The notes below the pieces were generated by a model. That model saw nothing but the letters and a program-made list of their open reading frames with translations. It did no database searches and was not told the origin of the DNA. Below are positions 1 through 64,000 of a stretch of DNA of 64,000 nt, one piece after another. This DNA is from Phycisphaerales bacterium. Its GTDB lineage: Bacteria > Planctomycetota > Phycisphaerae > Phycisphaerales > UBA1924. Each line of letters starts with the position of its first letter. The first letter of the stretch is position 1. The stretch spans positions 186,001 through 250,000 of the forward strand of contig JAVJVK010000007.1 in the NCBI GenBank assembly GCA_040221175.1, written 5' to 3'. A program made the translations under genes and the position numbers.

Positions 1-899
1 ACCACATCGGCCCGGTCCACCGCTCGCTGCACACGGTCATACGCGAACCACTCCACGCGGCCCTGGAAGCTCTTCTTCCGTCGCATGCCCGCCGTGTCGA
101 TCACGATGATCCGCTTGCCGTCCTTCTCGACCAGCACGTCGATCGCATCGCGCGTCGTGCCGGCGATCTCCGAGACGATCACCCGCTCGGCCCCCGCCAG
201 GGCGTTCACCAGCGTGCTCTTGCCCGCGTTGCGCTTGCCGATGACCGCGATGGACAGGTCCGCCGGAGGCGTGCTGGCCGTCTCGTCTTCGGCCGGCAGC
301 AGCTCATAGAGCCGGTCGCTCAGGTCGCGCCGCATGTAGTTGTTCTTGGCGCTGCACATCAGAGGCTCGCCAAAGCCCAGGGCGCTCATCTCGTAGGCGT
401 GGGTCTCCCACTTTGGCCCGTCCACCTTCGTGGCCACCACGTGCACCGGGGCCCGCTTTCCCAGGCTCGGGTCCAGCGTCGCCAGGTGGGCACGGTCCTT
501 CCGCCCCAGCTTCTGCTCGCGCAGCAGGCGGGCGATCTCCTCGTCTCTGGGCGTCAGCCCCGCCTGCACGTCCACGCAGAACAGGATGAGGTCGGCATTA
601 GCGACGGCCGCCTCGATCTGCCCCTCCACGTCGTCGGTCAGGGTCGAAAGATCGGCCCCCACCTCGTCGTACCGGCCGCCTTCGGCCACGTAGACCCCAT
701 AACCGCCCGTGTCGGTCAGCTCCACGGCCCGGCTGGGCTTCCCCTCGCTGTGCTCCAGATCGATGATCTTCGTCACGCGGTCGCGCGTCACCCCCGGCAG
801 ATCGTCGACGATCGACACCTTGGAGTGGGCCAGCATGTTCATCAGCGAGCTCTTGCCCACGTTGGGCCGGCCCACGATCGCGATCCGTGGTATAGGCAT
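1..899 (-). CDS. der: Ribosome assembly GTPase Der (EngA), 3' end outside window
   Basis: Der is a double GTPase needed for 50S ribosomal subunit maturation. The reading frame starts at ATG 899 (minus strand) and runs off the window edge, so about 299 N-terminal codons are present. The first G domain opens with a P-loop GRPNVGKSS followed by a DTGG switch II motif. The second has P-loop GKRNAGKST followed by DTAGM. Two tandem G domains in one chain are diagnostic of Der. The C-terminal KH-like domain is missing because of the window boundary. A TACGAT hexamer lies 7 bases before the start and no Shine-Dalgarno site is visible, so the mRNA may be leaderless. Identification is secure. Confidence 0.97.
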   Translation of the reverse strand, partial: MPIPRIAIVGRPNVGKSSLMNMLAHSKVSIVDDLPGVTRDRVTKIIDLEHSEGKPSRAVELTDTGGYGVYVAEGGRYDEVGADLSTLTDDVEGQIEAAVANADLILFCVDVQAGLTPRDEEIARLLREQKLGRKDRAHLATLDPSLGKRAPVHVVATKVDGPKWETHAYEMSALGFGEPLMCSAKNNYMRRDLSDRLYELLPAEDETASTPPADLSIAVIGKRNAGKSTLVNALAGAERVIVSEIAGTTRDAIDVLVEKDGKRIIVIDTAGMRRKKSFQGRVEWFAYDRVQRAVDRADV

Positions 900-906
900 A
901 GGTCCA

Positions 907-912
907 ATCGTA
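907..912 (-). promoter_or_regulatory. -10-like hexamer of der, leaderless type
   Basis: TACGAT lies 7 bases upstream of the der ATG, with no Shine-Dalgarno site between. It fits a -10 element whose transcript would begin at or near the start codon. The assignment is by pattern only. Confidence 0.45.
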
Positions 913-969
913 CGCCGGCCGACCACCGACCCCGGGCCGGAACAGCCATCCCGGCCGCCGATCACCCCC

Positions 970-975
970 TACCAT
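970..975 (+). promoter_or_regulatory. -10-like hexamer, leaderless type
   Basis: TACCAT lies 8 bases before the ATG at 984 and there is no Shine-Dalgarno site. This is the same arrangement as at der on the opposite strand. Confidence 0.4.
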
Positions 976-983
976 CGCCCGCT

Positions 984-1250
984 ATGGAGAACCTCACCCC
1001 CGGCGCCAAGGTGCGTATTACCCAGCAGTTCCCCCGCATGAGCGGCACGATGGTCTCCACCATCGAGGGCGTCGTCGTCCGCGTCGGACAGGAAAAGTCC
1101 GGCTCGTGGTTCGCCCACACCCGAGACAACAAGGTCTGGATCGACCGCGTCGAACTGCGAAAAAAGGACGGCGAACTCGTCGTCCTCAATCTTGACCGCT
1201 TCTCGGCCGTCGAAATCCTCGAAGAGCCCAAGGCCGAAACGACGGGCTGA
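984..1250 (+). CDS. Small conserved-looking protein of unknown function (88 aa)
   Basis: I do not recognise this family. The protein is 88 residues, starts MENLTPGAKVRITQQ, and looks like a small all-beta domain: alternating hydrophobic strands, two basic patches and a VGQEKSGSWF turn. There is no signal peptide or membrane segment, so it should be cytoplasmic. It is divergent from der and is followed 23 bases later by the CDF transporter on the same strand. The start at 984 is supported by the -10-like hexamer just upstream and by codon bias from that point onward. A nucleic-acid-binding SH3/OB-like fold is possible, but that is only a guess from the strand pattern. Confidence 0.7.
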   Translation: MENLTPGAKVRITQQFPRMSGTMVSTIEGVVVRVGQEKSGSWFAHTRDNKVWIDRVELRKKDGELVVLNLDRFSAVEILEEPKAETTG

Positions 1251-1273
1251 GCTCCCACCCACGGGCGGGCGCC

Positions 1274-2203
1274 ATGTCCCACGACCACCACCACGAAATC
1301 GAACAGATGGGCGACGGCCCCCTCATCTGGGCGGTCGTCATCAACGTGCTGCTCACCGTCGTCGAGATCATCGCCGGCGTCTTCTCGGGCAGCCTCGCCC
1401 TGATCGCCGACGGCCTTCATAACCTCGCCGACGCCGGCTCGCTGGTCGTCGCCCTGGTGGGCCGCCGCATCGCCAAGAAGCCCGCCGACGAGCGCAATAC
1501 CTTCGGCTACAAGCGAGCCGACATCGTCGGGGCCCAGGCAAACCTCATCCTGCTCGTCGTCACCGCGGGCTTCCTCATCCTCGAGGGCATCCAGCGGCTG
1601 CTCAACCCAGAGCCGGTCATCGGCCTGGTCATCATGATCGTCGCCGGCATCGCGCTGGTCATCGACCTGGTAAGTGCCTGGCTGACGGCCAAGCTCGCCG
1701 GCGAAAGCCTGGGCACGCGCGCCGCGATGATACATAAGCTGGCCGACGCCGCCAGCAGCGTGGGCGCCATCCTGGCCGGCGCGCTGGTCTACTTCTTCGA
1801 TTGGTTCTGGGTCGATCCCATGATCGCCTTCATGATCGCCGCCTACATGGTCGTGCAGGCCTTCAAGATGTCGGGCCACACCACGCGCATCCTCATGCAG
1901 GGCGTGCCGCACGAGCTCGACCTGCGGGCCGTCGCCGACGATCTGGCCACCATCGACTACGTGCAGGACATCCATCACCTCCACATCTGGGCGCTCGACC
2001 CCCAGACCATCCTCCTCGAGGCCCACGTCGTCACCGATCGCACGAAGCTGGCCGACATCGAGCCCATCAAGCACGCCATCCGCCAGCGCTGCCGGGCCAA
2101 CTGGAACATCCTCCACACCACCCTTGAGTTCGAAACCGTCGCCACCGCCCAGCGAGAGGCGGCCGAGGATGAAGACCAGGTCAACCTGATTCCCAAGCAC
2201 TGA
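1274..2203 (+). CDS. Cation diffusion facilitator family metal transporter (CzcD/ZitB-like)
   Basis: A 309-residue inner-membrane antiporter expected to export Zn2+ or a similar divalent cation in exchange for protons. The N-terminus is His-rich (MSHDHHHE). About six hydrophobic segments follow, with the family's metal-site pattern in TM2 (ADGLHNLAD, around residue 45) and in TM5 (HKLADAASS, around residue 157). After the last membrane helix comes a cytoplasmic ferredoxin-like domain with VQDIHHLHIWALD, typical of CDF dimerisation domains. The length matches CzcD/ZitB proteins. Substrate specificity cannot be read from the sequence. It sits directly after the small gene at 984 and may be co-transcribed with it. 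Confidence 0.93.
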   Translation: MSHDHHHEIEQMGDGPLIWAVVINVLLTVVEIIAGVFSGSLALIADGLHNLADAGSLVVALVGRRIAKKPADERNTFGYKRADIVGAQANLILLVVTAGFLILEGIQRLLNPEPVIGLVIMIVAGIALVIDLVSAWLTAKLAGESLGTRAAMIHKLADAASSVGAILAGALVYFFDWFWVDPMIAFMIAAYMVVQAFKMSGHTTRILMQGVPHELDLRAVADDLATIDYVQDIHHLHIWALDPQTILLEAHVVTDRTKLADIEPIKHAIRQRCRANWNILHTTLEFETVATAQREAAEDEDQVNLIPKH

Positions 2204-2370
2204 GGCCACATCGCCGCGGCCGTGCGCGCCGCATGGCGCGATGACCGGCCACGAACGCCCAGAATCGAAATCCATCAGAGCCCGATATTTTCCGGGCCGA
2301 ACCCGCACGATGGGCCGTTCTTACAACCGCCCCGGCGCGCCGCCATCCGTCCGACCGCCCGTTGGGTGAA

Positions 2371-2392
2371 GGCCCCCCGAGTTCACGGGGCC
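2371..2392 (+). other. Leader hairpin upstream of the portal gene
   Basis: GGCCCC (2371-2376) pairs with GGGGCC (2387-2392), ending 33 bases before the portal start codon. No T-run follows, so it looks like leader structure rather than a terminator. Confidence 0.35.
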
Positions 2393-2425
2393 ACCACCCA
2401 ACGCCCTTGTCCAAGGGAGGTCACC

Positions 2426-3883
2426 GTGGCGTTCAATCTCGCACCCTTCACCGACACCACCCTCTCGCCGCAGGCCCTCGAGATCATCCTCGCAGAGCAC
2501 GAGCGCGACGTCGCGCCGCGGCTGCGCTGGCTCTGGGGCTACTTCCGAAACGAGCCAACCCGCCCCGGAGGCGAACTCCCGCAAGCCGCCGGCCTACCAC
2601 CCCGCCTTCGCGGCGCGTGGGATCCGTGGTCGGACGACCGCATGGTCGACGCCGCCGCCAGCGAGGTCGTCATCGAGAACGACATCGCCTGGCGAATCCA
2701 CACCATGGTCGACTTCATGCTGCCAGAGCCGCTCGTGCTGCTCAGCAATGCCGGGCAAGCCGAAGAACGACGCAACATCGAGGCCGCCCTTGACGCGGTG
2801 TGGGAAGCCTCGGGCGGTCTCGCCCTCCTGCACGACGCCCTCCTCCTGGGCCATGTCTACGGCCACGTCGACCTGCTGCTCCGCTGCGACATCGAGCGGC
2901 TGACCGCCCTCGCCCCGGACCTCGACTCGCTCCTGGAGCTTCCCGGTGAGGTGCTGGCCGAGGCCATCCGCGTGGAGGCCATCGACCCGACCCGCGGCGT
3001 GCCCATTGTCGACGCGGGCGACTACCGCCGCCTCGAGGCCTACGCCATCGACTTCACCCGCCGCACCTCGCAGACCGACGAGCACGACCGCCACGGCCGC
3101 ACGCTCGACACCGAGCGCGTCACCGAAGTTCTGAGCGGCGCGTGGCGGCAGGTATACGTCGACGGCGAGCTGGTGGCCGAGGGCCCCAACCGCGCCTCGC
3201 CCGGCCGCGTGCCGATTGTGCACATCCAGAACATTCCCCAGCCGCTGTGCTACGCCGGCGTGGGCGAGGTCGAGCCGCTCGTGCCGCTGCAGGACGAACT
3301 GAACACGCGCTTGAGCGACCGCGCCGCCCGCGTGACCATGCAGAGCTTCAAGATGTACCTGGCCAAGGGCATCGAGGGCTTCGACCAGGTCCGCATCGGC
3401 CCGGGCCGCGTCTTGAGCACCGACAACCCCGACGCCCAGGTGACGGCCTTCGGCGGCGATGCCGACTCGCCCAGCGAGACCCTGCACGTCGAGGACATTC
3501 GCGAGGCCATGGACAAGACCTCGGGCGTGCCGCCCATCGCCGCGGGCGTCGTCCGCGCCAAGATCGGCAACCTCTCCAGCGGCAACGCGCTCCGCGTGAC
3601 GATGCTGGGCCTGCTGAGCAAGACACGCCGCAAGCGTGTGGGCTACGGGGCCGGCGTGGCGCGGATGAGCGCCCTCATCCTCGAAGCCCTCGACCGCGCG
3701 GGCACCCTGGCCACCGAGCCGCAAGACCGCAAGGTGGGCGTGCACTGGCCCGACGCCATCGACCTCGACAAGGACGCCCAGCTCGTCAACGCCCAGCGCA
3801 AGAGCGACCTGGGCATCGACCCCGAGCGCGTGCTGGCCGAGCTCGGATACGCCGCCGACACGCAGGAGAACACCAATGCCTGA
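2426..3883 (+). CDS. Phage-type portal protein (SPP1 Gp6-like), first gene of a capsid module
   Basis: Portal proteins form the dodecameric ring at the unique capsid vertex through which DNA enters. I chose GTG 2426 because a GGGAGG Shine-Dalgarno site ends 5 bases before it and the protein then begins MAFNLAPFTD. The 485 residues have the SPP1-portal layout: an acidic N-terminal part, a central beta-rich wing with PIVHIQNIPQP, then PLQDELNTRLSDRAARVTMQ and a stem/crown region with SGVPPIAAG and SSGNALRVT. The latter motifs are typical of this portal superfamily. It overlaps the next gene by 8 bases. Codon use looks like that of neighbouring host genes, which argues against a very recent arrival. 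No terminase gene precedes it. Confidence 0.8.
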   Translation: MAFNLAPFTDTTLSPQALEIILAEHERDVAPRLRWLWGYFRNEPTRPGGELPQAAGLPPRLRGAWDPWSDDRMVDAAASEVVIENDIAWRIHTMVDFMLPEPLVLLSNAGQAEERRNIEAALDAVWEASGGLALLHDALLLGHVYGHVDLLLRCDIERLTALAPDLDSLLELPGEVLAEAIRVEAIDPTRGVPIVDAGDYRRLEAYAIDFTRRTSQTDEHDRHGRTLDTERVTEVLSGAWRQVYVDGELVAEGPNRASPGRVPIVHIQNIPQPLCYAGVGEVEPLVPLQDELNTRLSDRAARVTMQSFKMYLAKGIEGFDQVRIGPGRVLSTDNPDAQVTAFGGDADSPSETLHVEDIREAMDKTSGVPPIAAGVVRAKIGNLSSGNALRVTMLGLLSKTRRKRVGYGAGVARMSALILEALDRAGTLATEPQDRKVGVHWPDAIDLDKDAQLVNAQRKSDLGIDPERVLAELGYAADTQENTNA

Positions 3884-4349
3884 GAACACGCCCGACACCA
3901 ACGCGAATGACAATCACGCCGACAACGACCTGCGCGAAGCACTGGCCGAACGCACGCAGATGGCCAGCGACCTGGCCGACCAGCTCCGCGCCCGCGAGGC
4001 CCAGCTCGAGGACCTGCGCGACCGCGCGGGCCGGCTCGAGCGGCGCGGCGCCATCGAGCGCGGCCTGGCCCAGGCGGGCGCCATCGACACCGAGTCGCTG
4101 GCGCTGCTGGTCGAGAGCCGGCTGGAAGGCGACGCCGACGCCACGCCCCAGCGCGTCATCGCCCAGCTCCAGCGCGAGCGGCCCGCGCTCTTTCGGGCCA
4201 GCGGCGCCCGCGCGTCGGCCATGAGCCCGAGCCATCCCTCCCAGGGCGCGCCGGGTCGCGCGGTGGTCGATCGTGCGCACGACGACGCACGCGCCACCGG
4301 CGACCGGCGCGCCCTCATGAAGTACCTGCGCCTCCGACGCGCCCAGTAG
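3876..4349 (+). CDS. Scaffold-like coiled-coil protein of the capsid module
   Basis: A 157-residue, strongly charged protein without membrane or signal sequences. Residues ~15-55 form a predicted coiled coil (ALAERTQMASDLADQLRARE, then an arginine/glutamate-rich stretch). This is followed by an AIDTESLALLVESRL helical segment and a basic C-terminus ending in KYLRLRRAQ. Its place between portal and major capsid genes, the size and the helical character match phage scaffolding proteins, which guide capsid assembly and then leave. It begins inside the end of the portal gene, so translation is probably coupled. No protease domain is visible, so maturation by a self-encoded protease is not apparent. 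Function is inferred from position and composition. Confidence 0.6.
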   Translation: MPENTPDTNANDNHADNDLREALAERTQMASDLADQLRAREAQLEDLRDRAGRLERRGAIERGLAQAGAIDTESLALLVESRLEGDADATPQRVIAQLQRERPALFRASGARASAMSPSHPSQGAPGRAVVDRAHDDARATGDRRALMKYLRLRRAQ

Positions 4350-4411
4350 CACCACGCCCATCGCCCCCGATCTCGACTCGCACGCCACGCACATGATCAA
4401 AGGAGTCTCGC

Positions 4412-5584
4412 ATGGCATTCACTGGTAAGGCGACCTTCTCGGCCGGCAGCACGCTGCCCGAACTCGTCGAGGACGTCTCGGACATCATCGGCATCGTCAG
4501 CCCCTTCGAAACCCCCCTGCTGGATCACCTGGGCGACGCCCGGCGCGCGGCCGCCAGCACCGTGCACGAGTGGATCGAGGATGAGTTGCTGCCCAACACC
4601 GGCGTGGTAATTGCCCAGGCGTTCTCGCCCACCGCCCTGACCGACACCACCATCACCGTCGACGACGGCTCGCGCTTCCGCGTGGGAGACCTGGTCCGCC
4701 CCGGCGAAGGGCCCGAGGTCATGCTGGTCACCGGAATCGCCAGCGACACGCTGACGGTGGTGCGCAGCTACGGCGGCACCGATGCGATCCCCCTGGCCGA
4801 GGACATGGTCCTGACCATCCTGGGCAACGCCGCACTCGAAGGCGCCGAGGCCCCCGATGCACGCTTCACCAACCGCGTGCGCAAGAGCAACTACACGCAG
4901 ATCTTCACCGCGGCGGTGGAAGTTTCCGGCTCGATGCAGGCCGTGCGTGCCCACGGCATCGCCGACGAGCTGGACTACCAGAAGCAGGAACGCATGCGCG
5001 AGTTGCTGCGCGACCTGGAGAACTGCATCATCAACGGCGTGGCGCCCGCGAGCACGCCCCAGGGCTCGGGCTCGGTCCGTCGCTCGATGAACGGCCTGAT
5101 CCATGGTCTGGAGACCAACCTGTTTGAACCCGGGGAGGGGCCCATTCCGGGTGGTTCGGGCGCCGGGTCGGACGGCCTGACCGAGGAGGTGCTCAACGCC
5201 GCCCTCCGCGAGGTGTGGGAACAGTCCTCGGGGCCGATCGACACCATCGTGTGCGGCGGGCTCCAGAAGCGCCGCATCAACGCCTTCCTGACTTCGTCGC
5301 GCCGCTATGGCCCCAGCGACGACCGCTACAGCGACCTGGTGAGCGTCTACGAGAGCGACTTCGGCGTCTGCCGCGTGGTCGTGTCGCGATGGATGCCCGC
5401 CGACAGCCTGCTGCTGCTGGATTCCAGCCGCATCGAGGTCATGCCGCTGGAGGGCCGCAGCTTCCACTACAAGCCGCTTGCGGCAACTGGCGACGCGGCG
5501 ATGGGCCAGGTCATCGGCGAGTACACGGTCGAGATGCGCAACGAGAACGCGCACGGCCTGATCAGCGGGCTGGCCACCAGCTAG
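4412..5584 (+). CDS. Major capsid protein, SU10/DUF5309-like (HK97-fold)
   Basis: This 390-residue protein should be the main shell subunit. It has the order typical of SU10-type capsid proteins: an N-terminal DIIGIVSPFETPLLDHLGD segment, a beta-rich insertion (DTTITVDDGSRFRVGDLV) resembling a capsid decoration or spike domain, NRVRKSNYTQIFTAAVEVSG, a long helix (ELDYQKQERMRELLRDLE) and FLTSSRRYGPSDDRYSDLV. The C-terminal part has SRWMPADSLLLLD and FHYKPLAATGDA. A GGAG site (4400-4403) precedes ATG 4412. It lies between the scaffold-like and connector-like genes, as in tailed phages. The assignment comes from recalled family patterns, not a search. Confidence 0.8.
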   Translation: MAFTGKATFSAGSTLPELVEDVSDIIGIVSPFETPLLDHLGDARRAAASTVHEWIEDELLPNTGVVIAQAFSPTALTDTTITVDDGSRFRVGDLVRPGEGPEVMLVTGIASDTLTVVRSYGGTDAIPLAEDMVLTILGNAALEGAEAPDARFTNRVRKSNYTQIFTAAVEVSGSMQAVRAHGIADELDYQKQERMRELLRDLENCIINGVAPASTPQGSGSVRRSMNGLIHGLETNLFEPGEGPIPGGSGAGSDGLTEEVLNAALREVWEQSSGPIDTIVCGGLQKRRINAFLTSSRRYGPSDDRYSDLVSVYESDFGVCRVVVSRWMPADSLLLLDSSRIEVMPLEGRSFHYKPLAATGDAAMGQVIGEYTVEMRNENAHGLISGLATS

Positions 5585-5709
5585 TGCCCATGGGCATGCG
5601 AAGGGCTCGGCGGTTTCGTGTGGGGGCGGCCGCCGGCTCGCGGGCCGGGTAACACCGGCCCGCGGGTTTGAAGGACACAACGCGCACGCGAGAGCGCAAG
5701 GAGCGACTC

Positions 5710-6339
5710 ATGTTTGGACACGACAGGGACATGCTGGCCATCGAGCCACACGCCTTCACCGACGCGCTCTGGGCGGGTCGACGCCTGGCTTCGGGTACGG
5801 CGGCCGTCTCCGGCACGACGCTAACCAGTTCGAGTTCGAGCGCGACATTCTCCGATGCGGGCGCGACCGTGGGTCAGGTGCTCGTGTTCAACGGCGTGCC
5901 TCTCGAGGTCATCTCGGTGACGTCCGATACGGTGCTCGAGGTGTCGCGCCTCCGCCGCTCGCTCGAAGATCCCGCGTTGCCGCCGGTGGCCTCTGCCGGT
6001 GCGCCGTTCACGCTGGTGACGTTTGCGCCGCAGCGCGCGATCGTGTACCGGCAATTGCTGGGCATGCTCGGCCTGGACGTGCCAGATGTGCCCGGACCCG
6101 AGGCGGTGGTTGACGCTTCGTCGCTCGTGCACGCCGAGGCGTTGGGCACGCTCCACCTGGTGTATGCCGCGGCTTCGGCGCTCAGCGGGCCGAGTTCGTC
6201 GCTGGGCGCCCGCGCTGCGATGTATGCGGACATGTTCTCGCGAGCGCGGCAATCGCTGGTCGTGCGGCTGGACCCGGACGGCGACGGGGTCGTCGATGCC
6301 ACGCGCCGGCCCGCACTTATGCAACTGGTCAGGGGCTAA
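5710..6339 (+). CDS. Probable head-tail connector protein of the capsid module
   Basis: A 209-residue protein. I prefer ATG 5710, since an AAGGAG site at 5698-5703 lies 6 bases upstream; a TTG further upstream (5668) has none. The N-terminal ~100 residues are beta-rich with Ser/Thr runs (GTTLTSSSSSATFSD). The C-terminal half is helical and contains YRQLLGMLGLD, LGARAAMYADMFSRAR and a short acidic DPDGDGVVDATRR loop. An all-helical C-terminal half next to the capsid gene is typical of head-tail adaptors, but I cannot place it in a named family. The gene ends 11 bases before the next one. Confidence 0.55.
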   Translation: MFGHDRDMLAIEPHAFTDALWAGRRLASGTAAVSGTTLTSSSSSATFSDAGATVGQVLVFNGVPLEVISVTSDTVLEVSRLRRSLEDPALPPVASAGAPFTLVTFAPQRAIVYRQLLGMLGLDVPDVPGPEAVVDASSLVHAEALGTLHLVYAAASALSGPSSSLGARAAMYADMFSRARQSLVVRLDPDGDGVVDATRRPALMQLVRG

Positions 6340-6350
6340 GGAGGACGGCC

Positions 6351-6770
6351 ATGCTCGTATTGAACCCCCAATCGGTGCACTTGCTTGGCTCGCCGATCGA
6401 GCGCGTGCGCCGCATCGCTGTCGATCGCGTCCCCGAGCGAACGCTCTTGGAGTGGGGCAACACCGGACCCTATCCGACGTTTGCCGACGTGCCCGAGCAA
6501 CGCGTCGAGATCGAACTCGTGGCCGATCTGGAACGCGGCTCGGTCGAAAGGCCGGCGCCCGGGGACGAGGGGACTCTGGCGTTCTTCACCGCCCCAACCG
6601 CCGGACACGGAGGCCGTCGGAGGATCGAAGCCAGCGTGGTCGTTACTTCGATTCGCCAGGAGATCGAGCCCGGCGGGGTGACGCGGCGACGGATCCGGAT
6701 GCAGGCGATCTCCGGCAACGGGTCGACCGATCCGATCGTGGTGAGCAACGCCGAAGACGGCGCCCGCTAG
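6351..6770 (+). CDS. Phage-module protein of unknown function (tail-tube or stopper size)
   Basis: A 139-residue protein with no signal peptide or membrane helix. It reads as a beta-strand-rich fold: VRRIAVDRVPERTLLEW, then VEIELVADLERGSVERP, then IEASVVVTSIRQEIEPGG and RIRMQAISGNGSTDPI. Its compact beta content and position after the connector fit a tail-tube, stopper or tail-completion protein. No family is recognised. It is preceded by an AAGGAGG-like site (6339-6345) and is 22 bases from the next gene, so it belongs to the same transcription unit. Confidence 0.5.
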   Translation: MLVLNPQSVHLLGSPIERVRRIAVDRVPERTLLEWGNTGPYPTFADVPEQRVEIELVADLERGSVERPAPGDEGTLAFFTAPTAGHGGRRRIEASVVVTSIRQEIEPGGVTRRRIRMQAISGNGSTDPIVVSNAEDGAR

Positions 6771-6792
6771 GCAGGCGCGAAAGGAGCACACG

Positions 6793-7182
6793 ATGCCGAG
6801 CATGTACGATGGCTCGCCGCTGTTTGCCAGCGGCCCGCACCGCTTCGAGGTTCATCGTCAGGGCCAGACGGAGGTGCCGCCCGGGACTTCGCCCACGCTG
6901 CAGTCTCCGCCCAGTTCCAAGTGGACGCAGTTGGGACCGGTCCAGTTGTCGATCTCGGTGCGAGGCCGGCTGGTGGCGTCGAGCGAAGCCGACCTGTGGA
7001 CGCTGCGCGACGCGATCTCGGGCGCCCTGACGTCTTCGCCCAGCACGGGCACGCTGGAGGACGGCCAGGGCAAGAGTTGGGACAACATGTGGCTGGTGGG
7101 GTATCGCGAGATCGGGCCGATCGATGTCGGTCGGGCGTGGTCGATCGGATATGAAGCCGTGTTCCGGAAGGTGGGACAGTAG
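6793..7182 (+). CDS. Phage-module protein of unknown function (tail-component-like)
   Basis: A 129-residue protein. After a low-complexity N-terminus (PPGTSPTLQSPPSS) it has a beta-hairpin-rich part with VQLSISVRGRLVASSEADLW and a short helix TLRDAISGAL. It ends WSIGYEAVFRKVGQ, and a C-terminal aromatic/beta strand of this kind is common in small tail proteins. A GGAG site (6782-6785) precedes the ATG. It lies in a tight same-strand cluster with the capsid genes, which is the main reason to assign it to the module. Precise function is unknown. Confidence 0.5.
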   Translation: MPSMYDGSPLFASGPHRFEVHRQGQTEVPPGTSPTLQSPPSSKWTQLGPVQLSISVRGRLVASSEADLWTLRDAISGALTSSPSTGTLEDGQGKSWDNMWLVGYREIGPIDVGRAWSIGYEAVFRKVGQ

Positions 7183-7184
7183 CG

Positions 7185-7481
7185 ATGCAGGGCGACGTGG
7201 CGGGCATGCTGGCGCAGTTTGGCATGGCCGGGTTGATCGCGTGGATGTGGCTGAGCGAGCGTCGCGCCGGACTGGCGCGCGAGCGTCAGATCGAAGAGGC
7301 GCATCGCCGGCTCACGCAGGAGCAGCAGTCGCTTGGCGTCGTGATCCGCGTGGTGGAAGCCAACACGCGGGCCATGGCTTCGCTGGAGATGGGCCAGCGC
7401 GGGCTGGCCGAACTCATCCGGGAGCTGTCGGCACACCGAGAGGGCTCCGACGCGCGGCGGCGGTCGCCCGAGGTTATATAA
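7185..7481 (+). CDS. Small membrane/coiled-coil protein, holin-like position
   Basis: A 98-residue protein starting 2 bases after the preceding stop codon. Residues ~8-24 (MLAQFGMAGLIAWMWLS) form one membrane-spanning helix. Residues ~25-85 form a charged amphipathic coiled coil, followed by a basic tail. This layout resembles BhlA/XhlA-type phage holin accessory proteins, which sit at the ends of tail/lysis modules. No endolysin is encoded next to it, so a lytic role is not supported by context. It could instead anchor the particle or assembly machinery to the membrane. It ends just before a strong hairpin. Confidence 0.5.
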   Translation: MQGDVAGMLAQFGMAGLIAWMWLSERRAGLARERQIEEAHRRLTQEQQSLGVVIRVVEANTRAMASLEMGQRGLAELIRELSAHREGSDARRRSPEVI

Positions 7482-7492
7482 GCAAAGAAAAA

Positions 7493-7517
7493 GGCCCCCG
7501 GCGGACATCCGGGGGCC
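7493..7517. terminator. Bidirectional intrinsic terminator between capsid module and exoprotein A
   Basis: A perfect 9-base-pair stem GGCCCCCGG/CCGGGGGCC with a 7-base loop. On the minus strand it is followed by TTTTTCTTT, so it best terminates the minus-strand gene at 7578. It also lies just after the last + strand capsid-module gene. Confidence 0.85.
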
Positions 7518-7577
7518 CCTGTGGTCACTCAGAAGGTTTTATTTGTGACCGTAACACAGACTGAGTGATGCTGCGAT

Positions 7578-7658
7578 TTACTCGCAGCCGGCGTCGAAGG
7601 CGTTCTGGAAGCAGAGGAAGTCGAAGAGCGTGAGGATGCCGTCCTCATCGCAGTCGGC
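7578..7658. repeat. 81-bp exact direct repeat, copy 1
   Basis: These 81 bases, the 3' end of exoprotein A, are identical to 11486-11566 at the 3' end of exoprotein B. They encode the last EF-hand loop and the GCE terminus. The identity at synonymous sites suggests recent duplication or gene conversion. Confidence 0.85.
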
Positions 7659-9488
7659 AGCCGAGTCTCCACTGTCGAAGGCGTTCTGGAACGCCAGGAA
7701 GTCGAAGATGGTCAGGCTGCCGTCGCCGTCGAAGTCGGCGTAGCACGACTCACCGGTGCCGAGCCAGCCGAGTTGGTTCTCGAGCAGGTCACGGACTTGG
7801 CCGTCGGTCATCGAGTCATAGTCGAAGCCGTTGAAGAGGGTGGCATCGCCGTTGGCGACGATGATGGCGCCATCGCCCGAGGTGGAGTCGAAGGTACCGA
7901 CCACTTCGGCGCCGGCGTCAGCGGTCATGCTGTCGCCGTTGTCGTTCCACGGGCTGGGAGCCGTGTCCGGGTTGACCGGGCTGGCGGCGCTGCCCCACGA
8001 CGGGTGGCCGGCGTTGTCGAAGACCGAGCGCGGCGTGAAGAAGTCGACGGCCGTCGCGACGCCGAAGGCGTCTTGCAGCACGGGCTCGGCGTCCATGTTC
8101 CAGAAGGACAGATGGGCGCGGTTGCCGCGAGCGATGAAGTCGGCGAAGGCGGCGGGCGTGCCACCGTCGAAGAAGCAGCAGGGGTTGCTGACCAGGGCAA
8201 CGCCGAAGTCGGGGTTGTTCAGGGCAGCGGTCAGGCCCGGGAAGTCGCTCTCGAGGACCAGGTCCGGGATGATGCCAGCAGCGCTGACGGCGGCGGCCAG
8301 GTGGCCGTCGTTGCCGGACTGGAACTGGATGACCTGGCTGCCGGGGGGCGGGGGCGGAGGTGTGCTGGTGCGCACCCAGGCGATCTGGGCTTCGAGCAGG
8401 TTGATCACCTCGGGCTGGACCATCGAGTCGTACTCGAAGCCGTTGGCCAGGGTGCGGTTCTCGTTGCTGACGACGGTGGCGCCATCGCCCGAGGTGCTGT
8501 CGAAAGTCGACACGACCTCGTCGCCGGTCAGGCTGTCGCCGTTATCGTTCCAGTCATCGGCCTCGACCGTGACCGGGCTGGCGGCGCCGCCCCACGAGGG
8601 GTGGCTGGCGTTGTTGAAGACCGGACGCGGCACGGTGAAGTCGACCGCGCTGTCGACGCCGAGGGTGCCTTGTAAGGCCGGGCTGGCGTCCAGGTTCCAG
8701 AACGAGAAGTGCACGCGGTTACCCGCGGCGACGAAGGCGTCAAGCTCGGTATCGAAGCCAGCCGCGAAGTTGTTGGCCGGGTTGTGGATGATGGCAAAGC
8801 GGTACTGACCGCTGGCCAGGCCGGCGTTCAGGGCGGCGTAGTCGCCGTCGATGAAGTCGTAGTTCAGGCCCAGGTTGTCGGCGGCGGCCCGAGCCGGGAA
8901 GTCGCCGTTGCTGTCGCTGAACAGCAGGATGCGGGCCGGCAGGCCGCCTTGGGCGTAGCCGAAGTCATCAAACGCGGTTTCGGGACCGTCGACGCGTACC
9001 GAGCCGATCTCGGTGGTGGACGTCCAGCGTAGGTTGATCATGCTGCCGTCGCCGGGGCCGTAGCCATCGGAGTCGACGAACTGACCGATCTGGTTGCCGC
9101 TCATGTCGAAGAAGGTAATGGTGTCGGCGCCGACGCCGGCAGCGCTGGCCGAGAAGCCAAAGGCGCTGACGCCACCGATGCCGGTGAAGTCAAAGTCGAC
9201 CGAGCCGAAACCGAAGATGGTGCCGAACTTGGTGCCGCTGGTGGGCTGGATGGGGCCACCGGGGCTGCGGAAGTCCTGCCAGTTGCCGAAGTCGACCGAG
9301 GCGAAGCTCAGGGCGCCGCCCACGCCGACGTCGCCGCCGAAGATGCTGGTCAGGAAGACGCGACCACCGGGATAGCTCTCCATGTCGTCGGTGGCGTCGG
9401 GCGTAAACGGACCGGGCGAAACCTGGGCAAACGTGGTGCCGGCGGCCGCGAGGATCGCGGCGGCGGCGAGAACCTTCTGGGTATTCAT
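7578..9488 (-). CDS. Exported repeat protein with C-terminal GC-type dockerin-like tail (exoprotein A)
   Basis: A 636-residue secreted protein of unknown activity. A signal peptide (MNTQKVLAAAAILAAAGTTF, cleaved near AQ) is followed by an all-beta jelly-roll-like domain with DFTGIGGVSAFGFSASAAG and DGPETAFDDF. Next come two tandem ~180-residue domains separated by a proline linker (TPPPPPPGS). Each domain contains a 'xHPSWG', a 'WNDNGDS' and a 'FDSTSGDGA' motif. The C-terminal ~60 residues hold two EF-hand-like loops (DFDGDGSLTIFD and DCDEDGILTLFD) and end FDAGCE. Calcium binding is likely from the loop residues. The protein is a close paralogue of the one at 11486-13399. A long leader lies upstream (9489 onward). 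Confidence 0.85.
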   Translation of the reverse strand: MNTQKVLAAAAILAAAGTTFAQVSPGPFTPDATDDMESYPGGRVFLTSIFGGDVGVGGALSFASVDFGNWQDFRSPGGPIQPTSGTKFGTIFGFGSVDFDFTGIGGVSAFGFSASAAGVGADTITFFDMSGNQIGQFVDSDGYGPGDGSMINLRWTSTTEIGSVRVDGPETAFDDFGYAQGGLPARILLFSDSNGDFPARAAADNLGLNYDFIDGDYAALNAGLASGQYRFAIIHNPANNFAAGFDTELDAFVAAGNRVHFSFWNLDASPALQGTLGVDSAVDFTVPRPVFNNASHPSWGGAASPVTVEADDWNDNGDSLTGDEVVSTFDSTSGDGATVVSNENRTLANGFEYDSMVQPEVINLLEAQIAWVRTSTPPPPPPGSQVIQFQSGNDGHLAAAVSAAGIIPDLVLESDFPGLTAALNNPDFGVALVSNPCCFFDGGTPAAFADFIARGNRAHLSFWNMDAEPVLQDAFGVATAVDFFTPRSVFDNAGHPSWGSAASPVNPDTAPSPWNDNGDSMTADAGAEVVGTFDSTSGDGAIIVANGDATLFNGFDYDSMTDGQVRDLLENQLGWLGTGESCYADFDGDGSLTIFDFLAFQNAFDSGDSAADCDEDGILTLFDFLCFQNAFDAGCE

Positions 9489-9591
9489 CTCTTCAAGCCC
9501 CCAAAATTAGGTGCTACAGGTCACGCGGCTGGTACAACACCAACCGCCTCATACAAACACGAATCGCCGACGAGCCCACGCGGGCCCGCCG

Positions 9592-9644
9592 GGGTCAGCA
9601 AGCGTTCTTTTCGAGTGATCACGAACACGCTCGGATCGCCTCTC
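9592..9644 (-). promoter_or_regulatory. Conserved leader element of exoprotein A
   Basis: Read on the minus strand, a GAGAGGCG block (9637-9644) is followed ~33 bases later by GCTTGCTGACCC (9592-9603). The 12-base block occurs identically in the leader of the paralogue (13498-13509), at nearly the same distance from the start codon (about 100 bases). A GC-rich hairpin follows in both. It is a candidate cis-acting RNA or protein-binding site. Confidence 0.45.
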
Positions 9645-9910
9645 CTGCTGTCGTGCTTTCCGGTTTCCACGTCATAACCTCACGACCGTTGCGTAACGAT
9701 CGCGTAGGTAGAACCAGACAGCACACCTCGCTGCTGGAGTGGTCAGATCTCCGTGAGCCTGCCGTTCCTTAGTTGGCTTGGAAAACTTACCCCCAGCTTC
9801 CCTCAATACGAGTCGCAACTTCTCTCGCTATAAGTAATGCCGTGACGCCCTCGTTTTGTCAAGAGCATTTTGACAGCTTTGACCCATTTTTCTGATGGGC
9901 TGGCGTAGTT

Positions 9911-9939
9911 TTGCCTACCTGGTCTGGCTCCGGTATGCC
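9911..9939 (+). promoter_or_regulatory. Sigma-70-type promoter of the ketosynthase gene
   Basis: TTGCCT (9911-9916), a 17-base spacer and TATGCC (9934-9939). Transcription would start about 80 bases before the ATG at 10025. Confidence 0.5.
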
Positions 9940-10024
9940 TGGGACGCCCGTCGGCCGCTGTGGGCAAGCCGGGCTACGGTCTCGGTCGAGGCCCTGGATG
10001 AAGCCGGAGGCCCGGGAGGCGCGC

Positions 10025-11356
10025 ATGCGAGGCGGACGGCGAGTGGTCGTGACCGGGATGGGCTGGATAACTCCCCTGGGGTGTGGCCTGGACGATGCCT
10101 GGGAAGCGATGATGGCCGGGCGGTCAGCCGCTGGGGCGATCGCTGGATTCGATGCCGGGGCATTCGCGACGAACTTCGCAGCCGAAGTTGCCGGCTTCGA
10201 GCTGGCCGACCATCTCGGGGACCTTTCCGGGCTTCATCGCTCTGCCGGTCGTGGAACCGCCTTTGCATTGGCGGCCGCCTTGGCGGCATGGCGTCAGGCG
10301 GGGCTGGAGGCGGGTGGGGTGGACCCGTTCCGTGCGGGGTTGTACTTGGGGGCAGGCGAGAGCAGCCCGGACAGTGCGGCCTTCGGACGGATCTGCATCG
10401 GTTCGTGGGATGCGGACCAGCGAGTGGTGGATGGAGCGCGGTGGGCGGCGGCGGCTGCACAGCTCGATCTGATGCGAGAGGTGGAGCAGGAACCACAGAT
10501 GGCTCTGGCGCACCTCTCGGCATTGCTTGGCCTGCGCGGTCCGGCCATGAACTGCATGACGGCATGCGCGGCGAGCACGCAGGCCATCGGCGAGGCTGCC
10601 GAGGTGATCTGTCGCGGCGATGCCGACGTGATGGTCAGCGGCGGGTGCCACTCGATGATTCATCCGTTGGGGATGACCGGATTCATCCGCCTGACGGCGA
10701 TGAGTACGCGAAACGACGAGCCGGCCGGGGCATCTCGCCCGTTCGATCGGACGCGTGATGGTTTCGTGATGGGCGAGGGCGCGGGCGTGCTCGTGCTCGA
10801 GGATCTGGAGCATGCGCGGGCGCGGGGCGCGACGCCCCTGGCCGAGATCGCCGGGTACGGATCGTCGGCGGACGCGTACCGCATTACGGACATCGATCCC
10901 GAAGGCGAGGGGGCCTGGCGTGCGATGGGGCGGGCGCTCGAGCAGGCAGGGATCGATCCGAGCGTAGATGGCGACGACGGACGGCCTGGCGTGCACTACG
11001 TGTCTGCACACGGCACCGGCACGCGCGAGAACGATGGCATCGAGACGCGGGCGGTGAAGCGGCTATTCGGCGAGCTCGCGCCGCGCGTGCCCGTGAGCAG
11101 CGTGAAAAGCATGCTGGGACACCTGATCCAGGCGGCGGGCGCGGTTGAGCTCATCGCGTGCATCCGCGCGATGCAGACGGGATGGCTGCCGCCGACGATT
11201 AATTACCTCGAGCCTGACGAGGCGTGCGACCTTGACTATGTGCCGAACAAGGCGCGCGATGTGCGCGAGCAGGGCGGTGTGCGGGTGTGCCTGTCGAACA
11301 GCTTTGGTTTCGGCGGGCAGAACGACTCGGTGGTCGTGCGGCGCTGGGACGGGTGA
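10025..11356 (+). CDS. Beta-ketoacyl-[acyl-carrier-protein] synthase (FabF/KAS II-like)
   Basis: A 443-residue thiolase-fold enzyme that condenses malonyl-ACP with an acyl-ACP in fatty-acid-type chain elongation. Catalytic Cys181 lies in MTACAAST, His329 in SAHGTGT and His366 in KSMLGHLIQAAG, giving the Cys-His-His triad of elongating ketosynthases. The conserved Lys361 is also present, and the C-terminal NSFGFGGQN loop is intact. I start at ATG 10025 (MRGGRRVVVTGMG), which aligns with the usual FabF N-terminus; a GGGAGG (10015-10020) lies before it. No acyl carrier protein or other fatty-acid gene is adjacent, so this may be a dedicated or secondary synthase. It lies between two duplicated exoprotein genes. 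Confidence 0.93.
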   Translation: MRGGRRVVVTGMGWITPLGCGLDDAWEAMMAGRSAAGAIAGFDAGAFATNFAAEVAGFELADHLGDLSGLHRSAGRGTAFALAAALAAWRQAGLEAGGVDPFRAGLYLGAGESSPDSAAFGRICIGSWDADQRVVDGARWAAAAAQLDLMREVEQEPQMALAHLSALLGLRGPAMNCMTACAASTQAIGEAAEVICRGDADVMVSGGCHSMIHPLGMTGFIRLTAMSTRNDEPAGASRPFDRTRDGFVMGEGAGVLVLEDLEHARARGATPLAEIAGYGSSADAYRITDIDPEGEGAWRAMGRALEQAGIDPSVDGDDGRPGVHYVSAHGTGTRENDGIETRAVKRLFGELAPRVPVSSVKSMLGHLIQAAGAVELIACIRAMQTGWLPPTINYLEPDEACDLDYVPNKARDVREQGGVRVCLSNSFGFGGQNDSVVVRRWDG

Positions 11357-11420
11357 GGAGTGTGGAACTCGGAAGTTTGCTTCTCTTCGTTTGACGCGAC
11401 ACGAAGGTAATACAAAGAAC

Positions 11421-11446
11421 GAGGCCCCGGATTGCTCCGGGGCCTC
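11421..11446. terminator. Bidirectional terminator between ketosynthase and exoprotein B
   Basis: A perfect 10-bp stem GAGGCCCCGG/CCGGGGCCTC with a 6-base loop. It is followed by GTGTTT on the plus strand and GTTCTTTGT on the minus strand, and lies between convergent genes. Confidence 0.85.
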
Positions 11447-11485
11447 GTGTTTACTCAGAAGGTTCTAGAACGGACGGGGCTGGGA

Positions 11486-11566
11486 TTACTCGCAGCCGGC
11501 GTCGAAGGCGTTCTGGAAGCAGAGGAAGTCGAAGAGCGTGAGGATGCCGTCCTCATCGCAGTCGGC
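11486..11566. repeat. 81-bp exact direct repeat, copy 2
   Basis: Identical to 7578-7658 and in the same orientation. Recombination between the copies would remove the ketosynthase gene and fuse the two exoprotein genes. Confidence 0.85.
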
Positions 11567-13399
11567 GGCCAGGTCGCCGTTATCGAAGGCGTTCTGGAAG
11601 GCCAGGAAGTCGAAGATGGTCAGGCTGCCATCGTCGTCGAAGTCGGCGTAGCAGTCGCCGCCGCCGGTGCCGAGCCAGCCGAGCTGGGCGGCCAGCAGGT
11701 CACGGATCTCGCCATCGGTCATCGAGTCATAGTCGAAGCCGTTGAAGAGGGTGGTGTCGCCGTTGGCGACGATGATGGCGCCATCGCCCGAGGTGGAGTC
11801 GAAGGTACCGACCACTTCGGCGCCGGCGTCAGCGGTCATGGTGTCGCCGTTGTCGTTCCACGGGCTGGGATCGATGGCCGGGTTGACCGGGCTGGCCGCG
11901 CCGCCCCACGACGGGTGACCAGCGTTGTCGAACACCGGACGCGGCGTGAAGAAGTCGACGGCCGACGCGACGCCGAAGGCGTCCTGCAGCACGGGCTCGG
12001 CGTCCATGTTCCAGAAGGACAGGTGGGCGCTGTTGCCGCGAGCGATGAAGTCGGCGAAGGCGGCGGGGGTGCCACCGTCGAAGAAGCAGCAGGGGTTGCT
12101 GACCAGGGCAACACCGAAGTCGGGGTTGTTCAGGGCGCTGGTCAGGCCCGGGAAGTCGCTCTCGAGGACCAGGTCGGGCGTGATGCCAGCGGTGCTGACG
12201 GCGGCGGCCAAGTGGCCGTCGTTGCCGGACTGGAACTGGATGACCTGGCTGCCGGGGGGCGGGGGCGGGGGCGCCGCGTTGGCGACCCAGTCAATCTGCG
12301 CCTCGAGCAGGTTGACCATGCCGCCGGCTTCCATCGAGTCGTACTCGAAGCCGTTGGCCAGGGTGCGGTTGTCGTTGCTGACGACCGTGGCGCCATCGCC
12401 CGAGGTGCTGTCGAAGGTCGACACGACCTCGTCACCGGTCAGGCTGTCACCGTTGTCGAGCCAGGGGTCGCTACCCGAGGTGGCGACGGGGCTGGCAGTG
12501 CCGCCCCACGAGGGGTGCGACGCGTTGTTGAAGACCGGACGCGGCACGGTGAAATCGACCGCGCTGTCGACGCCGAGGGTGCTCTGGAGGGCGGGCTCGG
12601 CATCGAGGTTCCAGAACGAGAAGTGGACGCGGTTGCCGCCGCTGACGAAGGCGTCGAGCTCGGCGTCGAAGCCGGCGGCGAAGTTGTTGGCCGGCTGGTG
12701 GATGATGGCGAAGACGTAGTCGCCGCTGGCCAACGCCGCGTTGAGGGCGGCCGTGTCGCTGGTGATCAGGTCGTAGTTGAGGCCGAGGTTGTCGGCAGCG
12801 GTCTGCTCGTGCAGCTCGTTGCTCTCGGAGTAGACCAGGATGCGGGCCGGCAGGTCGCCGGCGGCGATGGCGATGTCGTCGAACGCGGTCTCGGGACCGG
12901 TGACGGTGACCGAGCCGATGGCGGTCGTGGAGGTCCAGGCCTTGGCTTCCATGGTGCCGTCGCCGGGGCCGTAGCCGTCGCCGTCGCTGAAGAAGCCGAT
13001 GCTGTTGCCATCGAGGTCGAAGAACTCGATGTCATCGCTGCCGACGCCGGCGGCGCTGGCCGAGAAGCCGAAGGCGGTGATGCCGCCGATGCCGGTGAAG
13101 TCGAAGCTCACCGAGCCGAACCCGAAGATGGTGCCGAAGCGGTTGCCGCTGGTGGGCTGGATCGGGCCACCGGGGCTGCGGAAGTCCTGCCAGTTGCCGA
13201 AGTCAACCGACGTGAAGTCGAGTGCGCCACCCACCGAAACATCACCACCCAAGAGGGTGCTGATGATGGTGCGACCGCCGCCGTAGCTCTCCATGTCATC
13301 GGTGGCGTCGGGCGTAAAGGAGCCAGGGGAAACCTGGGCAAACGTGGTGCCGGCGGCCGCGAGGATCGCGGCGGCGGCGAGAACCTTCTGAGTGTTCAT
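11486..13399 (-). CDS. Exported repeat protein with GC-type dockerin-like tail (exoprotein B, paralogue of A)
   Basis: A 637-residue protein with the same domain order as exoprotein A: signal peptide MNTQKVLAAAAILAAAGTTF, jelly-roll-like domain, two tandem repeat domains joined by a PPPPPPGS linker, and two EF-hand-like loops ending FDAGCE. Much of the repeat region is identical to A (for example FGVALVSNPCCFFDGGTPAA). A longer frame extends upstream, but the paralogue places the start here; a second ATG three bases upstream is equally possible. Divergence from A is concentrated in the jelly-roll region and the first repeat domain. The 3' end is identical in DNA sequence to A. Function is unknown; cell-surface or matrix attachment is inferred from the tail. 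Confidence 0.85.
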   Translation of the reverse strand: MNTQKVLAAAAILAAAGTTFAQVSPGSFTPDATDDMESYGGGRTIISTLLGGDVSVGGALDFTSVDFGNWQDFRSPGGPIQPTSGNRFGTIFGFGSVSFDFTGIGGITAFGFSASAAGVGSDDIEFFDLDGNSIGFFSDGDGYGPGDGTMEAKAWTSTTAIGSVTVTGPETAFDDIAIAAGDLPARILVYSESNELHEQTAADNLGLNYDLITSDTAALNAALASGDYVFAIIHQPANNFAAGFDAELDAFVSGGNRVHFSFWNLDAEPALQSTLGVDSAVDFTVPRPVFNNASHPSWGGTASPVATSGSDPWLDNGDSLTGDEVVSTFDSTSGDGATVVSNDNRTLANGFEYDSMEAGGMVNLLEAQIDWVANAAPPPPPPGSQVIQFQSGNDGHLAAAVSTAGITPDLVLESDFPGLTSALNNPDFGVALVSNPCCFFDGGTPAAFADFIARGNSAHLSFWNMDAEPVLQDAFGVASAVDFFTPRPVFDNAGHPSWGGAASPVNPAIDPSPWNDNGDTMTADAGAEVVGTFDSTSGDGAIIVANGDTTLFNGFDYDSMTDGEIRDLLAAQLGWLGTGGGDCYADFDDDGSLTIFDFLAFQNAFDNGDLAADCDEDGILTLFDFLCFQNAFDAGCE

Positions 13400-13472
13400 C
13401 ATCTCTACAAACCCCATTTGCAAATGGAAACTGGGTACGCCCCGGCAACGGCGCCGGGACATCGAAACAAAA

Positions 13473-13499
13473 CCATGGCCATTGTCCGAATGGCCGTGG
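13473..13499 (-). terminator. Terminator-like hairpin inside the leader of exoprotein B
   Basis: CCATGGCCATT and AATGGCCGTGG form an 11-bp stem with one wobble position and a 5-base loop. On the minus strand it is followed immediately by TTTTGTTT. It lies 74 bases upstream of the exoprotein B start and directly after the conserved leader motif, so it could be an attenuator. Confidence 0.5.
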
Positions 13500-13562
13500 G
13501 TCAGCAAGCCTGTTTGGGATTTCGTGCCTGGTGAGTTCTCACCGAGCCATCCCCCGTCTCTC
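13498..13562 (-). promoter_or_regulatory. Conserved leader element of exoprotein B
   Basis: On the minus strand GAGAGACG (13555-13562) is followed by a small GGTGAG-aa-CTCACC hairpin inside a GGGAT/ATCCC stem, then GCTTGCTGACCC (13498-13509). The same blocks in the same order precede the paralogue at 7578-9488. Confidence 0.45.
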
Positions 13563-13793
13563 GTGTGAGCCCGGCGCCAGCTCTCCAAGCCGGTGGACCG
13601 GGCCGGCCCGTGGACGGGCCATCTCTCCGTGAGTGTCGCCAGCTACCTTGGCGGCACGTTCCTCTCGCGTGGAAGAGCGACGGCACCCCGACTTCCCATC
13701 GCATGGCGGCGGGAACGGGGTCTTGATCAGCGATCAGGTTTTCGGATGGTGGTCCAGAAAATACCGCTGTCCTCCACGAATCTCTCTGGCCTC

Positions 13794-13799
13794 TACAAT
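13794..13799 (+). promoter_or_regulatory. -10-like hexamer, leaderless type
   Basis: TACAAT (five of six consensus bases) lies 8 bases before the ATG at 13808, with no Shine-Dalgarno site. Confidence 0.45.
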
Positions 13800-13807
13800 G
13801 GCCCAAG

Positions 13808-14482
13808 ATGGCGGCAATGTCAAGCGGAAAATACTCAGCGAGCAGATTTTTTACTTCCGGGCTTGCCCTGGTTGCCATGACGCTGATCCTGGTCGGTGGA
13901 TATCTGGCATTGGCGAGAGCCCGCGCCGATTTAAGGGCCGATATCTATCGCGACAGGCTTGCCGAGGTCGCCCGAGACTACACCGCCCTCGTCGAGCAGT
14001 TCAACAGTGCCGTGGCGCAGGCCGCGGTGACGGAGCTGGTGGTCGAAGACGGCGCCATGAGCGTGCGCGTTCGCAGCCGCCGGGGCGTCGAGACCGTGAT
14101 TCCCACGCCCTACGACCCACAGCGCGAGATCTACGTCGACTACGTGGTTATCGGCGGTCGCTTGTGGATCCGTCGCGTGTTCGACGACCGGACCCCCCCG
14201 ACCGAGGGCATCGTGATCGATCCCGAGCTGGTGGACGTCGACTGGGACGAACCGGGCGCCCAGGTGGGCAAGGCGGTCTATCGATCGCTGGGCGAGGGCG
14301 TGTGGCAGGTGAACGTGACCGGGCAGGGGGCCCTGGGCCTGGTGCGTGTCGAAGACGGCCAGCGCCGCCCGTTGATCGAAGCGCCCGAGGTGCTCGAGTT
14401 CGACACCATCGAGGCGAAGGTGCGCGAGGAGACCGAGCGTGTATCGTTCGGCGATCTGTTGCGCAAGGCCTTCGGCGGCTGA
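13808..14482 (+). CDS. Membrane-anchored protein of unknown function (224 aa)
   Basis: I do not recognise this family. One membrane helix (residues ~17-37, around SGLALVAMTLILVGGYLALA) is followed by a short coiled coil (DIYRDRLAEVARDYTALVEQ) and a beta-rich globular domain of ~150 residues with repeated acidic/valine strands (IPTPYDPQREIYVDYVVIGG). There is no Cys and no catalytic motif that I can see. The topology is probably a short cytoplasmic N-terminus with the domain in the periplasm. It precedes glycyl-tRNA synthetase by 78 bases on the same strand and may be transcribed with it. Confidence 0.75.
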   Translation: MAAMSSGKYSASRFFTSGLALVAMTLILVGGYLALARARADLRADIYRDRLAEVARDYTALVEQFNSAVAQAAVTELVVEDGAMSVRVRSRRGVETVIPTPYDPQREIYVDYVVIGGRLWIRRVFDDRTPPTEGIVIDPELVDVDWDEPGAQVGKAVYRSLGEGVWQVNVTGQGALGLVRVEDGQRRPLIEAPEVLEFDTIEAKVREETERVSFGDLLRKAFGG

Positions 14483-14560
14483 GCCGATAGTGGTATGAGC
14501 GATTTCATCGGTCGGGGAGCGTCGGCTCGCGGCTGATTGGTTGACTGGTTGGAGCAAGGC

Positions 14561-16120
14561 ATGAGCGACGCGGTGGCGGACGGGACCAGTTCGGTCCAGG
14601 GCAAGTCGATGGAAGAGCTGGTGAGCCTGTGCAAGCGCCGCGGGTTCATCTTTCCGGCCAGCGAGATCTACGGCGGGCTGAACGGCTTCTGGGACTATGG
14701 CCCGCTGGGCGTGCAGCTCAAGAAGAACCTGGCCGACCGCTGGTGGCGCGACATGACGCTGACGCCGCCGCTGCGCGAAGGCAAGCCCGTGTCGATCGTG
14801 GGCGTGGACTCGAGCATCATTCAGAACCCGCGGGTGTGGGAGGCGAGTGGGCATGTTGGTGGGTTCAGCGATCCGATGGTGGATTGCACCGAAACCAAGT
14901 TTCGCTACCGTGCCGATCATCTGGTATGCATCGGCGAGAAGGGCGATACGAGCGGGCAGATCTACGTGCACGTCGAGGATGATGACGAGACGTATGCCGG
15001 CGCGCGCAAAAAGCTGGACAAGTACAAGAAGCGTTCGTTAGGCGATGACGAGATCGATACGTGCCCGTTTGTTTCGCTGAGCGCAGATGAGCGGAAGATC
15101 GCGGTTGGTCCGCATGCGAAGTCGCCCGGCACGCTGACCGAACCGCGCGCGTTCAACCTGATGTTCCAGACTTACGTCGGCGCCACCGCCAGCGAGGACG
15201 ACAAGGCATATCTCCGCCCCGAGACTGCCCAGGGCATCTTCCTGAACTTCGCGAACATCATCGACACCACGCGGGTCCGCGTGCCCTTCGGCATCGCCCA
15301 GATCGGCAAGGCGTTCCGCAACGAGGTGACGCCGCGGAACTTCATCTTCCGGTCTCGCGAGTTCGAGCAGATGGAGATGGAGTTCTTCTGCCACAAGGAC
15401 GAGGCCCAGCAGTGGCTCGACTACTGGGTGGCCGAGCGCAAACGGTGGTGGAACAGCGTTGGGCTGAGCGACGAGAACATGATCGTGCGGAAGCATGATG
15501 ATGACGAGCTCGCGCACTACTCGAAGAACGGGGCGGGCACGTACGACATCGAGTATCGCTGGCCCTTCACGCACCCGGGCTTTGGTGAGCTCGAGGGCGT
15601 GGCGCACCGCAGCAACTTCGACCTGACCCAGCACAAGGAGCACTCGGGCAAGAAGCTGGACTACTTCGACCAGGAACGCAACGAGCGGTACCTGCCCGAC
15701 GTGATCGAGCCGGCGGCTGGCCTCACGCGCGGCGTGCTGGCGCTCTTGTGCGAGGCGTTTACGCCTGACGAGAGCCGGGCCAGCAAGGTCGTGATGAAGT
15801 TCAAGCCCAGCATGGCGCCGATCAAGGCCGCGGTGTACCCGCTGGTGAACAAGGACGGCATGCCCGAGGTGGCCGAGAAGCTGGTGCGCGAGCTGCGCGG
15901 CCGGTTCGGGCACATGGGACTGATCGAGTACGACCCCAAGCAGAGCATCGGCAAGCGCTACGCCCGCATGGACGAGGCGGGCTGCCCGGTGTGCTTTACC
16001 ATCGATGGCGACACGATGAACGACCAGACCGTGACGTACCGCGACCGCGACACGCTCGCGCAGGACCGGATCGCGATCGACAAGGTTGGGGATTGGCTGG
16101 CGGAGAAGCTCGAGGCGTAG
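14561..16120 (+). CDS. glyQS: Glycine--tRNA ligase, dimeric single-chain type
   Basis: This enzyme charges tRNA-Gly with glycine. The 519-residue single chain is the alpha2 class II form also found in archaea and eukaryotes, not the alpha2beta2 type of E. coli. Visible class II motifs include ASEIYGGLNGFWDYGPLGVQ at the N-terminus, RPETAQGIFLNF, motif 2 FRNEVTPRNFIFRSREFEQM, and a C-terminal anticodon-binding domain (GKRYARMDEAGCPVCFTID). I prefer ATG 14561 because GGAG at 14551-14554 lies 6 bases upstream. The stop is only 3 bases from that of the convergent exoprotein gene, with no room for a terminator between them. Confidence 0.96.
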   Translation: MSDAVADGTSSVQGKSMEELVSLCKRRGFIFPASEIYGGLNGFWDYGPLGVQLKKNLADRWWRDMTLTPPLREGKPVSIVGVDSSIIQNPRVWEASGHVGGFSDPMVDCTETKFRYRADHLVCIGEKGDTSGQIYVHVEDDDETYAGARKKLDKYKKRSLGDDEIDTCPFVSLSADERKIAVGPHAKSPGTLTEPRAFNLMFQTYVGATASEDDKAYLRPETAQGIFLNFANIIDTTRVRVPFGIAQIGKAFRNEVTPRNFIFRSREFEQMEMEFFCHKDEAQQWLDYWVAERKRWWNSVGLSDENMIVRKHDDDELAHYSKNGAGTYDIEYRWPFTHPGFGELEGVAHRSNFDLTQHKEHSGKKLDYFDQERNERYLPDVIEPAAGLTRGVLALLCEAFTPDESRASKVVMKFKPSMAPIKAAVYPLVNKDGMPEVAEKLVRELRGRFGHMGLIEYDPKQSIGKRYARMDEAGCPVCFTIDGDTMNDQTVTYRDRDTLAQDRIAIDKVGDWLAEKLEA

Positions 16121-16123
16121 GGC

Positions 16124-17389
16124 TCAGCAGCCGGTATCGAAGGCTGTCTGGAAGGCCAGGAAGTCGAAGAGGGTGAGCGAGCCGTCGCCGTCGAAGTCGG
16201 CGGCCAAGTCGCCCGAATCGAACAGGCTTTGGAAGTCCAGGAAGTCGAAGATCGTCAGCTCGCCGTCGCCGTCCAGGTCGGCGTCGCACGCGGCCAGGGC
16301 CACGGTGAGGGTGGCCGCGGCGCGGATGCGGTCCTCGCCGAAGACGTGGTCTTCGTTCAGGTGGAAGCCCACGAGCGAGTCGTCCAGCAGCACGCACGAG
16401 AGGAAGACGCCGCCGCGGACGCCGACGACCGTCGGGGTCGACGTGAGGTCCATGGCGACGCCGTCGAGCGTGGCGCTCTTGACGGTGAGGTTCATGGTGA
16501 CGCCCAAGCCGTCGCCGGTGGGCCTGCCCAGGCGGAAGCCGTCGCCGACCAGGCCGCCCGAGATGTTGATGGTGCCGTCGTAGGCGCGGAACTCCGAGCC
16601 GATTGCGCCGCCGGTCATGTTGAAGATGGGGTCGACGCCGCCGGTGCCGTTGAGGATGGCGCAGTTGCGATCCATGGCGCCGCCGGACATGTCGACGACG
16701 CCCTTCTCGACGACGAAGTCTCGGCCGATGGTGCCGCCGGTGATGGTGAGCCGATTGTCGATGGTCTTCATGAAACCGTTGGTGCCGATCGAGCCACCCG
16801 AGATGGTGGCGGTGGCGCGATCGTCGAGCTGCAGGGCGCCCTCGATCGTACCGCCGTCGATGCTGACGGTGGCGTCGTCGATGGCGAGGATGAACGTGTC
16901 GACCGTGCCGCCGGTCATGTTGAACTCGGCGTCGTCTTCGATGATGAACGCGGCTTGGCCGCCGGCAACGAGGCCGGCGTCGCCGCCCGACATGTTGCAG
17001 ACGCTGTTGCCCTGCAGCCATACGCCACGGCGGGTCTGGCCGTCGATGATGTTGAGCGTCGTCGTGCCGACTTCACCGACGAACTTGACGCGGACTAGCT
17101 CGCCGCCGTCGAGGTTGTACGTGACGTCTTCGACGAAGTGGTCGACGGTCGGGAAGCCCGAGCCGCCGCCGGCGTTGATGTTGACTGTCGCGCCGTTGAA
17201 GGTGAAGGCGCCGGTGCCCGAGTCCGGGAAGATGCTGCCGCCGCTGTGGACGTTGACCGTGGCGCCGGGGTTGGCGGTGAACCACGCCTCGGCCGGCAGC
17301 GAGTCCGGCGGGATGTCGATGACCTGGGCGTGCGCGGTGCAGGCAAGGCCGGCGGAAAGGGCGAGTGCGGTGAGGGAGAGGCGGGTCAT
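16124..17389 (-). CDS. Exported beta-helix-like protein with GC-type dockerin-like tail
   Basis: A 421-residue secreted protein. The signal peptide (MTRLSLTALALSAGLACTAH) is followed by ~280 residues of a degenerate short repeat with an MSGG/MTGG/ISGG signature (NMSGGDAGL, NMTGGTVDTF, TISGGSIGT, TITGGTIGR, NMTGGAIGSE and others). This is typical of right-handed beta-helix or autotransporter-like passenger folds. The tail holds two EF-hand-like loops (DLDGDGELTIFD and DFDGDGSLTLFD) and ends FDTGC. An AAGGAG site supports the start. No catalytic residues could be assigned; beta-helix folds often bind or cleave polysaccharides, but that is only a family tendency. Confidence 0.85.
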   Translation of the reverse strand: MTRLSLTALALSAGLACTAHAQVIDIPPDSLPAEAWFTANPGATVNVHSGGSIFPDSGTGAFTFNGATVNINAGGGSGFPTVDHFVEDVTYNLDGGELVRVKFVGEVGTTTLNIIDGQTRRGVWLQGNSVCNMSGGDAGLVAGGQAAFIIEDDAEFNMTGGTVDTFILAIDDATVSIDGGTIEGALQLDDRATATISGGSIGTNGFMKTIDNRLTITGGTIGRDFVVEKGVVDMSGGAMDRNCAILNGTGGVDPIFNMTGGAIGSEFRAYDGTINISGGLVGDGFRLGRPTGDGLGVTMNLTVKSATLDGVAMDLTSTPTVVGVRGGVFLSCVLLDDSLVGFHLNEDHVFGEDRIRAAATLTVALAACDADLDGDGELTIFDFLDFQSLFDSGDLAADFDGDGSLTLFDFLAFQTAFDTGC

Positions 17390-17536
17390 GGCGGGCTCCT
17401 TGAGGTTGGTTGACCCTCAAGGGAGCGGCACGACGATGGCGGACTCACGCCAATCTGCGAACTTTGCCGCAGTGGCGGTGAAGCTAGTGAACCTAGGAAT
17501 GGCAGGTCTGCACGGCAGGCCGTTCTGGGACCGTTG

Positions 17537-18490
17537 TTATGGGCAGCCGGAGTCGAAGGCGTTCTGGAATGCGAGGAAGTCGAAGAGCGTGAGCGAGCCA
17601 TCGCCGTCGAAGTCGGCCTGCGGATCGCCGGCATCGAAGAGGTTCTGGAACGCCAGGAAATCGAAGAGCGTGAGTTCCCCGTCGCAATCAATGTCGGCCG
17701 CGCACATGAGCGGGAAGCCCGACACTTGGTACGCAACGCGACCAGCGAACAACCATCCGACGCCATCCGTGCCGTTAAGGCCGATGCCGGCCGGCCCACC
17801 AACTTCCGACGGCCGGGGCAACTCGGAGGCCAGGTCTCCCTCGGGCGTGAACTGGGCGATGGTGGATTCGGCGCTGCTCACGACGGTCAGCTTGCCGGTG
17901 CCGAGGTTCACTTCGAGGTCGCCGAAGTTCACGCTGTAGCCGGCATCGATGGTGGAAAACGTGTTGAGCACGCTTCCATCGGCCGGATCGATTTCGGCGA
18001 TCTGGTTGGCCTGTGCGCCGCCGTTGCGATCCTGCACGAGGAAGAACGTACCGCGGTCGGGGTGGTACGCGCCGCCCACGACGTGGCTGAGCCCCCACGC
18101 GGCAGTGAGCTCGACGATCTGGTCTCCGGTGGCCGCGTCGTGGGCGTAGATCTCGCACTCGCCCACCTCGCCGTTGAAGACCAGCACCGAGCCGCGGGGC
18201 ACGTCCACGCCGTTCATCGCGAGGTCGACGGGCGCAACGTCGATGTCGACGTCGTTGGTCGAGCCGCCGGGCATGGGAAAGCTCAGCAGGAGCGTGCCGT
18301 CGGTGCGGTAGCCCTGGACCTCGCCGCCGCCGCAGGTGTAGACCCAGATGGTGTCGGTCACTGAATCGTGGCTGCCGGCGCACATGCTGCCCGTGGCCGA
18401 TGGATCGAAGGCCGAAAGCACCTCGAGCCCCTGGGCCGCCGCAAGGGGCGTGGCCAGCGCGATGCAAAGCGGTGCGGCGATTCGTCGCAT
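17537..18490 (-). CDS. Exported beta-propeller-like protein with GC-type dockerin-like tail
   Basis: A 317-residue secreted protein. I start at ATG 18490 (MRRIAAPLCIALATPLAAAQ), which has an AAGGAGA site 6 bases upstream. The body has the repeating 'dispersed aspartate' strands of a beta-propeller: DPSATGSMCAGSHDSVTDTI, YRTDGTLLLSFPMPGG, HDAATGDQIVEL, DRGTFFLVQDRNGG and IAEIDPADGSVLNTFS. Two EF-hand-like loops close the protein (DIDCDGELTLFD and DFDGDGSLTLFD), ending FDSGCP. It is in tandem with the exoproteins at 16124 and 18615 on the same strand. Substrate and activity are unknown. Confidence 0.85.
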   Translation of the reverse strand: MRRIAAPLCIALATPLAAAQGLEVLSAFDPSATGSMCAGSHDSVTDTIWVYTCGGGEVQGYRTDGTLLLSFPMPGGSTNDVDIDVAPVDLAMNGVDVPRGSVLVFNGEVGECEIYAHDAATGDQIVELTAAWGLSHVVGGAYHPDRGTFFLVQDRNGGAQANQIAEIDPADGSVLNTFSTIDAGYSVNFGDLEVNLGTGKLTVVSSAESTIAQFTPEGDLASELPRPSEVGGPAGIGLNGTDGVGWLFAGRVAYQVSGFPLMCAADIDCDGELTLFDFLAFQNLFDAGDPQADFDGDGSLTLFDFLAFQNAFDSGCP

Positions 18491-18614
18491 GATGGTGTCT
18501 CCTTGTCTGCTCCTCGCTGCACAGACCCTACCGGAAACGCCCGAGCGATGCAAGCCGGGTTGATGGCCCCGGGCACGTGATCTGCCTCGATTGACTTGGT
18601 TATCAGGCGTTGGG

Positions 18615-19340
18615 TTACGGACAACCGGCGTCGAAGGCGCTCTGGAATGCCAGGAAGTCGAACAGCGTAAGCGAACCATCGCCGTCAATGTCTGCCACTG
18701 GATCGCCGAGCGTGAATTGATTCTGAAACGCGATGAAGTCGAAAACGTTCAACTCACCATTATCATCAGCGTCGGCCACGCAGTCGTACGTCAAAACGAC
18801 GTTGTCGAGTCCGCACACTTCGCTCGACACGCTGGAGGCGGCCAAACTGATCCTCATGCTCGTGACGTTTGCCATGAGTCCTTCCCAGGTACCGGACAGT
18901 AAGACCCATTCGCCCTGACGAATTGGAATGAAACGGGAGCGCCATCCGAATGGTCCAGGCTCAACTGGCGGTAACCATCTGGCCGCACCCCCAGGCCCGT
19001 TCAGGTCGACGCGACCCATCGGAAACTGTGTTCCATCGATTTCGATGATGCGATAGTCGTATCGGAGCACTCCGTTGTCATCGTACTCGCGCCAGTCACC
19101 GAGAAATTCAGCGGGAGCGGTCACGATTCCACCGAGGGGTGGGCCATCGTCTTCGAATCTCAGGAACCCCCCCGGATTGCCGCCCCCAGGGCTCCAGATG
19201 ATGCCGCTGGTGAAGGTCCATCCGTCAAGACCACTGTCAAAATCACTCTCAGCCGCAACCCATGAGAGCTGAGCACTCGCGTGGTTTGACAGAACACACA
19301 TCATCAAAAAGTATACAAATACGTTGCCGAAGTTCCGCAT
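18615..19340 (-). CDS. Exported laminin-B-like domain protein with GC-type dockerin-like tail
   Basis: A 241-residue secreted protein. A signal sequence (VFVYFLMMCVLSNHASAQ) is followed by a ~150-residue jelly-roll domain. Its order (DSGLDGWTF, GGFLRFEDDG, VTAPAEFLGDWREYDDNG, LRYDYRIIEIDG, GLDNVVL) matches laminin-B-type carbohydrate-binding modules. The tail has loops DADDNGELNVFD and DIDGDGSLTLFD and ends FDAGCP. AGGAGAGGAG immediately upstream supports the start. The codon use and the Asn/Ser-rich body look slightly less GC-biased than in its neighbours. Attachment to extracellular glycans or matrix is the likely role, inferred from the domain. Confidence 0.82.
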   Translation of the reverse strand: MRNFGNVFVYFLMMCVLSNHASAQLSWVAAESDFDSGLDGWTFTSGIIWSPGGGNPGGFLRFEDDGPPLGGIVTAPAEFLGDWREYDDNGVLRYDYRIIEIDGTQFPMGRVDLNGPGGAARWLPPVEPGPFGWRSRFIPIRQGEWVLLSGTWEGLMANVTSMRISLAASSVSSEVCGLDNVVLTYDCVADADDNGELNVFDFIAFQNQFTLGDPVADIDGDGSLTLFDFLAFQSAFDAGCP

Positions 19341-19384
19341 GCGCTCTCCTCTCCTGACACGTCGAGTAGCCCAGCGAGTCGCTC

Positions 19385-20929
<1,545 letters not shown>

Positions 20930-21146
20930 GGAGTTGCCTTTCTGATGAATCCTGGAAATCCGGAGATCGCGAACCTGAGCGGGCAGTCTAGGTGCCAGGG
21001 AGGTCGATTGCCGGACGGGTCGGGGCTTGCCGAACCCCGGAGATCGGCGGCACGATCTCGAAACGAATGCCATAATTCCATGACAGGGATCACGACGTTC
21101 GCCCCGAGCCGCCCAAGGCCGCGGCGTCTGCGAAGGGAGCGTGCCC

Positions 21147-22097
21147 ATGCTGGGGCCACGGAGTGCTGTCGCGTGCCTGGGGCTTGCCGTCGGCGTCGCC
21201 GCGGCCGACCCGGTGCTGATCGTCACCGACTCGGCCTTTGGCTCGCCCATGGTCTACCACGTCGACGCCGCCACCGGGCAGGTGCTGTCGGCGGTCGATC
21301 TGGTGGGCGCGGGCACGACGGGGCGCACGCCCATGGCCGGTCTGGCCCTGCAAGCCGACGGGCAGCTCCTGGGCTTCACGCAGGCGACCGACAACGAGTT
21401 CTATCGCATCGACCGCGAGACCGGGGCCGCCACGCGCGGCGGTCGGCTGGGCGTCAGCGCCCGTGAGGGCGGCATGGCCGTGCTGGCCGACGGCACCATC
21501 GTGTGCGCGAGCACCGGCTCGCCGGGCCGGCTATTCACGATCGACCCCGCGACCGGGCGCGCGACCCTGGGGCCCACGATGTCGCCCGCCACGGACATCT
21601 CAGGCCTGGGCGTTCGCGGCGATGGGCTGCTGGTCGGCCTGGACCTGCGCACCACCGAAGGGCCGCCCGCGCTGCGCCTGATCGACCCTGCCACGGGCGA
21701 AACCGTGGTGCTCGCCGAACTCCTGCCCGTCATCGACCTGACCGACGTGGGCGGGCTGGAGGTGATCTCGGTCGGCGGCAGCGAGGTGGGCTACTACGTC
21801 GTTTCGGGCGCCGCTACCGGCGCGCCGGCGCAGCTCTGGCGATTCGACCCGTACACGGGCGAGCAGGCGCCCGTGTCCGCCCTGGACGGAATCGGCGCCG
21901 TCTCGGGCCTGGCAGCCCTGCCCTGCGCGCCATGCCCGGCCGACCTGGACGGCGACTGCGAGGCGACGATCTTCGACTTCCTGCTGCTGGGCAACTGGAT
22001 CCAGATGGGCGACGCGCGCGGCGACCTCAACGACGACGGCATGGTGGACCTGTTCGACTACCTGTTCTTCTTGAACCTGTTCGACGCGGGTTGCTGA
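21147..22097 (+). CDS. Exported beta-propeller-like protein with dockerin-like tail
   Basis: A 316-residue secreted protein. ATG 21147 lies 7 bases after a GGAG (21136-21139); an in-frame GTG at 21141 is less well spaced. The signal peptide ends near GVAAADP. The body shows propeller-type blades with VYHVDAATGQVLSAVDL, FYRIDRETGAATRGGRLG, LFTIDPATGRATLGPTM, LRLIDPATGETVVLAEL and WRFDPYTGEQAPV. The tail is a divergent EF-hand pair (DLDGDCEATIFD, then DLNDDGMVDLFD) ending FDAGC. It differs from the others in FLLLGNWIQMGD in place of FLxFQNxFD, so it is the most degenerate tail in the window. Confidence 0.82.
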   Translation: MLGPRSAVACLGLAVGVAAADPVLIVTDSAFGSPMVYHVDAATGQVLSAVDLVGAGTTGRTPMAGLALQADGQLLGFTQATDNEFYRIDRETGAATRGGRLGVSAREGGMAVLADGTIVCASTGSPGRLFTIDPATGRATLGPTMSPATDISGLGVRGDGLLVGLDLRTTEGPPALRLIDPATGETVVLAELLPVIDLTDVGGLEVISVGGSEVGYYVVSGAATGAPAQLWRFDPYTGEQAPVSALDGIGAVSGLAALPCAPCPADLDGDCEATIFDFLLLGNWIQMGDARGDLNDDGMVDLFDYLFFLNLFDAGC

Positions 22098-22112
22098 TCT
22101 CGCTCGGCGCGA

Positions 22113-22880
22113 CTACTTCGCCGCCGCGTCGTAGGGCCCCGCGAGGGCGCCGAGAAGCTGGATCTGCCGCCAGAAGTCGTGGTTCTCGAAGATCCGGGTG
22201 TCCGGACTCGGCGGACTGGCGTCGGGCTTGCGCACCACGCTGATGCAATCGATGAGGGCGCGATCGTTCGGCCCACCCTTGGTGCACAGCTCCTGCAAGG
22301 GCACCGACAGGTCGCACGCGAGAGCTCGCTCGCGGATCGACGCGGCGCTGACGCTGCGCGCCCGCCAGTGCACGGGCGTGTCGGCCGAGATCTCGCATCC
22401 CGCCAGGTTGCTGTGGTGCAGGAACGCCACGCCGCCCGGCCTGAGCACGCGAGCCAGTTCGCGCAGGTACGAGCCCATCGCGTCCATCTCGGCGTGCACA
22501 AGGCTGTCATAGCTGAAGCAAAAGTCGAACGGCCCGTTGATGCGTTCGGCCGGCCCGCCCAGCGTGAAGCCATCCCCCACCACGCCGTGCACGCGGCCGC
22601 CGAAGCGCTTCTGGCACGCCTCGATGCATGCGGGATCGATGTCGATGGCGGTTAGCGTGCCCGCGTGGTGCAACAGGTATTGCGTCCAGCGGCCATAGCC
22701 AGGCGCGATCTCGAGGATCCTCGCGTGACGCGGCAGCGCATACAGGAACGGCATGAGCCGCGGCAGCAGGATGCCGTGCCACCATCGGTCGCTGCCGCCG
22801 GCCAAGGTGGACCATTCATCGCCTGCCCGGCCCCAATCGTGCGAAGCCCACTTTTGCTTGTTGGCGTCGACCGAGGGCAT
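22113..22880 (-). CDS. Class I SAM-dependent methyltransferase
   Basis: A 255-residue soluble protein with a Rossmann methyltransferase core. Motif I is ARILEIAPGYGRWTQYL (residues ~52-68), the acidic residue of motif II is in LTAIDIDPACIEAC, and the later LRPGGVAFLHHSN matches motif VI. The N-terminus (NKQKWASHDWGRAGDEWS) is typical of planctomycete and cyanobacterial methyltransferases linked to sugar or surface-polymer modification; the substrate is not determinable. The gene follows the ABC permease on the same strand with only 6 bases between, so they probably form an operon. Confidence 0.85.
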   Translation of the reverse strand: MPSVDANKQKWASHDWGRAGDEWSTLAGGSDRWWHGILLPRLMPFLYALPRHARILEIAPGYGRWTQYLLHHAGTLTAIDIDPACIEACQKRFGGRVHGVVGDGFTLGGPAERINGPFDFCFSYDSLVHAEMDAMGSYLRELARVLRPGGVAFLHHSNLAGCEISADTPVHWRARSVSAASIRERALACDLSVPLQELCTKGGPNDRALIDCISVVRKPDASPPSPDTRIFENHDFWRQIQLLGALAGPYDAAAK

Positions 22881-22886
22881 GGCGCG

Positions 22887-24779
22887 TCAGTTTGTGCCCG
22901 CGAGCTTGCGGACGGTCATGTCGAAGCGGCGAACCATCTGGCTGTGCAGCGCCCACACGGCCGCCAGGTGCAGCCCCGCGCTGGCGGCGGCTCCCACCAG
23001 CAACGCGAACCTCGCCGTCACGAGCTGATTCGAGCCGCCCTGCGTCACCGTCTCGTACATCGCATCGACCGGCTCGACGAGCGCCAGGCTGCTGGCAAAC
23101 GGCGAGAGCCCGAGCAGCGCGGGCCCCACCACCGGAATCGAGCGGCCGGCATTGAACCCGCACCCCCCCACCACCGCCGCGGCGATGGCCGCCACGATGA
23201 CGGCGCCGACAACCGACGCGATGGCGCCCTTGCTCTTGAGCGACCAGTGCAAGCCGATCATGACGCACAACGCCATGAACGGCGCGGCGCTCAGCGCCAG
23301 GATGATGCCCGCCTCGGGCAGCACCACCGGCAGCATGACGTTGCCGGCGATGGCCGGGCCCGCGGGCACCTTGGCGTTGTCGGGCTGGCCAAACCCACCG
23401 ATGGCCGCGTGCACGCCGGCCAGCAGCATGGTGGCGACCGGCACGGCGAGCATGGGCAGCAGGTACGCCACCAGCCCGCGCAGCTTGCCGCCCAGGTACT
23501 CGCTGGGCGTCACGGGCGTGGTGAGCAGCAGGTCGAGCGTGCCATCTTCGCGCTCGCGGCTGATGGCCGTGGCAGACATGTTGATCGCCACCAGTGTCGT
23601 GACCGCCAACTCGACCAGCACGACGACCATGATCGCCAGCCGATAGTCGGCCGACGTGATGGCGGACGTGTCGTACGCGATGATCAGCACGATCGCCATC
23701 GCCACGCCCATCACGATGAACGACCACCGCGCGATGATGCGCCCCAGCGTCGCGTTGCGCGCCGCGGCCTCGCGCCAGGCAATCGGATTGTGCCACACGT
23801 GCCTCGGCGGACGGAAGGTCTGCCCATCTTCACCGGTGGCGCCACCGCTGAGCCCCAGCATCCGACGATACCAGGGCAGGCGGGGTCGTTCGCGTGTGCG
23901 CCGCGCCAGCCCGCCGGTGCGCACCGTGAGCGTCGAGGCAGCCACCAGCGCCAGGCTCAGGCCCGAGGCGAGCAGGATCCACGCACGCACGGGTCGCTCG
24001 AGCATGAAGGCGGCCGGGCCCGAGAGCGTGCCGCGATCGGCACTGGGATACGTCGTCGGGTTCAAGAGTGCGTCGAGCGCCAGGAAGGGGTTCAACCCGG
24101 TCAGCCAGGTCACGCCGTTGCCCGCCGGCCCGGCGCCCAGGCCGCGCAGCCGGAGCCATGCATCGATGCCGTAGGTCACGCCCAGGTACGTCACCACCGC
24201 GACATAGAAGGTAAAGACCGCGCGCCGGCCGGCGATCCGACTCACCGCAAGCGCAATCGCAATGGCGCCGACAAGCAGCGCCGCGGCGGCGGCCACCAGA
24301 TAGCTGGCAAAGATGCTCGAGCCCGGCACGCCACCGAAATACTGCGTGAGCGCGAACAGCGGCAGGCTGGCGAACAGCAGGGCAAGCACGAAGAACAACC
24401 GGCCGAGCAAGTTGCCCAGCACGATCTGCAACCGGCCCAGCGGCGTGGTCAGCAGCACCTCCCACGTCCTGGGACTCGCTTCCTGGGCGATCGCGCCGGC
24501 CATGAATACCGGACTGAGCACGCAGATCAGGAAGATCTGAAGGTACGCCACGTAGGTGAACGTCCCCGCGCCCGCCTCGGCCAGATCTCGAAACGACGTG
24601 GCCGCCCCGCTGCCGCTGGTCTTCACCAGCAAGGCCCAGAGCATGACCAGCACCAGCAGCGCCAGGTAGGCCGAGCGGATGTACATGTGCCGGCTCCGGC
24701 GGGAGCCGTTCTGCACGAGCCGCACGGCGATGGGGTTGGCCGGGCCCAGGGCCAGCAGCCAGCGGATGAAAACGGGCAT
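22887..24779 (-). CDS. ABC-2 type transporter permease (630 aa)
   Basis: An integral membrane protein with about twelve hydrophobic segments arranged as two related halves. The first starts around YLALLVLVMLW; the second begins after a basic cytoplasmic linker near residue 300 (RRTRERPRLPWYRRM). Each half contains the ABC-2 signature stretch: IAQEASPRTWEVLLTTPLG in the first and ISREREDGTLDLLLTTPVTP in the second. The latter is the coupling-helix motif of ABC-2 permeases. No ATPase subunit is adjacent. A TATCAT hexamer 7 bases before ATG 24779 and the lack of a Shine-Dalgarno site suggest a leaderless transcript. Confidence 0.85.
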   Translation of the reverse strand: MPVFIRWLLALGPANPIAVRLVQNGSRRSRHMYIRSAYLALLVLVMLWALLVKTSGSGAATSFRDLAEAGAGTFTYVAYLQIFLICVLSPVFMAGAIAQEASPRTWEVLLTTPLGRLQIVLGNLLGRLFFVLALLFASLPLFALTQYFGGVPGSSIFASYLVAAAAALLVGAIAIALAVSRIAGRRAVFTFYVAVVTYLGVTYGIDAWLRLRGLGAGPAGNGVTWLTGLNPFLALDALLNPTTYPSADRGTLSGPAAFMLERPVRAWILLASGLSLALVAASTLTVRTGGLARRTRERPRLPWYRRMLGLSGGATGEDGQTFRPPRHVWHNPIAWREAAARNATLGRIIARWSFIVMGVAMAIVLIIAYDTSAITSADYRLAIMVVVLVELAVTTLVAINMSATAISREREDGTLDLLLTTPVTPSEYLGGKLRGLVAYLLPMLAVPVATMLLAGVHAAIGGFGQPDNAKVPAGPAIAGNVMLPVVLPEAGIILALSAAPFMALCVMIGLHWSLKSKGAIASVVGAVIVAAIAAAVVGGCGFNAGRSIPVVGPALLGLSPFASSLALVEPVDAMYETVTQGGSNQLVTARFALLVGAAASAGLHLAAVWALHSQMVRRFDMTVRKLAGTN

Positions 24780-24786
24780 CGGGGCG

Positions 24787-24792
24787 ATGATA
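24787..24792 (-). promoter_or_regulatory. -10-like hexamer of the ABC permease, leaderless type
   Basis: TATCAT (minus strand) lies 7 bases upstream of ATG 24779 with no Shine-Dalgarno site between. Confidence 0.45.
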
Positions 24793-25019
24793 CCTGCCAC
24801 CGGATGGGTCAGGCCGGGGTTCCGGTCGTATCGATCGGGCTGGTTATTGATAACGAACAAGAACCAAATCGTAATCTAGGCAAGTCCAAGCAAACAAAAT
24901 TTTCACATTTTAGGGTTTTCGGTGATGACACGGTGGCCATCTTCGGTCATACTCCCTCACAAGTGCCCAGACCCGGCTGCTTAGGGGGCGGTCGGAACTT
25001 TGGGTGAGAGGAGACAGAC

Positions 25020-25562
25020 ATGCGTAAGACGATCACTGCGGGGGCCATCCTGGCCCTGGCCGGCACCACGTTGGCCGGCGACCTCGACTATCTCGGCGAC
25101 ACGACTGGCGGCCCGACGTTCAACCGTCCGACCAGCCTGACCGCCCTGAGCAGCTTCGCCACCGACGTGGCCTACGAGGCCACCCAGATCGGCGTCAGCG
25201 CCGATGGCGACTACTCGGTCCTGAGCGACCAGACCAACTTCGGCCTCCTCTGGGACGGCTACCTGCTGGTCTACGAGAACGGCTTCGATCCGGCCAACCC
25301 GCTGGACAACCTGATCGCCCTTAACGACGACTACTTCGGCAGCATGCTGCCCGGTATCGGCGTTGGCTACTCGGGCCTCGACGCCGTCACCATGAGCTCG
25401 GCCAGCACGTACTACATCGTGCAGACCGGCTTCAGCAACGGTGACGAGGGCCCGTACCAGGTCTCGATCAGCGGCCCCGGCGACATCCGCATCATCCCGG
25501 CTCCGGCCTCGCTGGCCTTGCTGGGCCTCGGCGGCCTGGCCGCCACGCGTCGCCGCCGCTAA
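25020..25562 (+). CDS. Exported PEP-CTERM protein, DVUA0089-like ectodomain (paralogue 1)
   Basis: A 180-residue secreted protein preceded by GAGAGGAGA. A signal peptide (MRKTITAGAILALAGTTLAG) is followed by a ~130-residue beta domain with TFNRPTSLTALSSFATDVAY, YSVLSDQTNFGLLWDGYLLV, NDDYFGSMLPGIGVGYSG and YYIVQTGFSNGDEGPYQV. The C-terminus is a PEP-CTERM-like sorting signal: IPAPASLALLGLGGLAATRRRR spans residues ~159-180 and comprises a Pro-Ala-Pro motif, a short hydrophobic helix and an arginine cluster. Such tails are processed by exosortases. The next two genes carry the same ectodomain with a different tail. Confidence 0.88.
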   Translation: MRKTITAGAILALAGTTLAGDLDYLGDTTGGPTFNRPTSLTALSSFATDVAYEATQIGVSADGDYSVLSDQTNFGLLWDGYLLVYENGFDPANPLDNLIALNDDYFGSMLPGIGVGYSGLDAVTMSSASTYYIVQTGFSNGDEGPYQVSISGPGDIRIIPAPASLALLGLGGLAATRRRR

Positions 25563-25594
25563 GGCTCGACGTTCGTCCCGAGAGAATTCTTTCG

Positions 25595-25616
25595 AACGCC
25601 CCACGGGGCGTTTTTT
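25595..25616 (+). terminator. Intrinsic terminator after the PEP-CTERM paralogue 1
   Basis: AACGCCC and GGGCGTT form a 7-bp stem with a 4-base loop, followed by TTTT. Confidence 0.85.
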
Positions 25617-25664
25617 CCTGCGCGAACCAACCCAACCGGCGCCAAGCGCCCGACGGAGCACCCC

Positions 25665-26315
25665 ATGAAGAATCTGACTACCGCCGCCTGCCTGCTAGTC
25701 GCCCTGGCCGGCGCCGCCAACGCCCAGGAACTCGTCTACCAGGGCGATACCACCGGCGCCGAGCGCTTCAACCGTCCCAGCAGCCTGAGCAGCCTCAGCA
25801 GCTTCGCAACGGATGTCGCCTACGAGGCCGTCCAGATCGAGGTTACCGAGACCGGCTCGTACACCATCCTCAGCGATCAGACCAATTTCGGCCTGCTCTG
25901 GGACGGGTACCTGCTGGTCTACGAGACGGCCTTCGACCCCGCCAGCCCGCTGGACAATCTGATCGACCTGAACGACGACTACTTCGGCTCCATGCTCCCT
26001 GGCATCGGCGTGGGATACTCGGGCATCGATGGCATCACGCTGGCCGAGGGCGTGGCCTACTTCATCGTCCACACCGGCTTCTCCAACGACGATCAAGGGC
26101 CATACGAGGCCCAGGTTTCCGGCCCGGGGGCCGTACGGATCTTCACGTGCTACGCCGACCTCAACGGTGACAGCCAGTTAGACATCTTCGACTTCCTCGA
26201 GTTCCAGAACCTCTTCGACGCGGGCGACGACCAGGCCGACTGCAACGACGATGGCGTGCTGGACATCTTCGACTTCCTCTGCTTCCAGAACGCCTTCGAC
26301 GCCGGCTGCGAGTAA
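25665..26315 (+). CDS. Exported protein, same ectodomain as 25020 but with GC-type dockerin-like tail (paralogue 2)
   Basis: A 216-residue secreted protein. The signal peptide (MKNLTTAACLLVALAGAANA) and the beta domain (RFNRPSSLSSLSSFATDVAY, YTILSDQTNFGLLWDGYLLV, NDDYFGSMLPGIGVGYSG) are clearly homologous to the preceding gene. The C-terminus is different: instead of PEP-CTERM it has FTCYADLNGDSQLDIFDFLE and a second loop DCNDDGVLDIFD, ending FDAGCE. A GGAG site precedes ATG 25665. It is a direct neighbour of paralogue 1 with its own terminator downstream (26332-26354). Function of the ectodomain is unknown. Confidence 0.87.
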   Translation: MKNLTTAACLLVALAGAANAQELVYQGDTTGAERFNRPSSLSSLSSFATDVAYEAVQIEVTETGSYTILSDQTNFGLLWDGYLLVYETAFDPASPLDNLIDLNDDYFGSMLPGIGVGYSGIDGITLAEGVAYFIVHTGFSNDDQGPYEAQVSGPGAVRIFTCYADLNGDSQLDIFDFLEFQNLFDAGDDQADCNDDGVLDIFDFLCFQNAFDAGCE

Positions 26316-26331
26316 ATACCGAGTCGCTCAT

Positions 26332-26354
26332 GGGGGCATTCCGCCCCCGATTTT
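26332..26354 (+). terminator. Intrinsic terminator after paralogue 2
   Basis: GGGGGC and GCCCCC form a 6-bp stem with a 5-base loop, followed by GATTTTG. Confidence 0.75.
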
Positions 26355-26358
26355 GCCC

Positions 26359-26387
26359 TTGCGTCGGCGGGCCAGTTCCGGTATGCT
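26359..26387 (+). promoter_or_regulatory. Sigma-70-type promoter of paralogue 3
   Basis: TTGCGT (26359-26364), a 17-base spacer and TATGCT (26382-26387) precede the gene at 26526 with a leader of about 130 bases. Confidence 0.6.
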
Positions 26388-26525
26388 GTAAAGATCTGGT
26401 TCGTGGGGAGTTCAACGAACCAATCAGCACGTGTGCCGGCGGCGCCCACGCCGACCGCGCGGTTGGTGTGGCCTGATGCGATCCCATGGCCCGCCCGGCA
26501 CACCTTGTCAACAGAGGAGATTGTC

Positions 26526-27626
26526 GTGGGACGACTGACAACCGCACTGGTGGTGCTGGGCGTGGCCGGCGTGGCCTCGGCCCAGACCGTGTCCGTGCTG
26601 GGCGACCTGACGCCCGGCGACCCGATCATGGGCGACTTCCCGGTCGACCTGGTCTTCGGCGAGGTGACCCCGACCACCTGGGACTTCTATGAAGTCACGG
26701 CCGAGGCGGGCGATCTGGTTCGCATCGAAGTGAACCGCCTGACCGACTCGCTCGATCCCGTTTCGGCCGCGTACTTCGGCAGCGTCGAGGGCGAGCCCCT
26801 GCCGCCCGACGGCACGTTCGTGCTCGAGGCAGACCTCGGTGGCCTGCCGTTCGTTTTCGTGGCCTCGGGCGACGACGATGATCCACCGGCCACCGGCGCC
26901 GGTCCCTTCGGCGATCCGAACTACTCGTTCGTCGCCGCCGATGCGGGCACCTACACCATCATCGTCGCCAGCTTCGCCAGCGATCCGGGCGTGCTGGAGT
27001 ACGAGGTGACCGCGACCATCGGCGATGCGCCCACCGTGCGCCTGGAATACATCGGAGACACCACCGACGGCGATCGCTTCAACCGCCCGGCCGGCCTTGG
27101 CACGCTCAGCAGCTTTGCGACCGACGTGCCGTTCGAGGCCGCCGAGATCGAAGTGGCCGAAGACGGCCTGTTCACCGTGCTCAGCGATCAGACCGACTTC
27201 GGCTTTGCCTGGGACGGCTACCTGCTCGTCTACGAGAACGGGTTCGACCCGGGCGATCCGCTTGCCAACCTCATCGCCACCAACGATGACTACTTCGGCG
27301 TGCTGCTGCCGGGCACCGGCATCGGCTACTCGGGCATCGAAGACATCAGCATGCTCGCCGGCGTGCCGTACACCATCGTGCAGACCGGCTTCAGCAACGA
27401 TGACTTCGGGCCCTACCAGATCCAGGTGCTGGGCAACTCGGACGTCCGCGTCTTCACCTGCTACGCCGATTTCGATGGCGACGGGCAGCTGACCATCTTC
27501 GACTTCCTGGGCTTCCAGAACGCCTTCGACGCCGGCGAAGATCGCGCCGACTGCGACGAAGACGGCTCGCTGACCATCTTCGACTTCCTGTGCTTCCAGA
27601 ACCTGTTCGATCAGGGCTGCGAGTAA
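26526..27626 (+). CDS. Exported two-domain protein: N-terminal beta domain, shared ectodomain, GC-type dockerin-like tail (paralogue 3)
   Basis: A 366-residue secreted protein. GTG 26526 is the likely start: AGAGGAGA ends 5 bases upstream and the protein then begins MGRLTTALVVLGVAGVASAQ. Residues ~21-170 are an extra pre-peptidase-C-like beta domain (DFYEVTAEAGDLVRIEVNRL, then YTIIVASFASDPGVLEYEVT). Residues ~175-300 repeat the ectodomain of the two upstream genes (DRFNRPAGLGTLSSFATDVP, FTVLSDQTDFGFAWDGYLLV). The tail (DFDGDGQLTIFD and DCDEDGSLTIFD) ends FDQGCE. Domain accretion in a tandem family is evident. The substrate or partner is unknown. Confidence 0.87.
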   Translation: MGRLTTALVVLGVAGVASAQTVSVLGDLTPGDPIMGDFPVDLVFGEVTPTTWDFYEVTAEAGDLVRIEVNRLTDSLDPVSAAYFGSVEGEPLPPDGTFVLEADLGGLPFVFVASGDDDDPPATGAGPFGDPNYSFVAADAGTYTIIVASFASDPGVLEYEVTATIGDAPTVRLEYIGDTTDGDRFNRPAGLGTLSSFATDVPFEAAEIEVAEDGLFTVLSDQTDFGFAWDGYLLVYENGFDPGDPLANLIATNDDYFGVLLPGTGIGYSGIEDISMLAGVPYTIVQTGFSNDDFGPYQIQVLGNSDVRVFTCYADFDGDGQLTIFDFLGFQNAFDAGEDRADCDEDGSLTIFDFLCFQNLFDQGCE

Positions 27627-27949
27627 GCACGGCTCAAGGCATCCAGCGATTCATGCCGCCGCCCATGCGACCCCTTCGCATGGGCGGCGTTGCGCTTGGC
27701 GACGCCACATTTCATGGAAGTGTTGGCGGTCATTGCCCATTCCTGTGTACTTGCACGCAGGCCTTTGGCCGAAAACTGAAACCCCTATCTTGCCTCAACA
27801 GCCACAAGCATGCGAACAACTTATAAATCCATGATCTAGCAAGCAGATTGGCTTGTTTTTCTTCAGGAATCCGTCATCTGGCATTAGAATGGTCCCGAAC
27901 GCTTGCTTCGTGGCGGGCGCGATGACACATGTGTTTTGAGGAGAGAAAC
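27627..27949. other. AT-richer intergenic region with a long perfect hairpin and a weak promoter
   Basis: No gene is seen. It holds the 13-bp hairpin at 27658-27688 and an AT-rich stretch around 27780-27870. A TAGAAT -10-like box (27885-27890) with a poor -35 lies about 55 bases before the next gene. Confidence 0.55.
27658..27688. terminator. Long perfect hairpin after paralogue 3, possible terminator
   Basis: GCCGCCCATGCGA pairs perfectly with TCGCATGGGCGGC (13 bp) around a 5-base loop, 31 bases after the stop codon. No clear T-run follows, so termination may rely on the stem alone or the hairpin may protect the 3' end. Confidence 0.6.
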
Positions 27950-28510
27950 ATGCGTATCGCAGGCATCATTGCAGTGGCCGGGCTGGCGACCGTCGCCAAC
28001 GCCCAGCTCATCGACTTCGAGGGTTTGGGCGAGGGCACCCCCGTCGATACCCAGTACTCTGGCCTGGGCGTCGACTTCGCGACGGACCGCGGCACCGCGT
28101 CGATCAGCTCATACACGAGCTTCTTCGGCTCGGACGTGCTGGCAAACGCGACCATGGGCGGTGCGGCCGCCGACCGCGCCCTGACGCTGATCATGGAGTT
28201 CAGCACCCCCATCACCGAACTGGAGTTCGACTTCAACAGCGCCGGCGATCCCGGCAGCGCCTTCCCCATCCGCTTCTACAACTCCGGCGGGCTGAGCTCT
28301 TCGGACTCCCTGGCGTCGGCCGGCTCGAGCTGGGTCACCGACATTAACTTCAGCGGCCTGGCGAGCGTCACCCGCGTCGAGATCGACTCGGGCGGTGGCG
28401 ACGGCTGGCTATTCGGCATCGACAACATGGACTTCGTCCAGGTTCCCGCACCCGCCTCGCTCGCCCTCGTCGGCCTGGGTGGCTTGGTCGCAGCACGGCG
28501 TCGCCGCTAG
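27950..28510 (+). CDS. Exported PEP-CTERM protein with lectin-like beta domain
   Basis: A 186-residue secreted protein. ATG 27950 follows GAGGAGAGAAAC; the signal peptide is MRIAGIIAVAGLATVANAQ. The beta domain opens LIDFEGLGEGTPVDTQYSGL and has ASISSYTSFFGSDVLANATM, LIMEFSTPITELEFDFN and VEIDSGGGDGWLFGIDNMDF. This pattern is seen in jelly-roll carbohydrate-binding exoproteins. The C-terminus is a PEP-CTERM-like signal (VPAPASLALVGLGGLVAARR plus two more arginines). The next gene has the same ectodomain with a different tail. An excellent terminator follows. Confidence 0.88.
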   Translation: MRIAGIIAVAGLATVANAQLIDFEGLGEGTPVDTQYSGLGVDFATDRGTASISSYTSFFGSDVLANATMGGAAADRALTLIMEFSTPITELEFDFNSAGDPGSAFPIRFYNSGGLSSSDSLASAGSSWVTDINFSGLASVTRVEIDSGGGDGWLFGIDNMDFVQVPAPASLALVGLGGLVAARRRR

Positions 28511-28543
28511 AACACGATCGTGACGCATGCGCGGCACGCCCCA

Positions 28544-28570
28544 GGACGCCCGGTGTGGGCGTCCTTTTTT
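28544..28570 (+). terminator. Strong intrinsic terminator
   Basis: GGACGCCC and GGGCGTCC form an 8-bp stem with loop GGTGT, followed by six T. It separates the PEP-CTERM gene from its dockerin-tailed paralogue. Confidence 0.93.
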
Positions 28571-28593
28571 GTCCGGCGTCCGGGAAATTGGTC

Positions 28594-28622
28594 TTGTGCG
28601 CCGGCGTGTGTTTCGGTACCAT
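28594..28622 (+). promoter_or_regulatory. Sigma-70-type promoter of the gene at 28668
   Basis: TTGTGC (28594-28599), a 17-base spacer and TACCAT (28617-28622). Downstream a GGGGCG-atgaa-CGCCCC hairpin (28635-28651) precedes the AAGGGGG Shine-Dalgarno site. Confidence 0.55.
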
Positions 28623-28667
28623 AAACGTTTTCGTGGGGCGATGAACGCCCCGCAAGGGGGTTTCAAC

Positions 28668-29339
28668 ATGAAGAAGACGATTGGTTTCGCATCCGCCGTA
28701 CTCATCGCCTGCGGCACCACGCATGCTCAGGTCATCGACTTTGAAGATGGCTTCGAAGGGCAATCCATCACCGACGAGTACGCCGCCCAGGGCGTGATCT
28801 TCAGCACCGGGCGCGGTTCGGCCTCGATCTCCAGCTACGCGTCGTATTTCGGCACGCTGTCGATCTGTAACGCCACCGCTGGTGGCGCCGCTGGCGATCG
28901 CGACCTGACGCTGATCATGGAGTTCGATCCGCCCATCAGCCTGATCGAGTTCGACTTGCACACCGCGGGCAGCCCGGGCTCTGACTTCCCCATGCGCCTG
29001 TACGCCGGCGGCACGCTGGTGGGCAACGAGAGCCTGCCCCAGACCGGCTCGACCTGGTTCCCCTCGCTGGTCTTCGACGGGCTGTCGTCGGTGGACCGCA
29101 TCGAGATCGATTCGGGCGGTGGCGATGGCTGGCTGTTCAGCCTGGACAACATCTTTGTCGAGGGTGGATCCTGCTATGCCGACTTCGACGAGGACGGTTC
29201 GCTGACCATCTTTGACTTCCTTGCGTTCCAGAACGCCTTTGATGCCGGCGACCCGATCGCCGACTGCGACGGAGACGGCGCGTTGACGCTGTTCGACTTC
29301 CTCTGCTTCCAGAACGCCTTCGACGCCGGCTGCGAGTAA
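28668..29339 (+). CDS. Exported protein, same ectodomain as 27950 but with GC-type dockerin-like tail
   Basis: A 223-residue secreted protein. ATG 28668 (MKKTIGFASAVLIACGTTHA) follows AAGGGGGTTTCAAC. Its ectodomain aligns throughout with the preceding gene: VIDFEDGFEGQSITDEYAAQ, ASISSYASYFGTLSICNATA, LIMEFDPPISLIEFDL, IEIDSGGGDGWLFSLDNIFV. The PEP-CTERM part is replaced by SCYADFDEDGSLTIFDFLAF and DCDGDGALTLFD, ending FDAGCE. This is the second pair in the cluster that differs mainly in the sorting tail. A bidirectional terminator separates it from convergent clpC. Confidence 0.88.
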   Translation: MKKTIGFASAVLIACGTTHAQVIDFEDGFEGQSITDEYAAQGVIFSTGRGSASISSYASYFGTLSICNATAGGAAGDRDLTLIMEFDPPISLIEFDLHTAGSPGSDFPMRLYAGGTLVGNESLPQTGSTWFPSLVFDGLSSVDRIEIDSGGGDGWLFSLDNIFVEGGSCYADFDEDGSLTIFDFLAFQNAFDAGDPIADCDGDGALTLFDFLCFQNAFDAGCE

Positions 29340-29367
29340 CCGCAGCCTCCGCAGCGCACCAAAGCAA

Positions 29368-29398
29368 AACGCCCGGCCGCATCGCGCGACCGGGCGTT
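29368..29398. terminator. Bidirectional terminator between exoprotein and clpC
   Basis: AACGCCCGG (29368-29376) and CCGGGCGTT (29390-29398) form a 9-bp stem. GTTGTTT follows on the plus strand and TTGCTTT on the minus strand, between convergent genes. Confidence 0.85.
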
Positions 29399-29422
29399 GT
29401 TGTTTCAAGACTTAGAACTGAA

Positions 29423-31984
29423 TCAGGTCGACTCGGCCCCGGCCGACACCGGCGTATCACCCTCGGAGTTGTCGCCCTGGTCCTCGTCCTTGGGCGGCTC
29501 GGGAAGGCTCTCGGTGTTGAAGAACAGGTTCTCGTCTTCGCCCTTGCGGGTCACCTTGATGAGCGTGCGGCCCTGGATCTCGCCCGACAGCAGCATCTCG
29601 CTGAGCGGATCTTCGATGTACTGGCCGATCGCACGACGCAGCGGACGGGCGCCGAAGTCGGGGTTGTAGCCCTTGTCGATCAGGAAGTCCTTGGCCGGCT
29701 GATCCAGTTCCATCGTGATGTTCTGGATCCGCAGGCGGTCGGCTACCTTCTTGACCTCGTACTCGATGATCTGCACGAGGTCGTCGCGCGTCAGCGGGCG
29801 GAACACGATCGTGTCATCGAGGCGGTTGATGAATTCGGGGCGGAAGAACCGCTCGATCTCCTTCATCAGGATGCCCTTGATGTTGTCGTAGTCCACGTCC
29901 GTCGAGCGCTTCTGGAAGCCGAAGCCGCCGCCGCCCTTGATCAGATCAGCACCGATGTTGCTGGTCATGATCATGATCGTGTTGCGGAAGTCGACGTTCC
30001 GGCCGAACGAGTCGGTCAGGCGGCCCTCCTCCATGATCTGGAGCAGCATGTTGAAGACGTCCGGGTGGGCCTTCTCGACCTCATCCAGGAGCACGACCGA
30101 ATACGGCCGGCGGCGGATGCGCTCGGTGAGCTGCCCGCCCTCTTCGTAGCCGACGTAGCCCGGAGGCGCGCCGATGAGGCGGCTGACGTTGTGCTTCTCC
30201 ATGTACTCGCTCATGTCCAGGTGCACGAGGGCGTCCTCGTCGCCGAACATGAACTCGGCCAGCGCCTTGCTCAGCAGCGTCTTGCCCACGCCGGACGGAC
30301 CGACGAAGATGAAGCTGCCCATCGGACGCTTGGGATCCTTCAGGCCCGCCCGGGCGCGACGGATCGCCTTGGCCACCGCCTTGATGGCGTCTTCCTGGCT
30401 GATGACCTTCTTGTGCAGCTCGGTCTCGAGCTTGAGCAGGCGGTCGGCCTCCTCGCTCTCCAGACGCTGCAGCGGCACGCCGGTCATGCTCGACACGACC
30501 TCGGCGATGATGTCCTCATCGACGGTGCCGTCGATCTCCTTGGACTTCTCGCGCCAGGTCTTCTGGATCTCTTCCTTCTTCTTGCGGAGCTGCTCAGCCT
30601 GGTCGCGAAGCTCGGCGGCGCGCTCGTAGTCCGCGGCCTTGACGGCCTCGTCCTTCTCCACGCCCAGCTTCTCGACCTCGCTCTCGATCTCGGCGAGGTC
30701 TGGCGGCTTGCTCATGCTCTTGATGCGTACGCGGGCGCCCGCCTCGTCGATCACGTCGATCGACTTGTCGGGCTGCACGCGACCCGAGATGTACCGACCG
30801 CTGAGCTCCACCGCGGCGCGCACGGCGTCGTCGGTGATGCGCACGCGGTGGTGCTGCTCGTAGCGGTCGCGCAGGCCCTTGATGATCTCCACGGTCTGCT
30901 CATCGTTGGGCGGATCGACCGGGATGGCCTGGAAGCGGCGTGCGAGCGCGGCATCCTTCTCGATGTACTTGCGGTACTCATCAAACGTCGTGGCGCCGAT
31001 GCACTGGATCTCACCGCGAGCCAGCGCGGGCTTCAAGACGTTACTCGCGTCGATCGCGCCCTCGGCACCGCCGGCACCAACGAGCGTGTGCAATTCGTCG
31101 ATGAACAGGATCACGTTCTTGGCGCGACGAACCTCGTTCATCACAGCCTTGATGCGCTCCTCGAACTGGCCCCGGTACTTCGTGCCGGCGACCATCATCG
31201 CCAGGTCGAGCACCACGATCCGCTTCTCGTGCAGGATCTCAGGCACGTCGCCCGAGATGATGCGCTGGGCCATGCCCTCGACGATGGCGGTCTTGCCAAC
31301 GCCGGCCTCGCCCAGCAGCACGGGGTTGTTCTTCGTGCGGCGGCACAGGATCTGCACCACGCGCTCGATCTCCTTCGCACGCCCGATCACCGGATCGAGC
31401 GAACTTTCCTTGGCCAGCTCGGTCAGGTCGCGACCAAAACTGTCCAGCGCCGGCGTCCGGCTCTTGCCCTTTCGGCCCTCGCTTGGGCTGCCGCCCGAAA
31501 CGCCCGCGCTGGCAAAGCCCTCTTCGCTGCCGCCCGAGCCCTCGCCCGAAGCGCCCAGCAGGTTGAGGACCTCCTCGCGGACCTCGTCGAGCTTCAGCCC
31601 AAGGTTCCGCAGCACCTGGGCCGCCACGCCGTCCTGCTCTCGCAGGAGGCCCAGCAACAGGTGCTCGGTGCCGACGTAGTTGTGGTTGAGGCTGCGCGCC
31701 TCTTCGATGGCGTACTCGATGACCTTCTTGGCGCGCGGCGTCTGCGGCAGCTTGCCCATGGTCACCATCTCGGGGCCCGCCTTGACGAGCTTCTCGACCT
31801 CGAGGCGGACCTTGCGCAGGTCCACGTCGAGATTCTTCAGCACGTTGGCGCCGACACCCGAGCCTTCCTTCACGAGGCCGAGCAGGATGTGCTCGGTCCC
31901 GATGTACTCGTGGTTGAGGCGCTGGGCTTCCTGATTGGCCAGGCCCATCACCTTGCGGGCTCGGTCTGTAAACCGTTCAAACAT
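29423..31984 (-). CDS. clpC: ATP-dependent Clp protease ATP-binding subunit ClpC
   Basis: A Hsp100 unfoldase that feeds substrates to ClpP. The start ATG 31984 ([20 protein letters not shown]) is preceded by GGAGGT, and upstream in-frame codons lack family similarity. The 853 residues contain the double Clp-N repeat (residues ~1-145), AAA-1 with Walker A GEAGVGKT (225-232) and Walker [11 protein letters not shown], and a middle domain with a UVR-like segment ([15 protein letters not shown], ~452-466). AAA-2 has GPSGVGKT (562-569) and [20 protein letters not shown]. An acidic tail ends the chain. The middle domain places it in the ClpC rather than ClpB or ClpA class. clpP and the mcsAB/ctsR genes are not in the window. 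Confidence 0.97.
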
Positions 31985-32312
31985 TGCCGCACCTCCAAGG
32001 GGATCGCACCGAACACATTCCGGCCGATCCGTGCACCGGAGCTTCGGGTCGCTCCGAAGCGGAACCGAAGACCCACCAGGCACCAAGCCCGCCGATCAAC
32101 GGCACATTCCGGGGTATCGGTTGCATGGCCCATGCCAATTTCTCAAACCGACCACCCCGGCGCGTACTTTCTGCCCTGTGGCCCCAAAACACCACCCGGG
32201 CCCCCGCCCGAGCGCATTCCCGTGTGACACGCCCGGTCGGATCCGTAATCGGACCCGCTCCGCCCTGCCGATGCGGCAGGCCATCGGTCCGATTACTTGT
32301 GTATACGACGAT
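31985..32312. other. Intergenic region upstream of clpC with nested inverted repeat
   Basis: No gene is visible. It should hold the clpC promoter on the minus strand and contains the inverted repeat at 32245-32296. I found no CIRCE-type (TTAGCACTC) or CtsR-type (GGTCAAA) heat-shock operator. Confidence 0.5.
32245..32296. repeat. Nested inverted repeat between the lipoprotein gene and clpC
   Basis: GTAATCGGACC (32245-32255) and GGTCCGATTAC (32286-32296) form a perfect 11-bp outer stem enclosing CCTGCC-gatgc-GGCAGG (32264-32280). It starts 17 bases after the lipoprotein stop on the minus strand. No T-run adjoins it. Confidence 0.7.
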
Positions 32313-33440
32313 TCAGCGGCTGCGGGTCGATTGGCTCGTCAGTCGTGGGTCGGCCACGATTTCGATAGGGATGACCCGTTCATCTTCCGAACCATCGGCC
32401 TTATCCCGCACGATCACCTTCAACTGGTACCGCCCCACGCTCAACGAGGCCGGCAAGTCGATGACCGTGCCCAGGTAGATCTCCTGCCGGGGCCGATCGC
32501 TGCGGATGACGACCCGTTCTTCGGGCTTGCGCCAGGCCAGCATCGACCCCCGCTCGTTGTACAGGCGTAGCTCGAGCCCCAGCACCACCTCGTACACCCC
32601 GGGGTTGGAGGCCTCGCCCCGGCTGGCCGGCTCGGCCGCCAGTTGGGTCTGGAAGCTCGCCGGCTCGGTGTACAGCAGCATGCGATTGCTGCGTCCGGCC
32701 ATGAACGCATACCGCTCGAACGGCCGATAGGCCGCAAAGCCATAGATGTCCGTCGCCAGCGCCGCGTCGTTGATGCGAACCGGCAGCACGTCCGGGAGCC
32801 TGCGGCCCACGTCATCGATGGCTTGGGCAATGCGTCGCGGCGCGTCGGCACGATCGCCCGCGGCCATGGCCCGCAGCAAGGGCCCAAGCGCGTCGGCCAG
32901 GTCGCGCTCGGTCGGGCTCAGCCGTTGGCCCGGCCGCCCGCCATCGTGCTGCTCGGCGTATTCGCGGATGGCGCCGGCCAACAGCGTGGCCGCGAACGCG
33001 CGGTCCGGGTCCTTGGCTTGCTCTTCCAACTGAGCCAGCATGAGTTCCACCGGATCCGGCGGCGGCTCATCATCGACTGTAACCGGCCCAGCGGGCTCCA
33101 CCCGGGTCGGTTCGGGCGGTGCAGCGGTCGTCCTCGCATCGTCCTCGACCGACCGCTGTTGCCAGGGCCGAGGCTCCCCGCTCGTCGGCGGCGATTGATT
33201 ATCGGCGCTGCGTGAACGCTGCTGCATCTCCATCAGCTTGGCCATGTCGTCGGCCGACTGCCGGGCCAATTCGGCCAGCGACGGCCCCTGGTCGACCTCG
33301 GGTTGGGCCTGCGGATCTTCCAGATCTTCCAGGGCCGCACTGGGCGCGCCATCGTCATCGGCGGCGGGCTGAGTCTGGCAGCCAGTCAGCGTGAACGCCA
33401 AGGACACCCCAAGGCACGGCAAGATCCGGCGGTGGTCCAC
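32313..33440 (-). CDS. Lipoprotein of unknown function (375 aa)
   Basis: GTG 33440 is the likely start: AGGAGG (complement of 33446-33451) ends 5 bases upstream. The protein then begins MDHRRILPCLGVSLAFTLTG with the lipobox Cys immediately after (LTGC). A ~140-residue acidic, Pro/Gln-rich low-complexity region follows. The ordered C-terminal part has helices (LSPTERDLADALGPLLRAMA, RRIAQAIDDVGRRLPDVLPV) and a beta-rich end (FERYAFMAGRSNRMLLYTEP, VYEVVLGLELRLYNERGSML, LPASLSVGRYQLKVIVRD). It is probably anchored in the outer membrane facing the periplasm. No family is recognised. It follows holA on the same strand and may be co-transcribed with it. Confidence 0.8.
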   Translation of the reverse strand: MDHRRILPCLGVSLAFTLTGCQTQPAADDDGAPSAALEDLEDPQAQPEVDQGPSLAELARQSADDMAKLMEMQQRSRSADNQSPPTSGEPRPWQQRSVEDDARTTAAPPEPTRVEPAGPVTVDDEPPPDPVELMLAQLEEQAKDPDRAFAATLLAGAIREYAEQHDGGRPGQRLSPTERDLADALGPLLRAMAAGDRADAPRRIAQAIDDVGRRLPDVLPVRINDAALATDIYGFAAYRPFERYAFMAGRSNRMLLYTEPASFQTQLAAEPASRGEASNPGVYEVVLGLELRLYNERGSMLAWRKPEERVVIRSDRPRQEIYLGTVIDLPASLSVGRYQLKVIVRDKADGSEDERVIPIEIVADPRLTSQSTRSR

Positions 33441-33497
33441 GGTCGCCTCCTGCGACATCGGCACACGAACAGCCCGGGGCCTTGGGCCCCGGAAGAC

Positions 33498-34544
33498 TCA
33501 CCGGGTATCGGGCCGCCCGCTCAGGCGGCTTGCGATTTCCACGCACAGACGCTCCAGCGTCCGCCGGCCCGGTGCGCCGCGCTTCATCGCAGCGTCGGCT
33601 TCGCACGCCGTCGCGTGCAGACGAGCGGTACCAGCGGGCCCCAGCCGCCGGGCGGCCCTGACGACGGCCGCGCCCTTGGGCGCCGGCCACACGTTCAACT
33701 TCTTGGCGATCGCGCCATCGGGCACGCCGCTGTGGGCCATGCGCGCGGCCGTGGCCAGCACCCGCGTCAGGTCGACGCACGCCCACATGGCGGGCACGGC
33801 CTGGTCACGCGGCGCATTGCCCATCCACAGCTCGATGTACGAAAGCACCCGCGACGGCTGGCCCGACAGGATCTCGTCCTGCAGCGGCCAGGGCTTCTCG
33901 GCCTCGCGCGTGGCGCGAACGTGCATCCGCACCAGGTCCGCCGTGATCTCCGGCGCTTCGATCGGCCCCACCGCGTCGGTCGCCAGCTTGCCCAACTCGG
34001 CATCCAGGCGGGCAAGGTCGACGCCCACCGAATCGACCAACACCTGCGCGGCGTCGGCTCGAAGTTGGACCTTATGAAACCCCTTGGCGCGGGCCGATGC
34101 CCACTGGGCGGCCTGCTGGGGCCCCACCGCCTCGCACGAGATGACCTTCCCGACTTTCTCGACCGCCTTGTCCAGCCGTCCCGGCCGCCAGGTCTCGGCC
34201 CGCAGCACCAGCGTCGCCCGGTCGTCGGGGTCCTGGGCGTACTTCTCGAGGGCGGGCCGGGTGGCCTCTCGCACGAACTTGTCAGCGTTGTCCACCACCA
34301 CCAGCTTGTGCACCGGCAGCAGCCCGGGGCTTCGGCATTCGTCCAGCACGTCGGCCAGGGCGGCCGACTCGCCGTCGAAGCGGATCGTGTTGATTTCCAG
34401 ACCGGTCGCCTTTGCGAGGGCCTCACGCAGCTTCTCAAAATAGTGCTGGCGGAGGAAGGCCTCGTGCCCCTTCAGGATGGCCACGCGTTCGCTGCCATCC
34501 GGGGCGGCCGCCTTGGTCGACTTTGGAGCACTCCGCTTGGCCAT
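33498..34544 (-). CDS. holA: DNA polymerase III subunit delta
   Basis: Delta is the clamp-loader subunit that opens the sliding clamp. The 348-residue protein has the HolA layout: a basic N-terminus then VAILKGHEAFLRQHYFEKLR (an N-terminal beta-strand and helix as in delta proteins), VLDECRSPGLLPVHKLVVVD, ATLVLRAETWRPGRLDKAVE, a helical middle with LARLDAELGKLATDAVGPIE, and a C-terminal collar (VPAMWACVDLTRVLATAARM). As usual for delta, no functional Walker A motif is present. ATG 34544 is chosen because family similarity begins soon after. It is divergent from the FHA kinase with 52 bases between start codons. Confidence 0.85.
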   Translation of the reverse strand: MAKRSAPKSTKAAAPDGSERVAILKGHEAFLRQHYFEKLREALAKATGLEINTIRFDGESAALADVLDECRSPGLLPVHKLVVVDNADKFVREATRPALEKYAQDPDDRATLVLRAETWRPGRLDKAVEKVGKVISCEAVGPQQAAQWASARAKGFHKVQLRADAAQVLVDSVGVDLARLDAELGKLATDAVGPIEAPEITADLVRMHVRATREAEKPWPLQDEILSGQPSRVLSYIELWMGNAPRDQAVPAMWACVDLTRVLATAARMAHSGVPDGAIAKKLNVWPAPKGAAVVRAARRLGPAGTARLHATACEADAAMKRGAPGRRTLERLCVEIASRLSGRPDTR

Positions 34545-34584
34545 CGTGGCCACACGATATGCGACCGAGGCCGCCCGACGGGCG

Positions 34585-34590
34585 TATACC
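34585..34590 (+). promoter_or_regulatory. -10-like hexamer of the FHA kinase, leaderless type
   Basis: TATACC lies 6 bases before GTG 34597. It lies in the 52-base gap between divergent holA and kinase starts. Confidence 0.4.
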
Positions 34591-34596
34591 AAGGGC

Positions 34597-36273
34597 GTGC
34601 TGGTATTGACCGTCATCGAGGGGCCCACCAAGGGCAAGCGATTCGAGCTGCCCGCCAACGAGCCGCAGCTGCTCGGGCGGTCGAGTGAGGCCCTGCCGCT
34701 GGACGATCAGGCCGTCAGCCGACGCCACGCCGAACTTACCCCCGACAATGGCGAGTGGTACCTGCGTGACCTGGAGAGCCAGAACGGCACGCTCGTGAAC
34801 GGGCGGCCGATCCAGGGCCGCGTTCGCCTGCGCACCGGCGACACCATCACCGTCGGCCAGACCACCCTGGCCTTTGGTCGATCGAGCATCGTCGACGAGT
34901 TCGACATGATCGAGTTGCTGCGCCCGGGCGAGATTGCCACCAGCGTCGACGCCACGCTCAAGCGTGCGACGGACACGGCCGCCACGCCCGATGGCAAGAG
35001 CACGCCGGCCGAGCAGCACGCGCTGGAGTATTTGCGCGTCGTATATCAGATCACCGAGCTGGCGGCCAAGTCGGTCACGCGGGGCGCCCTGCTGCACGGC
35101 CTGCTCGAGCTTATCTTCGAGGAATTCAAGCCCGAGCGCGGCGTGGTCATGCTCATCGACGACAAGGGCAAGCTCACGCCCGGAGCCGTCAAGAACCGCG
35201 CGCTCATCAAGGGCCGCGAAGATGATCGCATCCAGGTCAGCCGGACCATCCTGCTCCACGCCGTGCGCACCGGTGAGGCCGTGTTGTCCACGAACGCGAT
35301 GGCCGACCCGCGCTTCGCATCCGGAGATTCGGTGCAGAACCTCCGCATCCGCAGCGCCATCTGCGTGCCCATCGAACACCGGGCCAGCGTGTTCGGCGCC
35401 ATCTATATTGACACATCGGCAACCGATCAGACCTTCACCAACGAGCAACTTCGGCTACTCCACGCCGTGGGACAGCAGGCCGGCATCGCCCTCTCGAACC
35501 TGCAACTGCACCAGGGTAAGCTACAGACCGAGCGCCTCGCCGCCATGGGCCAGACCGTGGCAAGCCTGAGCCACTCGATCAAGAACATCCTGCAAGGGCT
35601 CAGCGGCGGCGCCGATCTGGTCGAGATGGGTCTGGACCGCGAAGACCTGGCGATCTCGCGACAGGGCTGGGGTATCCTCAAACGCAACCTCGACCGCATT
35701 GCGGGCCTGACGACCAACATGCTCGCCTTCAGCCGCCATCGGCAGGTGGAGATGGAGTTCACCCCCTTGCGGCCGCTCATCGAGGACTGCGCGCAGCTGC
35801 TGGAAACGCCGTGCGAACAGGCTGGCGTGGCGCTCATCGTCGACGCGGAAGACGAGGTGCCCCCGGTGCCGATCGACGTGTCGCTCATCCACCAGGCGCT
35901 CATGAACCTGCTGACCAACGCGCTGGAAGCCGTGCCGCAGGGTTCAGGGCGCATCACCGTGCGCCTGCACTACGAAGAGCCCGACGCACGCGGACCCGGC
36001 AGCCCGGGCGAAGCCCACGTGCTGGTCATCGACAACGGGCCTGGCATTCCAAAGGATCGGCACAAGAGCATCTTCGAGCCCTTCCAGACGAGCAAGGGCG
36101 TGCGCGGCACGGGGCTTGGCCTGGCGGTCACCAAGCGCGTGGTCGAAGATCACCGCGGGCGCATCACGATCTCGAGCGAGCCGGGCAAGGGCTCGACGTT
36201 CACCATCGTGCTGCCCACCGATCCCGATCGAGACCACGACCCGTCGGCAACGCGGGGCCCCCACCATCGCTGA
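34597..36273 (+). CDS. FHA-GAF sensor histidine kinase
   Basis: A 558-residue soluble kinase. GTG 34597 gives MLVLTVIEGPTKGKRFEL, the usual first strand of an FHA domain; longer upstream frames overlap holA. Residues ~1-95 are the phosphothreonine-binding FHA domain (LLGRSSEALPLDDQAVSRRH, SQNGTLVNG). Residues ~150-305 are a GAF domain (RSAICVPIEHRASVFGAIYI). The phosphoacceptor is in ASLSHSIKNILQGL, and the ATPase domain has N-box MNLLTNALEA, G1 VIDNGPGIP and G2 RGTGLGLAVTK. No membrane helix is present. FHA plus a histidine kinase suggests integration with Ser/Thr kinase signalling, common in planctomycetes. No response regulator adjoins it. Confidence 0.93.
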   Translation: MLVLTVIEGPTKGKRFELPANEPQLLGRSSEALPLDDQAVSRRHAELTPDNGEWYLRDLESQNGTLVNGRPIQGRVRLRTGDTITVGQTTLAFGRSSIVDEFDMIELLRPGEIATSVDATLKRATDTAATPDGKSTPAEQHALEYLRVVYQITELAAKSVTRGALLHGLLELIFEEFKPERGVVMLIDDKGKLTPGAVKNRALIKGREDDRIQVSRTILLHAVRTGEAVLSTNAMADPRFASGDSVQNLRIRSAICVPIEHRASVFGAIYIDTSATDQTFTNEQLRLLHAVGQQAGIALSNLQLHQGKLQTERLAAMGQTVASLSHSIKNILQGLSGGADLVEMGLDREDLAISRQGWGILKRNLDRIAGLTTNMLAFSRHRQVEMEFTPLRPLIEDCAQLLETPCEQAGVALIVDAEDEVPPVPIDVSLIHQALMNLLTNALEAVPQGSGRITVRLHYEEPDARGPGSPGEAHVLVIDNGPGIPKDRHKSIFEPFQTSKGVRGTGLGLAVTKRVVEDHRGRITISSEPGKGSTFTIVLPTDPDRDHDPSATRGPHHR

Positions 36274-36282
36274 CCGGCCGGC

Positions 36283-36876
36283 TTACTTGGCCGTGTACTT
36301 GCCGCGGCCTTCCTTCCGGAAGGCGTCGGGATGCTTGATGAGCGTCTGGTTGACGATCGTACGGAAGTTCGGGCTGGTCGTCTTGTAACCTGCCTTCTGC
36401 ACCGCTGCGGCAGCCTCGGTCACGCCCATGGTCGTGCCGGTGAGCACCTGCTGGAGCGCTTCGACCAGGTTTGTATCGTTACGGTGGCGCTTGCGCGAAC
36501 CACGCGGCTTGGTCGGGGCCTTGACCGATGGCTTGCGACCAGAGCTCGCCGAACCCTTTCGGCTCGTCGAGCGCTTGGCGGTCTTCTTCGTGCTGCGCGA
36601 ACGACCGCCGCCGTGCGAGCGCGCCTGGCTCGCCGGCGCGTTCTTGCGCGGCCGGCCGCGCGGCCGACCGGTCGTGGTGCTCACGCCAAGTTCGGCCAGA
36701 TACTCATCGATCTCCGCAATGCGCTCGACGAGCTCGGCCCTCTCCTCGGCCAGCTCGACCGCGCCCTCGCGACGTCGCTCCAGTTCCTGATGCAGTTCGG
36801 ACACAGACAGTTCGCTCAGCGGCTTGGTCGCCTTGCGAGGCTTCGAGCGCGTGGAGGTCTTCTTCTTGCGTGGCAT
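36283..36876 (-). CDS. AT-hook DNA-binding protein with C-terminal winged-helix-like domain
   Basis: A 197-residue, very basic protein. The N-terminal part is a coiled coil (VSELHQELERRREGAVELAE, residues ~24-60). An AT-hook GRPRGRPRK (~72-80) binds the minor groove of AT-rich DNA and is followed by a Lys/Arg/Ser-rich tail like a histone H1 or HU-extension. The C-terminal ~65 residues (EALQQVLTGTTMGVTEAAAA, YKTTSPNFRTIVNQTLIKHP) resemble a winged helix. It lies 142 bases downstream of parB in the same orientation. A nucleoid-associated role is inferred from composition and neighbourhood. Confidence 0.8.
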   Translation of the reverse strand: MPRKKKTSTRSKPRKATKPLSELSVSELHQELERRREGAVELAEERAELVERIAEIDEYLAELGVSTTTGRPRGRPRKNAPASQARSHGGGRSRSTKKTAKRSTSRKGSASSGRKPSVKAPTKPRGSRKRHRNDTNLVEALQQVLTGTTMGVTEAAAAVQKAGYKTTSPNFRTIVNQTLIKHPDAFRKEGRGKYTAK

Positions 36877-37018
36877 ACGTGCTCCGAGGGAGAAAAGAGC
36901 GTGAGCATTGGCGAGCGATCCTCATCGCACGCCGCGAATCCCACGAGAAGCATGATGTTACCAATGGAAACTCAGGAAAGCGACAGTACGTGCATGAACA
37001 ACTTTTTAGAGTTGCCGG

Positions 37019-37933
37019 TTACTGCGACTCGAAGCCCATGGATCGCATAAGTCCATCGAAGTGCTCGAGGTCGTAGAACTCGATCACGAGCTTACCCTTG
37101 TGGCCCGAGTTCGAAACGTCGATGCGGACACGCGTCTTCAGATGCTCGCCGAGCTTCTCTTCGAGGTCTCGGATGTTTGCGTCGCGCTCGGGAGTATCGG
37201 CGCCCGGCTGTTCCTTGCCGGGCACGGCGCGCTGCGCCATGTCCCGCACCGCCTTCTCGGTCTGCCGGACGGAGAGGTGTTCGGTCATGATGCGCTCGAC
37301 CAGGCCGCGCAGCTGGGCTTCGTCCGGTACCGATGCGAGCATCTTCCCGTGTCCGGCCGACAGCGCACCATCGGCGATCATGTTCCGAATATCTTCGGGC
37401 AATTCAAGCAATCGCAGCAGGTTCGCGACGGAGGAGCGATCCAGCCCAACACGGTCGGCCACGTCCGACTGCGTCATCGAAAACTTGCCCATGAGCGTCC
37501 GGAACGCGTTGGCCCGCTCGATGGGGTTCAAGTCGGTTCGCTGCACGTTTTCGATGAGCGCCAGCTCTGCCGACTTGCGATCGTCGGCCTCGCGAACGAT
37601 GGCGGGCACCGTTTCAAGGCCCGCCATGCGACACGCGCGCCAACGCCGCTCGCCCGCAATCAACTCGAATCGATCACCGCCCAGCGGCCGAACCACGATC
37701 GGTTGCATCAGCCCGGCCAGGCGGATCGATGCGGCCAGCTCGGCCAAGTGCCGATCATCGAACTTGATGCGTGGCTGGAACGAGTTTGGACGCACAGAGT
37801 TAATGGGGATTTCACTTATTTTCTCACTATTGTCCGATAACTCTGAGGCTGTGACCTCGACCTTTGGTGCTTCCGTGTCCTCAAGAAGGCTGGAGAGGCC
37901 GCGACCGAGCTTCCGTGGGCGTTGTGTTGCCAT
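37019..37933 (-). CDS. parB: Chromosome-partitioning protein ParB
   Basis: ParB is a CTP-dependent DNA clamp that loads at parS sites and spreads to organise the origin region. The 304-residue protein has the conserved N-terminus KLGRGLSSLLED, then IPINSVRPNSFQPR, the CTP-binding GERRWRA and ENVQRTDLNPIERANAF motifs, the HTH region (MTQSDVADRVGLDRSSVANL) and a C-terminal dimerisation domain (KGKLVIEFYDLEHFDGLM). A parA gene normally precedes parB; here the upstream neighbour is a divergent histidine kinase. A TAAACT hexamer is 5 bases before the start, and a parS-like site (37960-37975) overlaps the expected -35, so autoregulation is plausible. Confidence 0.96.
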   Translation of the reverse strand: MATQRPRKLGRGLSSLLEDTEAPKVEVTASELSDNSEKISEIPINSVRPNSFQPRIKFDDRHLAELAASIRLAGLMQPIVVRPLGGDRFELIAGERRWRACRMAGLETVPAIVREADDRKSAELALIENVQRTDLNPIERANAFRTLMGKFSMTQSDVADRVGLDRSSVANLLRLLELPEDIRNMIADGALSAGHGKMLASVPDEAQLRGLVERIMTEHLSVRQTEKAVRDMAQRAVPGKEQPGADTPERDANIRDLEEKLGEHLKTRVRIDVSNSGHKGKLVIEFYDLEHFDGLMRSMGFESQ

Positions 37934-37938
37934 GACCT

Positions 37939-37944
37939 AGTTTA
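37939..37944 (-). promoter_or_regulatory. -10-like hexamer of parB, leaderless type
   Basis: TAAACT lies 5 bases upstream of the parB ATG. The -35 position would fall at about 37962-37967, inside the parS-like site. Confidence 0.45.
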
Positions 37945-37959
37945 TCGGGCAGCCGCGGG

Positions 37960-37975
37960 TGTTCCACGTGACACA
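37960..37975. promoter_or_regulatory. parS-like site 1 in the parB/kinase intergenic region
   Basis: TGTTCCACGTGACACA differs from the consensus TGTTNCACGTGAAACA at one defined position (C for A at position 13). Its central CACGTG and left half TGTTCCAC are perfect. It is 26 bases upstream of parB and 2 bases before the TTG start of the kinase. Confidence 0.75.
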
Positions 37976-37977
37976 TC

Positions 37978-38706
37978 TTGCTCATCGAGCAGGCTTCGCG
38001 AGCCGATGCTGCTTCCGTGGAGAGTCAGCTTCAAGCTCCATCGCGAGAAGAGGGCGCCGGCGAGGCCATCGCCGCGGCGATTGCGCACGAGGTCAACAAC
38101 CTCCTGACGCCCGTGGTCGGCCTGGCAGATCTACTCCAGCACACCGATGGCGACCAAGAGATCCGGGACCAGTTGATCGAACGCGCAGTGGACCGATGCC
38201 AGCGAGCAGTCGCAATTTGCTCGCTACTGGTCGACCTGACCAAGGCGCCGGAATCTCATCCGTCATGCAGCCTGCGAGACGCGCTCCGCGATGCCGCAAG
38301 CGCCGTTGCCGACCGTGCTCAAGCGGGTAGCGTGTCGATCGACATCGCCTTCGACGACGCCGGGCAACTCGGCGTGCCCCGGATCGTGGCCGAGCACGTC
38401 GTGCTCAACCTGCTACTCAACGCGATCGCCGCATCACCCCAGGGCTCCAGGATCACCATCTCCGCTGCCTTCACGCCCGCATCCGCGTGGCATCCGGCGG
38501 GCTGGAGTATCTGGATTAAGGATCGGGGCACGGGCCTGGACGCCAGGAGCGTGGCCGACATCAACCGCGGAGGCTTGCCGCAGGGCTCCAAGGGCATCGG
38601 CCTGGCGGTCGTCCGCATGCTCTGCCAGCGGTGGGGCGGCCGCTTAAGCGTCGACTCTGACTCGGGCCACGGCACAACGTTCCACGTGGAACTTCCTGCG
38701 AGCTAG
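37978..38706 (+). CDS. Soluble histidine kinase-like ATPase (242 aa)
   Basis: A short kinase core without sensor or membrane segments. The phosphoacceptor helix AAAIAHEVNNLLTPVVGLAD is followed by an ATPase domain with N-box LLLNAIAAS, G1 IKDRGTGLD, and G2 SKGIGLAVVRML. The C-terminal strand DSGHGTTFHVELPAS is typical. The start is uncertain: TTG 37978 follows parS-like site 1 directly, and GTG 38017 in the same frame would shorten the protein by 13 residues; neither has a good Shine-Dalgarno site. The stop overlaps that of the convergent ABC ATPase in a shared CTAG. A second parS-like site lies inside its last codons. Confidence 0.85.
   Translation: MLIEQASRADAASVESQLQAPSREEGAGEAIAAAIAHEVNNLLTPVVGLADLLQHTDGDQEIRDQLIERAVDRCQRAVAICSLLVDLTKAPESHPSCSLRDALRDAASAVADRAQAGSVSIDIAFDDAGQLGVPRIVAEHVVLNLLLNAIAASPQGSRITISAAFTPASAWHPAGWSIWIKDRGTGLDARSVADINRGGLPQGSKGIGLAVVRMLCQRWGGRLSVDSDSGHGTTFHVELPAS
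38679..38692. promoter_or_regulatory. parS-like site 2, inside the 3' end of the kinase gene
   Basis: GTTCCACGTGGAAC is a perfect 14-base palindrome identical to the core of TGTTCCACGTGGAACA-type parS sites; only the outermost base at each end differs. It encodes Phe-His-Val-Glu of the kinase C-terminus. Confidence 0.7.
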
Positions 38707-39773
38707 GCCGTCAGCACGACGGCGTCATGAGGCGCCACCTCGAGGCTCACCTGGCCCTTGAAGGCGCTCTCGGGCCCCGGTGCGAACTCCGAGACGTTCA
38801 GCGATGCCCCACCGCTCATCTCAACGCGGTGGTGGGCCACATCGCCCAAATACGTCGAAGTCGCCACCGAACCCCGGATCGTGCCAGCCTTGGATGCCTT
38901 GAGGCTCTCCGGCCGCATGGAGATGGTCACTCGCTCGCCTGCCTTGGCGTCCGCAGCCAGCGTTCCTCGGATGCTGCCGTGATCGGTCTGGACACCAATG
39001 ACGTCGCCCGCGGCTCCGTTCTCGTCGAGCGTGCCGGGGAGGAGATTGGTTTCGCCCAGGAACGCAGCCGCGAAGGTGGTCGTGGGGCGGCGGTACAGTT
39101 CCATCGGCGAGCCTGCCTGTACCACCTTGCCATCGCGCATGACGGCAATTCGATCTGCAACGCTCAGCGCTTCCTTCTGGTCGTGCGTCACGTAGACCGT
39201 CGTAATGCCGGACGACTTGCAGATGCGTCGGATCTCTTCCCGCAGGTCATTGCGAAGCCGAGCATCGAGATTCGAGAGCGGCTCGTCCAGCAACAACACA
39301 TCCGGACGGATGACCAGAGCGCGCGCCAGCGCCACCCGCTGCTGCTGACCGCCCGAAAGTTCGCCCGGCTTGCGATCCGCGAGGTGAGCGAGTTGCACGT
39401 CCTCGAGGGCTGCCCGGGCCCGCTGCAGCCGCTCTTCCTTGGCCAGCTTGCGGACCTTCAAGCCGAAGGCCACGTTCTCGGCGGCCGTCATGTGCGGCCA
39501 GAGCGCGTAGCTCTGGAACACCATGCCCGCGTTCCGTTGATTCGGGTTTAGTTTGGTAATCTCACGATTGTTGAAGTGGATGGAGCCGGCGCTCGGCTCG
39601 ATGAAGCCAGCGATCATGCGAAGCAGGGTGGTCTTGCCGCAGCCCGAGGGACCCAACAGAAAAAAGATCTCCCCTGGTTCAATGACAAGGTCGATGGCGT
39701 CGACGGCCTTGACCCGCCGGTCTGCCCGGCCGAAAGTCTTCGTCAGGCCCGCGATCGTGATCCGAGTTGGCAT
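38703..39773 (-). CDS. ABC transporter ATP-binding protein with TOBE domain (iron/spermidine/phosphonate-type)
   Basis: A 356-residue importer-type ATPase. Walker A is GPSGCGKTT, the Q-loop is VFQSYALWPHMTAAEN, the signature is LSGGQQQRVALARAL, Walker B is VLLLDEPLSNLD, and the switch His is in VTHDQKEAL. The C-terminal ~110 residues are a TOBE domain (GSPMELYRRPTTTFAAAFLG and onward). Such ATPases drive uptake of Fe3+, thiamine, polyamines, phosphonates or sugars. No permease or binding protein is adjacent, so the substrate is unknown. ATG 39773 has TATCCT 6 bases upstream and no Shine-Dalgarno site. The stop codon overlaps that of the convergent kinase. Confidence 0.92.
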   Translation of the reverse strand: MPTRITIAGLTKTFGRADRRVKAVDAIDLVIEPGEIFFLLGPSGCGKTTLLRMIAGFIEPSAGSIHFNNREITKLNPNQRNAGMVFQSYALWPHMTAAENVAFGLKVRKLAKEERLQRARAALEDVQLAHLADRKPGELSGGQQQRVALARALVIRPDVLLLDEPLSNLDARLRNDLREEIRRICKSSGITTVYVTHDQKEALSVADRIAVMRDGKVVQAGSPMELYRRPTTTFAAAFLGETNLLPGTLDENGAAGDVIGVQTDHGSIRGTLAADAKAGERVTISMRPESLKASKAGTIRGSVATSTYLGDVAHHRVEMSGGASLNVSEFAPGPESAFKGQVSLEVAPHDAVVLTA

Positions 39774-39779
39774 GAGCCG

Positions 39780-39785
39780 AGGATA
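39780..39785 (-). promoter_or_regulatory. -10-like hexamer of the ABC ATPase, leaderless type
   Basis: TATCCT on the minus strand, 6 bases before ATG 39773. Confidence 0.45.
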
Positions 39786-39877
39786 TGCCCGGGCGGTTCC
39801 GGGACACGCGTGAACAGATTCCGGACAAAATAAGAATATTGTGCAGCTAGAACCTATCTTCGCCCGAACATGGTGGC

Positions 39878-40240
39878 ATGAAACCAAACATGAGCCATAC
39901 CGATAGCCTCGCCCAGATCGACCGCCTGCGCGGTTGGCGCACGCGATCGCCCCGGCTGAACCTGGAAAACGAGTTCCGCCAGGCTCGCCTGGGATTCGAT
40001 GCCGTCGCACGGTCGGGCCAGTCGATCCAGCAGGCGTGGGCCGCGCTGGCGCCAAACGGCCTGGGCGAACGAGCGGCCGCCGACCGCGTGACGCGGGGCG
40101 TCCTGGCCGTGCGCGTGTCGAACGGGGCGGACCAGCACGCTGCGGCGCGCTGGCTGCGCAGTGGGGGGGCACTGGCGCTGTCTCGAGCGGCGGGGGTGCC
40201 TATCCGCCGGTGGAAGTTCGAGCAGCGACCGCGGGCGTAA
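39878..40240 (+). CDS. DciA/DUF721-like protein
   Basis: A 120-residue protein. The middle and C-terminus show the DUF721 pattern: IQQAWAALAPNGLGERAAAD, then RVTRGVLAVRVSNGADQHAA and WLRSGGALALSRAAGVPIRR. This means a helix, a 'GVLxVRV' strand, and a helix ending in basic residues. DUF721 proteins (DciA) load the replicative helicase in bacteria lacking DnaC. Similarity is recognisable but not strong. An in-frame Met at 39890 is an alternative start. A TATCTT box lies 17 bases upstream of 39878. It is close to parB and holA, in line with a replication/segregation neighbourhood. Confidence 0.5.
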   Translation: MKPNMSHTDSLAQIDRLRGWRTRSPRLNLENEFRQARLGFDAVARSGQSIQQAWAALAPNGLGERAAADRVTRGVLAVRVSNGADQHAAARWLRSGGALALSRAAGVPIRRWKFEQRPRA

Positions 40241-40249
40241 TCGTCTCGT

Positions 40250-41770
40250 TCAGGTCAACAGTCGCGGCGCGACGATCATGACCCAGGCCGTCACGGCGCC
40301 CGCAAAGAGCAGGTTGAGCAGGACGCCGGTGCGCGCCATCTGCATGATGGTGACGTGACCGCTTGCAAAAGCCACCGCGTTGGGCGGCGTGGCCACCGGC
40401 AGCATGAAGGCGCACGAGGCCGACACGGCCGCGGGCAACAGCAGGTATGCGTCATCGATGCCGAGCACCGGTCCCGCGGCGGCCAGAACGGGCAGCAGGG
40501 CGGTGGTCACGGCTGTGTTACTGGTGAGTTCGGTCAGGAACGTCACCGTCAGGCACAACCCAAGCACGATGAGCCAGATGGGAACACCCTGGAGCCGCGC
40601 GAACTGCTGCCCGATTGCGGCGTCCAGGCCGGTGGCGGTGACCGCTGCCGCGAGGCTGAGCCCGCCGCCGAAGAGGAGCAGGATGCCAAAGGGCGCCCGG
40701 CGCGCCGTTTCCCAGTCGAGCGCGAACGTGGTCCAGCGTCGATCAACGGGAACGACGAATAGCGCGACGGCGGCGAACATCGCAATCTGGGCGTCGCTCA
40801 GCGTGATGCCCAGCCGCTCGAGGCCCGGCAATTGCATGATGAGATCCTGGAAGATCCACAAGCAGGCGGTGATCGAGAAGATGATCAGGACCACCCATTC
40901 GCCCGGCTTCATAGATCCAAGCTTGTGCAGTTCCTCTCGCACGACCGATCGACTGCCGCCAACGGCGCCGCCGATGCGGAAGAGCGGGCCGATGAGCAGC
41001 ACGTAGGCCAGCGGCAGCAGCACCACGACGAGCGGAAGTGCGTGCAGCATCCACCGCCCGAAGCTGATGGTGTACTCGCTGCGCTCCTGCACGAAGCCGG
41101 CCAGCACCGCGTTGGGCGGCGTGCCGATGAGCGTGGCGATGCCGCCGATGGAAGCCGCATAGGCAATCGCAAGCACGAGGCACGTCGAGAAGCGCGCGCG
41201 GGCGCCGTCCGGGGCGTCAGGATTATCCGGCAGCGTGGCCAGCACGCTGGTGGCAATAGGAATCAGCATGATGACCGTGGCGGTGTTGGAAACGAACGCG
41301 CTGAGCACGGCCGTTGCGAGCATAAAGCCGGCGATGATCGAGCGCGGGCCCGTGCCCACCGCCAGGATGGTCAGCAGCGCGATGCGCTTGTGCAATCCCC
41401 ATCGCTCCATGGCCAGCCCCAGCATGAAGCCGCCCAGGAAAAGGAAGATCACCGGGTTCGCATAGGGCGCGGCGGTCTCGGTGATGGTGGTGGCGCCCAG
41501 CAGGGGCAGCAGGGCGAGGGGAAGCAAGGCCGTCGCGCTCAGCGGCAATGCCTCGGTCAGCCACCAGATGGCCATGAGGCACGCAACCGAGGCGGTCACG
41601 CGGGCGGCCGAGCTGAGCTCAATGGGCCCATCGGTTCCGGGAACCGAATCGGGGAGTGCCAGCGCGACGACGATGGCGGCGGCCGGGCCGAGGCCCAGGC
41701 CGATGAGCGACGCCCATCGCTGGAGGCCGGACGTGGTGTCTCGATCGGGAATGCCCGCTTGCTCTGCCAT
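40250..41770 (-). CDS. SLC13/DASS-family anion (sodium:dicarboxylate/sulfate) symporter
   Basis: A 506-residue inner-membrane carrier with about 12 hydrophobic segments. The two halves each carry the family's substrate/Na+ clamshell motif: SNTATVIMLIPIATSVL with IGTPPNAVLAGF in the first, and LTSNTAVTTALLPVLA with VATPPNAVAFASG in the second. The early WWLTEALPLSATALLPLALL segment is also typical. It should import dicarboxylates, sulfate or a related anion with Na+; the exact substrate cannot be read off. A TATCAT box 7 bases before ATG 41770 supports this start and a leaderless mRNA. Its stop is 9 bases from that of the convergent DciA-like gene. Confidence 0.93.
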   Translation of the reverse strand: MAEQAGIPDRDTTSGLQRWASLIGLGLGPAAAIVVALALPDSVPGTDGPIELSSAARVTASVACLMAIWWLTEALPLSATALLPLALLPLLGATTITETAAPYANPVIFLFLGGFMLGLAMERWGLHKRIALLTILAVGTGPRSIIAGFMLATAVLSAFVSNTATVIMLIPIATSVLATLPDNPDAPDGARARFSTCLVLAIAYAASIGGIATLIGTPPNAVLAGFVQERSEYTISFGRWMLHALPLVVVLLPLAYVLLIGPLFRIGGAVGGSRSVVREELHKLGSMKPGEWVVLIIFSITACLWIFQDLIMQLPGLERLGITLSDAQIAMFAAVALFVVPVDRRWTTFALDWETARRAPFGILLLFGGGLSLAAAVTATGLDAAIGQQFARLQGVPIWLIVLGLCLTVTFLTELTSNTAVTTALLPVLAAAGPVLGIDDAYLLLPAAVSASCAFMLPVATPPNAVAFASGHVTIMQMARTGVLLNLLFAGAVTAWVMIVAPRLLT

Positions 41771-41777
41771 GATCGCG

Positions 41778-41783
41778 ATGATA
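41778..41783 (-). promoter_or_regulatory. -10-like hexamer of the SLC13 carrier, leaderless type
   Basis: TATCAT on the minus strand, 7 bases before ATG 41770 and with no Shine-Dalgarno site. Confidence 0.45.
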
Positions 41784-41875
41784 CGGGCCGGCTCGAAACG
41801 TCCACCGCCCATCGGCCGTAGGGAACAAGACGGGCGCCCGGCCTGCCACGATTGATCCCATTGGAGACGCTTCTT

Positions 41876-44200
41876 ATGTCACCCCTTCCTGCCCCTGGGT
41901 TTCGTTCGCTTGCGTGCAGCGTGTCTGCGTTCTCGATCCTGAGCCTTTGCGGGCTGGCGGCGGGCCAGCAAGTCGCGCCCGAGCCGCAGGCCGCCGGGCC
42001 GTATGAGGATCACAAGCTGGTTCGCCTGCCTGCGGCAACGCGTCGGGTGGTGCAGGCCATCGAGTCGCTGGACGCCGACGTCTGGACGCACACCATCCGC
42101 CCGATGCAGCCAATCGAGCTGCGGCTCGATCCCGAGCAATATGCGCGATTCGTGGACCTGGAACTCACCCACGACGTGCTGGTCGACGACTTGCAGGCCG
42201 TGGTCGATGCCGAGCGTGCGCGGATCGAAGCCCGCCAGCAGCAGGACGACCTGACGTTCTACGACGAGTATCGGACCCTGGATGACTTCTGGGTACGGTG
42301 GCAGCAGATCTCGGACATCAACCCCGACGTGGCCGGCTTCCAGGTGATCGGCCAGTCGCTTGAGGGGCGCGACATGCCCGGCTTCGTGCTCAACGGCAAC
42401 GGGGCCCAGGGCAAGCCGGTCATGCTGATCAATGCCTGCCAGCACGCCCGCGAGTGGGTCAGCCCTGCGGCGGTGACGTATCTCATCGAGCAGTTGGTGG
42501 ATGGCTACGGCGATGATCCGCGCATCACCAGGCTGCTGGACGAGCTCGAGTGGGTGATCGTGCCCATGATGAACCCCGACGGCTTCGACTTCACCTGGAC
42601 GGACGAGCGCTTCTGGCGCAAGAACCGGCGCGACATCGACGGCAGCGACGAGTTCGGCGTTGACCTGAACCGCAACTGGTCGGTCGCGTGGGGCCAGCCG
42701 GGGGCGAGCGGCGACCCGGCGAGCCAGACCTATCGCGGCGCGGGGCCGTTCAGCGAGCCCGAGCTGCAGACGTTCACCGCGTTCGTGGGCGATCGTCGCG
42801 ATCGCACCGTGATCCACCTGGACGTGCATACGTACGGCCAGCTCGTGCTGCATCCGCTTGGCTATTCGTTCGAGCCTTCCGAGGATGACTCGGTGTTCCA
42901 GGAACTCGGCGAGGTGATGGCCGGCGGCATCTTCGAGGAAACCGGCGCCGACTACTTCGTGGGCCAGGGCAGCAGCGGGCTCTACCTCACCAGCGGTTCG
43001 GCCAAGGACTGGGTGTACGGCGAGACCGCTGGCGAGGGCTTCGGCTGGACGATCGAGTTACGGCCGATCGCCAGCGGCCTGGGCGGGTTTGACCCGGAGC
43101 CGGACCAGATCCTGCCGGCCGGCCGTGAGCTGCTCGAGGGCGTGCTTCGCGCTGCCGAGAAGATGGCCGAGCCGCTGCGCTTCCACGTCACCCCGCAAGC
43201 GTCCGGCGCGCCGGTGGGCGAGGCGTCGCTGCGGTTGTTCGAGGTGCGCAATGGAGTCGACGAACTCGACCCGGCCACGGTCCGCGGGTTCGTTCGCACG
43301 AGCCCGAGCAACGACTTCGTGCCCGCGACGGTGCAGTTGATCGAGGGCGAGGATTACTCGATCGAGATTCCCGCGCTGCAATGCGGCGAGCTGGGCGAGT
43401 TCTACGTCGAGGCGGCAACGTTGGACGGCACGGTGTACCGCTATCCGGCCGCGGGCGTGCTGACGCAGCGGTCGACTGATCCGATCGTGGTGTCGCGCGA
43501 CGCGTGCGAAGTGGTAGGCGACTGGATCGCCGGACTGCCCGACGACACGGCCGTCCGTGGCCAGTGGGGCAACGCCGACCCCGAAGCGACCGATGCACAG
43601 CCGGAAGACGATGCGTCGGCGGACGGCACCAACGGCTGGTTCACCGATGGTCGGGCGGGCAGCGCGCTGGGGGACTTTGATGTGGATGATGGATTCACGT
43701 CGCTGGTCTCGCCGGTGTTCGACGCGACGATGACCGGCGGCAAGGTCAACCCCGAGGCGTTCGTGTCGTTCGCGCTCTGGTACAGCAACGACCAGGGTTC
43801 GGCGCCCGGGCAGGACACGTTTGCCGTCTTCATCAGCAACGACGATGGCGTGTCGTGGGAGTTGCTCGACGCGACACAGCAATCGACCGACGGTTGGGAG
43901 ACCAGGCGATATCGCATCGGCGACGTGCTCGAGCCAACCGATCAGATGCGGTTGCTGTTCATCGCCGCCGACGAGGACCGTGGCTCGATCGTCGAGGCAG
44001 GCATCGACGAGCTGATGGTGGAGGTCGACTGCGGTCCGCCGCATCCGGCCGATCTGGACCGTGACGGTTCGCTGACGCTGTTTGACTTCCTGCTCTTCCA
44101 GTCGCTGTGGGAGGCGGGCGATCCGGCCGCGGACATCGATCGCGACGGCGCCTTTACCCTGTTTGACTTCCTGGGCTATCAGACGCTGTTTGATTCCTGA
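41876..44200 (+). CDS. Exported M14 zinc carboxypeptidase with dockerin-like tail
   Basis: A 774-residue secreted metallopeptidase that should remove C-terminal residues from peptides. A signal sequence (LACSVSAFSILSLCGLAAGQ) is followed by a propeptide-like region and the M14 catalytic domain (~125-430). Zinc ligands are His189 and Glu192 in INACQHAREWVSP and a His near 318 in HLDVHTYGQL. Substrate-binding VDLNRNWS and the catalytic Glu in WTIELRP (~394) are present. Two further beta domains follow (one with DDGFTSLVSPVFDATM). The tail has loops DLDRDGSLTLFD and DIDRDGAFTLFD but ends LFDS without the usual GC. GGAGA is 8 bases before ATG 41876. Confidence 0.93.
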   Translation: MSPLPAPGFRSLACSVSAFSILSLCGLAAGQQVAPEPQAAGPYEDHKLVRLPAATRRVVQAIESLDADVWTHTIRPMQPIELRLDPEQYARFVDLELTHDVLVDDLQAVVDAERARIEARQQQDDLTFYDEYRTLDDFWVRWQQISDINPDVAGFQVIGQSLEGRDMPGFVLNGNGAQGKPVMLINACQHAREWVSPAAVTYLIEQLVDGYGDDPRITRLLDELEWVIVPMMNPDGFDFTWTDERFWRKNRRDIDGSDEFGVDLNRNWSVAWGQPGASGDPASQTYRGAGPFSEPELQTFTAFVGDRRDRTVIHLDVHTYGQLVLHPLGYSFEPSEDDSVFQELGEVMAGGIFEETGADYFVGQGSSGLYLTSGSAKDWVYGETAGEGFGWTIELRPIASGLGGFDPEPDQILPAGRELLEGVLRAAEKMAEPLRFHVTPQASGAPVGEASLRLFEVRNGVDELDPATVRGFVRTSPSNDFVPATVQLIEGEDYSIEIPALQCGELGEFYVEAATLDGTVYRYPAAGVLTQRSTDPIVVSRDACEVVGDWIAGLPDDTAVRGQWGNADPEATDAQPEDDASADGTNGWFTDGRAGSALGDFDVDDGFTSLVSPVFDATMTGGKVNPEAFVSFALWYSNDQGSAPGQDTFAVFISNDDGVSWELLDATQQSTDGWETRRYRIGDVLEPTDQMRLLFIAADEDRGSIVEAGIDELMVEVDCGPPHPADLDRDGSLTLFDFLLFQSLWEAGDPAADIDRDGAFTLFDFLGYQTLFDS

Positions 44201-44304
44201 ATTGGCATGAAAACGACAGGAATCTCGAAGATCGACGCATGAGTCAGACGCTTTTCTTTCGCTCTTGAGTGTGGCACGCACACCAAGCATGAAAGGAAAG
44301 AGCC

Positions 44305-45429
44305 ATGCGTACGCACTCGTGGAAAATCAGTCTGATTGCGGCCGCGGCGGCCTTGCTGGCCGGCGGCCTTTCGCCCGCGCTCGCCCAGCCGACGTGCAGG
44401 GCCGATCTGGACGGAGACGGTCGGCTGACCATCTTCGACTTCCTGGCGTTCCAGAACGCCTTCGTCACCGGCGATCCGCTGGCCGACTGGGACGGCGATG
44501 GTGAGCTGACGCTCTTCGACTTCCTTGCCTACCAGAACGACTTCGATCGCGGCTGCGATCCGCTGCCCGGTTGCCGCGACTTCCAGGTGATCGATCCGTT
44601 CGAAGCGCAGTACGGGGAGAACATCGAGCTGGGCCTGTACAACCAGATGCAGGTCGACGTGCCGGCGATCATCCCGCTGGGGCCCGACTTCACGCAGGTG
44701 CAGGCGCCGCGCAGCAGCCACCTGCCGTATGAATACTTCGAGGACTTCCAGCTGGGCTTCTGCGGCGATCTTGGTCAGTTCGAGCTGCGGATCAACGAGC
44801 CGGGCGTGTACCACCTGGTGCGCTTCGGCCCGACGGGCACGGACATCACCGCCGTGTTCGCCGGCGTGACCGCCGAGATCGAGAGCGACAAGGACGCCAA
44901 GACGGGCACCAGCTCGACGCTCGAGATCCACGAGCCCGACCTGGTGATCTCCGACAAGGTGGGCACGCACTCGCTGCGGTGGAAGTACTACATGGATCAG
45001 GAGGGCTACACCGTCGAGGAGGTCACCGACGTGGCCGACGCGACCATGGAGGTCTGCGACGCCAAGCCCGTGAAGAAGCTGATCATCGCCAATCACGGCA
45101 CCGACGGCCAGATCTCGATGGGCGACGGCAACACGCGGCAGGACGGCAAGTGGATCGGCAAGGACGCCGACAACGGCAAGCTCGGCGCCTACCAGACGTT
45201 CGTCGACGCCCTGAAGGAAGACGGGAAGTTCGCCAACGACGCGGAGATCTGCCTGATCGGCTGCAACGTGGGCGACGGCACCGAGGGCCAGAACCTGGTG
45301 GACTGCCTGGCCATGGACCTGGGCGTCACGGTTCGGGCCACCAAGGGCACCGTGACCTACACGCAGCGCAAGGACGGCACGGTCGAGGTGAGCCAGTCGG
45401 GCTCGGGGTGGACCGTCGGCACGCCGTAA
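44305..45429 (+). CDS. Exported protein with N-terminal dockerin-like repeat and C-terminal DUF4347-like domain
   Basis: A 374-residue secreted protein. After the signal peptide (MRTHSWKISLIAAAAALLAG, cleaved near LAQ) the dockerin-like pair comes first (DLDGDGRLTIFDFLAFQNAF, then DWDGDGELTLFD and FDRGCD), unlike the other proteins in which it is last. A middle beta domain has FQVIDPFEAQYGENIELGLY. The C-terminal ~130 residues (KKLIIANHGTDGQISMGDGN, AYQTFVDALKEDG, AEICLIGCNVGDGTEGQNLV, CLAMDLGVTVRATKGTVTYT) match the DUF4347 / caspase-like 'ISHG...GCNVA' pattern. The candidate His and Cys (in NHGT and GCNV) are both present. GGAAAGAG precedes ATG 44305. Confidence 0.85.
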   Translation: MRTHSWKISLIAAAAALLAGGLSPALAQPTCRADLDGDGRLTIFDFLAFQNAFVTGDPLADWDGDGELTLFDFLAYQNDFDRGCDPLPGCRDFQVIDPFEAQYGENIELGLYNQMQVDVPAIIPLGPDFTQVQAPRSSHLPYEYFEDFQLGFCGDLGQFELRINEPGVYHLVRFGPTGTDITAVFAGVTAEIESDKDAKTGTSSTLEIHEPDLVISDKVGTHSLRWKYYMDQEGYTVEEVTDVADATMEVCDAKPVKKLIIANHGTDGQISMGDGNTRQDGKWIGKDADNGKLGAYQTFVDALKEDGKFANDAEICLIGCNVGDGTEGQNLVDCLAMDLGVTVRATKGTVTYTQRKDGTVEVSQSGSGWTVGTP

Positions 45430-45450
45430 CAAGCCGACTCGTCGAACAAC

Positions 45451-45479
45451 GAACGCCCGGGCGAGAGGCTCGGGCGTTC
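45451..45479. terminator. Bidirectional terminator
   Basis: GAACGCCCG and CGGGCGTTC form a 9-bp stem with an 11-base loop, followed by a (TTGC)n stretch on the plus strand. It lies between convergent genes. Confidence 0.8.
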
Positions 45480-45506
45480 TTGCTTGCTTGCTTGAGTGCG
45501 GGAGTT

Positions 45507-45968
45507 TCAGGCCGCGTGACGTTCGACGGCTTCGATGGCGCGCATCACGTCGCGGCAGATGGGGAAAAGGCGGTCCAGGCGGGTGAGCTTGAAGAGGCAC
45601 TCCACGTTGGCCGCGGCATTGACCAGGGCGACGCGGCCGCCGGCCTTCTGCAGGCGGGTAAGCAGTTCGACGAGCACGCCGATGCAGGCCGAGTCCATGT
45701 AGTCGACGTTCTGGAGGTCGAGCACGACGTGGCGGGCGGGGGTCTGGCCGGGCTCTGTGAGCTTGTCGGTCAGGGCGACGACCAGGGCGGCGGCCTCGTT
45801 GCCCGAGAGCGTGCGCTCGCGCAGCGTGGCGATGATGGTGCTGCCGAAGCGATCGAACGTGGCCATGCCCGAAGCGTCCGAAGCCTGGGCGGCCATGGAC
45901 TCGACGTCGGGTCCCCGCTGGTTGTCGGGGCGCTTGGAGTTGTCCTTGCCAAACAGGCGTGAGAGCAT
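45507..45968 (-). CDS. STAS-domain protein (anti-sigma-factor antagonist type)
   Basis: A 153-residue cytoplasmic protein. After a ~35-residue polar N-terminal extension it has a STAS fold: TFDRFGSTIIATLRERTLSG, HVVLDLQNVDYMDSACIGVL, and GGRVALVNAAANVECLFKLT. The Asp-Ser in YMDSACIGVLVELL is at the usual phosphorylation site of SpoIIAA/RsbV-type antagonists. It probably takes part in partner switching with a kinase/anti-sigma factor not present here. AAGGGGG lies 5 bases before ATG 45968. It follows the small gene at 46014 on the same strand by 45 bases. Confidence 0.9.
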   Translation of the reverse strand: MLSRLFGKDNSKRPDNQRGPDVESMAAQASDASGMATFDRFGSTIIATLRERTLSGNEAAALVVALTDKLTEPGQTPARHVVLDLQNVDYMDSACIGVLVELLTRLQKAGGRVALVNAAANVECLFKLTRLDRLFPICRDVMRAIEAVERHAA

Positions 45969-46013
45969 GGCGTCCCCCTTACGTGAGACTGGTGCGGTCG
46001 GAAGCGACGGGGC

Positions 46014-46319
46014 TTAGCGAACCCAGCCGTGGGCCGGTCCCGAATTGTCGGGGCGGTTTCGGCGAAGGGGCTTGGCCTTAAGTCGGCCGGGCTGCGCCTC
46101 GGTCGGCTCTTCGGTCTCTGGAATCACCGCGGGCGAGCCCGGGGTGGGATTGGCGGCCGGTACGGCCGGCGCCGGCGTGGGCTGTGCCGGCACGTGGGCC
46201 GGCGAGGGCACGGGCGGCGTCGAGCCGTGCGTGCGCTTCTGCTGGGCCTCGTCGAGCGATCGATCGAGCTTCTTCAGGATGTTGCGGAGTTCCTCGAACT
46301 CCCGCTTGCCGTTTTCCAT
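46014..46319 (-). CDS. Small proline-rich protein of unknown function (101 aa)
   Basis: ATG 46319 is preceded by GGGAGG. The N-terminal ~30 residues (MENGKREFEELRNILKKLDR) form a charged helix. Residues ~35-75 are Pro/Ala-rich (PAHVPAQPTPAPAVPAANPT), and the C-terminus is basic (RLKAKPLRRNRPDNSG). There is no signal peptide or membrane segment. Being upstream of the STAS gene on the same strand, it is likely co-transcribed with it. No family is recognised. A larger open frame extends far upstream but is antisense to the gene at 46521 and lacks support. Confidence 0.65.
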   Translation of the reverse strand: MENGKREFEELRNILKKLDRSLDEAQQKRTHGSTPPVPSPAHVPAQPTPAPAVPAANPTPGSPAVIPETEEPTEAQPGRLKAKPLRRNRPDNSGPAHGWVR

Positions 46320-46520
46320 AGTCGTGCCTCCCGCACCTTGGTTGCCTTCAGGCATCGGCGCGATCCGGACGCCACTTTCTTCAAAGTGAAGACGGGCACG
46401 GAGTTTGTGAACCCATTCGCCCCCAGGGCCCTCCAGGACGCCCTGCGGGCGAAATCGTTTTGGGAGTTCGCGGACTTTGGGGTACCCTGCGTGCGCGAAG
46501 TGCGACACCGGGGGCCGAGT

Positions 46521-47690
46521 ATGGGGGAACTTCTGGACATTCGACGCGCCGCGCGTTGCCTCGCGGCCCTTCTGGTGGTGGTGCTGGGGTGCCTGGCCCT
46601 TGGGATGGAGCGTCAAGGCACCGCCGTGGTCTTGCATGTGCGGGTGGAGGGGCACATTGATTCGGTAGCCATGGTCCGAGAACTTCAGGGCCACCTTGAA
46701 CGCGGCGCCGATCCGAGGTTTGAGGGTGTTTTGCTTGAGCTGGGGCCCGGCCGGATCCGCGATGACTTGGCATGGACGCTCGGTTCGGCGATCTCGGCGG
46801 CTCGTTCGCCGGTGTGGGTGTGGCTGGCCGGGGATGGCGGCGATGCGGGCCCCGAGCAACTCGAGCTTGCCATGCTGGGGACGGCTTCGTGGATCGATCC
46901 GGGGGTTTCGGTGGTGTGGGAAGGCCCGCCGGCGTGCGGCGAGTTGATGCCCGAAACGGTGGATCGGGACCGCATGGTCCGAGAACGCTACTCGTCGCTC
47001 TGGGTGGCTCTGGAGCGGCGCGGCGCGAACACCCGGCTGGCGGAAGGGCTGTTGCGCCCTTCGGCCCCACTGCGGGCCACGCGCGTGGTCGCGGGCGAGT
47101 GCGAACTGGTCCAGGGGCCGGTGGCACCCGGGGAAGACCGGGGGCTGCTGACGCTGGTCGAACCGGTCGCCAATGGCGGGACCCGCGGGCACGTGCCCCC
47201 GAGCGTCGCCGTGGCGCTGCACATGGTGGATGGGGTTGAGCGATCGGCTCGGCTCGTTCTTCGGCGGGCGTTGGGCGAGGATGCCGCGCGGGGCCTGCGC
47301 ACGGAGCGTGTAAGCCTGAAGAGCGATCTGGCAGCCCAGATCGAGGAAGCGCATAAGCAGATCGCCATCGCGCGGGCCGAAGCGGCGCTGGCCCGCGACC
47401 AGTTGCGTGAGCGCATCGAGAGCGGGCTGGGCCGGGGCGCGTACGACAGGGCGGTGCGGGCGCGGGCCCGAGAGGCGCTGGCCACGGTGGAGCGGGGGGA
47501 GGCCGCGCTCCAGCAGTTCGAGTCGCTGGCGGACGAGCACCCCGAGGTGCTGCGAACGCGGGCGCCGGTGCAGGCCGACCTGCCGGGCGTGGAGGAAACG
47601 GCCGCCCGGGCCTGGGCACGGGAGATCGAGTACATCCGACGCGGCTTGGCCTCGACCCGGGCCGAGGCGATGGCGGAGTCTCAGGGATAG
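46521..47690 (+). CDS. Membrane-anchored protein with ClpP/SppA-like region and coiled coil (389 aa)
   Basis: A short membrane helix (residues ~13-28, LAALLVVVLGCLALG) is followed by a ~110-residue region (VVLHVRVEGHIDSVAMVREL, FEGVLLELGPGRIRDDLAWT, ARSPVWVWLAGDGGDAGPEQ, MLGTASWIDPGVSVVWEG). This reads like the N-terminal half of an NfeD/SppA ClpP-fold protease domain, but no serine nucleophile in the expected position or catalytic Lys could be identified. The C-terminal half is a coiled coil (LKSDLAAQIEEAHKQIAIAR onward). ATG 46521 is the first Met before the membrane helix; no strong Shine-Dalgarno site is seen. It may be a catalytically dead relative; the family remains unconfirmed. Confidence 0.7.
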   Translation: MGELLDIRRAARCLAALLVVVLGCLALGMERQGTAVVLHVRVEGHIDSVAMVRELQGHLERGADPRFEGVLLELGPGRIRDDLAWTLGSAISAARSPVWVWLAGDGGDAGPEQLELAMLGTASWIDPGVSVVWEGPPACGELMPETVDRDRMVRERYSSLWVALERRGANTRLAEGLLRPSAPLRATRVVAGECELVQGPVAPGEDRGLLTLVEPVANGGTRGHVPPSVAVALHMVDGVERSARLVLRRALGEDAARGLRTERVSLKSDLAAQIEEAHKQIAIARAEAALARDQLRERIESGLGRGAYDRAVRARAREALATVERGEAALQQFESLADEHPEVLRTRAPVQADLPGVEETAARAWAREIEYIRRGLASTRAEAMAESQG

Positions 47691-47737
47691 TGACTATCTC
47701 TGCGGGACCTCGTCGATCGGCCGGGCGAGCGGGTCGC

Positions 47738-47743
47738 TATTGT
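47738..47743 (+). promoter_or_regulatory. -10-like hexamer, leaderless type
   Basis: TATTGT lies 7 bases before ATG 47751, and no Shine-Dalgarno site is seen. Confidence 0.4.
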
Positions 47744-47750
47744 GGCCTCT

Positions 47751-48437
47751 ATGAGCGGTGTGAATGGAGAAGGTGCGTCTGAGGCCACGGGGGGTGACGG
47801 CGCCGACGTCGTGTCTCGCGGCGGCGGGCAGGGCGGCCGGAAGGGCAACTCGCCGCTCGCCTCAGCCAGCCACGCGATGGCGCTGCGCGAGGCCTTCTGG
47901 CACGACATGTGTCGGGAGATCCTGACCACGCTGTCGGCCGAGATGTTCCGCCGCCAGGCCCAGACGCCGGCGATGGAACTGCCCGGCGGGGGGCAACTCG
48001 TCAGCAGCGTGGCGCCCTCGCAGCCCGAACCCGAGTTGTTCGACGGGCGAATGGCCATCCTGACCCACGGGGGCGAACGGATCCCCATCGGCGAGGTGCA
48101 CCCGATGCTGGCGTGCGGTGTCATGGGCGACGACGCCGACCGGGCGGTGTCGCAGGCCGTCGAGTGCAGCATCTTTCAGGTGAAGACGCCGGCGGGGGAG
48201 TTGTACACGATTCCGGTGCACGAGATCCGAGCATTCCACGCCCTGACGCCGGAATTGATGGAGCGAATCGAAGAAGCGGGGCGTCAGAACCGTTCGCTGC
48301 GCCGGGGCAGCGAGGGGCGCGAGATGCCGTTTGGCTTCGAGGCGTACACGTCGCTGGCCCGCGGAGAGCGTGAGAACCAGAAGGATGACCCGTACTACCC
48401 GGCACCGGAAGAAGCCGCTTCTGGCGGCGGGCGCTGA
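47751..48437 (+). CDS. Protein of unknown function (228 aa)
   Basis: A soluble protein without signal or membrane sequences. The N-terminal ~35 residues are low complexity (Gly/Ser/Ala). The ordered part has a helix (SASHAMALREAFWHDMCREI), a beta region (LFDGRMAILTHGGERIPIGE, CSIFQVKTPAGELYTIPVHE) and another helix (LTPELMERIEEAGRQNRSLR). No catalytic motif was found. It is followed 15 bases later by a glycosyltransferase on the same strand, so the two are likely in one operon. I do not recognise the family. Confidence 0.7.
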   Translation: MSGVNGEGASEATGGDGADVVSRGGGQGGRKGNSPLASASHAMALREAFWHDMCREILTTLSAEMFRRQAQTPAMELPGGGQLVSSVAPSQPEPELFDGRMAILTHGGERIPIGEVHPMLACGVMGDDADRAVSQAVECSIFQVKTPAGELYTIPVHEIRAFHALTPELMERIEEAGRQNRSLRRGSEGREMPFGFEAYTSLARGERENQKDDPYYPAPEEAASGGGR

Positions 48438-48452
48438 GCTCCAGGAGCGTGC

Positions 48453-49178
48453 ATGACCCGAACGTTGCTTGCCATTCCCGTCTACAACGAAGAGAAGTAC
48501 GTGGAGCGCGTGCTCGGTCGCGTGAGCGCGTATCTGCCCGACGTGCTGGTGCTTGATGACGGCTCGACCGACCAGACGCCCTCGCTGCTGGCGAAGTTTC
48601 CGGTGGAGGTCATCCGCCACGCGCACAACCGGGGGTACGGACGCTCGCTGATGGACGCGTTCCGGTGGGCCGCGGTGGACCGGTTCGACTGGGTCATCAC
48701 GATGGATTGCGACGAGCAGCACGAGCCGGCGTCCATTCCCGATTTCCTGGAGGCCATCGAGCGTGACGACCTGGACGTCGTCAGCGGCTCGCGATATTTG
48801 GACGTGCACCCCGAGAACGACGCGCCGCCCGAGGAGCGACGGCGCATCAACGGGATGATCACCGAAGAACTGAACGGCCGGCTTGGCCTGAAGCTGACCG
48901 ACGCGTTCTGCGGCTTCAAGGCCTACCGCGTATCGGCGCTCAACCGGCTGAACCTGGACGTCGACGGCTACGCATTCCCGATGCAGTTCTGGGTGCAGGC
49001 CGTGGCCGCGGGGCTGCGCATTGGTGAGCTCCCGGTTCGTCTGATCTATAACGACGCGACGCGTTCGTTCGGCGGGCCACTGGACGATCATGATCACCGG
49101 TTGACGCACTACCGCGAGGTGTTGACGCGCGAGCTCGAGCGATGCGCCGATCGGTTGCCGCGGCGATGTCCGGCGTGA
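48453..49178 (+). CDS. Family 2 glycosyltransferase (dolichyl-phosphate mannosyltransferase-like)
   Basis: A 241-residue GT-A fold enzyme that would transfer a sugar from a nucleotide donor, possibly to a polyprenyl phosphate. The N-terminus has the classic pattern LLAIPVYNEEKYVERVL, VLVLDDGSTDQTPSLL, and the metal-binding DxD-like WVITMDCDEQHEP. GSRYLDVHPENDAPP and a later LTDAFCGFKAYRVSALNRLN match GT2 polyprenyl-phosphate glycosyltransferases. No C-terminal membrane domain is present. AGGAG lies 6 bases before ATG 48453. The downstream gene overlaps it by 37 bases. Confidence 0.92.
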   Translation: MTRTLLAIPVYNEEKYVERVLGRVSAYLPDVLVLDDGSTDQTPSLLAKFPVEVIRHAHNRGYGRSLMDAFRWAAVDRFDWVITMDCDEQHEPASIPDFLEAIERDDLDVVSGSRYLDVHPENDAPPEERRRINGMITEELNGRLGLKLTDAFCGFKAYRVSALNRLNLDVDGYAFPMQFWVQAVAAGLRIGELPVRLIYNDATRSFGGPLDDHDHRLTHYREVLTRELERCADRLPRRCPA

Positions 49179-50527
49179 TAGATCGCCTGCTCGACTCGGT
49201 CGTCGTGCGCGCCGAGGCGGGCGCATCGGTGGGTGCGTTGCGATCGCCAACGGCCGCGAAGGCGGCGGCGCGGGCCGAGCTTGGTTTGCCGACGGATCGG
49301 CCCATCGTGATGGTGGGCCACCAGGCGGAGGTGTGGCACGCGGGCATCCTTGCAAAGCTGTGCGCAGCGGCTGCGATCGCGGCGCGGCACGACGCGGCGC
49401 TCGTGTGGTTGACGCCCGACCAGGACGCCAACGAACCAACGATGGTGGCGTATCCGGCCCAGACGCACGAGGGGCGGCTGAAGCGGCGCGAGTGGCTGGT
49501 CGACGCGTCGGCGTTCGTCAGGCCCGGCACGCCGACGGGTTCGCGGCTGGCGATCGAGCCGGGGAGCGTTCCGCGCGACGCGCGCACGGAGTGGCCGCAC
49601 TCGGCTGCGCGTGATGGTTTGGAGCGGATTCGGGCGGCGCTCGAAGACCGGCGGGGCGAAGCATCGCTTGCCCGGCAGTACACGATGGCGGCGCTCGACA
49701 TCGTGCAGGAAGGACTGGGCGTATCGGTCGATCGCGTGCTGATGGCGTCGGAGATGTCGCGGGGGGCCGCGTTCGGCATGTGGAGCGAGCGCATGCGGCG
49801 CGAGGCGCGCGGGTGCGTACTGGCGTACAACGCGGCGGCGCAGAAATGGCCCGAAGCAGGCGTACGCGATCTGGAGATGGGGCCGCGGTGGGAGCTGCCG
49901 CTGTGGGCGTTGACGCCGGAGAAGCCCAGGCAGGCGGTGTACGGCGACGGTGAGCTGTCCGGCCGGCTCGCGCCGCGTGCGTTGGCGATGACTGGCTTTG
50001 CGCGCACGTTGCTGTGCGACGCGTGGGTGATGGGCACGGGCGGCGAGGCGTACGACGCGGTGACGCGGGCCTGGCTGGAGGCGTGGATGGGCACGGCGGA
50101 CTTGTCACCGGGCGTCGTGGCAACCGCGACGCTCCGCATGCCGCTGCGAGAGGGTCCGTTGCCCGATGCCGAACGCGCCGCCGACGCGGCGTGGCGTGTG
50201 CACCATGCAAAGCACCATCCGGCGATGCTCGATCAGGAAGACCGGCAGCGCAAACGCGATCGATTGGTGCTGGCGATGGCATCTGCGCCGCGGCACTCAC
50301 TCGAGCGAAAGAAGCTCTTCAGCGAGATGCGCGACGTGTTGCATCGGGCTCGGCATGAAGGAGAGGCTCACCTCGAATCGCTGCGGCGCGAGGCCGAGGA
50401 AGAGCACCAGCGGTTGCAGGACATGGAGCAGGTGCTCGATCGCACGTGGCCTTTTGCCTTGCACGATGATTCGGCGTTGAAGGAACTGGATGCGCGGGTT
50501 CGCGATGCCGCGGAGGTGCTGGCGTGA
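49142..50527 (+). CDS. BshC-like protein (putative cysteine-adding enzyme of bacillithiol-type synthesis)
   Basis: A 461-residue soluble protein that overlaps the glycosyltransferase by 37 bases; an internal Met at 49166 is an alternative start. Features reminiscent of BshC are VMVGHQAEVWHAGILAKLCA (BshC has a similar TGQQ..L..GPLY..K motif), LVWLTPDQDANEPTM, and ARTLLCDAWVMGTGGEAYDA. A C-terminal coiled coil (LERKKLFSEMRDVLHRARHE and beyond) is also found in BshC. BshC joins cysteine to glucosaminyl-malate. Similarity is weak, so this is a hypothesis; a BshB1-like deacetylase is encoded at 62938. The next gene overlaps in a GTGA. Confidence 0.5.
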   Translation: MRRSVAAAMSGVIDRLLDSVVVRAEAGASVGALRSPTAAKAAARAELGLPTDRPIVMVGHQAEVWHAGILAKLCAAAAIAARHDAALVWLTPDQDANEPTMVAYPAQTHEGRLKRREWLVDASAFVRPGTPTGSRLAIEPGSVPRDARTEWPHSAARDGLERIRAALEDRRGEASLARQYTMAALDIVQEGLGVSVDRVLMASEMSRGAAFGMWSERMRREARGCVLAYNAAAQKWPEAGVRDLEMGPRWELPLWALTPEKPRQAVYGDGELSGRLAPRALAMTGFARTLLCDAWVMGTGGEAYDAVTRAWLEAWMGTADLSPGVVATATLRMPLREGPLPDAERAADAAWRVHHAKHHPAMLDQEDRQRKRDRLVLAMASAPRHSLERKKLFSEMRDVLHRARHEGEAHLESLRREAEEEHQRLQDMEQVLDRTWPFALHDDSALKELDARVRDAAEVLA

Positions 50528-51369
50528 GGTGGCTGGGATTGGTGCTGGTGGTGCTGGTGGTGCTGCTGGCAGCCTGCGGCGAGGCGCCTGCGCCGCCGCC
50601 CGGGGCTGGCGTGCGCATCGCAACGACGAGCCCGGCGGTGGGCATCATGCTGCGGGACTTTGGAGCCCAAGACCTGGCCGTGGGACGATCGGGCTACGAC
50701 GTGGCGCTCGATCCGGCGCTGCCGGTAGTGGGGGATGCGGCGGGCATCGACCTCGAGCGGCTGTCGGCGGTGGGGGCGACGCACGTGTACTACGAATCGG
50801 GCGCGTCGGCCGTGCCGGTTGGGCTGACCGAATTGGCAGATGACGTCGGCTTTGAGGTTCGCGCATTCGAGCTGACCAGCCTGGAGCAGTTGATCGAGTT
50901 GGCGAGCGACGTGCATCGCTTGGTATCGGACGAGGTGGATGCCGGACGCCCGCCCGTGGAACGCTTCGAGGACGCGCTCGAGCACAACACAGACCTGGCT
51001 GGCGCCGGGCGGGTGCTGTTGCTGATGCCCGGCACGCCGGCGGCGGCGCTCGGCCCTCGGTCGGTGCATCACGAGGTATTGATTCGGATCGGGGGCACGC
51101 CGGCGATCGAAGACGGCCGACCCTACATGCCGCTGGACGCCGAGGACGTGCTGGAGATCGGGCCGGACGCGATCGTGCTGCTGGCGCCGGGGAAGGCCGA
51201 GGACTGGCGGGATTTGCTTGGACCGCTGGCCGAGCTTCCGGTGCCGGCGATCGAGTACGGGCGTGTGGCAGTGCTGCGCGACGAGGAGGTGCTGATGGCC
51301 TCGACCTCGACGCTTCGGTATGCCGACGCGTTGCGGCAGCGGCTCGAGTCGTGGGCGGCCGAGCGCTAA
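50524..51369 (+). CDS. BtuF/FhuD-type periplasmic binding lipoprotein
   Basis: A 281-residue lipoprotein that starts at GTG 50524, overlapping the previous stop (GTGA), so translation is coupled. The signal sequence is MRWLGLVLVVLVVLLAAC with the lipobox Cys18. The fold pattern is that of helical-backbone metal-receptor binding proteins: RIATTSPAVGIMLRDFGAQD, VVGDAAGIDLERLSAVGATH, DVGFEVRAFELTSLEQLIEL, and a long helix with LASDVHRLVSDEVDAGRPPV. The second lobe has VLLLMPGTPAAALGPRSVHH. Such proteins capture B12 or Fe-siderophores. No ABC permease or ATPase is nearby, so the ligand is unknown. Confidence 0.75.
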   Translation: MRWLGLVLVVLVVLLAACGEAPAPPPGAGVRIATTSPAVGIMLRDFGAQDLAVGRSGYDVALDPALPVVGDAAGIDLERLSAVGATHVYYESGASAVPVGLTELADDVGFEVRAFELTSLEQLIELASDVHRLVSDEVDAGRPPVERFEDALEHNTDLAGAGRVLLLMPGTPAAALGPRSVHHEVLIRIGGTPAIEDGRPYMPLDAEDVLEIGPDAIVLLAPGKAEDWRDLLGPLAELPVPAIEYGRVAVLRDEEVLMASTSTLRYADALRQRLESWAAER

Positions 51370-51375
51370 GGCCCG

Positions 51376-51381
51376 TACGAT
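51376..51381 (+). promoter_or_regulatory. -10-like hexamer of argS, leaderless type
   Basis: TACGAT lies 6 bases before ATG 51388 and there is no Shine-Dalgarno site between. Confidence 0.45.
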
Positions 51382-51387
51382 GGGCCG

Positions 51388-53259
51388 ATGAACGAGACCC
51401 AGAGCCCCAGCGAGACGCAGCTTGACCCCGTGGCGATCCTGAACGATCGGTTCCGGGCGGGGATCGATCGTGCGTTTCCCGAGGTCGCCGGCCGGGCCGA
51501 CCCGTTGATTGCGCCCAGCAAGAAGGCGGCGATGGGTGACTTTCAGTGCAACGCGGCGATGGCGCTGGGCAAGATGGTCAAGCAGAACCCGCGCGAGGTG
51601 GCGGCGGCGATCGTGGACGCGGTCGACGTGTCGGACATCGCCGAGCCTCTTGGCGAATCGTCGATCGCCGGGCCGGGGTTCATCAACATCACGCTGCGCG
51701 GGCCGGCCCTGGCGGGTTTGCTCGGCGAGATGGCCGGCAAGGACCTGGGCCTGCCGCCGGTCGCCACGCCGCAGAAGATCGTGGTCGACTTATGCGGCGT
51801 GAACCTGGCCAAGCAGATGCACGTGGGGCACATCCGGGCGATCGTGATCGGCGATGCGATCGCGCGGACGTTCGAGCGGCTGGGGCACGAGGTCATCCGC
51901 CAGAACCACGTTGGTGATTGGGGCCTGCCCATCGCGATGGTGGTCGATGAGCTGCACCGCGAGAGCCAGGCCGGCCGGCTCGACCTGGACGCTGTGACGC
52001 TGGACGACCTGGACGCGATCTACAAGGCCATGAAGAAGCGCACCGACGCGGGGCGCACGGGCTTGCGGCTTGCGAAGAAGTGGGACCTTGGACCCAAGGT
52101 GCTGGCCGAGCTGGAGGCCGAGGTGGCCGACGCCGATGAGGCGATGGCGCGTGCAAAGGCGACGCTGGTGGCGCTCCAAGGCGGCGAGCAATGGGCCGTC
52201 GATCTCTGGCAGCGCATCAGCGACGTGACGATGGGCGCGTGCATGGACGCGTGCCGGCGGATGCACACGCGGATCACGCTGGAAGCGAGCGCGGGCGAAT
52301 CGAGTTATCGCGATGAATTAGCGCCGATGGTCGAGGATCTGGTGAAGCGCGGCGTGGCCGAGGAAGACGGCGGGGCGCTGGTCATCCGCGGCGAGGGGAA
52401 GGACCCGCCCGCGCTCGTACGCAAGGGCGACGGCGGGTTCCTGTATGCCACGACCGACGTGGCCGCCATCCGCCGGCGCGTGCAGGACTTGGGCGCAAGC
52501 CGCGTGATCTATTGCGTGGACGTTCGCCAGGCGATGCACTTCCGCCAGGTGTTCGCCGCGGCCCACAAGGCCGGATATGCGACGACGCCCGATGGCGTAG
52601 AGGCGTCGCTCGAGCACGCCGCGTTCGGCACGATCCTGGGTACCGATGGCAAGCCCTTCAAGACGCGCTCGGGCGAGAGCGTGAAGCTGCAGGACCTGCT
52701 GGACGAGGCGCACGACCGGGCCGAGCGCGTGGTGGCCGAGCGGAACGATGCGCTCAACTCCGAAGATCGCGCGAAGACCGGCGAGGTCGTGGCGATGGCG
52801 GCGCTGAAGTTTGCCGACCTGTCGAACGATCGCGTTCGCGACTACGTGTTCGACTTCGATCGTATCCTGGCGTTCGAGGGTGATACCGGGCCGTACCTGC
52901 TGTATGCGCTGGTGCGCATCCGCAGCATGTTCCGTGAGGCCGAGTCTCGCGGCGTGGGCGATGGCTGGAAGGGCACGAGCGTGCGCATCGAGCACGAGGC
53001 CGAAAAGCAGCTCGCGATGGCGCTCTTGCGCTATCCGTCGGTCGTGCGGGCGGTGGGCGAGCACCTGGAGCCGCACCGGCTTTGCCAGCACATGCTCGAA
53101 ATCGCGAACCGCTTCAGTGGGTTCTACCAGTCGTGCAAGGTGCTGGGAGCCGACGACGAGGCCACGCGCGACAGTCGGCTGTGGCTGTGCGACCTGACGG
53201 CGCGCGTGCTGGAGGACGGTCTGGGCGTGCTGGGGTTGCCGACGCTCGATCGGATGTAA
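51388..53259 (+). CDS. argS: Arginine--tRNA ligase
   Basis: ArgRS charges tRNA-Arg. The 623-residue class I enzyme has an N-terminal Add1 domain (residues ~15-110), the HIGH-type motif NLAKQMHVGHIRAIVIGD (His145-His148), QNHVGDWGLPIAMVVDELH, and FGTILGTDGKPFKTRSGESV in place of a canonical KMSK, as in many ArgRS. A DALR anticodon-binding domain follows (RVRDYVFDFDRILAFEGDTG, then YLLYALVRIRSMFREAES). The length is slightly above the bacterial average. The gene starts 18 bases after the upstream lipoprotein stop, but a -10-like hexamer in between suggests its own promoter. Confidence 0.97.
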   Translation: MNETQSPSETQLDPVAILNDRFRAGIDRAFPEVAGRADPLIAPSKKAAMGDFQCNAAMALGKMVKQNPREVAAAIVDAVDVSDIAEPLGESSIAGPGFINITLRGPALAGLLGEMAGKDLGLPPVATPQKIVVDLCGVNLAKQMHVGHIRAIVIGDAIARTFERLGHEVIRQNHVGDWGLPIAMVVDELHRESQAGRLDLDAVTLDDLDAIYKAMKKRTDAGRTGLRLAKKWDLGPKVLAELEAEVADADEAMARAKATLVALQGGEQWAVDLWQRISDVTMGACMDACRRMHTRITLEASAGESSYRDELAPMVEDLVKRGVAEEDGGALVIRGEGKDPPALVRKGDGGFLYATTDVAAIRRRVQDLGASRVIYCVDVRQAMHFRQVFAAAHKAGYATTPDGVEASLEHAAFGTILGTDGKPFKTRSGESVKLQDLLDEAHDRAERVVAERNDALNSEDRAKTGEVVAMAALKFADLSNDRVRDYVFDFDRILAFEGDTGPYLLYALVRIRSMFREAESRGVGDGWKGTSVRIEHEAEKQLAMALLRYPSVVRAVGEHLEPHRLCQHMLEIANRFSGFYQSCKVLGADDEATRDSRLWLCDLTARVLEDGLGVLGLPTLDRM

Positions 53260-53318
53260 TCGAGACACCCGCAGACGAGTAGGTGTCGGCGTCCGCGATA
53301 TCGTGGAGCGCACGAAAA

Positions 53319-53346
53319 AACGGGCGACCCGCAAGGGCCGCCCGTT
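53319..53346 (-). terminator. Intrinsic terminator of the porin gene
   Basis: AACGGGCG and CGCCCGTT form an 8-bp outer stem, with additional ACCC/GGG pairing inside. On the minus strand it is followed by TTTTCG. It lies between convergent argS and the porin. Confidence 0.8.
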
Positions 53347-53380
53347 CTTGATTCAGATCAGACCAATCGGCTTCTGAAGA

Positions 53381-54589
53381 TCAGAAGCTGAGCTGGAACA
53401 TCGTGCGGATGCCAGCCTGGGGGTCGCCGTTGTCGGGCAGCAGGGCGAGGCCCTCGCTACCACCGGCGAGCGGAGTCATGTTGACCGTCTCGAAGACGAA
53501 GAACACGTCCGCGACGAACTTGGCGCTCTGGTCGCCGTAGATGTAACGGGTATAGCCGAACGTCAGGGCGGCGAAGTCATCGACGCCATCGGCATCGGCC
53601 AGGATGTAGTCGAAGCGGCCGGCGATCTCGTCGTTCTCGCTGAAGCGGTAGGCCGCCTGGGCGATGAAGCCGATGTCCGAGACGTCGCCAGCGGCGCCGG
53701 CATCGGCGTCTTGGAAGATGAACGCGCCATAGACGCTGAAGCCGTTGCTCTCCCACTGACCGTCAGCGGTGATGCTGAGCAGGTCGAGCTCGCTGGTAGC
53801 GCCGCTACCCAGCGCGTAGGTGCCGTCACCCTGCTGGTAGAAGATCGCACCACCGAAGCGGAGGGCCTGCTCCTGGCCCTGGGTGGCGGTGAAGTCCTTG
53901 AAGTCGCTCCAGGCGCCGCTGACCTTGTAGTCGAAGCGACCGCCGATGGAGAAGTCGGCCTCGGCCTGGCTGGCGAAGCCGGTGTTGGCCGTGTTGAAGC
54001 CGTCGGAGAAGTTGACCTCAACCTTGTAGTCGTCGTCCTCGTTGCCGGCGTAGATGAACGAGATGCCCTGGCTACGACCCTGGCTGAAGCGACTGTTGGT
54101 GAACGAACGGTCGACCAGCGGCTGGCTACCCGAGGAAACGAGCTCCTCGTACAGGAACGGGGCCTTGAACTGGCCAAACTTCAGCTTGGCGTCGTCCTCC
54201 ATGCCGGGGACGGGGGTGGTGATGTAGTAATCGAGCAGGGAGAACTCGCCGCCATTGCGGTCGAAATTACCCTGGACGTAGTAATCGAACTCGCCGACCT
54301 CACCCTTGGCGCCCAGGCGAGCACGACGGTTCTGGAAGCCGGTGGCGTAATCCTCGCCGCTGGCGGGCACCGGATCGTCGATCAGGGTGATGTTGTACTG
54401 AAACTGGAGGCGGCCGAAGATCTGGGGACCGGTCGCGGCGCCCTGGCTGAGCGTGGCGCGCGAGGCGTCGCTGCGGGTTTCCGCGGCGAACGAGCGGGCT
54501 TCGTCCAGGCTGGAGGTTTGAGCGATCGCGGTGCCACCAAGGCCCATGGCGAGGCCCGCGAGCAGCACTGTGGCCTTCGTGTGACTCAT
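53381..54589 (-). CDS. OprP/OprO-type outer-membrane porin (phosphate-selective type)
   Basis: A 402-residue outer-membrane protein. The signal peptide is MSHTKATVLLAGLAMGLGGT, cleaved near AIAQ. The mature chain alternates beta strands and loops: FGRLQFQYNITLIDD, FQNRRARLGAKGEVGEFDYY, VQGNFDRNGGEFSLLDYYIT, LKFGQFKAPFLYEELVSSG and VNFSDGFNTANTGF. It ends MFQLSF with the terminal Phe required by the Bam complex. 'LRFGQFKAPFLYEEL' strands are characteristic of OprP-type barrels. An AAGGAG site precedes ATG 54589. It is divergent from phoB/phoR, which supports a phosphate link, though no Pho box was found. Confidence 0.88.
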   Translation of the reverse strand: MSHTKATVLLAGLAMGLGGTAIAQTSSLDEARSFAAETRSDASRATLSQGAATGPQIFGRLQFQYNITLIDDPVPASGEDYATGFQNRRARLGAKGEVGEFDYYVQGNFDRNGGEFSLLDYYITTPVPGMEDDAKLKFGQFKAPFLYEELVSSGSQPLVDRSFTNSRFSQGRSQGISFIYAGNEDDDYKVEVNFSDGFNTANTGFASQAEADFSIGGRFDYKVSGAWSDFKDFTATQGQEQALRFGGAIFYQQGDGTYALGSGATSELDLLSITADGQWESNGFSVYGAFIFQDADAGAAGDVSDIGFIAQAAYRFSENDEIAGRFDYILADADGVDDFAALTFGYTRYIYGDQSAKFVADVFFVFETVNMTPLAGGSEGLALLPDNGDPQAGIRTMFQLSF

Positions 54590-55090
54590 CGTACGAGACT
54601 CCTTCTTCGAGATCTGGGGCGGAAGACTGGCCGCCCGACTCCACCAGCGTGCCCGGCCGCACGTTGCATTGGCCGGCCGCACGTCGTTGCCGATGGTCTG
54701 GGTTCCACCCACGCCACCGACCCATCGGGCTCGACCATGAGCCCCCAAACATGGCTGGCGACGGCTCATCCTGAGCCAGGCCCGTCAGCCGGAACCGGCA
54801 TCCCCAAGATGCCGGTGGTAACCCTGCTTTGTCGGCTTGCCGGCTCCCGGCTTCCACGAAGCCGGTGTCTGCAAGCCTTCGAATCGTTGCGGGAGCCGCT
54901 TTGAACGGCCCTGTTCCGCAATGCTTCGGCCCACATCCGGGCGAGAAGCCGAGATCGTAGCAAGCAACTTAGCCCTTGCCAACTACAGGTCCGATCAGTT
55001 TTTCGGCCCGATCCATTCGTGGACACCAGAATCTGCTCATGATTGCGAAGATATGTTAAAGTCGTGTGTATCCAGCCCGGGAGGCTTGCC
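54590..55090. other. Divergent intergenic region porin / phoB with structured porin leader
   Basis: No gene is supported. On the minus strand a structured segment (54794-54877) lies about 205 bases upstream of the porin start. Near the other end, ATATGTTAAAG (55050-55060) is a weak -10 candidate for phoB. I did not find a repeated CTGTCAT-type Pho box. Confidence 0.55.
54794..54877 (-). promoter_or_regulatory. Tandem-hairpin leader structure of the porin gene
   Basis: CCGGCTTC-cac-GAAGCCGG (54847-54865) is enclosed by GGCTTGC/GCAAGCC (54834-54840 and 54871-54877). A second perfect hairpin ACCGGCATC-cccaa-GATGCCGGT lies at 54794-54816. It could be a cis-regulatory RNA or a processing site; no known riboswitch class matched by eye. 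Confidence 0.45.
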
Positions 55091-55885
55091 ATGACGCCCA
55101 ACAATCCCACACCCGACAGGGCCCGAGCCCGGGCCAAGCGGGACGTACAAGAGGACCAGGGCATGGTCGCGAGCCATCAGAAGGCCAACGAGAAGCTGAT
55201 CCTGATCGTTGAGGACGAGCGGGATCTCTCGGATCTGCTCGATTACAACCTCAAGGGCAATGGTTATCGGACAGTTGTCGCCCGCACCGGCCCCGACGGG
55301 GTCTCCAAGGCCCGGGCCCTGGGGCCGGACCTGGTGCTGCTGGACCTCATGCTGCCCGAACTCTCGGGCACGGAGGTCGCCCGCCAGATCCGGGCCGACA
55401 AGAGCATCAGCCACGTGCCGATCATCATGCTGACGGCCAAGGCCGACGAGGTGGACCAGGTGGTGGGGCTGTCGGTCGGGGCGGACGACTACGTCACCAA
55501 GCCCTTCTCGATGAAGGTGCTGATGGCGCGGGTCGAGGCGGTGTTCCGGCGGACGCAGAGCCACAACCGCGTGAGCGAGCAGGTGCTGCGGCTGGGCGGG
55601 GTGGCGCTGGACCTGGAAACGCACGAGGCCACGCTCGAGGGCGAGGCAATCCCGTTTACGCTCACCGAGTTTCGCCTGCTGTCGGCCCTCATCGAGGCGG
55701 ACGGAAAGGTGCTCTCGCGCAGCGCCCTGATGAACCATGCCATGGGCCCGGGCGTGACGGTCACCGAGCGGACCATCGACGTGCACATCACCAGCATCCG
55801 GCGGAAGATGGGCCCGTGGGGCCGGCACATCAAGACCGTGCGAGGGGTGGGCTATCGTGCCGTGCACGAATTGACGCCGGCATAG
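55091..55885 (+). CDS. phoB: PhoB-type response regulator (OmpR/PhoB family)
   Basis: A 264-residue DNA-binding response regulator. ATG 55091 has GGGAGG (55078-55083) 7 bases upstream and gives a ~36-residue polar N-terminal extension. The receiver domain has ILIVEDERDLSDLLDYN, the phosphoacceptor Asp in LVLLDLMLPELSG, the Thr in IIMLTAKADE and the Lys in VTKPFSMKVLM. The winged helix has LTEFRLLSALIEADGKVLSR, TERTIDVHITSIRRKMGP and KTVRGVGYR. It is followed by a PhoR-like kinase and is divergent from an OprP-like porin, so phosphate limitation is the likely signal. The assignment to PhoB over other OmpR-family members rests on this context. Confidence 0.85.
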   Translation: MTPNNPTPDRARARAKRDVQEDQGMVASHQKANEKLILIVEDERDLSDLLDYNLKGNGYRTVVARTGPDGVSKARALGPDLVLLDLMLPELSGTEVARQIRADKSISHVPIIMLTAKADEVDQVVGLSVGADDYVTKPFSMKVLMARVEAVFRRTQSHNRVSEQVLRLGGVALDLETHEATLEGEAIPFTLTEFRLLSALIEADGKVLSRSALMNHAMGPGVTVTERTIDVHITSIRRKMGPWGRHIKTVRGVGYRAVHELTPA

Positions 55886-55909
55886 CCGGACCCTCCGGGC
55901 GGTGACACC

Positions 55910-57232
55910 TTGACCGATTCGACTGGCAAACGCTGGTTCGTGCTCGCGGGCGTGGCGGTGGCTGTCGCCTTCGTGCTGCTCGTGTTGAAGACCCCGGGTT
56001 GGTCGGTGGGCGTGGCCATCGCCTTCGCAGGGGCCTGCACGTGGCGCGGCGCGTTGTTGGGCAACGCGGCGATTCGATCGGCACGGACGCAGGCGATGCG
56101 AAGCGCCGATTCGGCTGCGGCATTCGAGGCCGCCCACGAAGAACTTGCGACGGTGCTCGAGGTGATCGACGAGCCCATCCTGGCGTGCGACGGCGCCCAG
56201 ACGGTGGTGCTGGTCAACGACGCGTGCGAGCAATGGCTGGAAATGCCGCGCGACGACCTGCTCGCCCGGCCGATCGACGAGGTGTTCACGAATGCCGAGG
56301 CCCTGTCGCTGCACGCGCGGGCGTCGCGGGGCGAGGCGTGTCGGAAGCGATTGACCTTCGCCGGCGAAGGCGGCAACCGTGTCGCCGACGTGTCGGCCTT
56401 ACCGATTCCGCCGATGGGTGGCCAGCCGGGTCGCGGCGTGGTGCTGGTCTTGCGAGACGTCAGCGAGCTTTCACGGGCGCTGGAGATCCGCACGGATTTT
56501 GCGGCCAATGCCTCGCACGAGCTTCGCACGCCAATCGCGGCGCTTCGCGGGGCGGTCGATACGTTGCAGGGGCCCGCCAGCGAAGACGACGTGATGCGAA
56601 CACGCCTGTTGTCCATGCTCGACGAGAACGTCACGCGCCTTGAGGACCTGATCCGTGATTTGCTGGACCTGTCACGGCTGGAGGCATTAGAGGGCTCGGT
56701 TCGTCTTTCCCGCGTGCCCGCCAGCGAGTTAGCGCGCGTGCTCACCGAGAGCTTCGAGCCCATGTGCGAGCGCGGCGGCGTGGCGTTGCGGTTCGATCTC
56801 GATCCGGCCCTCGAGCAGTTGCGCACCGATCGCAACCTGCTGACCATCATCTTGCGAAACCTGATCGAGAATGCCATCAAGTTCAGCTCGGAGGGCGACG
56901 AGGTGCTCGTGCGCGGCCGCGTCGAGCAGGGCGAGGAGCCCGGCGGCTCGCGCACGTGCGTGTTCGAGGTGGTTGATCAGGGCGTGGGCATTCCGTTGCC
57001 CATGCAGCAGCGAATCTTCGAGCGGTTCTACCAGGTCGACACGTCTCGCGATGGCAGCAAGATCGCTCGGGGCACGGGCCTTGGTCTGGCGATCGTCAAG
57101 CACGCCGTACGTTCGCTGGGCGGAGCCATCCGCGTCAAGAGCGTGTGGCAGCGCGGCACCACGATGACGGTCGAGCTGGGCGGCGCCGTCCCCCCCGAGC
57201 CCGTGCGGGGTGGGCCGGGCGACGCGGTCTGA
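55910..57232 (+). CDS. phoR: PhoR-like membrane sensor histidine kinase
   Basis: A 440-residue kinase. The start appears to be TTG 55910, with GGTGA 4 bases upstream; it gives MTDSTGKRWFVLAGVAVAVA. Two membrane helices (~10-28 and ~33-50) are followed without a periplasmic domain by a PAS domain (VLEVIDEPILACDGAQTVVL) as in PhoR. The phosphoacceptor is in NASHELRTPIAALRGAVDTL, and the ATPase domain has NLIENAIKFS, VVDQGVGIP and RGTGLGLAIVKHAVR. The absence of a sensory periplasmic domain is typical of PhoR, which senses through PstSCAB/PhoU. The gene is 24 bases after phoB. Confidence 0.85.
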   Translation: MTDSTGKRWFVLAGVAVAVAFVLLVLKTPGWSVGVAIAFAGACTWRGALLGNAAIRSARTQAMRSADSAAAFEAAHEELATVLEVIDEPILACDGAQTVVLVNDACEQWLEMPRDDLLARPIDEVFTNAEALSLHARASRGEACRKRLTFAGEGGNRVADVSALPIPPMGGQPGRGVVLVLRDVSELSRALEIRTDFAANASHELRTPIAALRGAVDTLQGPASEDDVMRTRLLSMLDENVTRLEDLIRDLLDLSRLEALEGSVRLSRVPASELARVLTESFEPMCERGGVALRFDLDPALEQLRTDRNLLTIILRNLIENAIKFSSEGDEVLVRGRVEQGEEPGGSRTCVFEVVDQGVGIPLPMQQRIFERFYQVDTSRDGSKIARGTGLGLAIVKHAVRSLGGAIRVKSVWQRGTTMTVELGGAVPPEPVRGGPGDAV

Positions 57233-57235
57233 CTG

Positions 57236-57646
57236 CTACCTCGGGGCCCATTCGACGCCGTGGAGTTGCTCCAGGCGCCTGGCCCATGCCTGGAGGAGGG
57301 CCTGCTGGGCATCGCGATCGCCGTCCGGCTCGATGAAGGCGCGAAGGGTGAGGGTGCCGTTGCCGTGATCGGTGGCCGAAACGTCGCCCTGGCGGCTCTC
57401 GATGGCCAGGAACGAGGCGCCGTAGGTGTCGCCATCCCACGCGCCGCGGAGCAGGGCGGCCTGGGCGGATTCCAAGCCGATGAGCAGGGCCCGCTCGACG
57501 TCGTCGCGGTCGCCGGGCACGGGTCCGAGAACGCTGGGATCGTTCGTGGGCACGATGTCGCGGTCGGGTCCGACGCTACAGCCCGCGAGCAACCCCGCGA
57601 ACAGGGCTACGAATAGAACGGGAAAGCGGTAGGATTGTGTTCGCAT
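57236..57646 (-). CDS. Small lipoprotein of unknown function (136 aa)
   Basis: The protein starts MRTQSYRFPVLFVALFAGLL with lipobox LAGC (Cys23). The mature part is a ~110-residue alpha/beta domain: DDVERALLIGLESAQAALLR, YGASFLAIESRQGDV, NGTLTLRAFIEP, AQQALLQAWARRLEQLHGVE. GGAG is upstream of the ATG. It is convergent with phoR (stops 3 bases apart) and divergent from phoH. No family is recognised. Periplasmic face of a membrane is the expected location. Confidence 0.75.
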   Translation of the reverse strand: MRTQSYRFPVLFVALFAGLLAGCSVGPDRDIVPTNDPSVLGPVPGDRDDVERALLIGLESAQAALLRGAWDGDTYGASFLAIESRQGDVSATDHGNGTLTLRAFIEPDGDRDAQQALLQAWARRLEQLHGVEWAPR

Positions 57647-57675
57647 ATGGCTCCGCCCGGGGAATGGGGCTCAGG

Positions 57676-57681
57676 TAGGAT
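57676..57681 (+). promoter_or_regulatory. -10-like hexamer of phoH, leaderless type
   Basis: TAGGAT lies 7 bases before ATG 57689. It is also a possible weak Shine-Dalgarno site (AGGA), so its reading as a promoter is tentative. Confidence 0.35.
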
Positions 57682-57688
57682 TGGCCGC

Positions 57689-58804
57689 ATGACGAAACTG
57701 ACCAGTGGGCCCATTGGTGGCACGGGGCCCGGAGGCCGGCGTTTGGAACTGACGATCGAGTTTCCCATCGGCCCCGATCCCGTTCGGGTGCTCGGGGTGC
57801 ATGACCGCAATGTACGCCTGCTGCGCGAAGGGCTGGGCGTATCGGTGACGCCCCGCGGGGGGATCGTGCGGATCAGCGGCCAGGAAGAGGGCGTCCGTGC
57901 GGCCGAGCGATTTCTCCGTGCGGTGCTTCGGCGTGGCGGCCGGGCGTCGACGCCCGACGTGCTTCAGATGCTGGCCGAGGCCGCGTCGGGTGGACTGATG
58001 GCCTCGGAAGGCTCGAACTACCCAGGCGTCTCGACGACGCCGGGCGTGACGGCCGTCGGCCGGGGCGCGGCGCGTATGGCGCCGCGCGAGGGCGAGGCGT
58101 GGGAAGGTCCGCTGGCGGTGTATAGCGGCGGGCGGCAGATTCGTGCTCGCACGCCGGGGCAGGAGCACTACCTCGAGGCCATCCGCACGCATGAACTGGT
58201 GTTCGGCATGGGCCCGGCGGGCACGGGCAAGACGTATCTGGCGGTCGCCGCCGCGGTGCACCTGCTGCGGACCGATCGCGTGCGCAAGCTGGTGCTCGTT
58301 CGGCCGGCGGTCGAAGCGGGCGAGCGGCTGGGCTTTTTGCCCGGCGACATGCAGGCCAAGGTGCACCCATACCTGCGGCCGCTGCTGGATGCGCTGTACG
58401 ACATGATGGACGTGGGCACGATGGAGCGCTTCCTCGAGAGCGGCGTAATCGAGATTGCGCCTCTGGCGTTCATGCGCGGGCGGACGCTCAACCAGGCGGC
58501 CATCCTGCTCGACGAGGCGCAGAACAGCACCGTCGGCCAGATGCAGATGTTCCTGACGCGCATGGGCGAGGGCTCGCGGATGATCGTGACGGGCGATCCC
58601 TCGCAGATCGACATCGATGAACCGGCCGGCAGCGGCCTGATCGACGCGGCCCGGCGATTGCGTCGCGTGCGCGGCGTTGCCTTTGCGAGCCTGACTCGCG
58701 AGGACGTCGTGCGACACGCGCTGGTGCAACGGATCATCGACGCCTATGGCGAAGAAGCCAAGAAGCCCAAGGCCCCCGCGGCGGCCGACGAAGGAGACGC
58801 CTGA
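57689..58804 (+). CDS. phoH: PhoH family protein (KH-like domain plus P-loop ATPase)
   Basis: A 371-residue cytoplasmic ATPase associated with RNA metabolism. The N-terminal ~90 residues form a KH-like domain (LLREGLGVSVTPRGGIVRIS, then AAERFLRAVL). The ATPase domain has GQEHYLEAIRTHELVFGMG, Walker A GPAGTGKTYLA (around residue 175), VRPAVEAGERLGFLPGDMQ, Walker B ILLDEAQNSTVGQMQMFLTR, and IVTGDPSQIDI. Those are the PhoH signatures. ATG 57689 gives MTKLTSGPIG. Its stop overlaps the start of the HD-hydrolase gene by one base (TGATG), so translation is coupled. ybeY, the usual third member of this operon, is not present. Confidence 0.95.
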   Translation: MTKLTSGPIGGTGPGGRRLELTIEFPIGPDPVRVLGVHDRNVRLLREGLGVSVTPRGGIVRISGQEEGVRAAERFLRAVLRRGGRASTPDVLQMLAEAASGGLMASEGSNYPGVSTTPGVTAVGRGAARMAPREGEAWEGPLAVYSGGRQIRARTPGQEHYLEAIRTHELVFGMGPAGTGKTYLAVAAAVHLLRTDRVRKLVLVRPAVEAGERLGFLPGDMQAKVHPYLRPLLDALYDMMDVGTMERFLESGVIEIAPLAFMRGRTLNQAAILLDEAQNSTVGQMQMFLTRMGEGSRMIVTGDPSQIDIDEPAGSGLIDAARRLRRVRGVAFASLTREDVVRHALVQRIIDAYGEEAKKPKAPAAADEGDA

Positions 58805-61191
58805 TGCGTTGGCCCTGGCAGAAGTCCAAGAGCAGCGGTCGCCGCGTCACGCTGCGTCGCGAACGCGCGACGCCCATGGAGAAGTTCAAGCGGCTGCTGA
58901 CCAATCCGCGGACGGGCTATGCGGTAATCATCGCGTCGGCGGCCGCGGGGCTGCTCACCGTGCTGACGTGGTGGGCCAGCGGACAGCCGCTGCTGGCGAT
59001 GGGTCGGTTGGCCGACGAGACGGTCGTGGCGCGCGAGGCGTTCAGCATGCCCGACCCGGCTCGGACCGACGAGCAGCGCACGCTCGCACGCGATCGGGCG
59101 GCGAGGATCTTCGTGCCAAGGACTGAACTGCGCAGCGTGGTGGAGGGACTGGCGCAGCTGCCGCTGACGCTTCGCGACGCCCAGACGCTCGAATCGGTGG
59201 CGCCCGAGATTCGGGCCCGGTTTGATCTTGACGCCGAGGAGTTGGCGGCCGTGCGTGCGCTCGTGGCCGAAGACGGCGTGGCGCCGCGATGGACCGAGGC
59301 CATGACGCGGCTCCGTACGGCATTGGAGCGCCGGCCATTCGTCGAGCCAGCAACGTGGCAGACCGAACGGCAACGCTCTGCCCAATTGGGCGGAAGCGAG
59401 GCGGGCGAGACGGCCGTTATCTGGCTGATGAACGATCAGGCCGGTTCGACCATCCACACCACGGCGGCGAGCCTGGTGAACGCTGGCAGCCCCGAGGCGC
59501 GTCGCGAAGCGGCCGAGCGACTGGCAAGCGACGCCCAGTTGACCGACGCGGCCCTGCGCTCGCTCGTGCTTGGTCGTCTTGCCAACCAGAGCGAGCCGAC
59601 GTACCGCATGGACGAGGCCATGTCTGCCGCCCGGCAGGCCCAGGCGGTCGAGGACGTGGCCGAGGCCTTCGTCGAGGTGCAGCCCGGGCAGGTCATCGTT
59701 CGGCGCGGGGAGCCGGTGGGCCTGGAGACGATCGGCCTGCTGCGCAGCGAGCGCGAGGCGGTGGCGAGGTCGCGCGGCGTGTTCTCGCTTGGCTCGCGGC
59801 TGACTGGGTCGGCAGCGGTGTGCGTGCTCATCGTGCTGGGGCTGACGATGTACCTGGCGTGGTATTGCCCGCGCGTGACGCGCAATCCTGAGCGGATGGT
59901 GGGGATCGCGGGGTTGTTCGTTGCATGCTTTGCGCTGGCCGTGTGGTCGACGGCGCTCGAGCCTCGCCTCATGATGCTGCTGGCGGTGGCGCCCACGCTG
60001 CTGCTGGCGATGCTGCTTGCCATCGCCTATGACGCGCGGGTGGCGCTGGCGATCTCGGCCGGCCACGCGGTGCTGGTGACCGTAGCGCTGGGCCGGCCGT
60101 CGTGGTTCGTGCTCATCCCGCTTGCCGGCGCGGTCACGGCCGCGTGGCAGCTCAGCGAGATTCGGGATCGGCGGGCGTTCGTGCGCACGGGCCTGGCCAC
60201 GGCGCTGGCGCTCACGGCGGCCACGCTGGGCGGCGGACTGCTGGGCCGGCCGGTGTCGGGTCGCGGGTTGCTCGAACTGACGTGGGACATGGGCTTTGCC
60301 GCCAGCGGCGGGCTGGCCACGGCGGGGCTCGTGCTATTCATCCTGCCCAGCGTCGAGCGGGCGTTTGATATCACCACGGGCATGAAGCTCATCGAGCTTC
60401 GCGACCCCAAGCACCCCCTGCTAAAGGAACTGCAACGCCGGGCGCCGGGCACGTACAACCACTCGATGAACGTGGCGTCGATCGCCGAAGCCGCCGCTGA
60501 CGCCATCGGCGCCGACGCGTTGCAGACGTACGTGGGCGCGCTCTACCACGACGTGGGTAAGATGAACAAGCCCGAGTACTTCGTCGAGAACCAGGCGGGC
60601 GGGCCCAACAAGCACGATAAGCTGAGCCCGGCCATGAGCCTGCTGGTCATCGTGGGCCACGTGAAGGACGGGCTGGAGCTGGCGCGCGAGTTTGGCCTGC
60701 CGCGCACGCTGCACCATTACATCGAGGCGCACCATGGCACGACGCTGGTGGAGTACTTCTACCACCGCGCCAAGCAGAAGGCCGCCGACGAGGCCGAGGC
60801 CGCGCGCGAGAGCCGGGCGGTGAGCAAGGGCGCTTCGAGCGAGCCCGGCGAGGTCAGCAAGCGCGAGGCCCGCGAGGGCGAAATGGTCAACGAGCCCAGC
60901 GAGATGGAGTATCGCTACCCCGGCCCCAAGCCGCGGACGAAGGAGTGCGCGATCCTGATGCTGGCCGACGCCGTCGAGAGCGCCACGCGCACGATGGCCG
61001 ACCCGACGCCGAGCCGCATCGACCAGCTCGTGCGCCGCCTCGCCCAGAAGCGGCTGACCGACGGGCAGTTCGACGACTGCGATTTGACGCTCAAGGAGCT
61101 AGACGCGGTGGGGGATTCGATCAGCAAGACGGTGGCGAGTATTTACCACGGGCGGATTGCGTATCCGGGGGGTGGGGAGAGGCGGGCTTAG
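58804..61191 (+). CDS. PgpH-type 7TM HD-domain phosphohydrolase (c-di-AMP phosphodiesterase family)
   Basis: A 795-residue inner-membrane protein. One N-terminal membrane helix is followed by a large extracytoplasmic 7TMR-HDED domain (residues ~55-330) and a block of seven membrane helices (~335-530). A cytoplasmic HD domain comes next, with the first ligand His in TYNHSMNVASIAEAA (~553), the HD pair in VGALYHDVGKMNKPEYF (~581-582) and HHYIEAHHGTTLVEYF. A charged ~50-residue insertion (EAEAARESRAVSKGASSEPG) sits within the HD region. The PgpH family degrades c-di-AMP; this activity is inferred from architecture. It is translationally coupled to phoH. Its stop overlaps that of the convergent dus gene. 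Confidence 0.92.
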   Translation: MRWPWQKSKSSGRRVTLRRERATPMEKFKRLLTNPRTGYAVIIASAAAGLLTVLTWWASGQPLLAMGRLADETVVAREAFSMPDPARTDEQRTLARDRAARIFVPRTELRSVVEGLAQLPLTLRDAQTLESVAPEIRARFDLDAEELAAVRALVAEDGVAPRWTEAMTRLRTALERRPFVEPATWQTERQRSAQLGGSEAGETAVIWLMNDQAGSTIHTTAASLVNAGSPEARREAAERLASDAQLTDAALRSLVLGRLANQSEPTYRMDEAMSAARQAQAVEDVAEAFVEVQPGQVIVRRGEPVGLETIGLLRSEREAVARSRGVFSLGSRLTGSAAVCVLIVLGLTMYLAWYCPRVTRNPERMVGIAGLFVACFALAVWSTALEPRLMMLLAVAPTLLLAMLLAIAYDARVALAISAGHAVLVTVALGRPSWFVLIPLAGAVTAAWQLSEIRDRRAFVRTGLATALALTAATLGGGLLGRPVSGRGLLELTWDMGFAASGGLATAGLVLFILPSVERAFDITTGMKLIELRDPKHPLLKELQRRAPGTYNHSMNVASIAEAAADAIGADALQTYVGALYHDVGKMNKPEYFVENQAGGPNKHDKLSPAMSLLVIVGHVKDGLELAREFGLPRTLHHYIEAHHGTTLVEYFYHRAKQKAADEAEAARESRAVSKGASSEPGEVSKREAREGEMVNEPSEMEYRYPGPKPRTKECAILMLADAVESATRTMADPTPSRIDQLVRRLAQKRLTDGQFDDCDLTLKELDAVGDSISKTVASIYHGRIAYPGGGERRA

Positions 61192-62423
61192 CTCGGGGAT
61201 TCGACCGGGCTCCGAACTTCATACCACTCGTGCAACACGCTCTGCCAATCCTCCAACCCCTTCACCCCGATGAACCGCTTGCGCACCTCGTCCCCCTGCG
61301 GATGATGCTGGGCAAAGCGGATGGCGAACTTGCGCATGGTCTTGCCGGTGTGGTATTCGGGGTCGCGCATGTGGGCGTTGACCCTCAGAGCGAGCTCGAA
61401 GTGGTCCTTGAGCACCTGCCGCTGCTCGGCGATGGTGGGGGGGCGGGGGTCCTCGCCGGCCATCATGCTGCGGGCCTGGCGGAAGATCCAGGGGTTGCCG
61501 ATGCAGCCTCGGGCCACGCTGACGCCCGACACGCCGGTGTAGCCGATCATGCGGAAGATGTCCTCGACCGTCCAGATGTCGCCCGAGCCGAAAACGACGC
61601 GGCCGGGGCGCTGGCTCACGATGTCGCGCAGCAGGTCCCATCGGCTGGGGCCGACGTACTTCTGCTGCACGGTGCGAGCGTGCACGGTGGCCCATGCGTA
61701 ACCGAGGTCGTAGGCGGCGTCGAAGATGCGCATGAAGTTGCGCGCCATCTCGGGCGTGTCGTCGAAGCTGCGGCGGATCTTCAGCGTCAGCGGCATGCTC
61801 TCGGGCAGCGCATCGCGGACTGCTTTGAGGATCTCAATCGCGCCGTCGGGCTCGGCGAGCCAGTGGCCGCCGCGGGCCTTCTTGGCGATCTTCTTGACGG
61901 GGCAGGCGAGGTTGATGTCGATGGCTTGGAAGGATGACTCGCTGATGTGCTCGATGGCCAGTTCGCCGCCCTCGGCCAGCTTGCGATACTCCTTGGGCCG
62001 CCGGCTGCCTTGCTCGACCATCTTGATCGCCGCAGCGGCCATCTCGCCGGGGTCGCTGCCCATGATCTGGCCGACCAGTGGGTGGTCGTCCTCGCCGCCG
62101 GGCACGTTGTCGTGCAGCTCGCCCAGGTCTGCCTTGGCAAATCCGCGGCCACCGGCCAGCAGGGTGCGGTCGAGCAGGGCCTCGGTGACGCACAGGGGGC
62201 AGCCGTGGCGGCGGGCGATGATCCGCATGGCCGCGTCGGAGTACCCGGCTAGCCCGGCCTGATAGAAGGGGGCATCCATGCCCGGGATGGTCGCGGGCAG
62301 GTGGGCGTGGACGCCGTCGATGCCGATCTGGCGGGCGACGGCGCGCGCATCGAGGTGTTCGCCGCCGGGGGCGATGCCTGGCGTGGGCTCGGTGGCGTTG
62401 CGGGATGCGGTCTCGCAGGACAT
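61188..62423 (-). CDS. tRNA-dihydrouridine synthase (Dus family)
   Basis: A 411-residue FMN enzyme that reduces uridines in tRNA. ATG 62423 (MSCETASRNA) is supported by TACCCT 6 bases upstream; family similarity begins near FYQAGLAGYSDAAMRIIARR. The catalytic Cys is in FQAIDINLACPVKKIAKK, flavin/RNA-binding residues in MPLTLKIRRSFDDT, ATVHARTVQQKYVGPSRWDL, VFGSGDIWTVED and GVSVARGCIGNPWIFRQA. An insertion between barrel strands (IMGSDPGEMAAAAIKMVEQG, then SRRPKEYRKLAEGG) is longer than in DusB. Which Dus subclass it belongs to is not clear. It is convergent with the HD hydrolase. Confidence 0.92.
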   Translation of the reverse strand: MSCETASRNATEPTPGIAPGGEHLDARAVARQIGIDGVHAHLPATIPGMDAPFYQAGLAGYSDAAMRIIARRHGCPLCVTEALLDRTLLAGGRGFAKADLGELHDNVPGGEDDHPLVGQIMGSDPGEMAAAAIKMVEQGSRRPKEYRKLAEGGELAIEHISESSFQAIDINLACPVKKIAKKARGGHWLAEPDGAIEILKAVRDALPESMPLTLKIRRSFDDTPEMARNFMRIFDAAYDLGYAWATVHARTVQQKYVGPSRWDLLRDIVSQRPGRVVFGSGDIWTVEDIFRMIGYTGVSGVSVARGCIGNPWIFRQARSMMAGEDPRPPTIAEQRQVLKDHFELALRVNAHMRDPEYHTGKTMRKFAIRFAQHHPQGDEVRKRFIGVKGLEDWQSVLHEWYEVRSPVESPS

Positions 62424-62429
62424 CGGGCA

Positions 62430-62435
62430 AGGGTA
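62430..62435 (-). promoter_or_regulatory. -10-like hexamer of dus, leaderless type
   Basis: TACCCT on the minus strand, 6 bases before ATG 62423, with no Shine-Dalgarno site. Confidence 0.4.
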
Positions 62436-62470
62436 GTGGACGCGGGCGGATGGCGGGGGCACCATTGGCG

Positions 62471-62908
62471 ATGCGTCGAGGCGTTGCCATCGTGTTTTCG
62501 GGCGTGGGATTCGCGGCCATTTTCGCCGGCGGGTGCGCGTCGCGGGGCGAGTTGGACAGCGGCCCGACCTACCCCGAGGCCAGCCGCCGTGTCGAGACGC
62601 TGGACATCCACGCCTTCCGCGAGGGCACGAAGCTCCGGCTGACCAATACCACCGGTCGCAGCTTCGGCCCGGGCATGCTCTGGCTCAACGGTCGCTACGG
62701 CTACGCCATCGAGGGTCTGGCCATCGGGCAGACCCTGCGCGTGCCGCTGACTCGGTTCGTCGATGAGCAGGGCCGGCGCTTCGGCGCGGGCGGGTTCTTC
62801 GCGGCCGAGCCGCCCGAACTGCTGGCGCTGGTCGAGCTGACGGTGGACCAGGGCGAGTCGGAGCAACCGACCAAGTACGGGCTGATCGCAGTAGGCCAGC
62901 GGCGGTAA
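62471..62908 (+). CDS. Small lipoprotein of unknown function (145 aa)
   Basis: ATG 62471 gives MRRGVAIVFSGVGFAAIFAG with lipobox AGGC (Cys22). The mature ~120 residues form a beta-rich domain with FREGTKLRLTNTTGRSFGPG, LWLNGRYGYAIEGLAIGQTL, RFVDEQGRRFGAGGFF and LALVELTVDQGESEQPTK. CACCAT lies 5 bases before the ATG. It is upstream of, and in the same direction as, the PIG-L deacetylase (29 bases apart). No family is recognised. Confidence 0.75.
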   Translation: MRRGVAIVFSGVGFAAIFAGGCASRGELDSGPTYPEASRRVETLDIHAFREGTKLRLTNTTGRSFGPGMLWLNGRYGYAIEGLAIGQTLRVPLTRFVDEQGRRFGAGGFFAAEPPELLALVELTVDQGESEQPTKYGLIAVGQRR

Positions 62909-62925
62909 CTGCGAAGGCCGGGCCG

Positions 62926-62931
62926 TATCCT
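62926..62931 (+). promoter_or_regulatory. -10-like hexamer of the PIG-L deacetylase, leaderless type
   Basis: TATCCT lies 6 bases before ATG 62938, and no Shine-Dalgarno site is visible. Confidence 0.45.
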
Positions 62932-62937
62932 GCGGGC

Positions 62938-63675
62938 ATGGCCAACATCCTCGTCGTCGGACCGCATCCTGATGATCAAGAGCTCGGCATGGGCGGGGCG
63001 ATCGCCAAGCTGGCCGAGCAGGGGCACGACGTGCTGCTGGTCGACGTGACCAACGGCGAGCCCACGCCGTATGGCGATCCGAAAACGCGGGCCGAAGAGG
63101 CAAAGAATGCAGCGACCATCCTCTCGCCCGACCGGGCGAAGTTCCCCGATGCCAGGCCGGTGAAGCGGGTGCTGCTGGGATTGCCCAACCGGTTCGTCGA
63201 GCACACGATCGAGAATCGTCACAAGATGGCCGGCGTGATCCGCGCGCACCAGGCGAGCATCGTCTTCACGCCGTTCTTCGAGGATGCCCACCCCGACCAC
63301 CGGGCCGTCACGCGGATCGTCGAAGACGCACGGTTCGACGCGAAGCTGACGAAGGTCGACATGCCGGTGCCCGAGGGGATGGCCGCGGGAGAGCCGATCT
63401 ATCCCAAGTGGCTGTTCTACTACTACGCCACGCACCTGCGCTGGGTGGCCAACCCGAGCTTCGTGCTCGATGTCACCGGCTACGTCGAGCGCAAGATCGA
63501 GTCGATCCGCGCGTACCACACGCAGTTCGTGCTGCCCGAGAAGAACCGCAAGGTGGTCGACTGGGTCGAGGCGAGCGCGACGTACCTGGGCAGCCGGATT
63601 GGGGTTGAGGCGGGGGAGGGGTTCTTTACGAAGGAGCCGGTGGGGCTCAGCGGGATCGATGGACTCGTCGGCTAG
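62938..63675 (+). CDS. PIG-L/LmbE-family N-acetylglucosaminyl deacetylase, BshB1-like
   Basis: A 245-residue zinc-dependent deacetylase. The zinc/catalytic motif is ILVVGPHPDDQELGMGG (HPDD at 10-13), and the second is FFEDAHPDHRAV (HPDH around 118-121). The combination of LVDVTNGEPTPYGDPKTRAE, LLGLPNRFVEHTIENR, FYYYATHLRWVANPSFVLDV and ERKIESIRAYHTQF is very close to the order of motifs in BshB1, which deacetylates GlcNAc-malate in bacillithiol synthesis. Related enzymes act on other GlcNAc conjugates, so the substrate is inferred. No bshA is in the window. Confidence 0.9.
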   Translation: MANILVVGPHPDDQELGMGGAIAKLAEQGHDVLLVDVTNGEPTPYGDPKTRAEEAKNAATILSPDRAKFPDARPVKRVLLGLPNRFVEHTIENRHKMAGVIRAHQASIVFTPFFEDAHPDHRAVTRIVEDARFDAKLTKVDMPVPEGMAAGEPIYPKWLFYYYATHLRWVANPSFVLDVTGYVERKIESIRAYHTQFVLPEKNRKVVDWVEASATYLGSRIGVEAGEGFFTKEPVGLSGIDGLVG

Positions 63676-63977
63676 AGGTAATCGTCCGCGTTGATCGTCT
63701 TGGGCCCCTCGCTCCCCGCCGTGCGTTCGTAGTAGCCGTCGCCCTTCTTCTCGAACTTGGTGAAGCCCAGCTCGCCCAGGCGCTTGTTGCTCATCTGGGT
63801 CTTGTTGAGGTCGCTCCACTTGCCGGCGATGGCGGGGGCGCTGATGGCGCGGCGGCAGGGCTGGCCGGTCTCGGGGTGCTTGGTCAGCGGCTCGTCGGCC
63901 ATGCGCTGGACGTACTCGAAGGTCTCGCCGGTAGGCTCGCCCTTCTTGTCCAGGATCTCGTAGTCGTACGTGGGCAT
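63672..63977 (-). CDS. FmdB-like small protein with lost zinc-ribbon cysteines (101 aa)
   Basis: The protein starts MPTYDYEILDKKGEPTGETF, which matches FmdB-family regulators (MPTYEY..C..CG..FE). Then comes EYVQRMADEPLTKHPETGQP and CRRAISAPAIAGKW, where the family usually has further cysteines. Only one Cys is left, so the zinc ribbon cannot form as usual. The C-terminus (MSNKRLGELGFTKFEKKGDG, YERTAGSEGPKTINADDYL) is a longer tail than in FmdB. ATG 63977 is preceded by TAAAAT at 5 bases. It overlaps the stop of the convergent deacetylase by 4 bases. Confidence 0.75.
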   Translation of the reverse strand: MPTYDYEILDKKGEPTGETFEYVQRMADEPLTKHPETGQPCRRAISAPAIAGKWSDLNKTQMSNKRLGELGFTKFEKKGDGYYERTAGSEGPKTINADDYL

Positions 63978-63982
63978 GGACT

Positions 63983-63988
63983 ATTTTA
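63983..63988 (-). promoter_or_regulatory. -10-like hexamer of the FmdB-like gene, leaderless type
   Basis: TAAAAT (five of six consensus bases) on the minus strand, 5 bases before ATG 63977. Confidence 0.45.
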
Positions 63989-64000
63989 CGCCGGAAGGTC

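Follow-up and report, generated by a model that had tools for sequence, protein, structure and literature searches.

The seven-gene block near the start of the window (the whole analysed stretch of 64,000 nucleotides from a Phycisphaerales bacterium) likely encodes the head and neck of a caudoviricete that has been domesticated and is passed on mostly by vertical inheritance, most likely working as a gene transfer agent (GTA); the element is probably a two-locus, GTA-like one with a short tail. The computations reported here show portal, major capsid protein (MCP) and terminase large subunit (TerL) families, a conserved gene order, co-occurrence of two loci, purifying selection, broad congruence with the hosts and only distant relatives among named phages.

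Genes of the capsid block

The block described in the initial annotation is real and intact, since all seven reading frames are open at the coordinates of Table 1, those of the portal and scaffold overlapping by 8 bases. The MCP belongs to the SU10_MCP capsid family (PF17236) on the basis of a full-length profile match above the curated cut-off (295.3 bits against 24.1; residues 9-387 on profile positions 9-291 of 292), and a profile built from 30 relatives matches the solved capsid chains 9ny2, 9in6 and 7z45. The portal protein (PORT), found in 121/126 distinct loci, is the single SPP1_portal match in its own genome; the scaffold-like protein (SCAF) is found in 119/126 loci and its match is weak when the window protein is used alone.

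Table 1. Features of the capsid block and its upstream region (window positions).
Feature	Position	Strand	Basis or remark
19-bp element GTCCGACCGCCCGTTGGGT	2349..2367	+	upstream of portal gene; recognisable in alignment of 7/7 genus genomes
Portal protein (PORT)	2426..3883	+	phrog_104 (PHROG 104) E 1.3e-21; Pfam SPP1_portal 1.2e-12
Scaffold-like protein (SCAF)	3876..4349	+	weak Phage_scaffold E 0.0011 (below Pfam cut-off); encoded between the portal and MCP genes
Major capsid protein (MCP), SU10/DUF5309 type	4412..5584	+	Pfam SU10_MCP E 7.3e-88
Head-tail adaptor / neck protein (ADAP)	5710..6339	+	AlphaFold pLDDT 96; neck/connector proteins on top in VIA-align
G5, small protein, candidate stopper / second neck ring	6351..6770	+	role suggested by position only
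G6, tail-tube / Dit / Hcp-fold protein	6793..7182	+	AlphaFold pLDDT 77; Foldseek and VIA-align of model
G7, small protein; hydrophobic segment at N-terminus and coiled coil, both judged by eye	7185..7481	+	weak PHROG matches in relatives

ADAP, G5, G6 and G7 have no convincing library family and all four are conserved in relatives (121, 69, 90 and 76 of the 126 loci, respectively). The ADAP model gave nothing below 0.001 in Foldseek; neck proteins come on top only in a second look with VIA-align, where the Mu neck protein scores Z 8.4 (rmsd 3.9, 101 aligned) and that of SU10 Z 6.9 (rmsd 4.3, 91 aligned) on a background in which unrelated proteins reach Z about 6-7. The G6 model likewise had no Foldseek match below 0.001, the first hit being 8eon_A, a chain from a phage baseplate (E 3.1e-3, prob 1.0), and the RcGTA chain 6tba_50 standing at rank 11; in VIA-align the top match reaches Z 11.2 (rmsd 5.2, 108 aligned) and SPP1 Dit Z 9.9. 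G5, whose description as beta-rich is a label of the initial annotation, has no PDB sequence match, and the window protein has no PHROG match, with scattered weak ones in relatives. G7 is possibly a holin/spanin-type lysis protein, as suggested by the weak matches of its family (30 members, E up to 0.05) to phrog_32121 (unknown function; 17 members), the Rz-like spanin phrog_89 (11, best 8e-4) and the bacteriocin-related phrog_2429 (9).

Surroundings of the block

The neighbours that were tested are of host type, a cation efflux protein and a ketoacyl synthase being recognised by Pfam; the adjacent exoprotein has no Pfam match. Codon use, previously described as looking host-like, is so in portal, scaffold and MCP and is lower in the four small genes. 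No recombinase was seen by eye among the open reading frames near the capsid block or the TerL locus of this genome (G000).

Upstream of the portal gene, the 19-bp element of Table 1 is exact in G000, G003 and G298 and substituted in the other four genus genomes, with diverging flanks, and is a candidate promoter or operator. The pattern was derived from this very site, and its match in the window is consequently trivial; the other matches in the genome are two, all with 3 mismatches, the reversed-pattern control also giving two. In a search for a cis-element common to both loci it was not found upstream of the TerL operon of G000, and a loose pattern matches 7/117 portal upstream regions, five of them from the own genome and close relatives.

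The packaging locus

The block had been presented as a stand-alone module without packaging genes, which is wrong at genome level: the genome search for a terminase proposed at the time finds TerL on the same contig (G000:C7:122145-123599), 65 kb upstream of the block and outside the window. The narrower statement that no terminase lies around the block agrees with the frames of window positions 1-12000, where none was seen by eye; a weak terminase-profile match occurs near window positions 58151-58600 (E 2.8e-4). In its operon TerL follows the genes of an HTH protein, an ABC-type ATPase and a GNAT protein, and the genes between the two loci are of housekeeping type by eye.

TerL has no PDB sequence match. 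Its motor and nuclease motifs are intact: the positions presumably forming Walker A (R, G, K, T) and Walker B (RCDE) are kept in 45/45 sequences and the presumed nuclease aspartates in 44/44 readable ones. In many relatives capsid and TerL genes likewise occupy two separate places at a varying distance, and in G086, G133 and G009 TerL adjoins the MCP gene or stands a few kb off.

Distribution across the class

MCP matches are present in 131/298 class genomes, mostly as one copy each, and the full-length main copies share 53-91% identity; G211, counted among the 131, has only a weak match of 31%. With cut-offs of E up to 1e-25 for MCP and up to 1e-30 for TerL, 122 genomes have both, 7 MCP only, 26 TerL only and 143 neither (Fisher 1.5e-47, uncorrected for relatedness). 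In the own family both are present in 27/27 sampled genomes, and outside the class a TerL match, weak and often covering the nuclease part only, occurs in 19/25 MCP-matching genomes and in 0/8 chosen MCP-free ones. The element is nevertheless dispensable, because MCP matches are few in families f4 (1/20) and f3 (5/12, one a remnant) and absent from all sampled genomes of f7, f18 and f21.

The search for the same block in the class, another check proposed earlier, found PORT-SCAF-MCP-ADAP contiguous in 109/126 distinct loci and the full seven-gene order in 47/126; the 126 are what remains of 132 after removal of 3 duplicates and 3 loci from viral contigs, and several end at contig ends. Family f10 departs from the pattern with five loci lacking a scaffold match and two lacking an adaptor match. 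Of 31 genomes searched, five have a fibre-like protein that occurs in other lineages; none of the five is among the 19 own-family genomes of this set.

Encoding stretches number 341 in genome contigs versus 5 loci in viral contigs, the latter found with an alignment as query, a single MCP having given nothing; one viral contig (L276) carries a scaffold fragment and an MCP 63% identical. Among named phages the best identity is 31.5% for MCP (best 20 of 404 phage records) and 30.5% for TerL (best 20 of 54).

Inheritance and selection

Most families cluster on both the MCP and the TerL tree, and the congruence with the hosts is broad, not perfect. The MCP tree requires 15 changes of family label (minimum 14), the TerL tree 14 (minimum 13). 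Many forks of the MCP tree, which is a quick one, are weak, and f2, f3, f12, f19 and f22 do not form single clades on it. Distances correlate between MCP and rpoB (Mantel r 0.41, a moderate value), TerL and rpoB (0.62) and MCP and TerL (0.77), with 0/2000 permutations reaching the observed value in each case. The dN/dS values, also called for in the initial annotation, are 0.10-0.43 for the seven block genes and 0.14-0.36 for TerL, all of which are under purifying selection; those of the HTH gene (SIG), 0.11-0.62, come from three genomes, one of them across 56 residues only.

Interrupted copies

In most fetched relatives the block frames are open, as seen at 49 loci picked from the own genome and the 131 with an MCP match, mostly with full-length MCP. 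This survey scores genes matched in pieces in more than one frame, and therefore the portal of G023 counts as single, although its locus holds only the C-terminal part; in fact, this portal, in one of the seven genus genomes, is split by about 67 kb. The portal of G288 has one in-frame stop, and at least six class genomes (G001, G026, G046, G060, G161, G206) carry an interrupted, rearranged or truncated MCP. Such broken copies, together with the families without MCP, count against a universal function.

Integrative elements were found inside the MCP gene.

Proposed function and alternative explanations

The available text of Kogay et al. 2022 (PMC9662315) provides a list of features that define GTAs. 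Proteins derived from caudoviricetes are present here, namely those of the portal, MCP and TerL families and the tail-tube-type fold of G6; the element is endogenized at more than one locus, the TerL operon being separated from the block by 65 kb of the same contig; and its inheritance is broadly vertical, with the co-diversification visible in the family clustering and rpoB correlation. A GTA of this kind would form particles, package DNA non-specifically, lyse the cell and transfer its load: the scaffold would guide assembly of the MCP on the portal, TerL would dock there and fill the head with host DNA, and a very short tail made of ADAP, G5 and G6 would close it. Release of the particles, which would carry DNA to kin, may be aided by G7, perhaps together with lysins of the host. 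A scaffold-based, short-tailed particle is compatible with a block lacking protease and tape measure, and co-packaging of both loci is unlikely because they are 65 kb apart.

Three options had been left side by side in the initial annotation, and the one supported is the GTA-like head module whose packaging genes lie elsewhere, because TerL is 65 kb away and is found together with the block in genomes across the class. An ordinary prophage remnant, i.e., an insertion that is decaying after the loss of its tail, replication and integration genes, would account for genes of phage type, for the broken portal or MCP of some relatives and for the several families without the element. Presence is, however, not sporadic among close relatives (27/27 in the own family) and becomes patchy only farther out, and decay is disfavoured because of class-wide conservation, conserved gene order and dN/dS of 0.10-0.43; with mostly open frames, a matching TerL locus and the clustering of most families on the trees, this reading is very unlikely. 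A domesticated shell or nanocompartment without DNA, in which TerL is retained for another reason, is quite improbable. The block is small, no tape measure or maturation protease is seen in it, and 26 genomes have TerL without a detected MCP; against this, portal and neck adaptor are each retained in 121/126 loci, TerL keeps its motor and nuclease motifs, and its distances follow those of MCP. Encapsulins and virus-derived nanocompartments consist of a shell and an enzyme cargo, without portal or terminase, whereas here portal and adaptor are conserved and TerL co-occurs.

It is very unlikely that the loci belong to a phage satellite, or to a persistent element that can still move by self-packaging or through a helper phage: capsid and terminase genes without replication genes and the viral contig L276 would fit, but genes that look like housekeeping ones by eye fill the 65 kb between the loci, no recombinase was seen by eye at either locus in G000 and the pattern is class-wide. 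An extended form of the GTA reading is itself unlikely. It holds that an independent, ancient Planctomycetota GTA lineage with a minimal tail predates the families of the class and is parasitised by integrative elements that, with a protease-capsid protein of their own, enter the GTA capsid gene, silence the shell and possibly move via the GTA portal and terminase, being thus GTA satellites. Mobile elements repeatedly inserting into capsid or portal genes would raise the question of such parasitism.

Comparison with known systems

According to the available part of PMC12946183, detailed studies of GTAs cover few groups. Searches of the open-licence PMC literature, at the level of titles and abstract openings, found no such element described for Planctomycetota; the accessible portions of PMC13055281 and PMC8597652 describe none, and in that of PMC7947584 planctomycetes appear with the TerL of a Zavarzinella prophage. 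In Planctomycetota, a candidate that spans the class, appears to be inherited mostly vertically, has its packaging locus apart and probably bears a very short tail would represent a further, independent case of domestication. It would also provide a route for gene exchange that can be tested in these bacteria, most of them uncultured, and a point of comparison for the way in which terminases separate from their capsids.

SU10-type phages (SU10_MCP; PDB 7z45, 7z4b) share the MCP family and a resemblance of the neck adaptor, but they are virus genomes, and the named-phage MCPs are as distant as stated above. With RcGTA and the Rhodogtaviriformidae, as described in the available text of PMC9662315, the element has in common the derivation from caudoviricetes, the scattered loci and the vertical co-diversification with the host, and the G6 model resembles RcGTA chain 6tba_50; by the same description the RcGTA tail measures 49 nm, whereas the present block shows no tape measure and has an MCP of SU10 type. 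The closest known kind, likened by the description in the available part of PMC12946183, is FpGTA of Faecalibacterium, which its authors consider most likely podovirus-like. In FpGTA, TerL is grouped with portal and MCP, tail and lysis genes forming operon II, whereas here TerL stands apart; furthermore, particles with about 9 kb of DNA were shown for FpGTA, whereas particles of the planctomycete element are a prediction. The two have in common TerL, portal, scaffold and MCP, as well as the division into two distant operons, separated by about 125 kb in FpGTA and 65 kb here.

The capsid block and its probable terminase

ORF reading upheld the annotation of seven intact genes in the capsid block, including its overlap and short gaps. 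Library profiles identify the portal (phrog_104, E 1.3e-21; SPP1_portal, 1.2e-12) and the major capsid protein (MCP; SU10_MCP, E 7.3e-88); the scaffold match of the window protein is weak and under the cut-off (E 0.0011). The flanks, described as host genes, are of host type for the cation efflux and ketoacyl synthase proteins (Pfam), while the exoprotein has no Pfam match. Against ten host genes chosen by eye, which score 0.47-0.82 against themselves, the proposed host-like codon use holds for portal, scaffold and MCP (adaptation 0.72-0.74) but less for the four small genes (0.50-0.57); MCP recoded with random synonymous codons gives 0.20. Two similar large secreted-looking proteins, which by eye carry repeats and end in an acidic, dockerin-like C-terminus, flank a FabF-type gene in the window, and Pfam gave no match for the first.

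The model of the neck adaptor (pLDDT 96) has neck/connector proteins as its closest VIA-align rows, including Mu 5ydn (Z 8.4, rmsd 3.9, 101 aligned) and those of phages 812, JBD30, GP4, Carin1, N4 and SU10 (Z 6.9-7.7), with unrelated proteins also scoring Z 6-7, and Foldseek found no significant match. The small protein G6 (pLDDT 77) is modelled with a tail-tube/Dit/Hcp fold (Foldseek probability 1.0, E 3.1e-3; VIA-align Z 11.2, rmsd 5.2, 108 aligned). These two predicted folds suggest a closed neck, perhaps with one tail ring. Some members of the G7 family show weak similarity to phage families of spanin and bacteriocin-related type. A DLDGDG-type motif, possibly a calcium site, closes the C-terminus of the adaptor family, whose profile picks up EF-hand proteins at low significance (E 0.016).

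The initial annotation found no terminase around the block, which does not extend to the whole genome: a PHROG search of its 3.44 Mb (20 contigs) located a terminase large subunit (TerL) at a single strong place (E 1.3e-13), on the same contig and ending 65 kb before the portal, besides two weaker places (E 2.8e-4 and 9.6e-4). The protein matches Terminase_6C (1.2e-7) and phrog_2 (3.5e-16), and the intervening genes are of housekeeping type by eye. Genes upstream of it encode an HTH protein matching sigma-70 region 4 (3.3e-15), an ATPase of ABC type (2e-9) and a protein of GNAT type (8.7e-7); codon adaptation of the TerL, ABC and HTH genes is 0.63-0.67. Across 45 TerL loci, part of them with truncated flanks, HTH-ABC-GNAT-TerL is the commonest order (14), HTH-ABC-GNAT-ParB-like-TerS-like-TerL occurs in eight and TerL without companions in eight; "ParB-like" reflects a ParB_N Pfam match in one member, "TerS-like" position and size. 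What we take to be the Walker A (R, G, K, T) and Walker B (RCDE) residues are conserved in 45/45 TerL, and the presumed nuclease aspartates in all 44 readable sequences. TerL adjoins MCP in genomes G086 and G133 and lies ~4 kb away in G009 and ~1 Mb away in G018; the capsid/terminase split is therefore variable.

Coordinates of block, terminase and related features
Feature	Source	Coordinates	Strand
Seven-gene block	Window	2426-7481	
Adaptor, DLDGDG-type end	Window	5710-6339	
Secreted-looking protein, first	Window	7578-9488	
Secreted-looking protein, second	Window	11486-13588	-
TerL	Contig C7, PHROG match	122328-123479	
Split portal	G023, L194 and L195	L194:167-1420	
Disrupted MCP	G161, L112	3888-16822	
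Disrupted MCP	G206, L288	496-12546	
Disrupted MCP	G060, L289	3135-7452	
Disrupted MCP	G001, L287	1038-9086	
Tape-measure-like protein in insert	G001, L287	3619-4653	
Scaffold fragment and MCP	Viral contig L276	6734-8183	

Distribution and inheritance

MCP matches occur in 131/298 class genomes (weakly in G211) and TerL is matched in 175/298 at E 0.001, often weakly. Under stricter limits (E 1e-25 for MCP, 1e-30 for TerL), 122 genomes carry both, seven MCP only, 26 TerL only and 143 neither; each of the 27 genomes sampled from the own family has both. MCP is matched in 1/20 genomes of family f4 and 5/12 of f3, and in none of the sampled f7, f18 and f21 genomes. Phylum-wide, MCP is matched in 54/392 genomes; the 25 that lie outside the class have MCPs mostly 48-56% identical (37% in G311; three weak), and a divergent TerL match is present in 19 of these 25 versus 0/8 chosen MCP-free genomes. 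In G638, weak MCP and TerL matches sit together in what looks like a prophage. Scanning contigs of 84,980 species, one genome each, with the MCP alignment gave 341 encoding stretches, and the best 80 of these are titled mostly Phycisphaerae, Phycisphaerales, Phycisphaeraceae or Planctomycetota, with a few from other groups (one Cyanobacteria and one Vicinamibacteraceae, both MAGs). G102 and G090 hold additional separate MCP copies, ~30-33% identical.

In 126 distinct non-viral loci, portal is present in 121, scaffold in 119, adaptor in 121, G5 in 69, G6 in 90 and G7 in 76. As for recurrence at the same locus, the contiguous order portal-scaffold-MCP-adaptor is kept in 109/126 and the full seven-gene order in 47; local host flanks recur at just 1-3/20 loci. 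A second block type continues as G6-FG-YPSD (our names), FG and YPSD being consecutive in 24/126; one tested member of each gave nothing in PHROG and nothing above weak noise in Pfam, and "fibre-like" for a protein of this type is a guess from position.

Pairwise dN/dS against up to six genus members is 0.11-0.21 (portal), 0.13-0.37 (scaffold), 0.10-0.21 (MCP), 0.11-0.43 (adaptor), 0.17-0.32 (G5), 0.13-0.41 (G6), 0.11-0.20 (G7, two pairs), 0.14-0.36 (TerL), 0.10-0.57 (ABC) and 0.11-0.62 (HTH, three pairs). A quick-method MCP tree (49 rows, 15 families) requires 15 family-label changes (minimum 14) and the TerL tree (44 rows, fragment G234 excluded) 14 (minimum 13). Mantel correlations with rpoB are 0.41 for MCP (34 taxa) and 0.62 for TerL (31 taxa), and 0.77 between MCP and TerL (44 taxa), each with 0/2000 permutations. 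Portal and MCP lie in one frame in 48/49 loci each, TerL in 45/45, adaptor in 47/49 and scaffold in 44/49, the other loci having no match for these last two; this test did not catch the split portal of G023.

Interrupted genes and possible viral relatives

The G023 portal is interrupted at residues 307-312, with its halves ~67 kb apart and a 14-bp string common to both junctions, one of which adjoins a 417-residue protein that is a tyrosine recombinase by eye and without Pfam match at 0.001; the G288 portal has a single in-frame stop. MCP is interrupted or rearranged in four genomes, and a large serine recombinase adjoins it in G161 and G206 (Pfam) and G060 (by eye). The G001 insert is 6.7 kb long; one protein in it has tape-measure matches (phrog_8125, 3.8e-9). 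The G161 and G206 inserts encode a protease-capsid fusion (phrog_4523, 4.8e-75 and 5.8e-80), matched in 81/298 genomes, many over the capsid part only; it also occurs in genomes without this MCP (e.g. G032, G119, G248) and is therefore not tied to the MCP insertion site. The inserts may be mobile elements targeting, or parasitic on, a putative gene transfer agent (GTA).

An IMG/VR scan with the MCP alignment gave five loci. Viral contig L276 carries a scaffold fragment, a 63% identical MCP and, by eye, a terminase-like gene, with portal and adaptor matches absent at the locus; it is possibly a phage having captured GTA genes. Contigs L279 and L280, with a TerL-profile match (1.2e-19), a 35% identical MCP, phage order and a portal-sized gene without profile match, may be relatives of the element's ancestor.

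Comparison with gene transfer agents

The shortened MCPs of G046 and G026, detected over just their first 47 and 93 positions, respectively, count against a GTA-like reading, without altering its estimated likelihood. GTAs are defined by a feature list in PMC9662315, three features of which were found here computationally, one with limits. The closest known kind is FpGTA, the GTA of Faecalibacterium (PMC12946183), termed podovirus-like and arranged in two operons, as here. On these three features and this resemblance, the block and TerL are called a candidate GTA-like element with putative membership.
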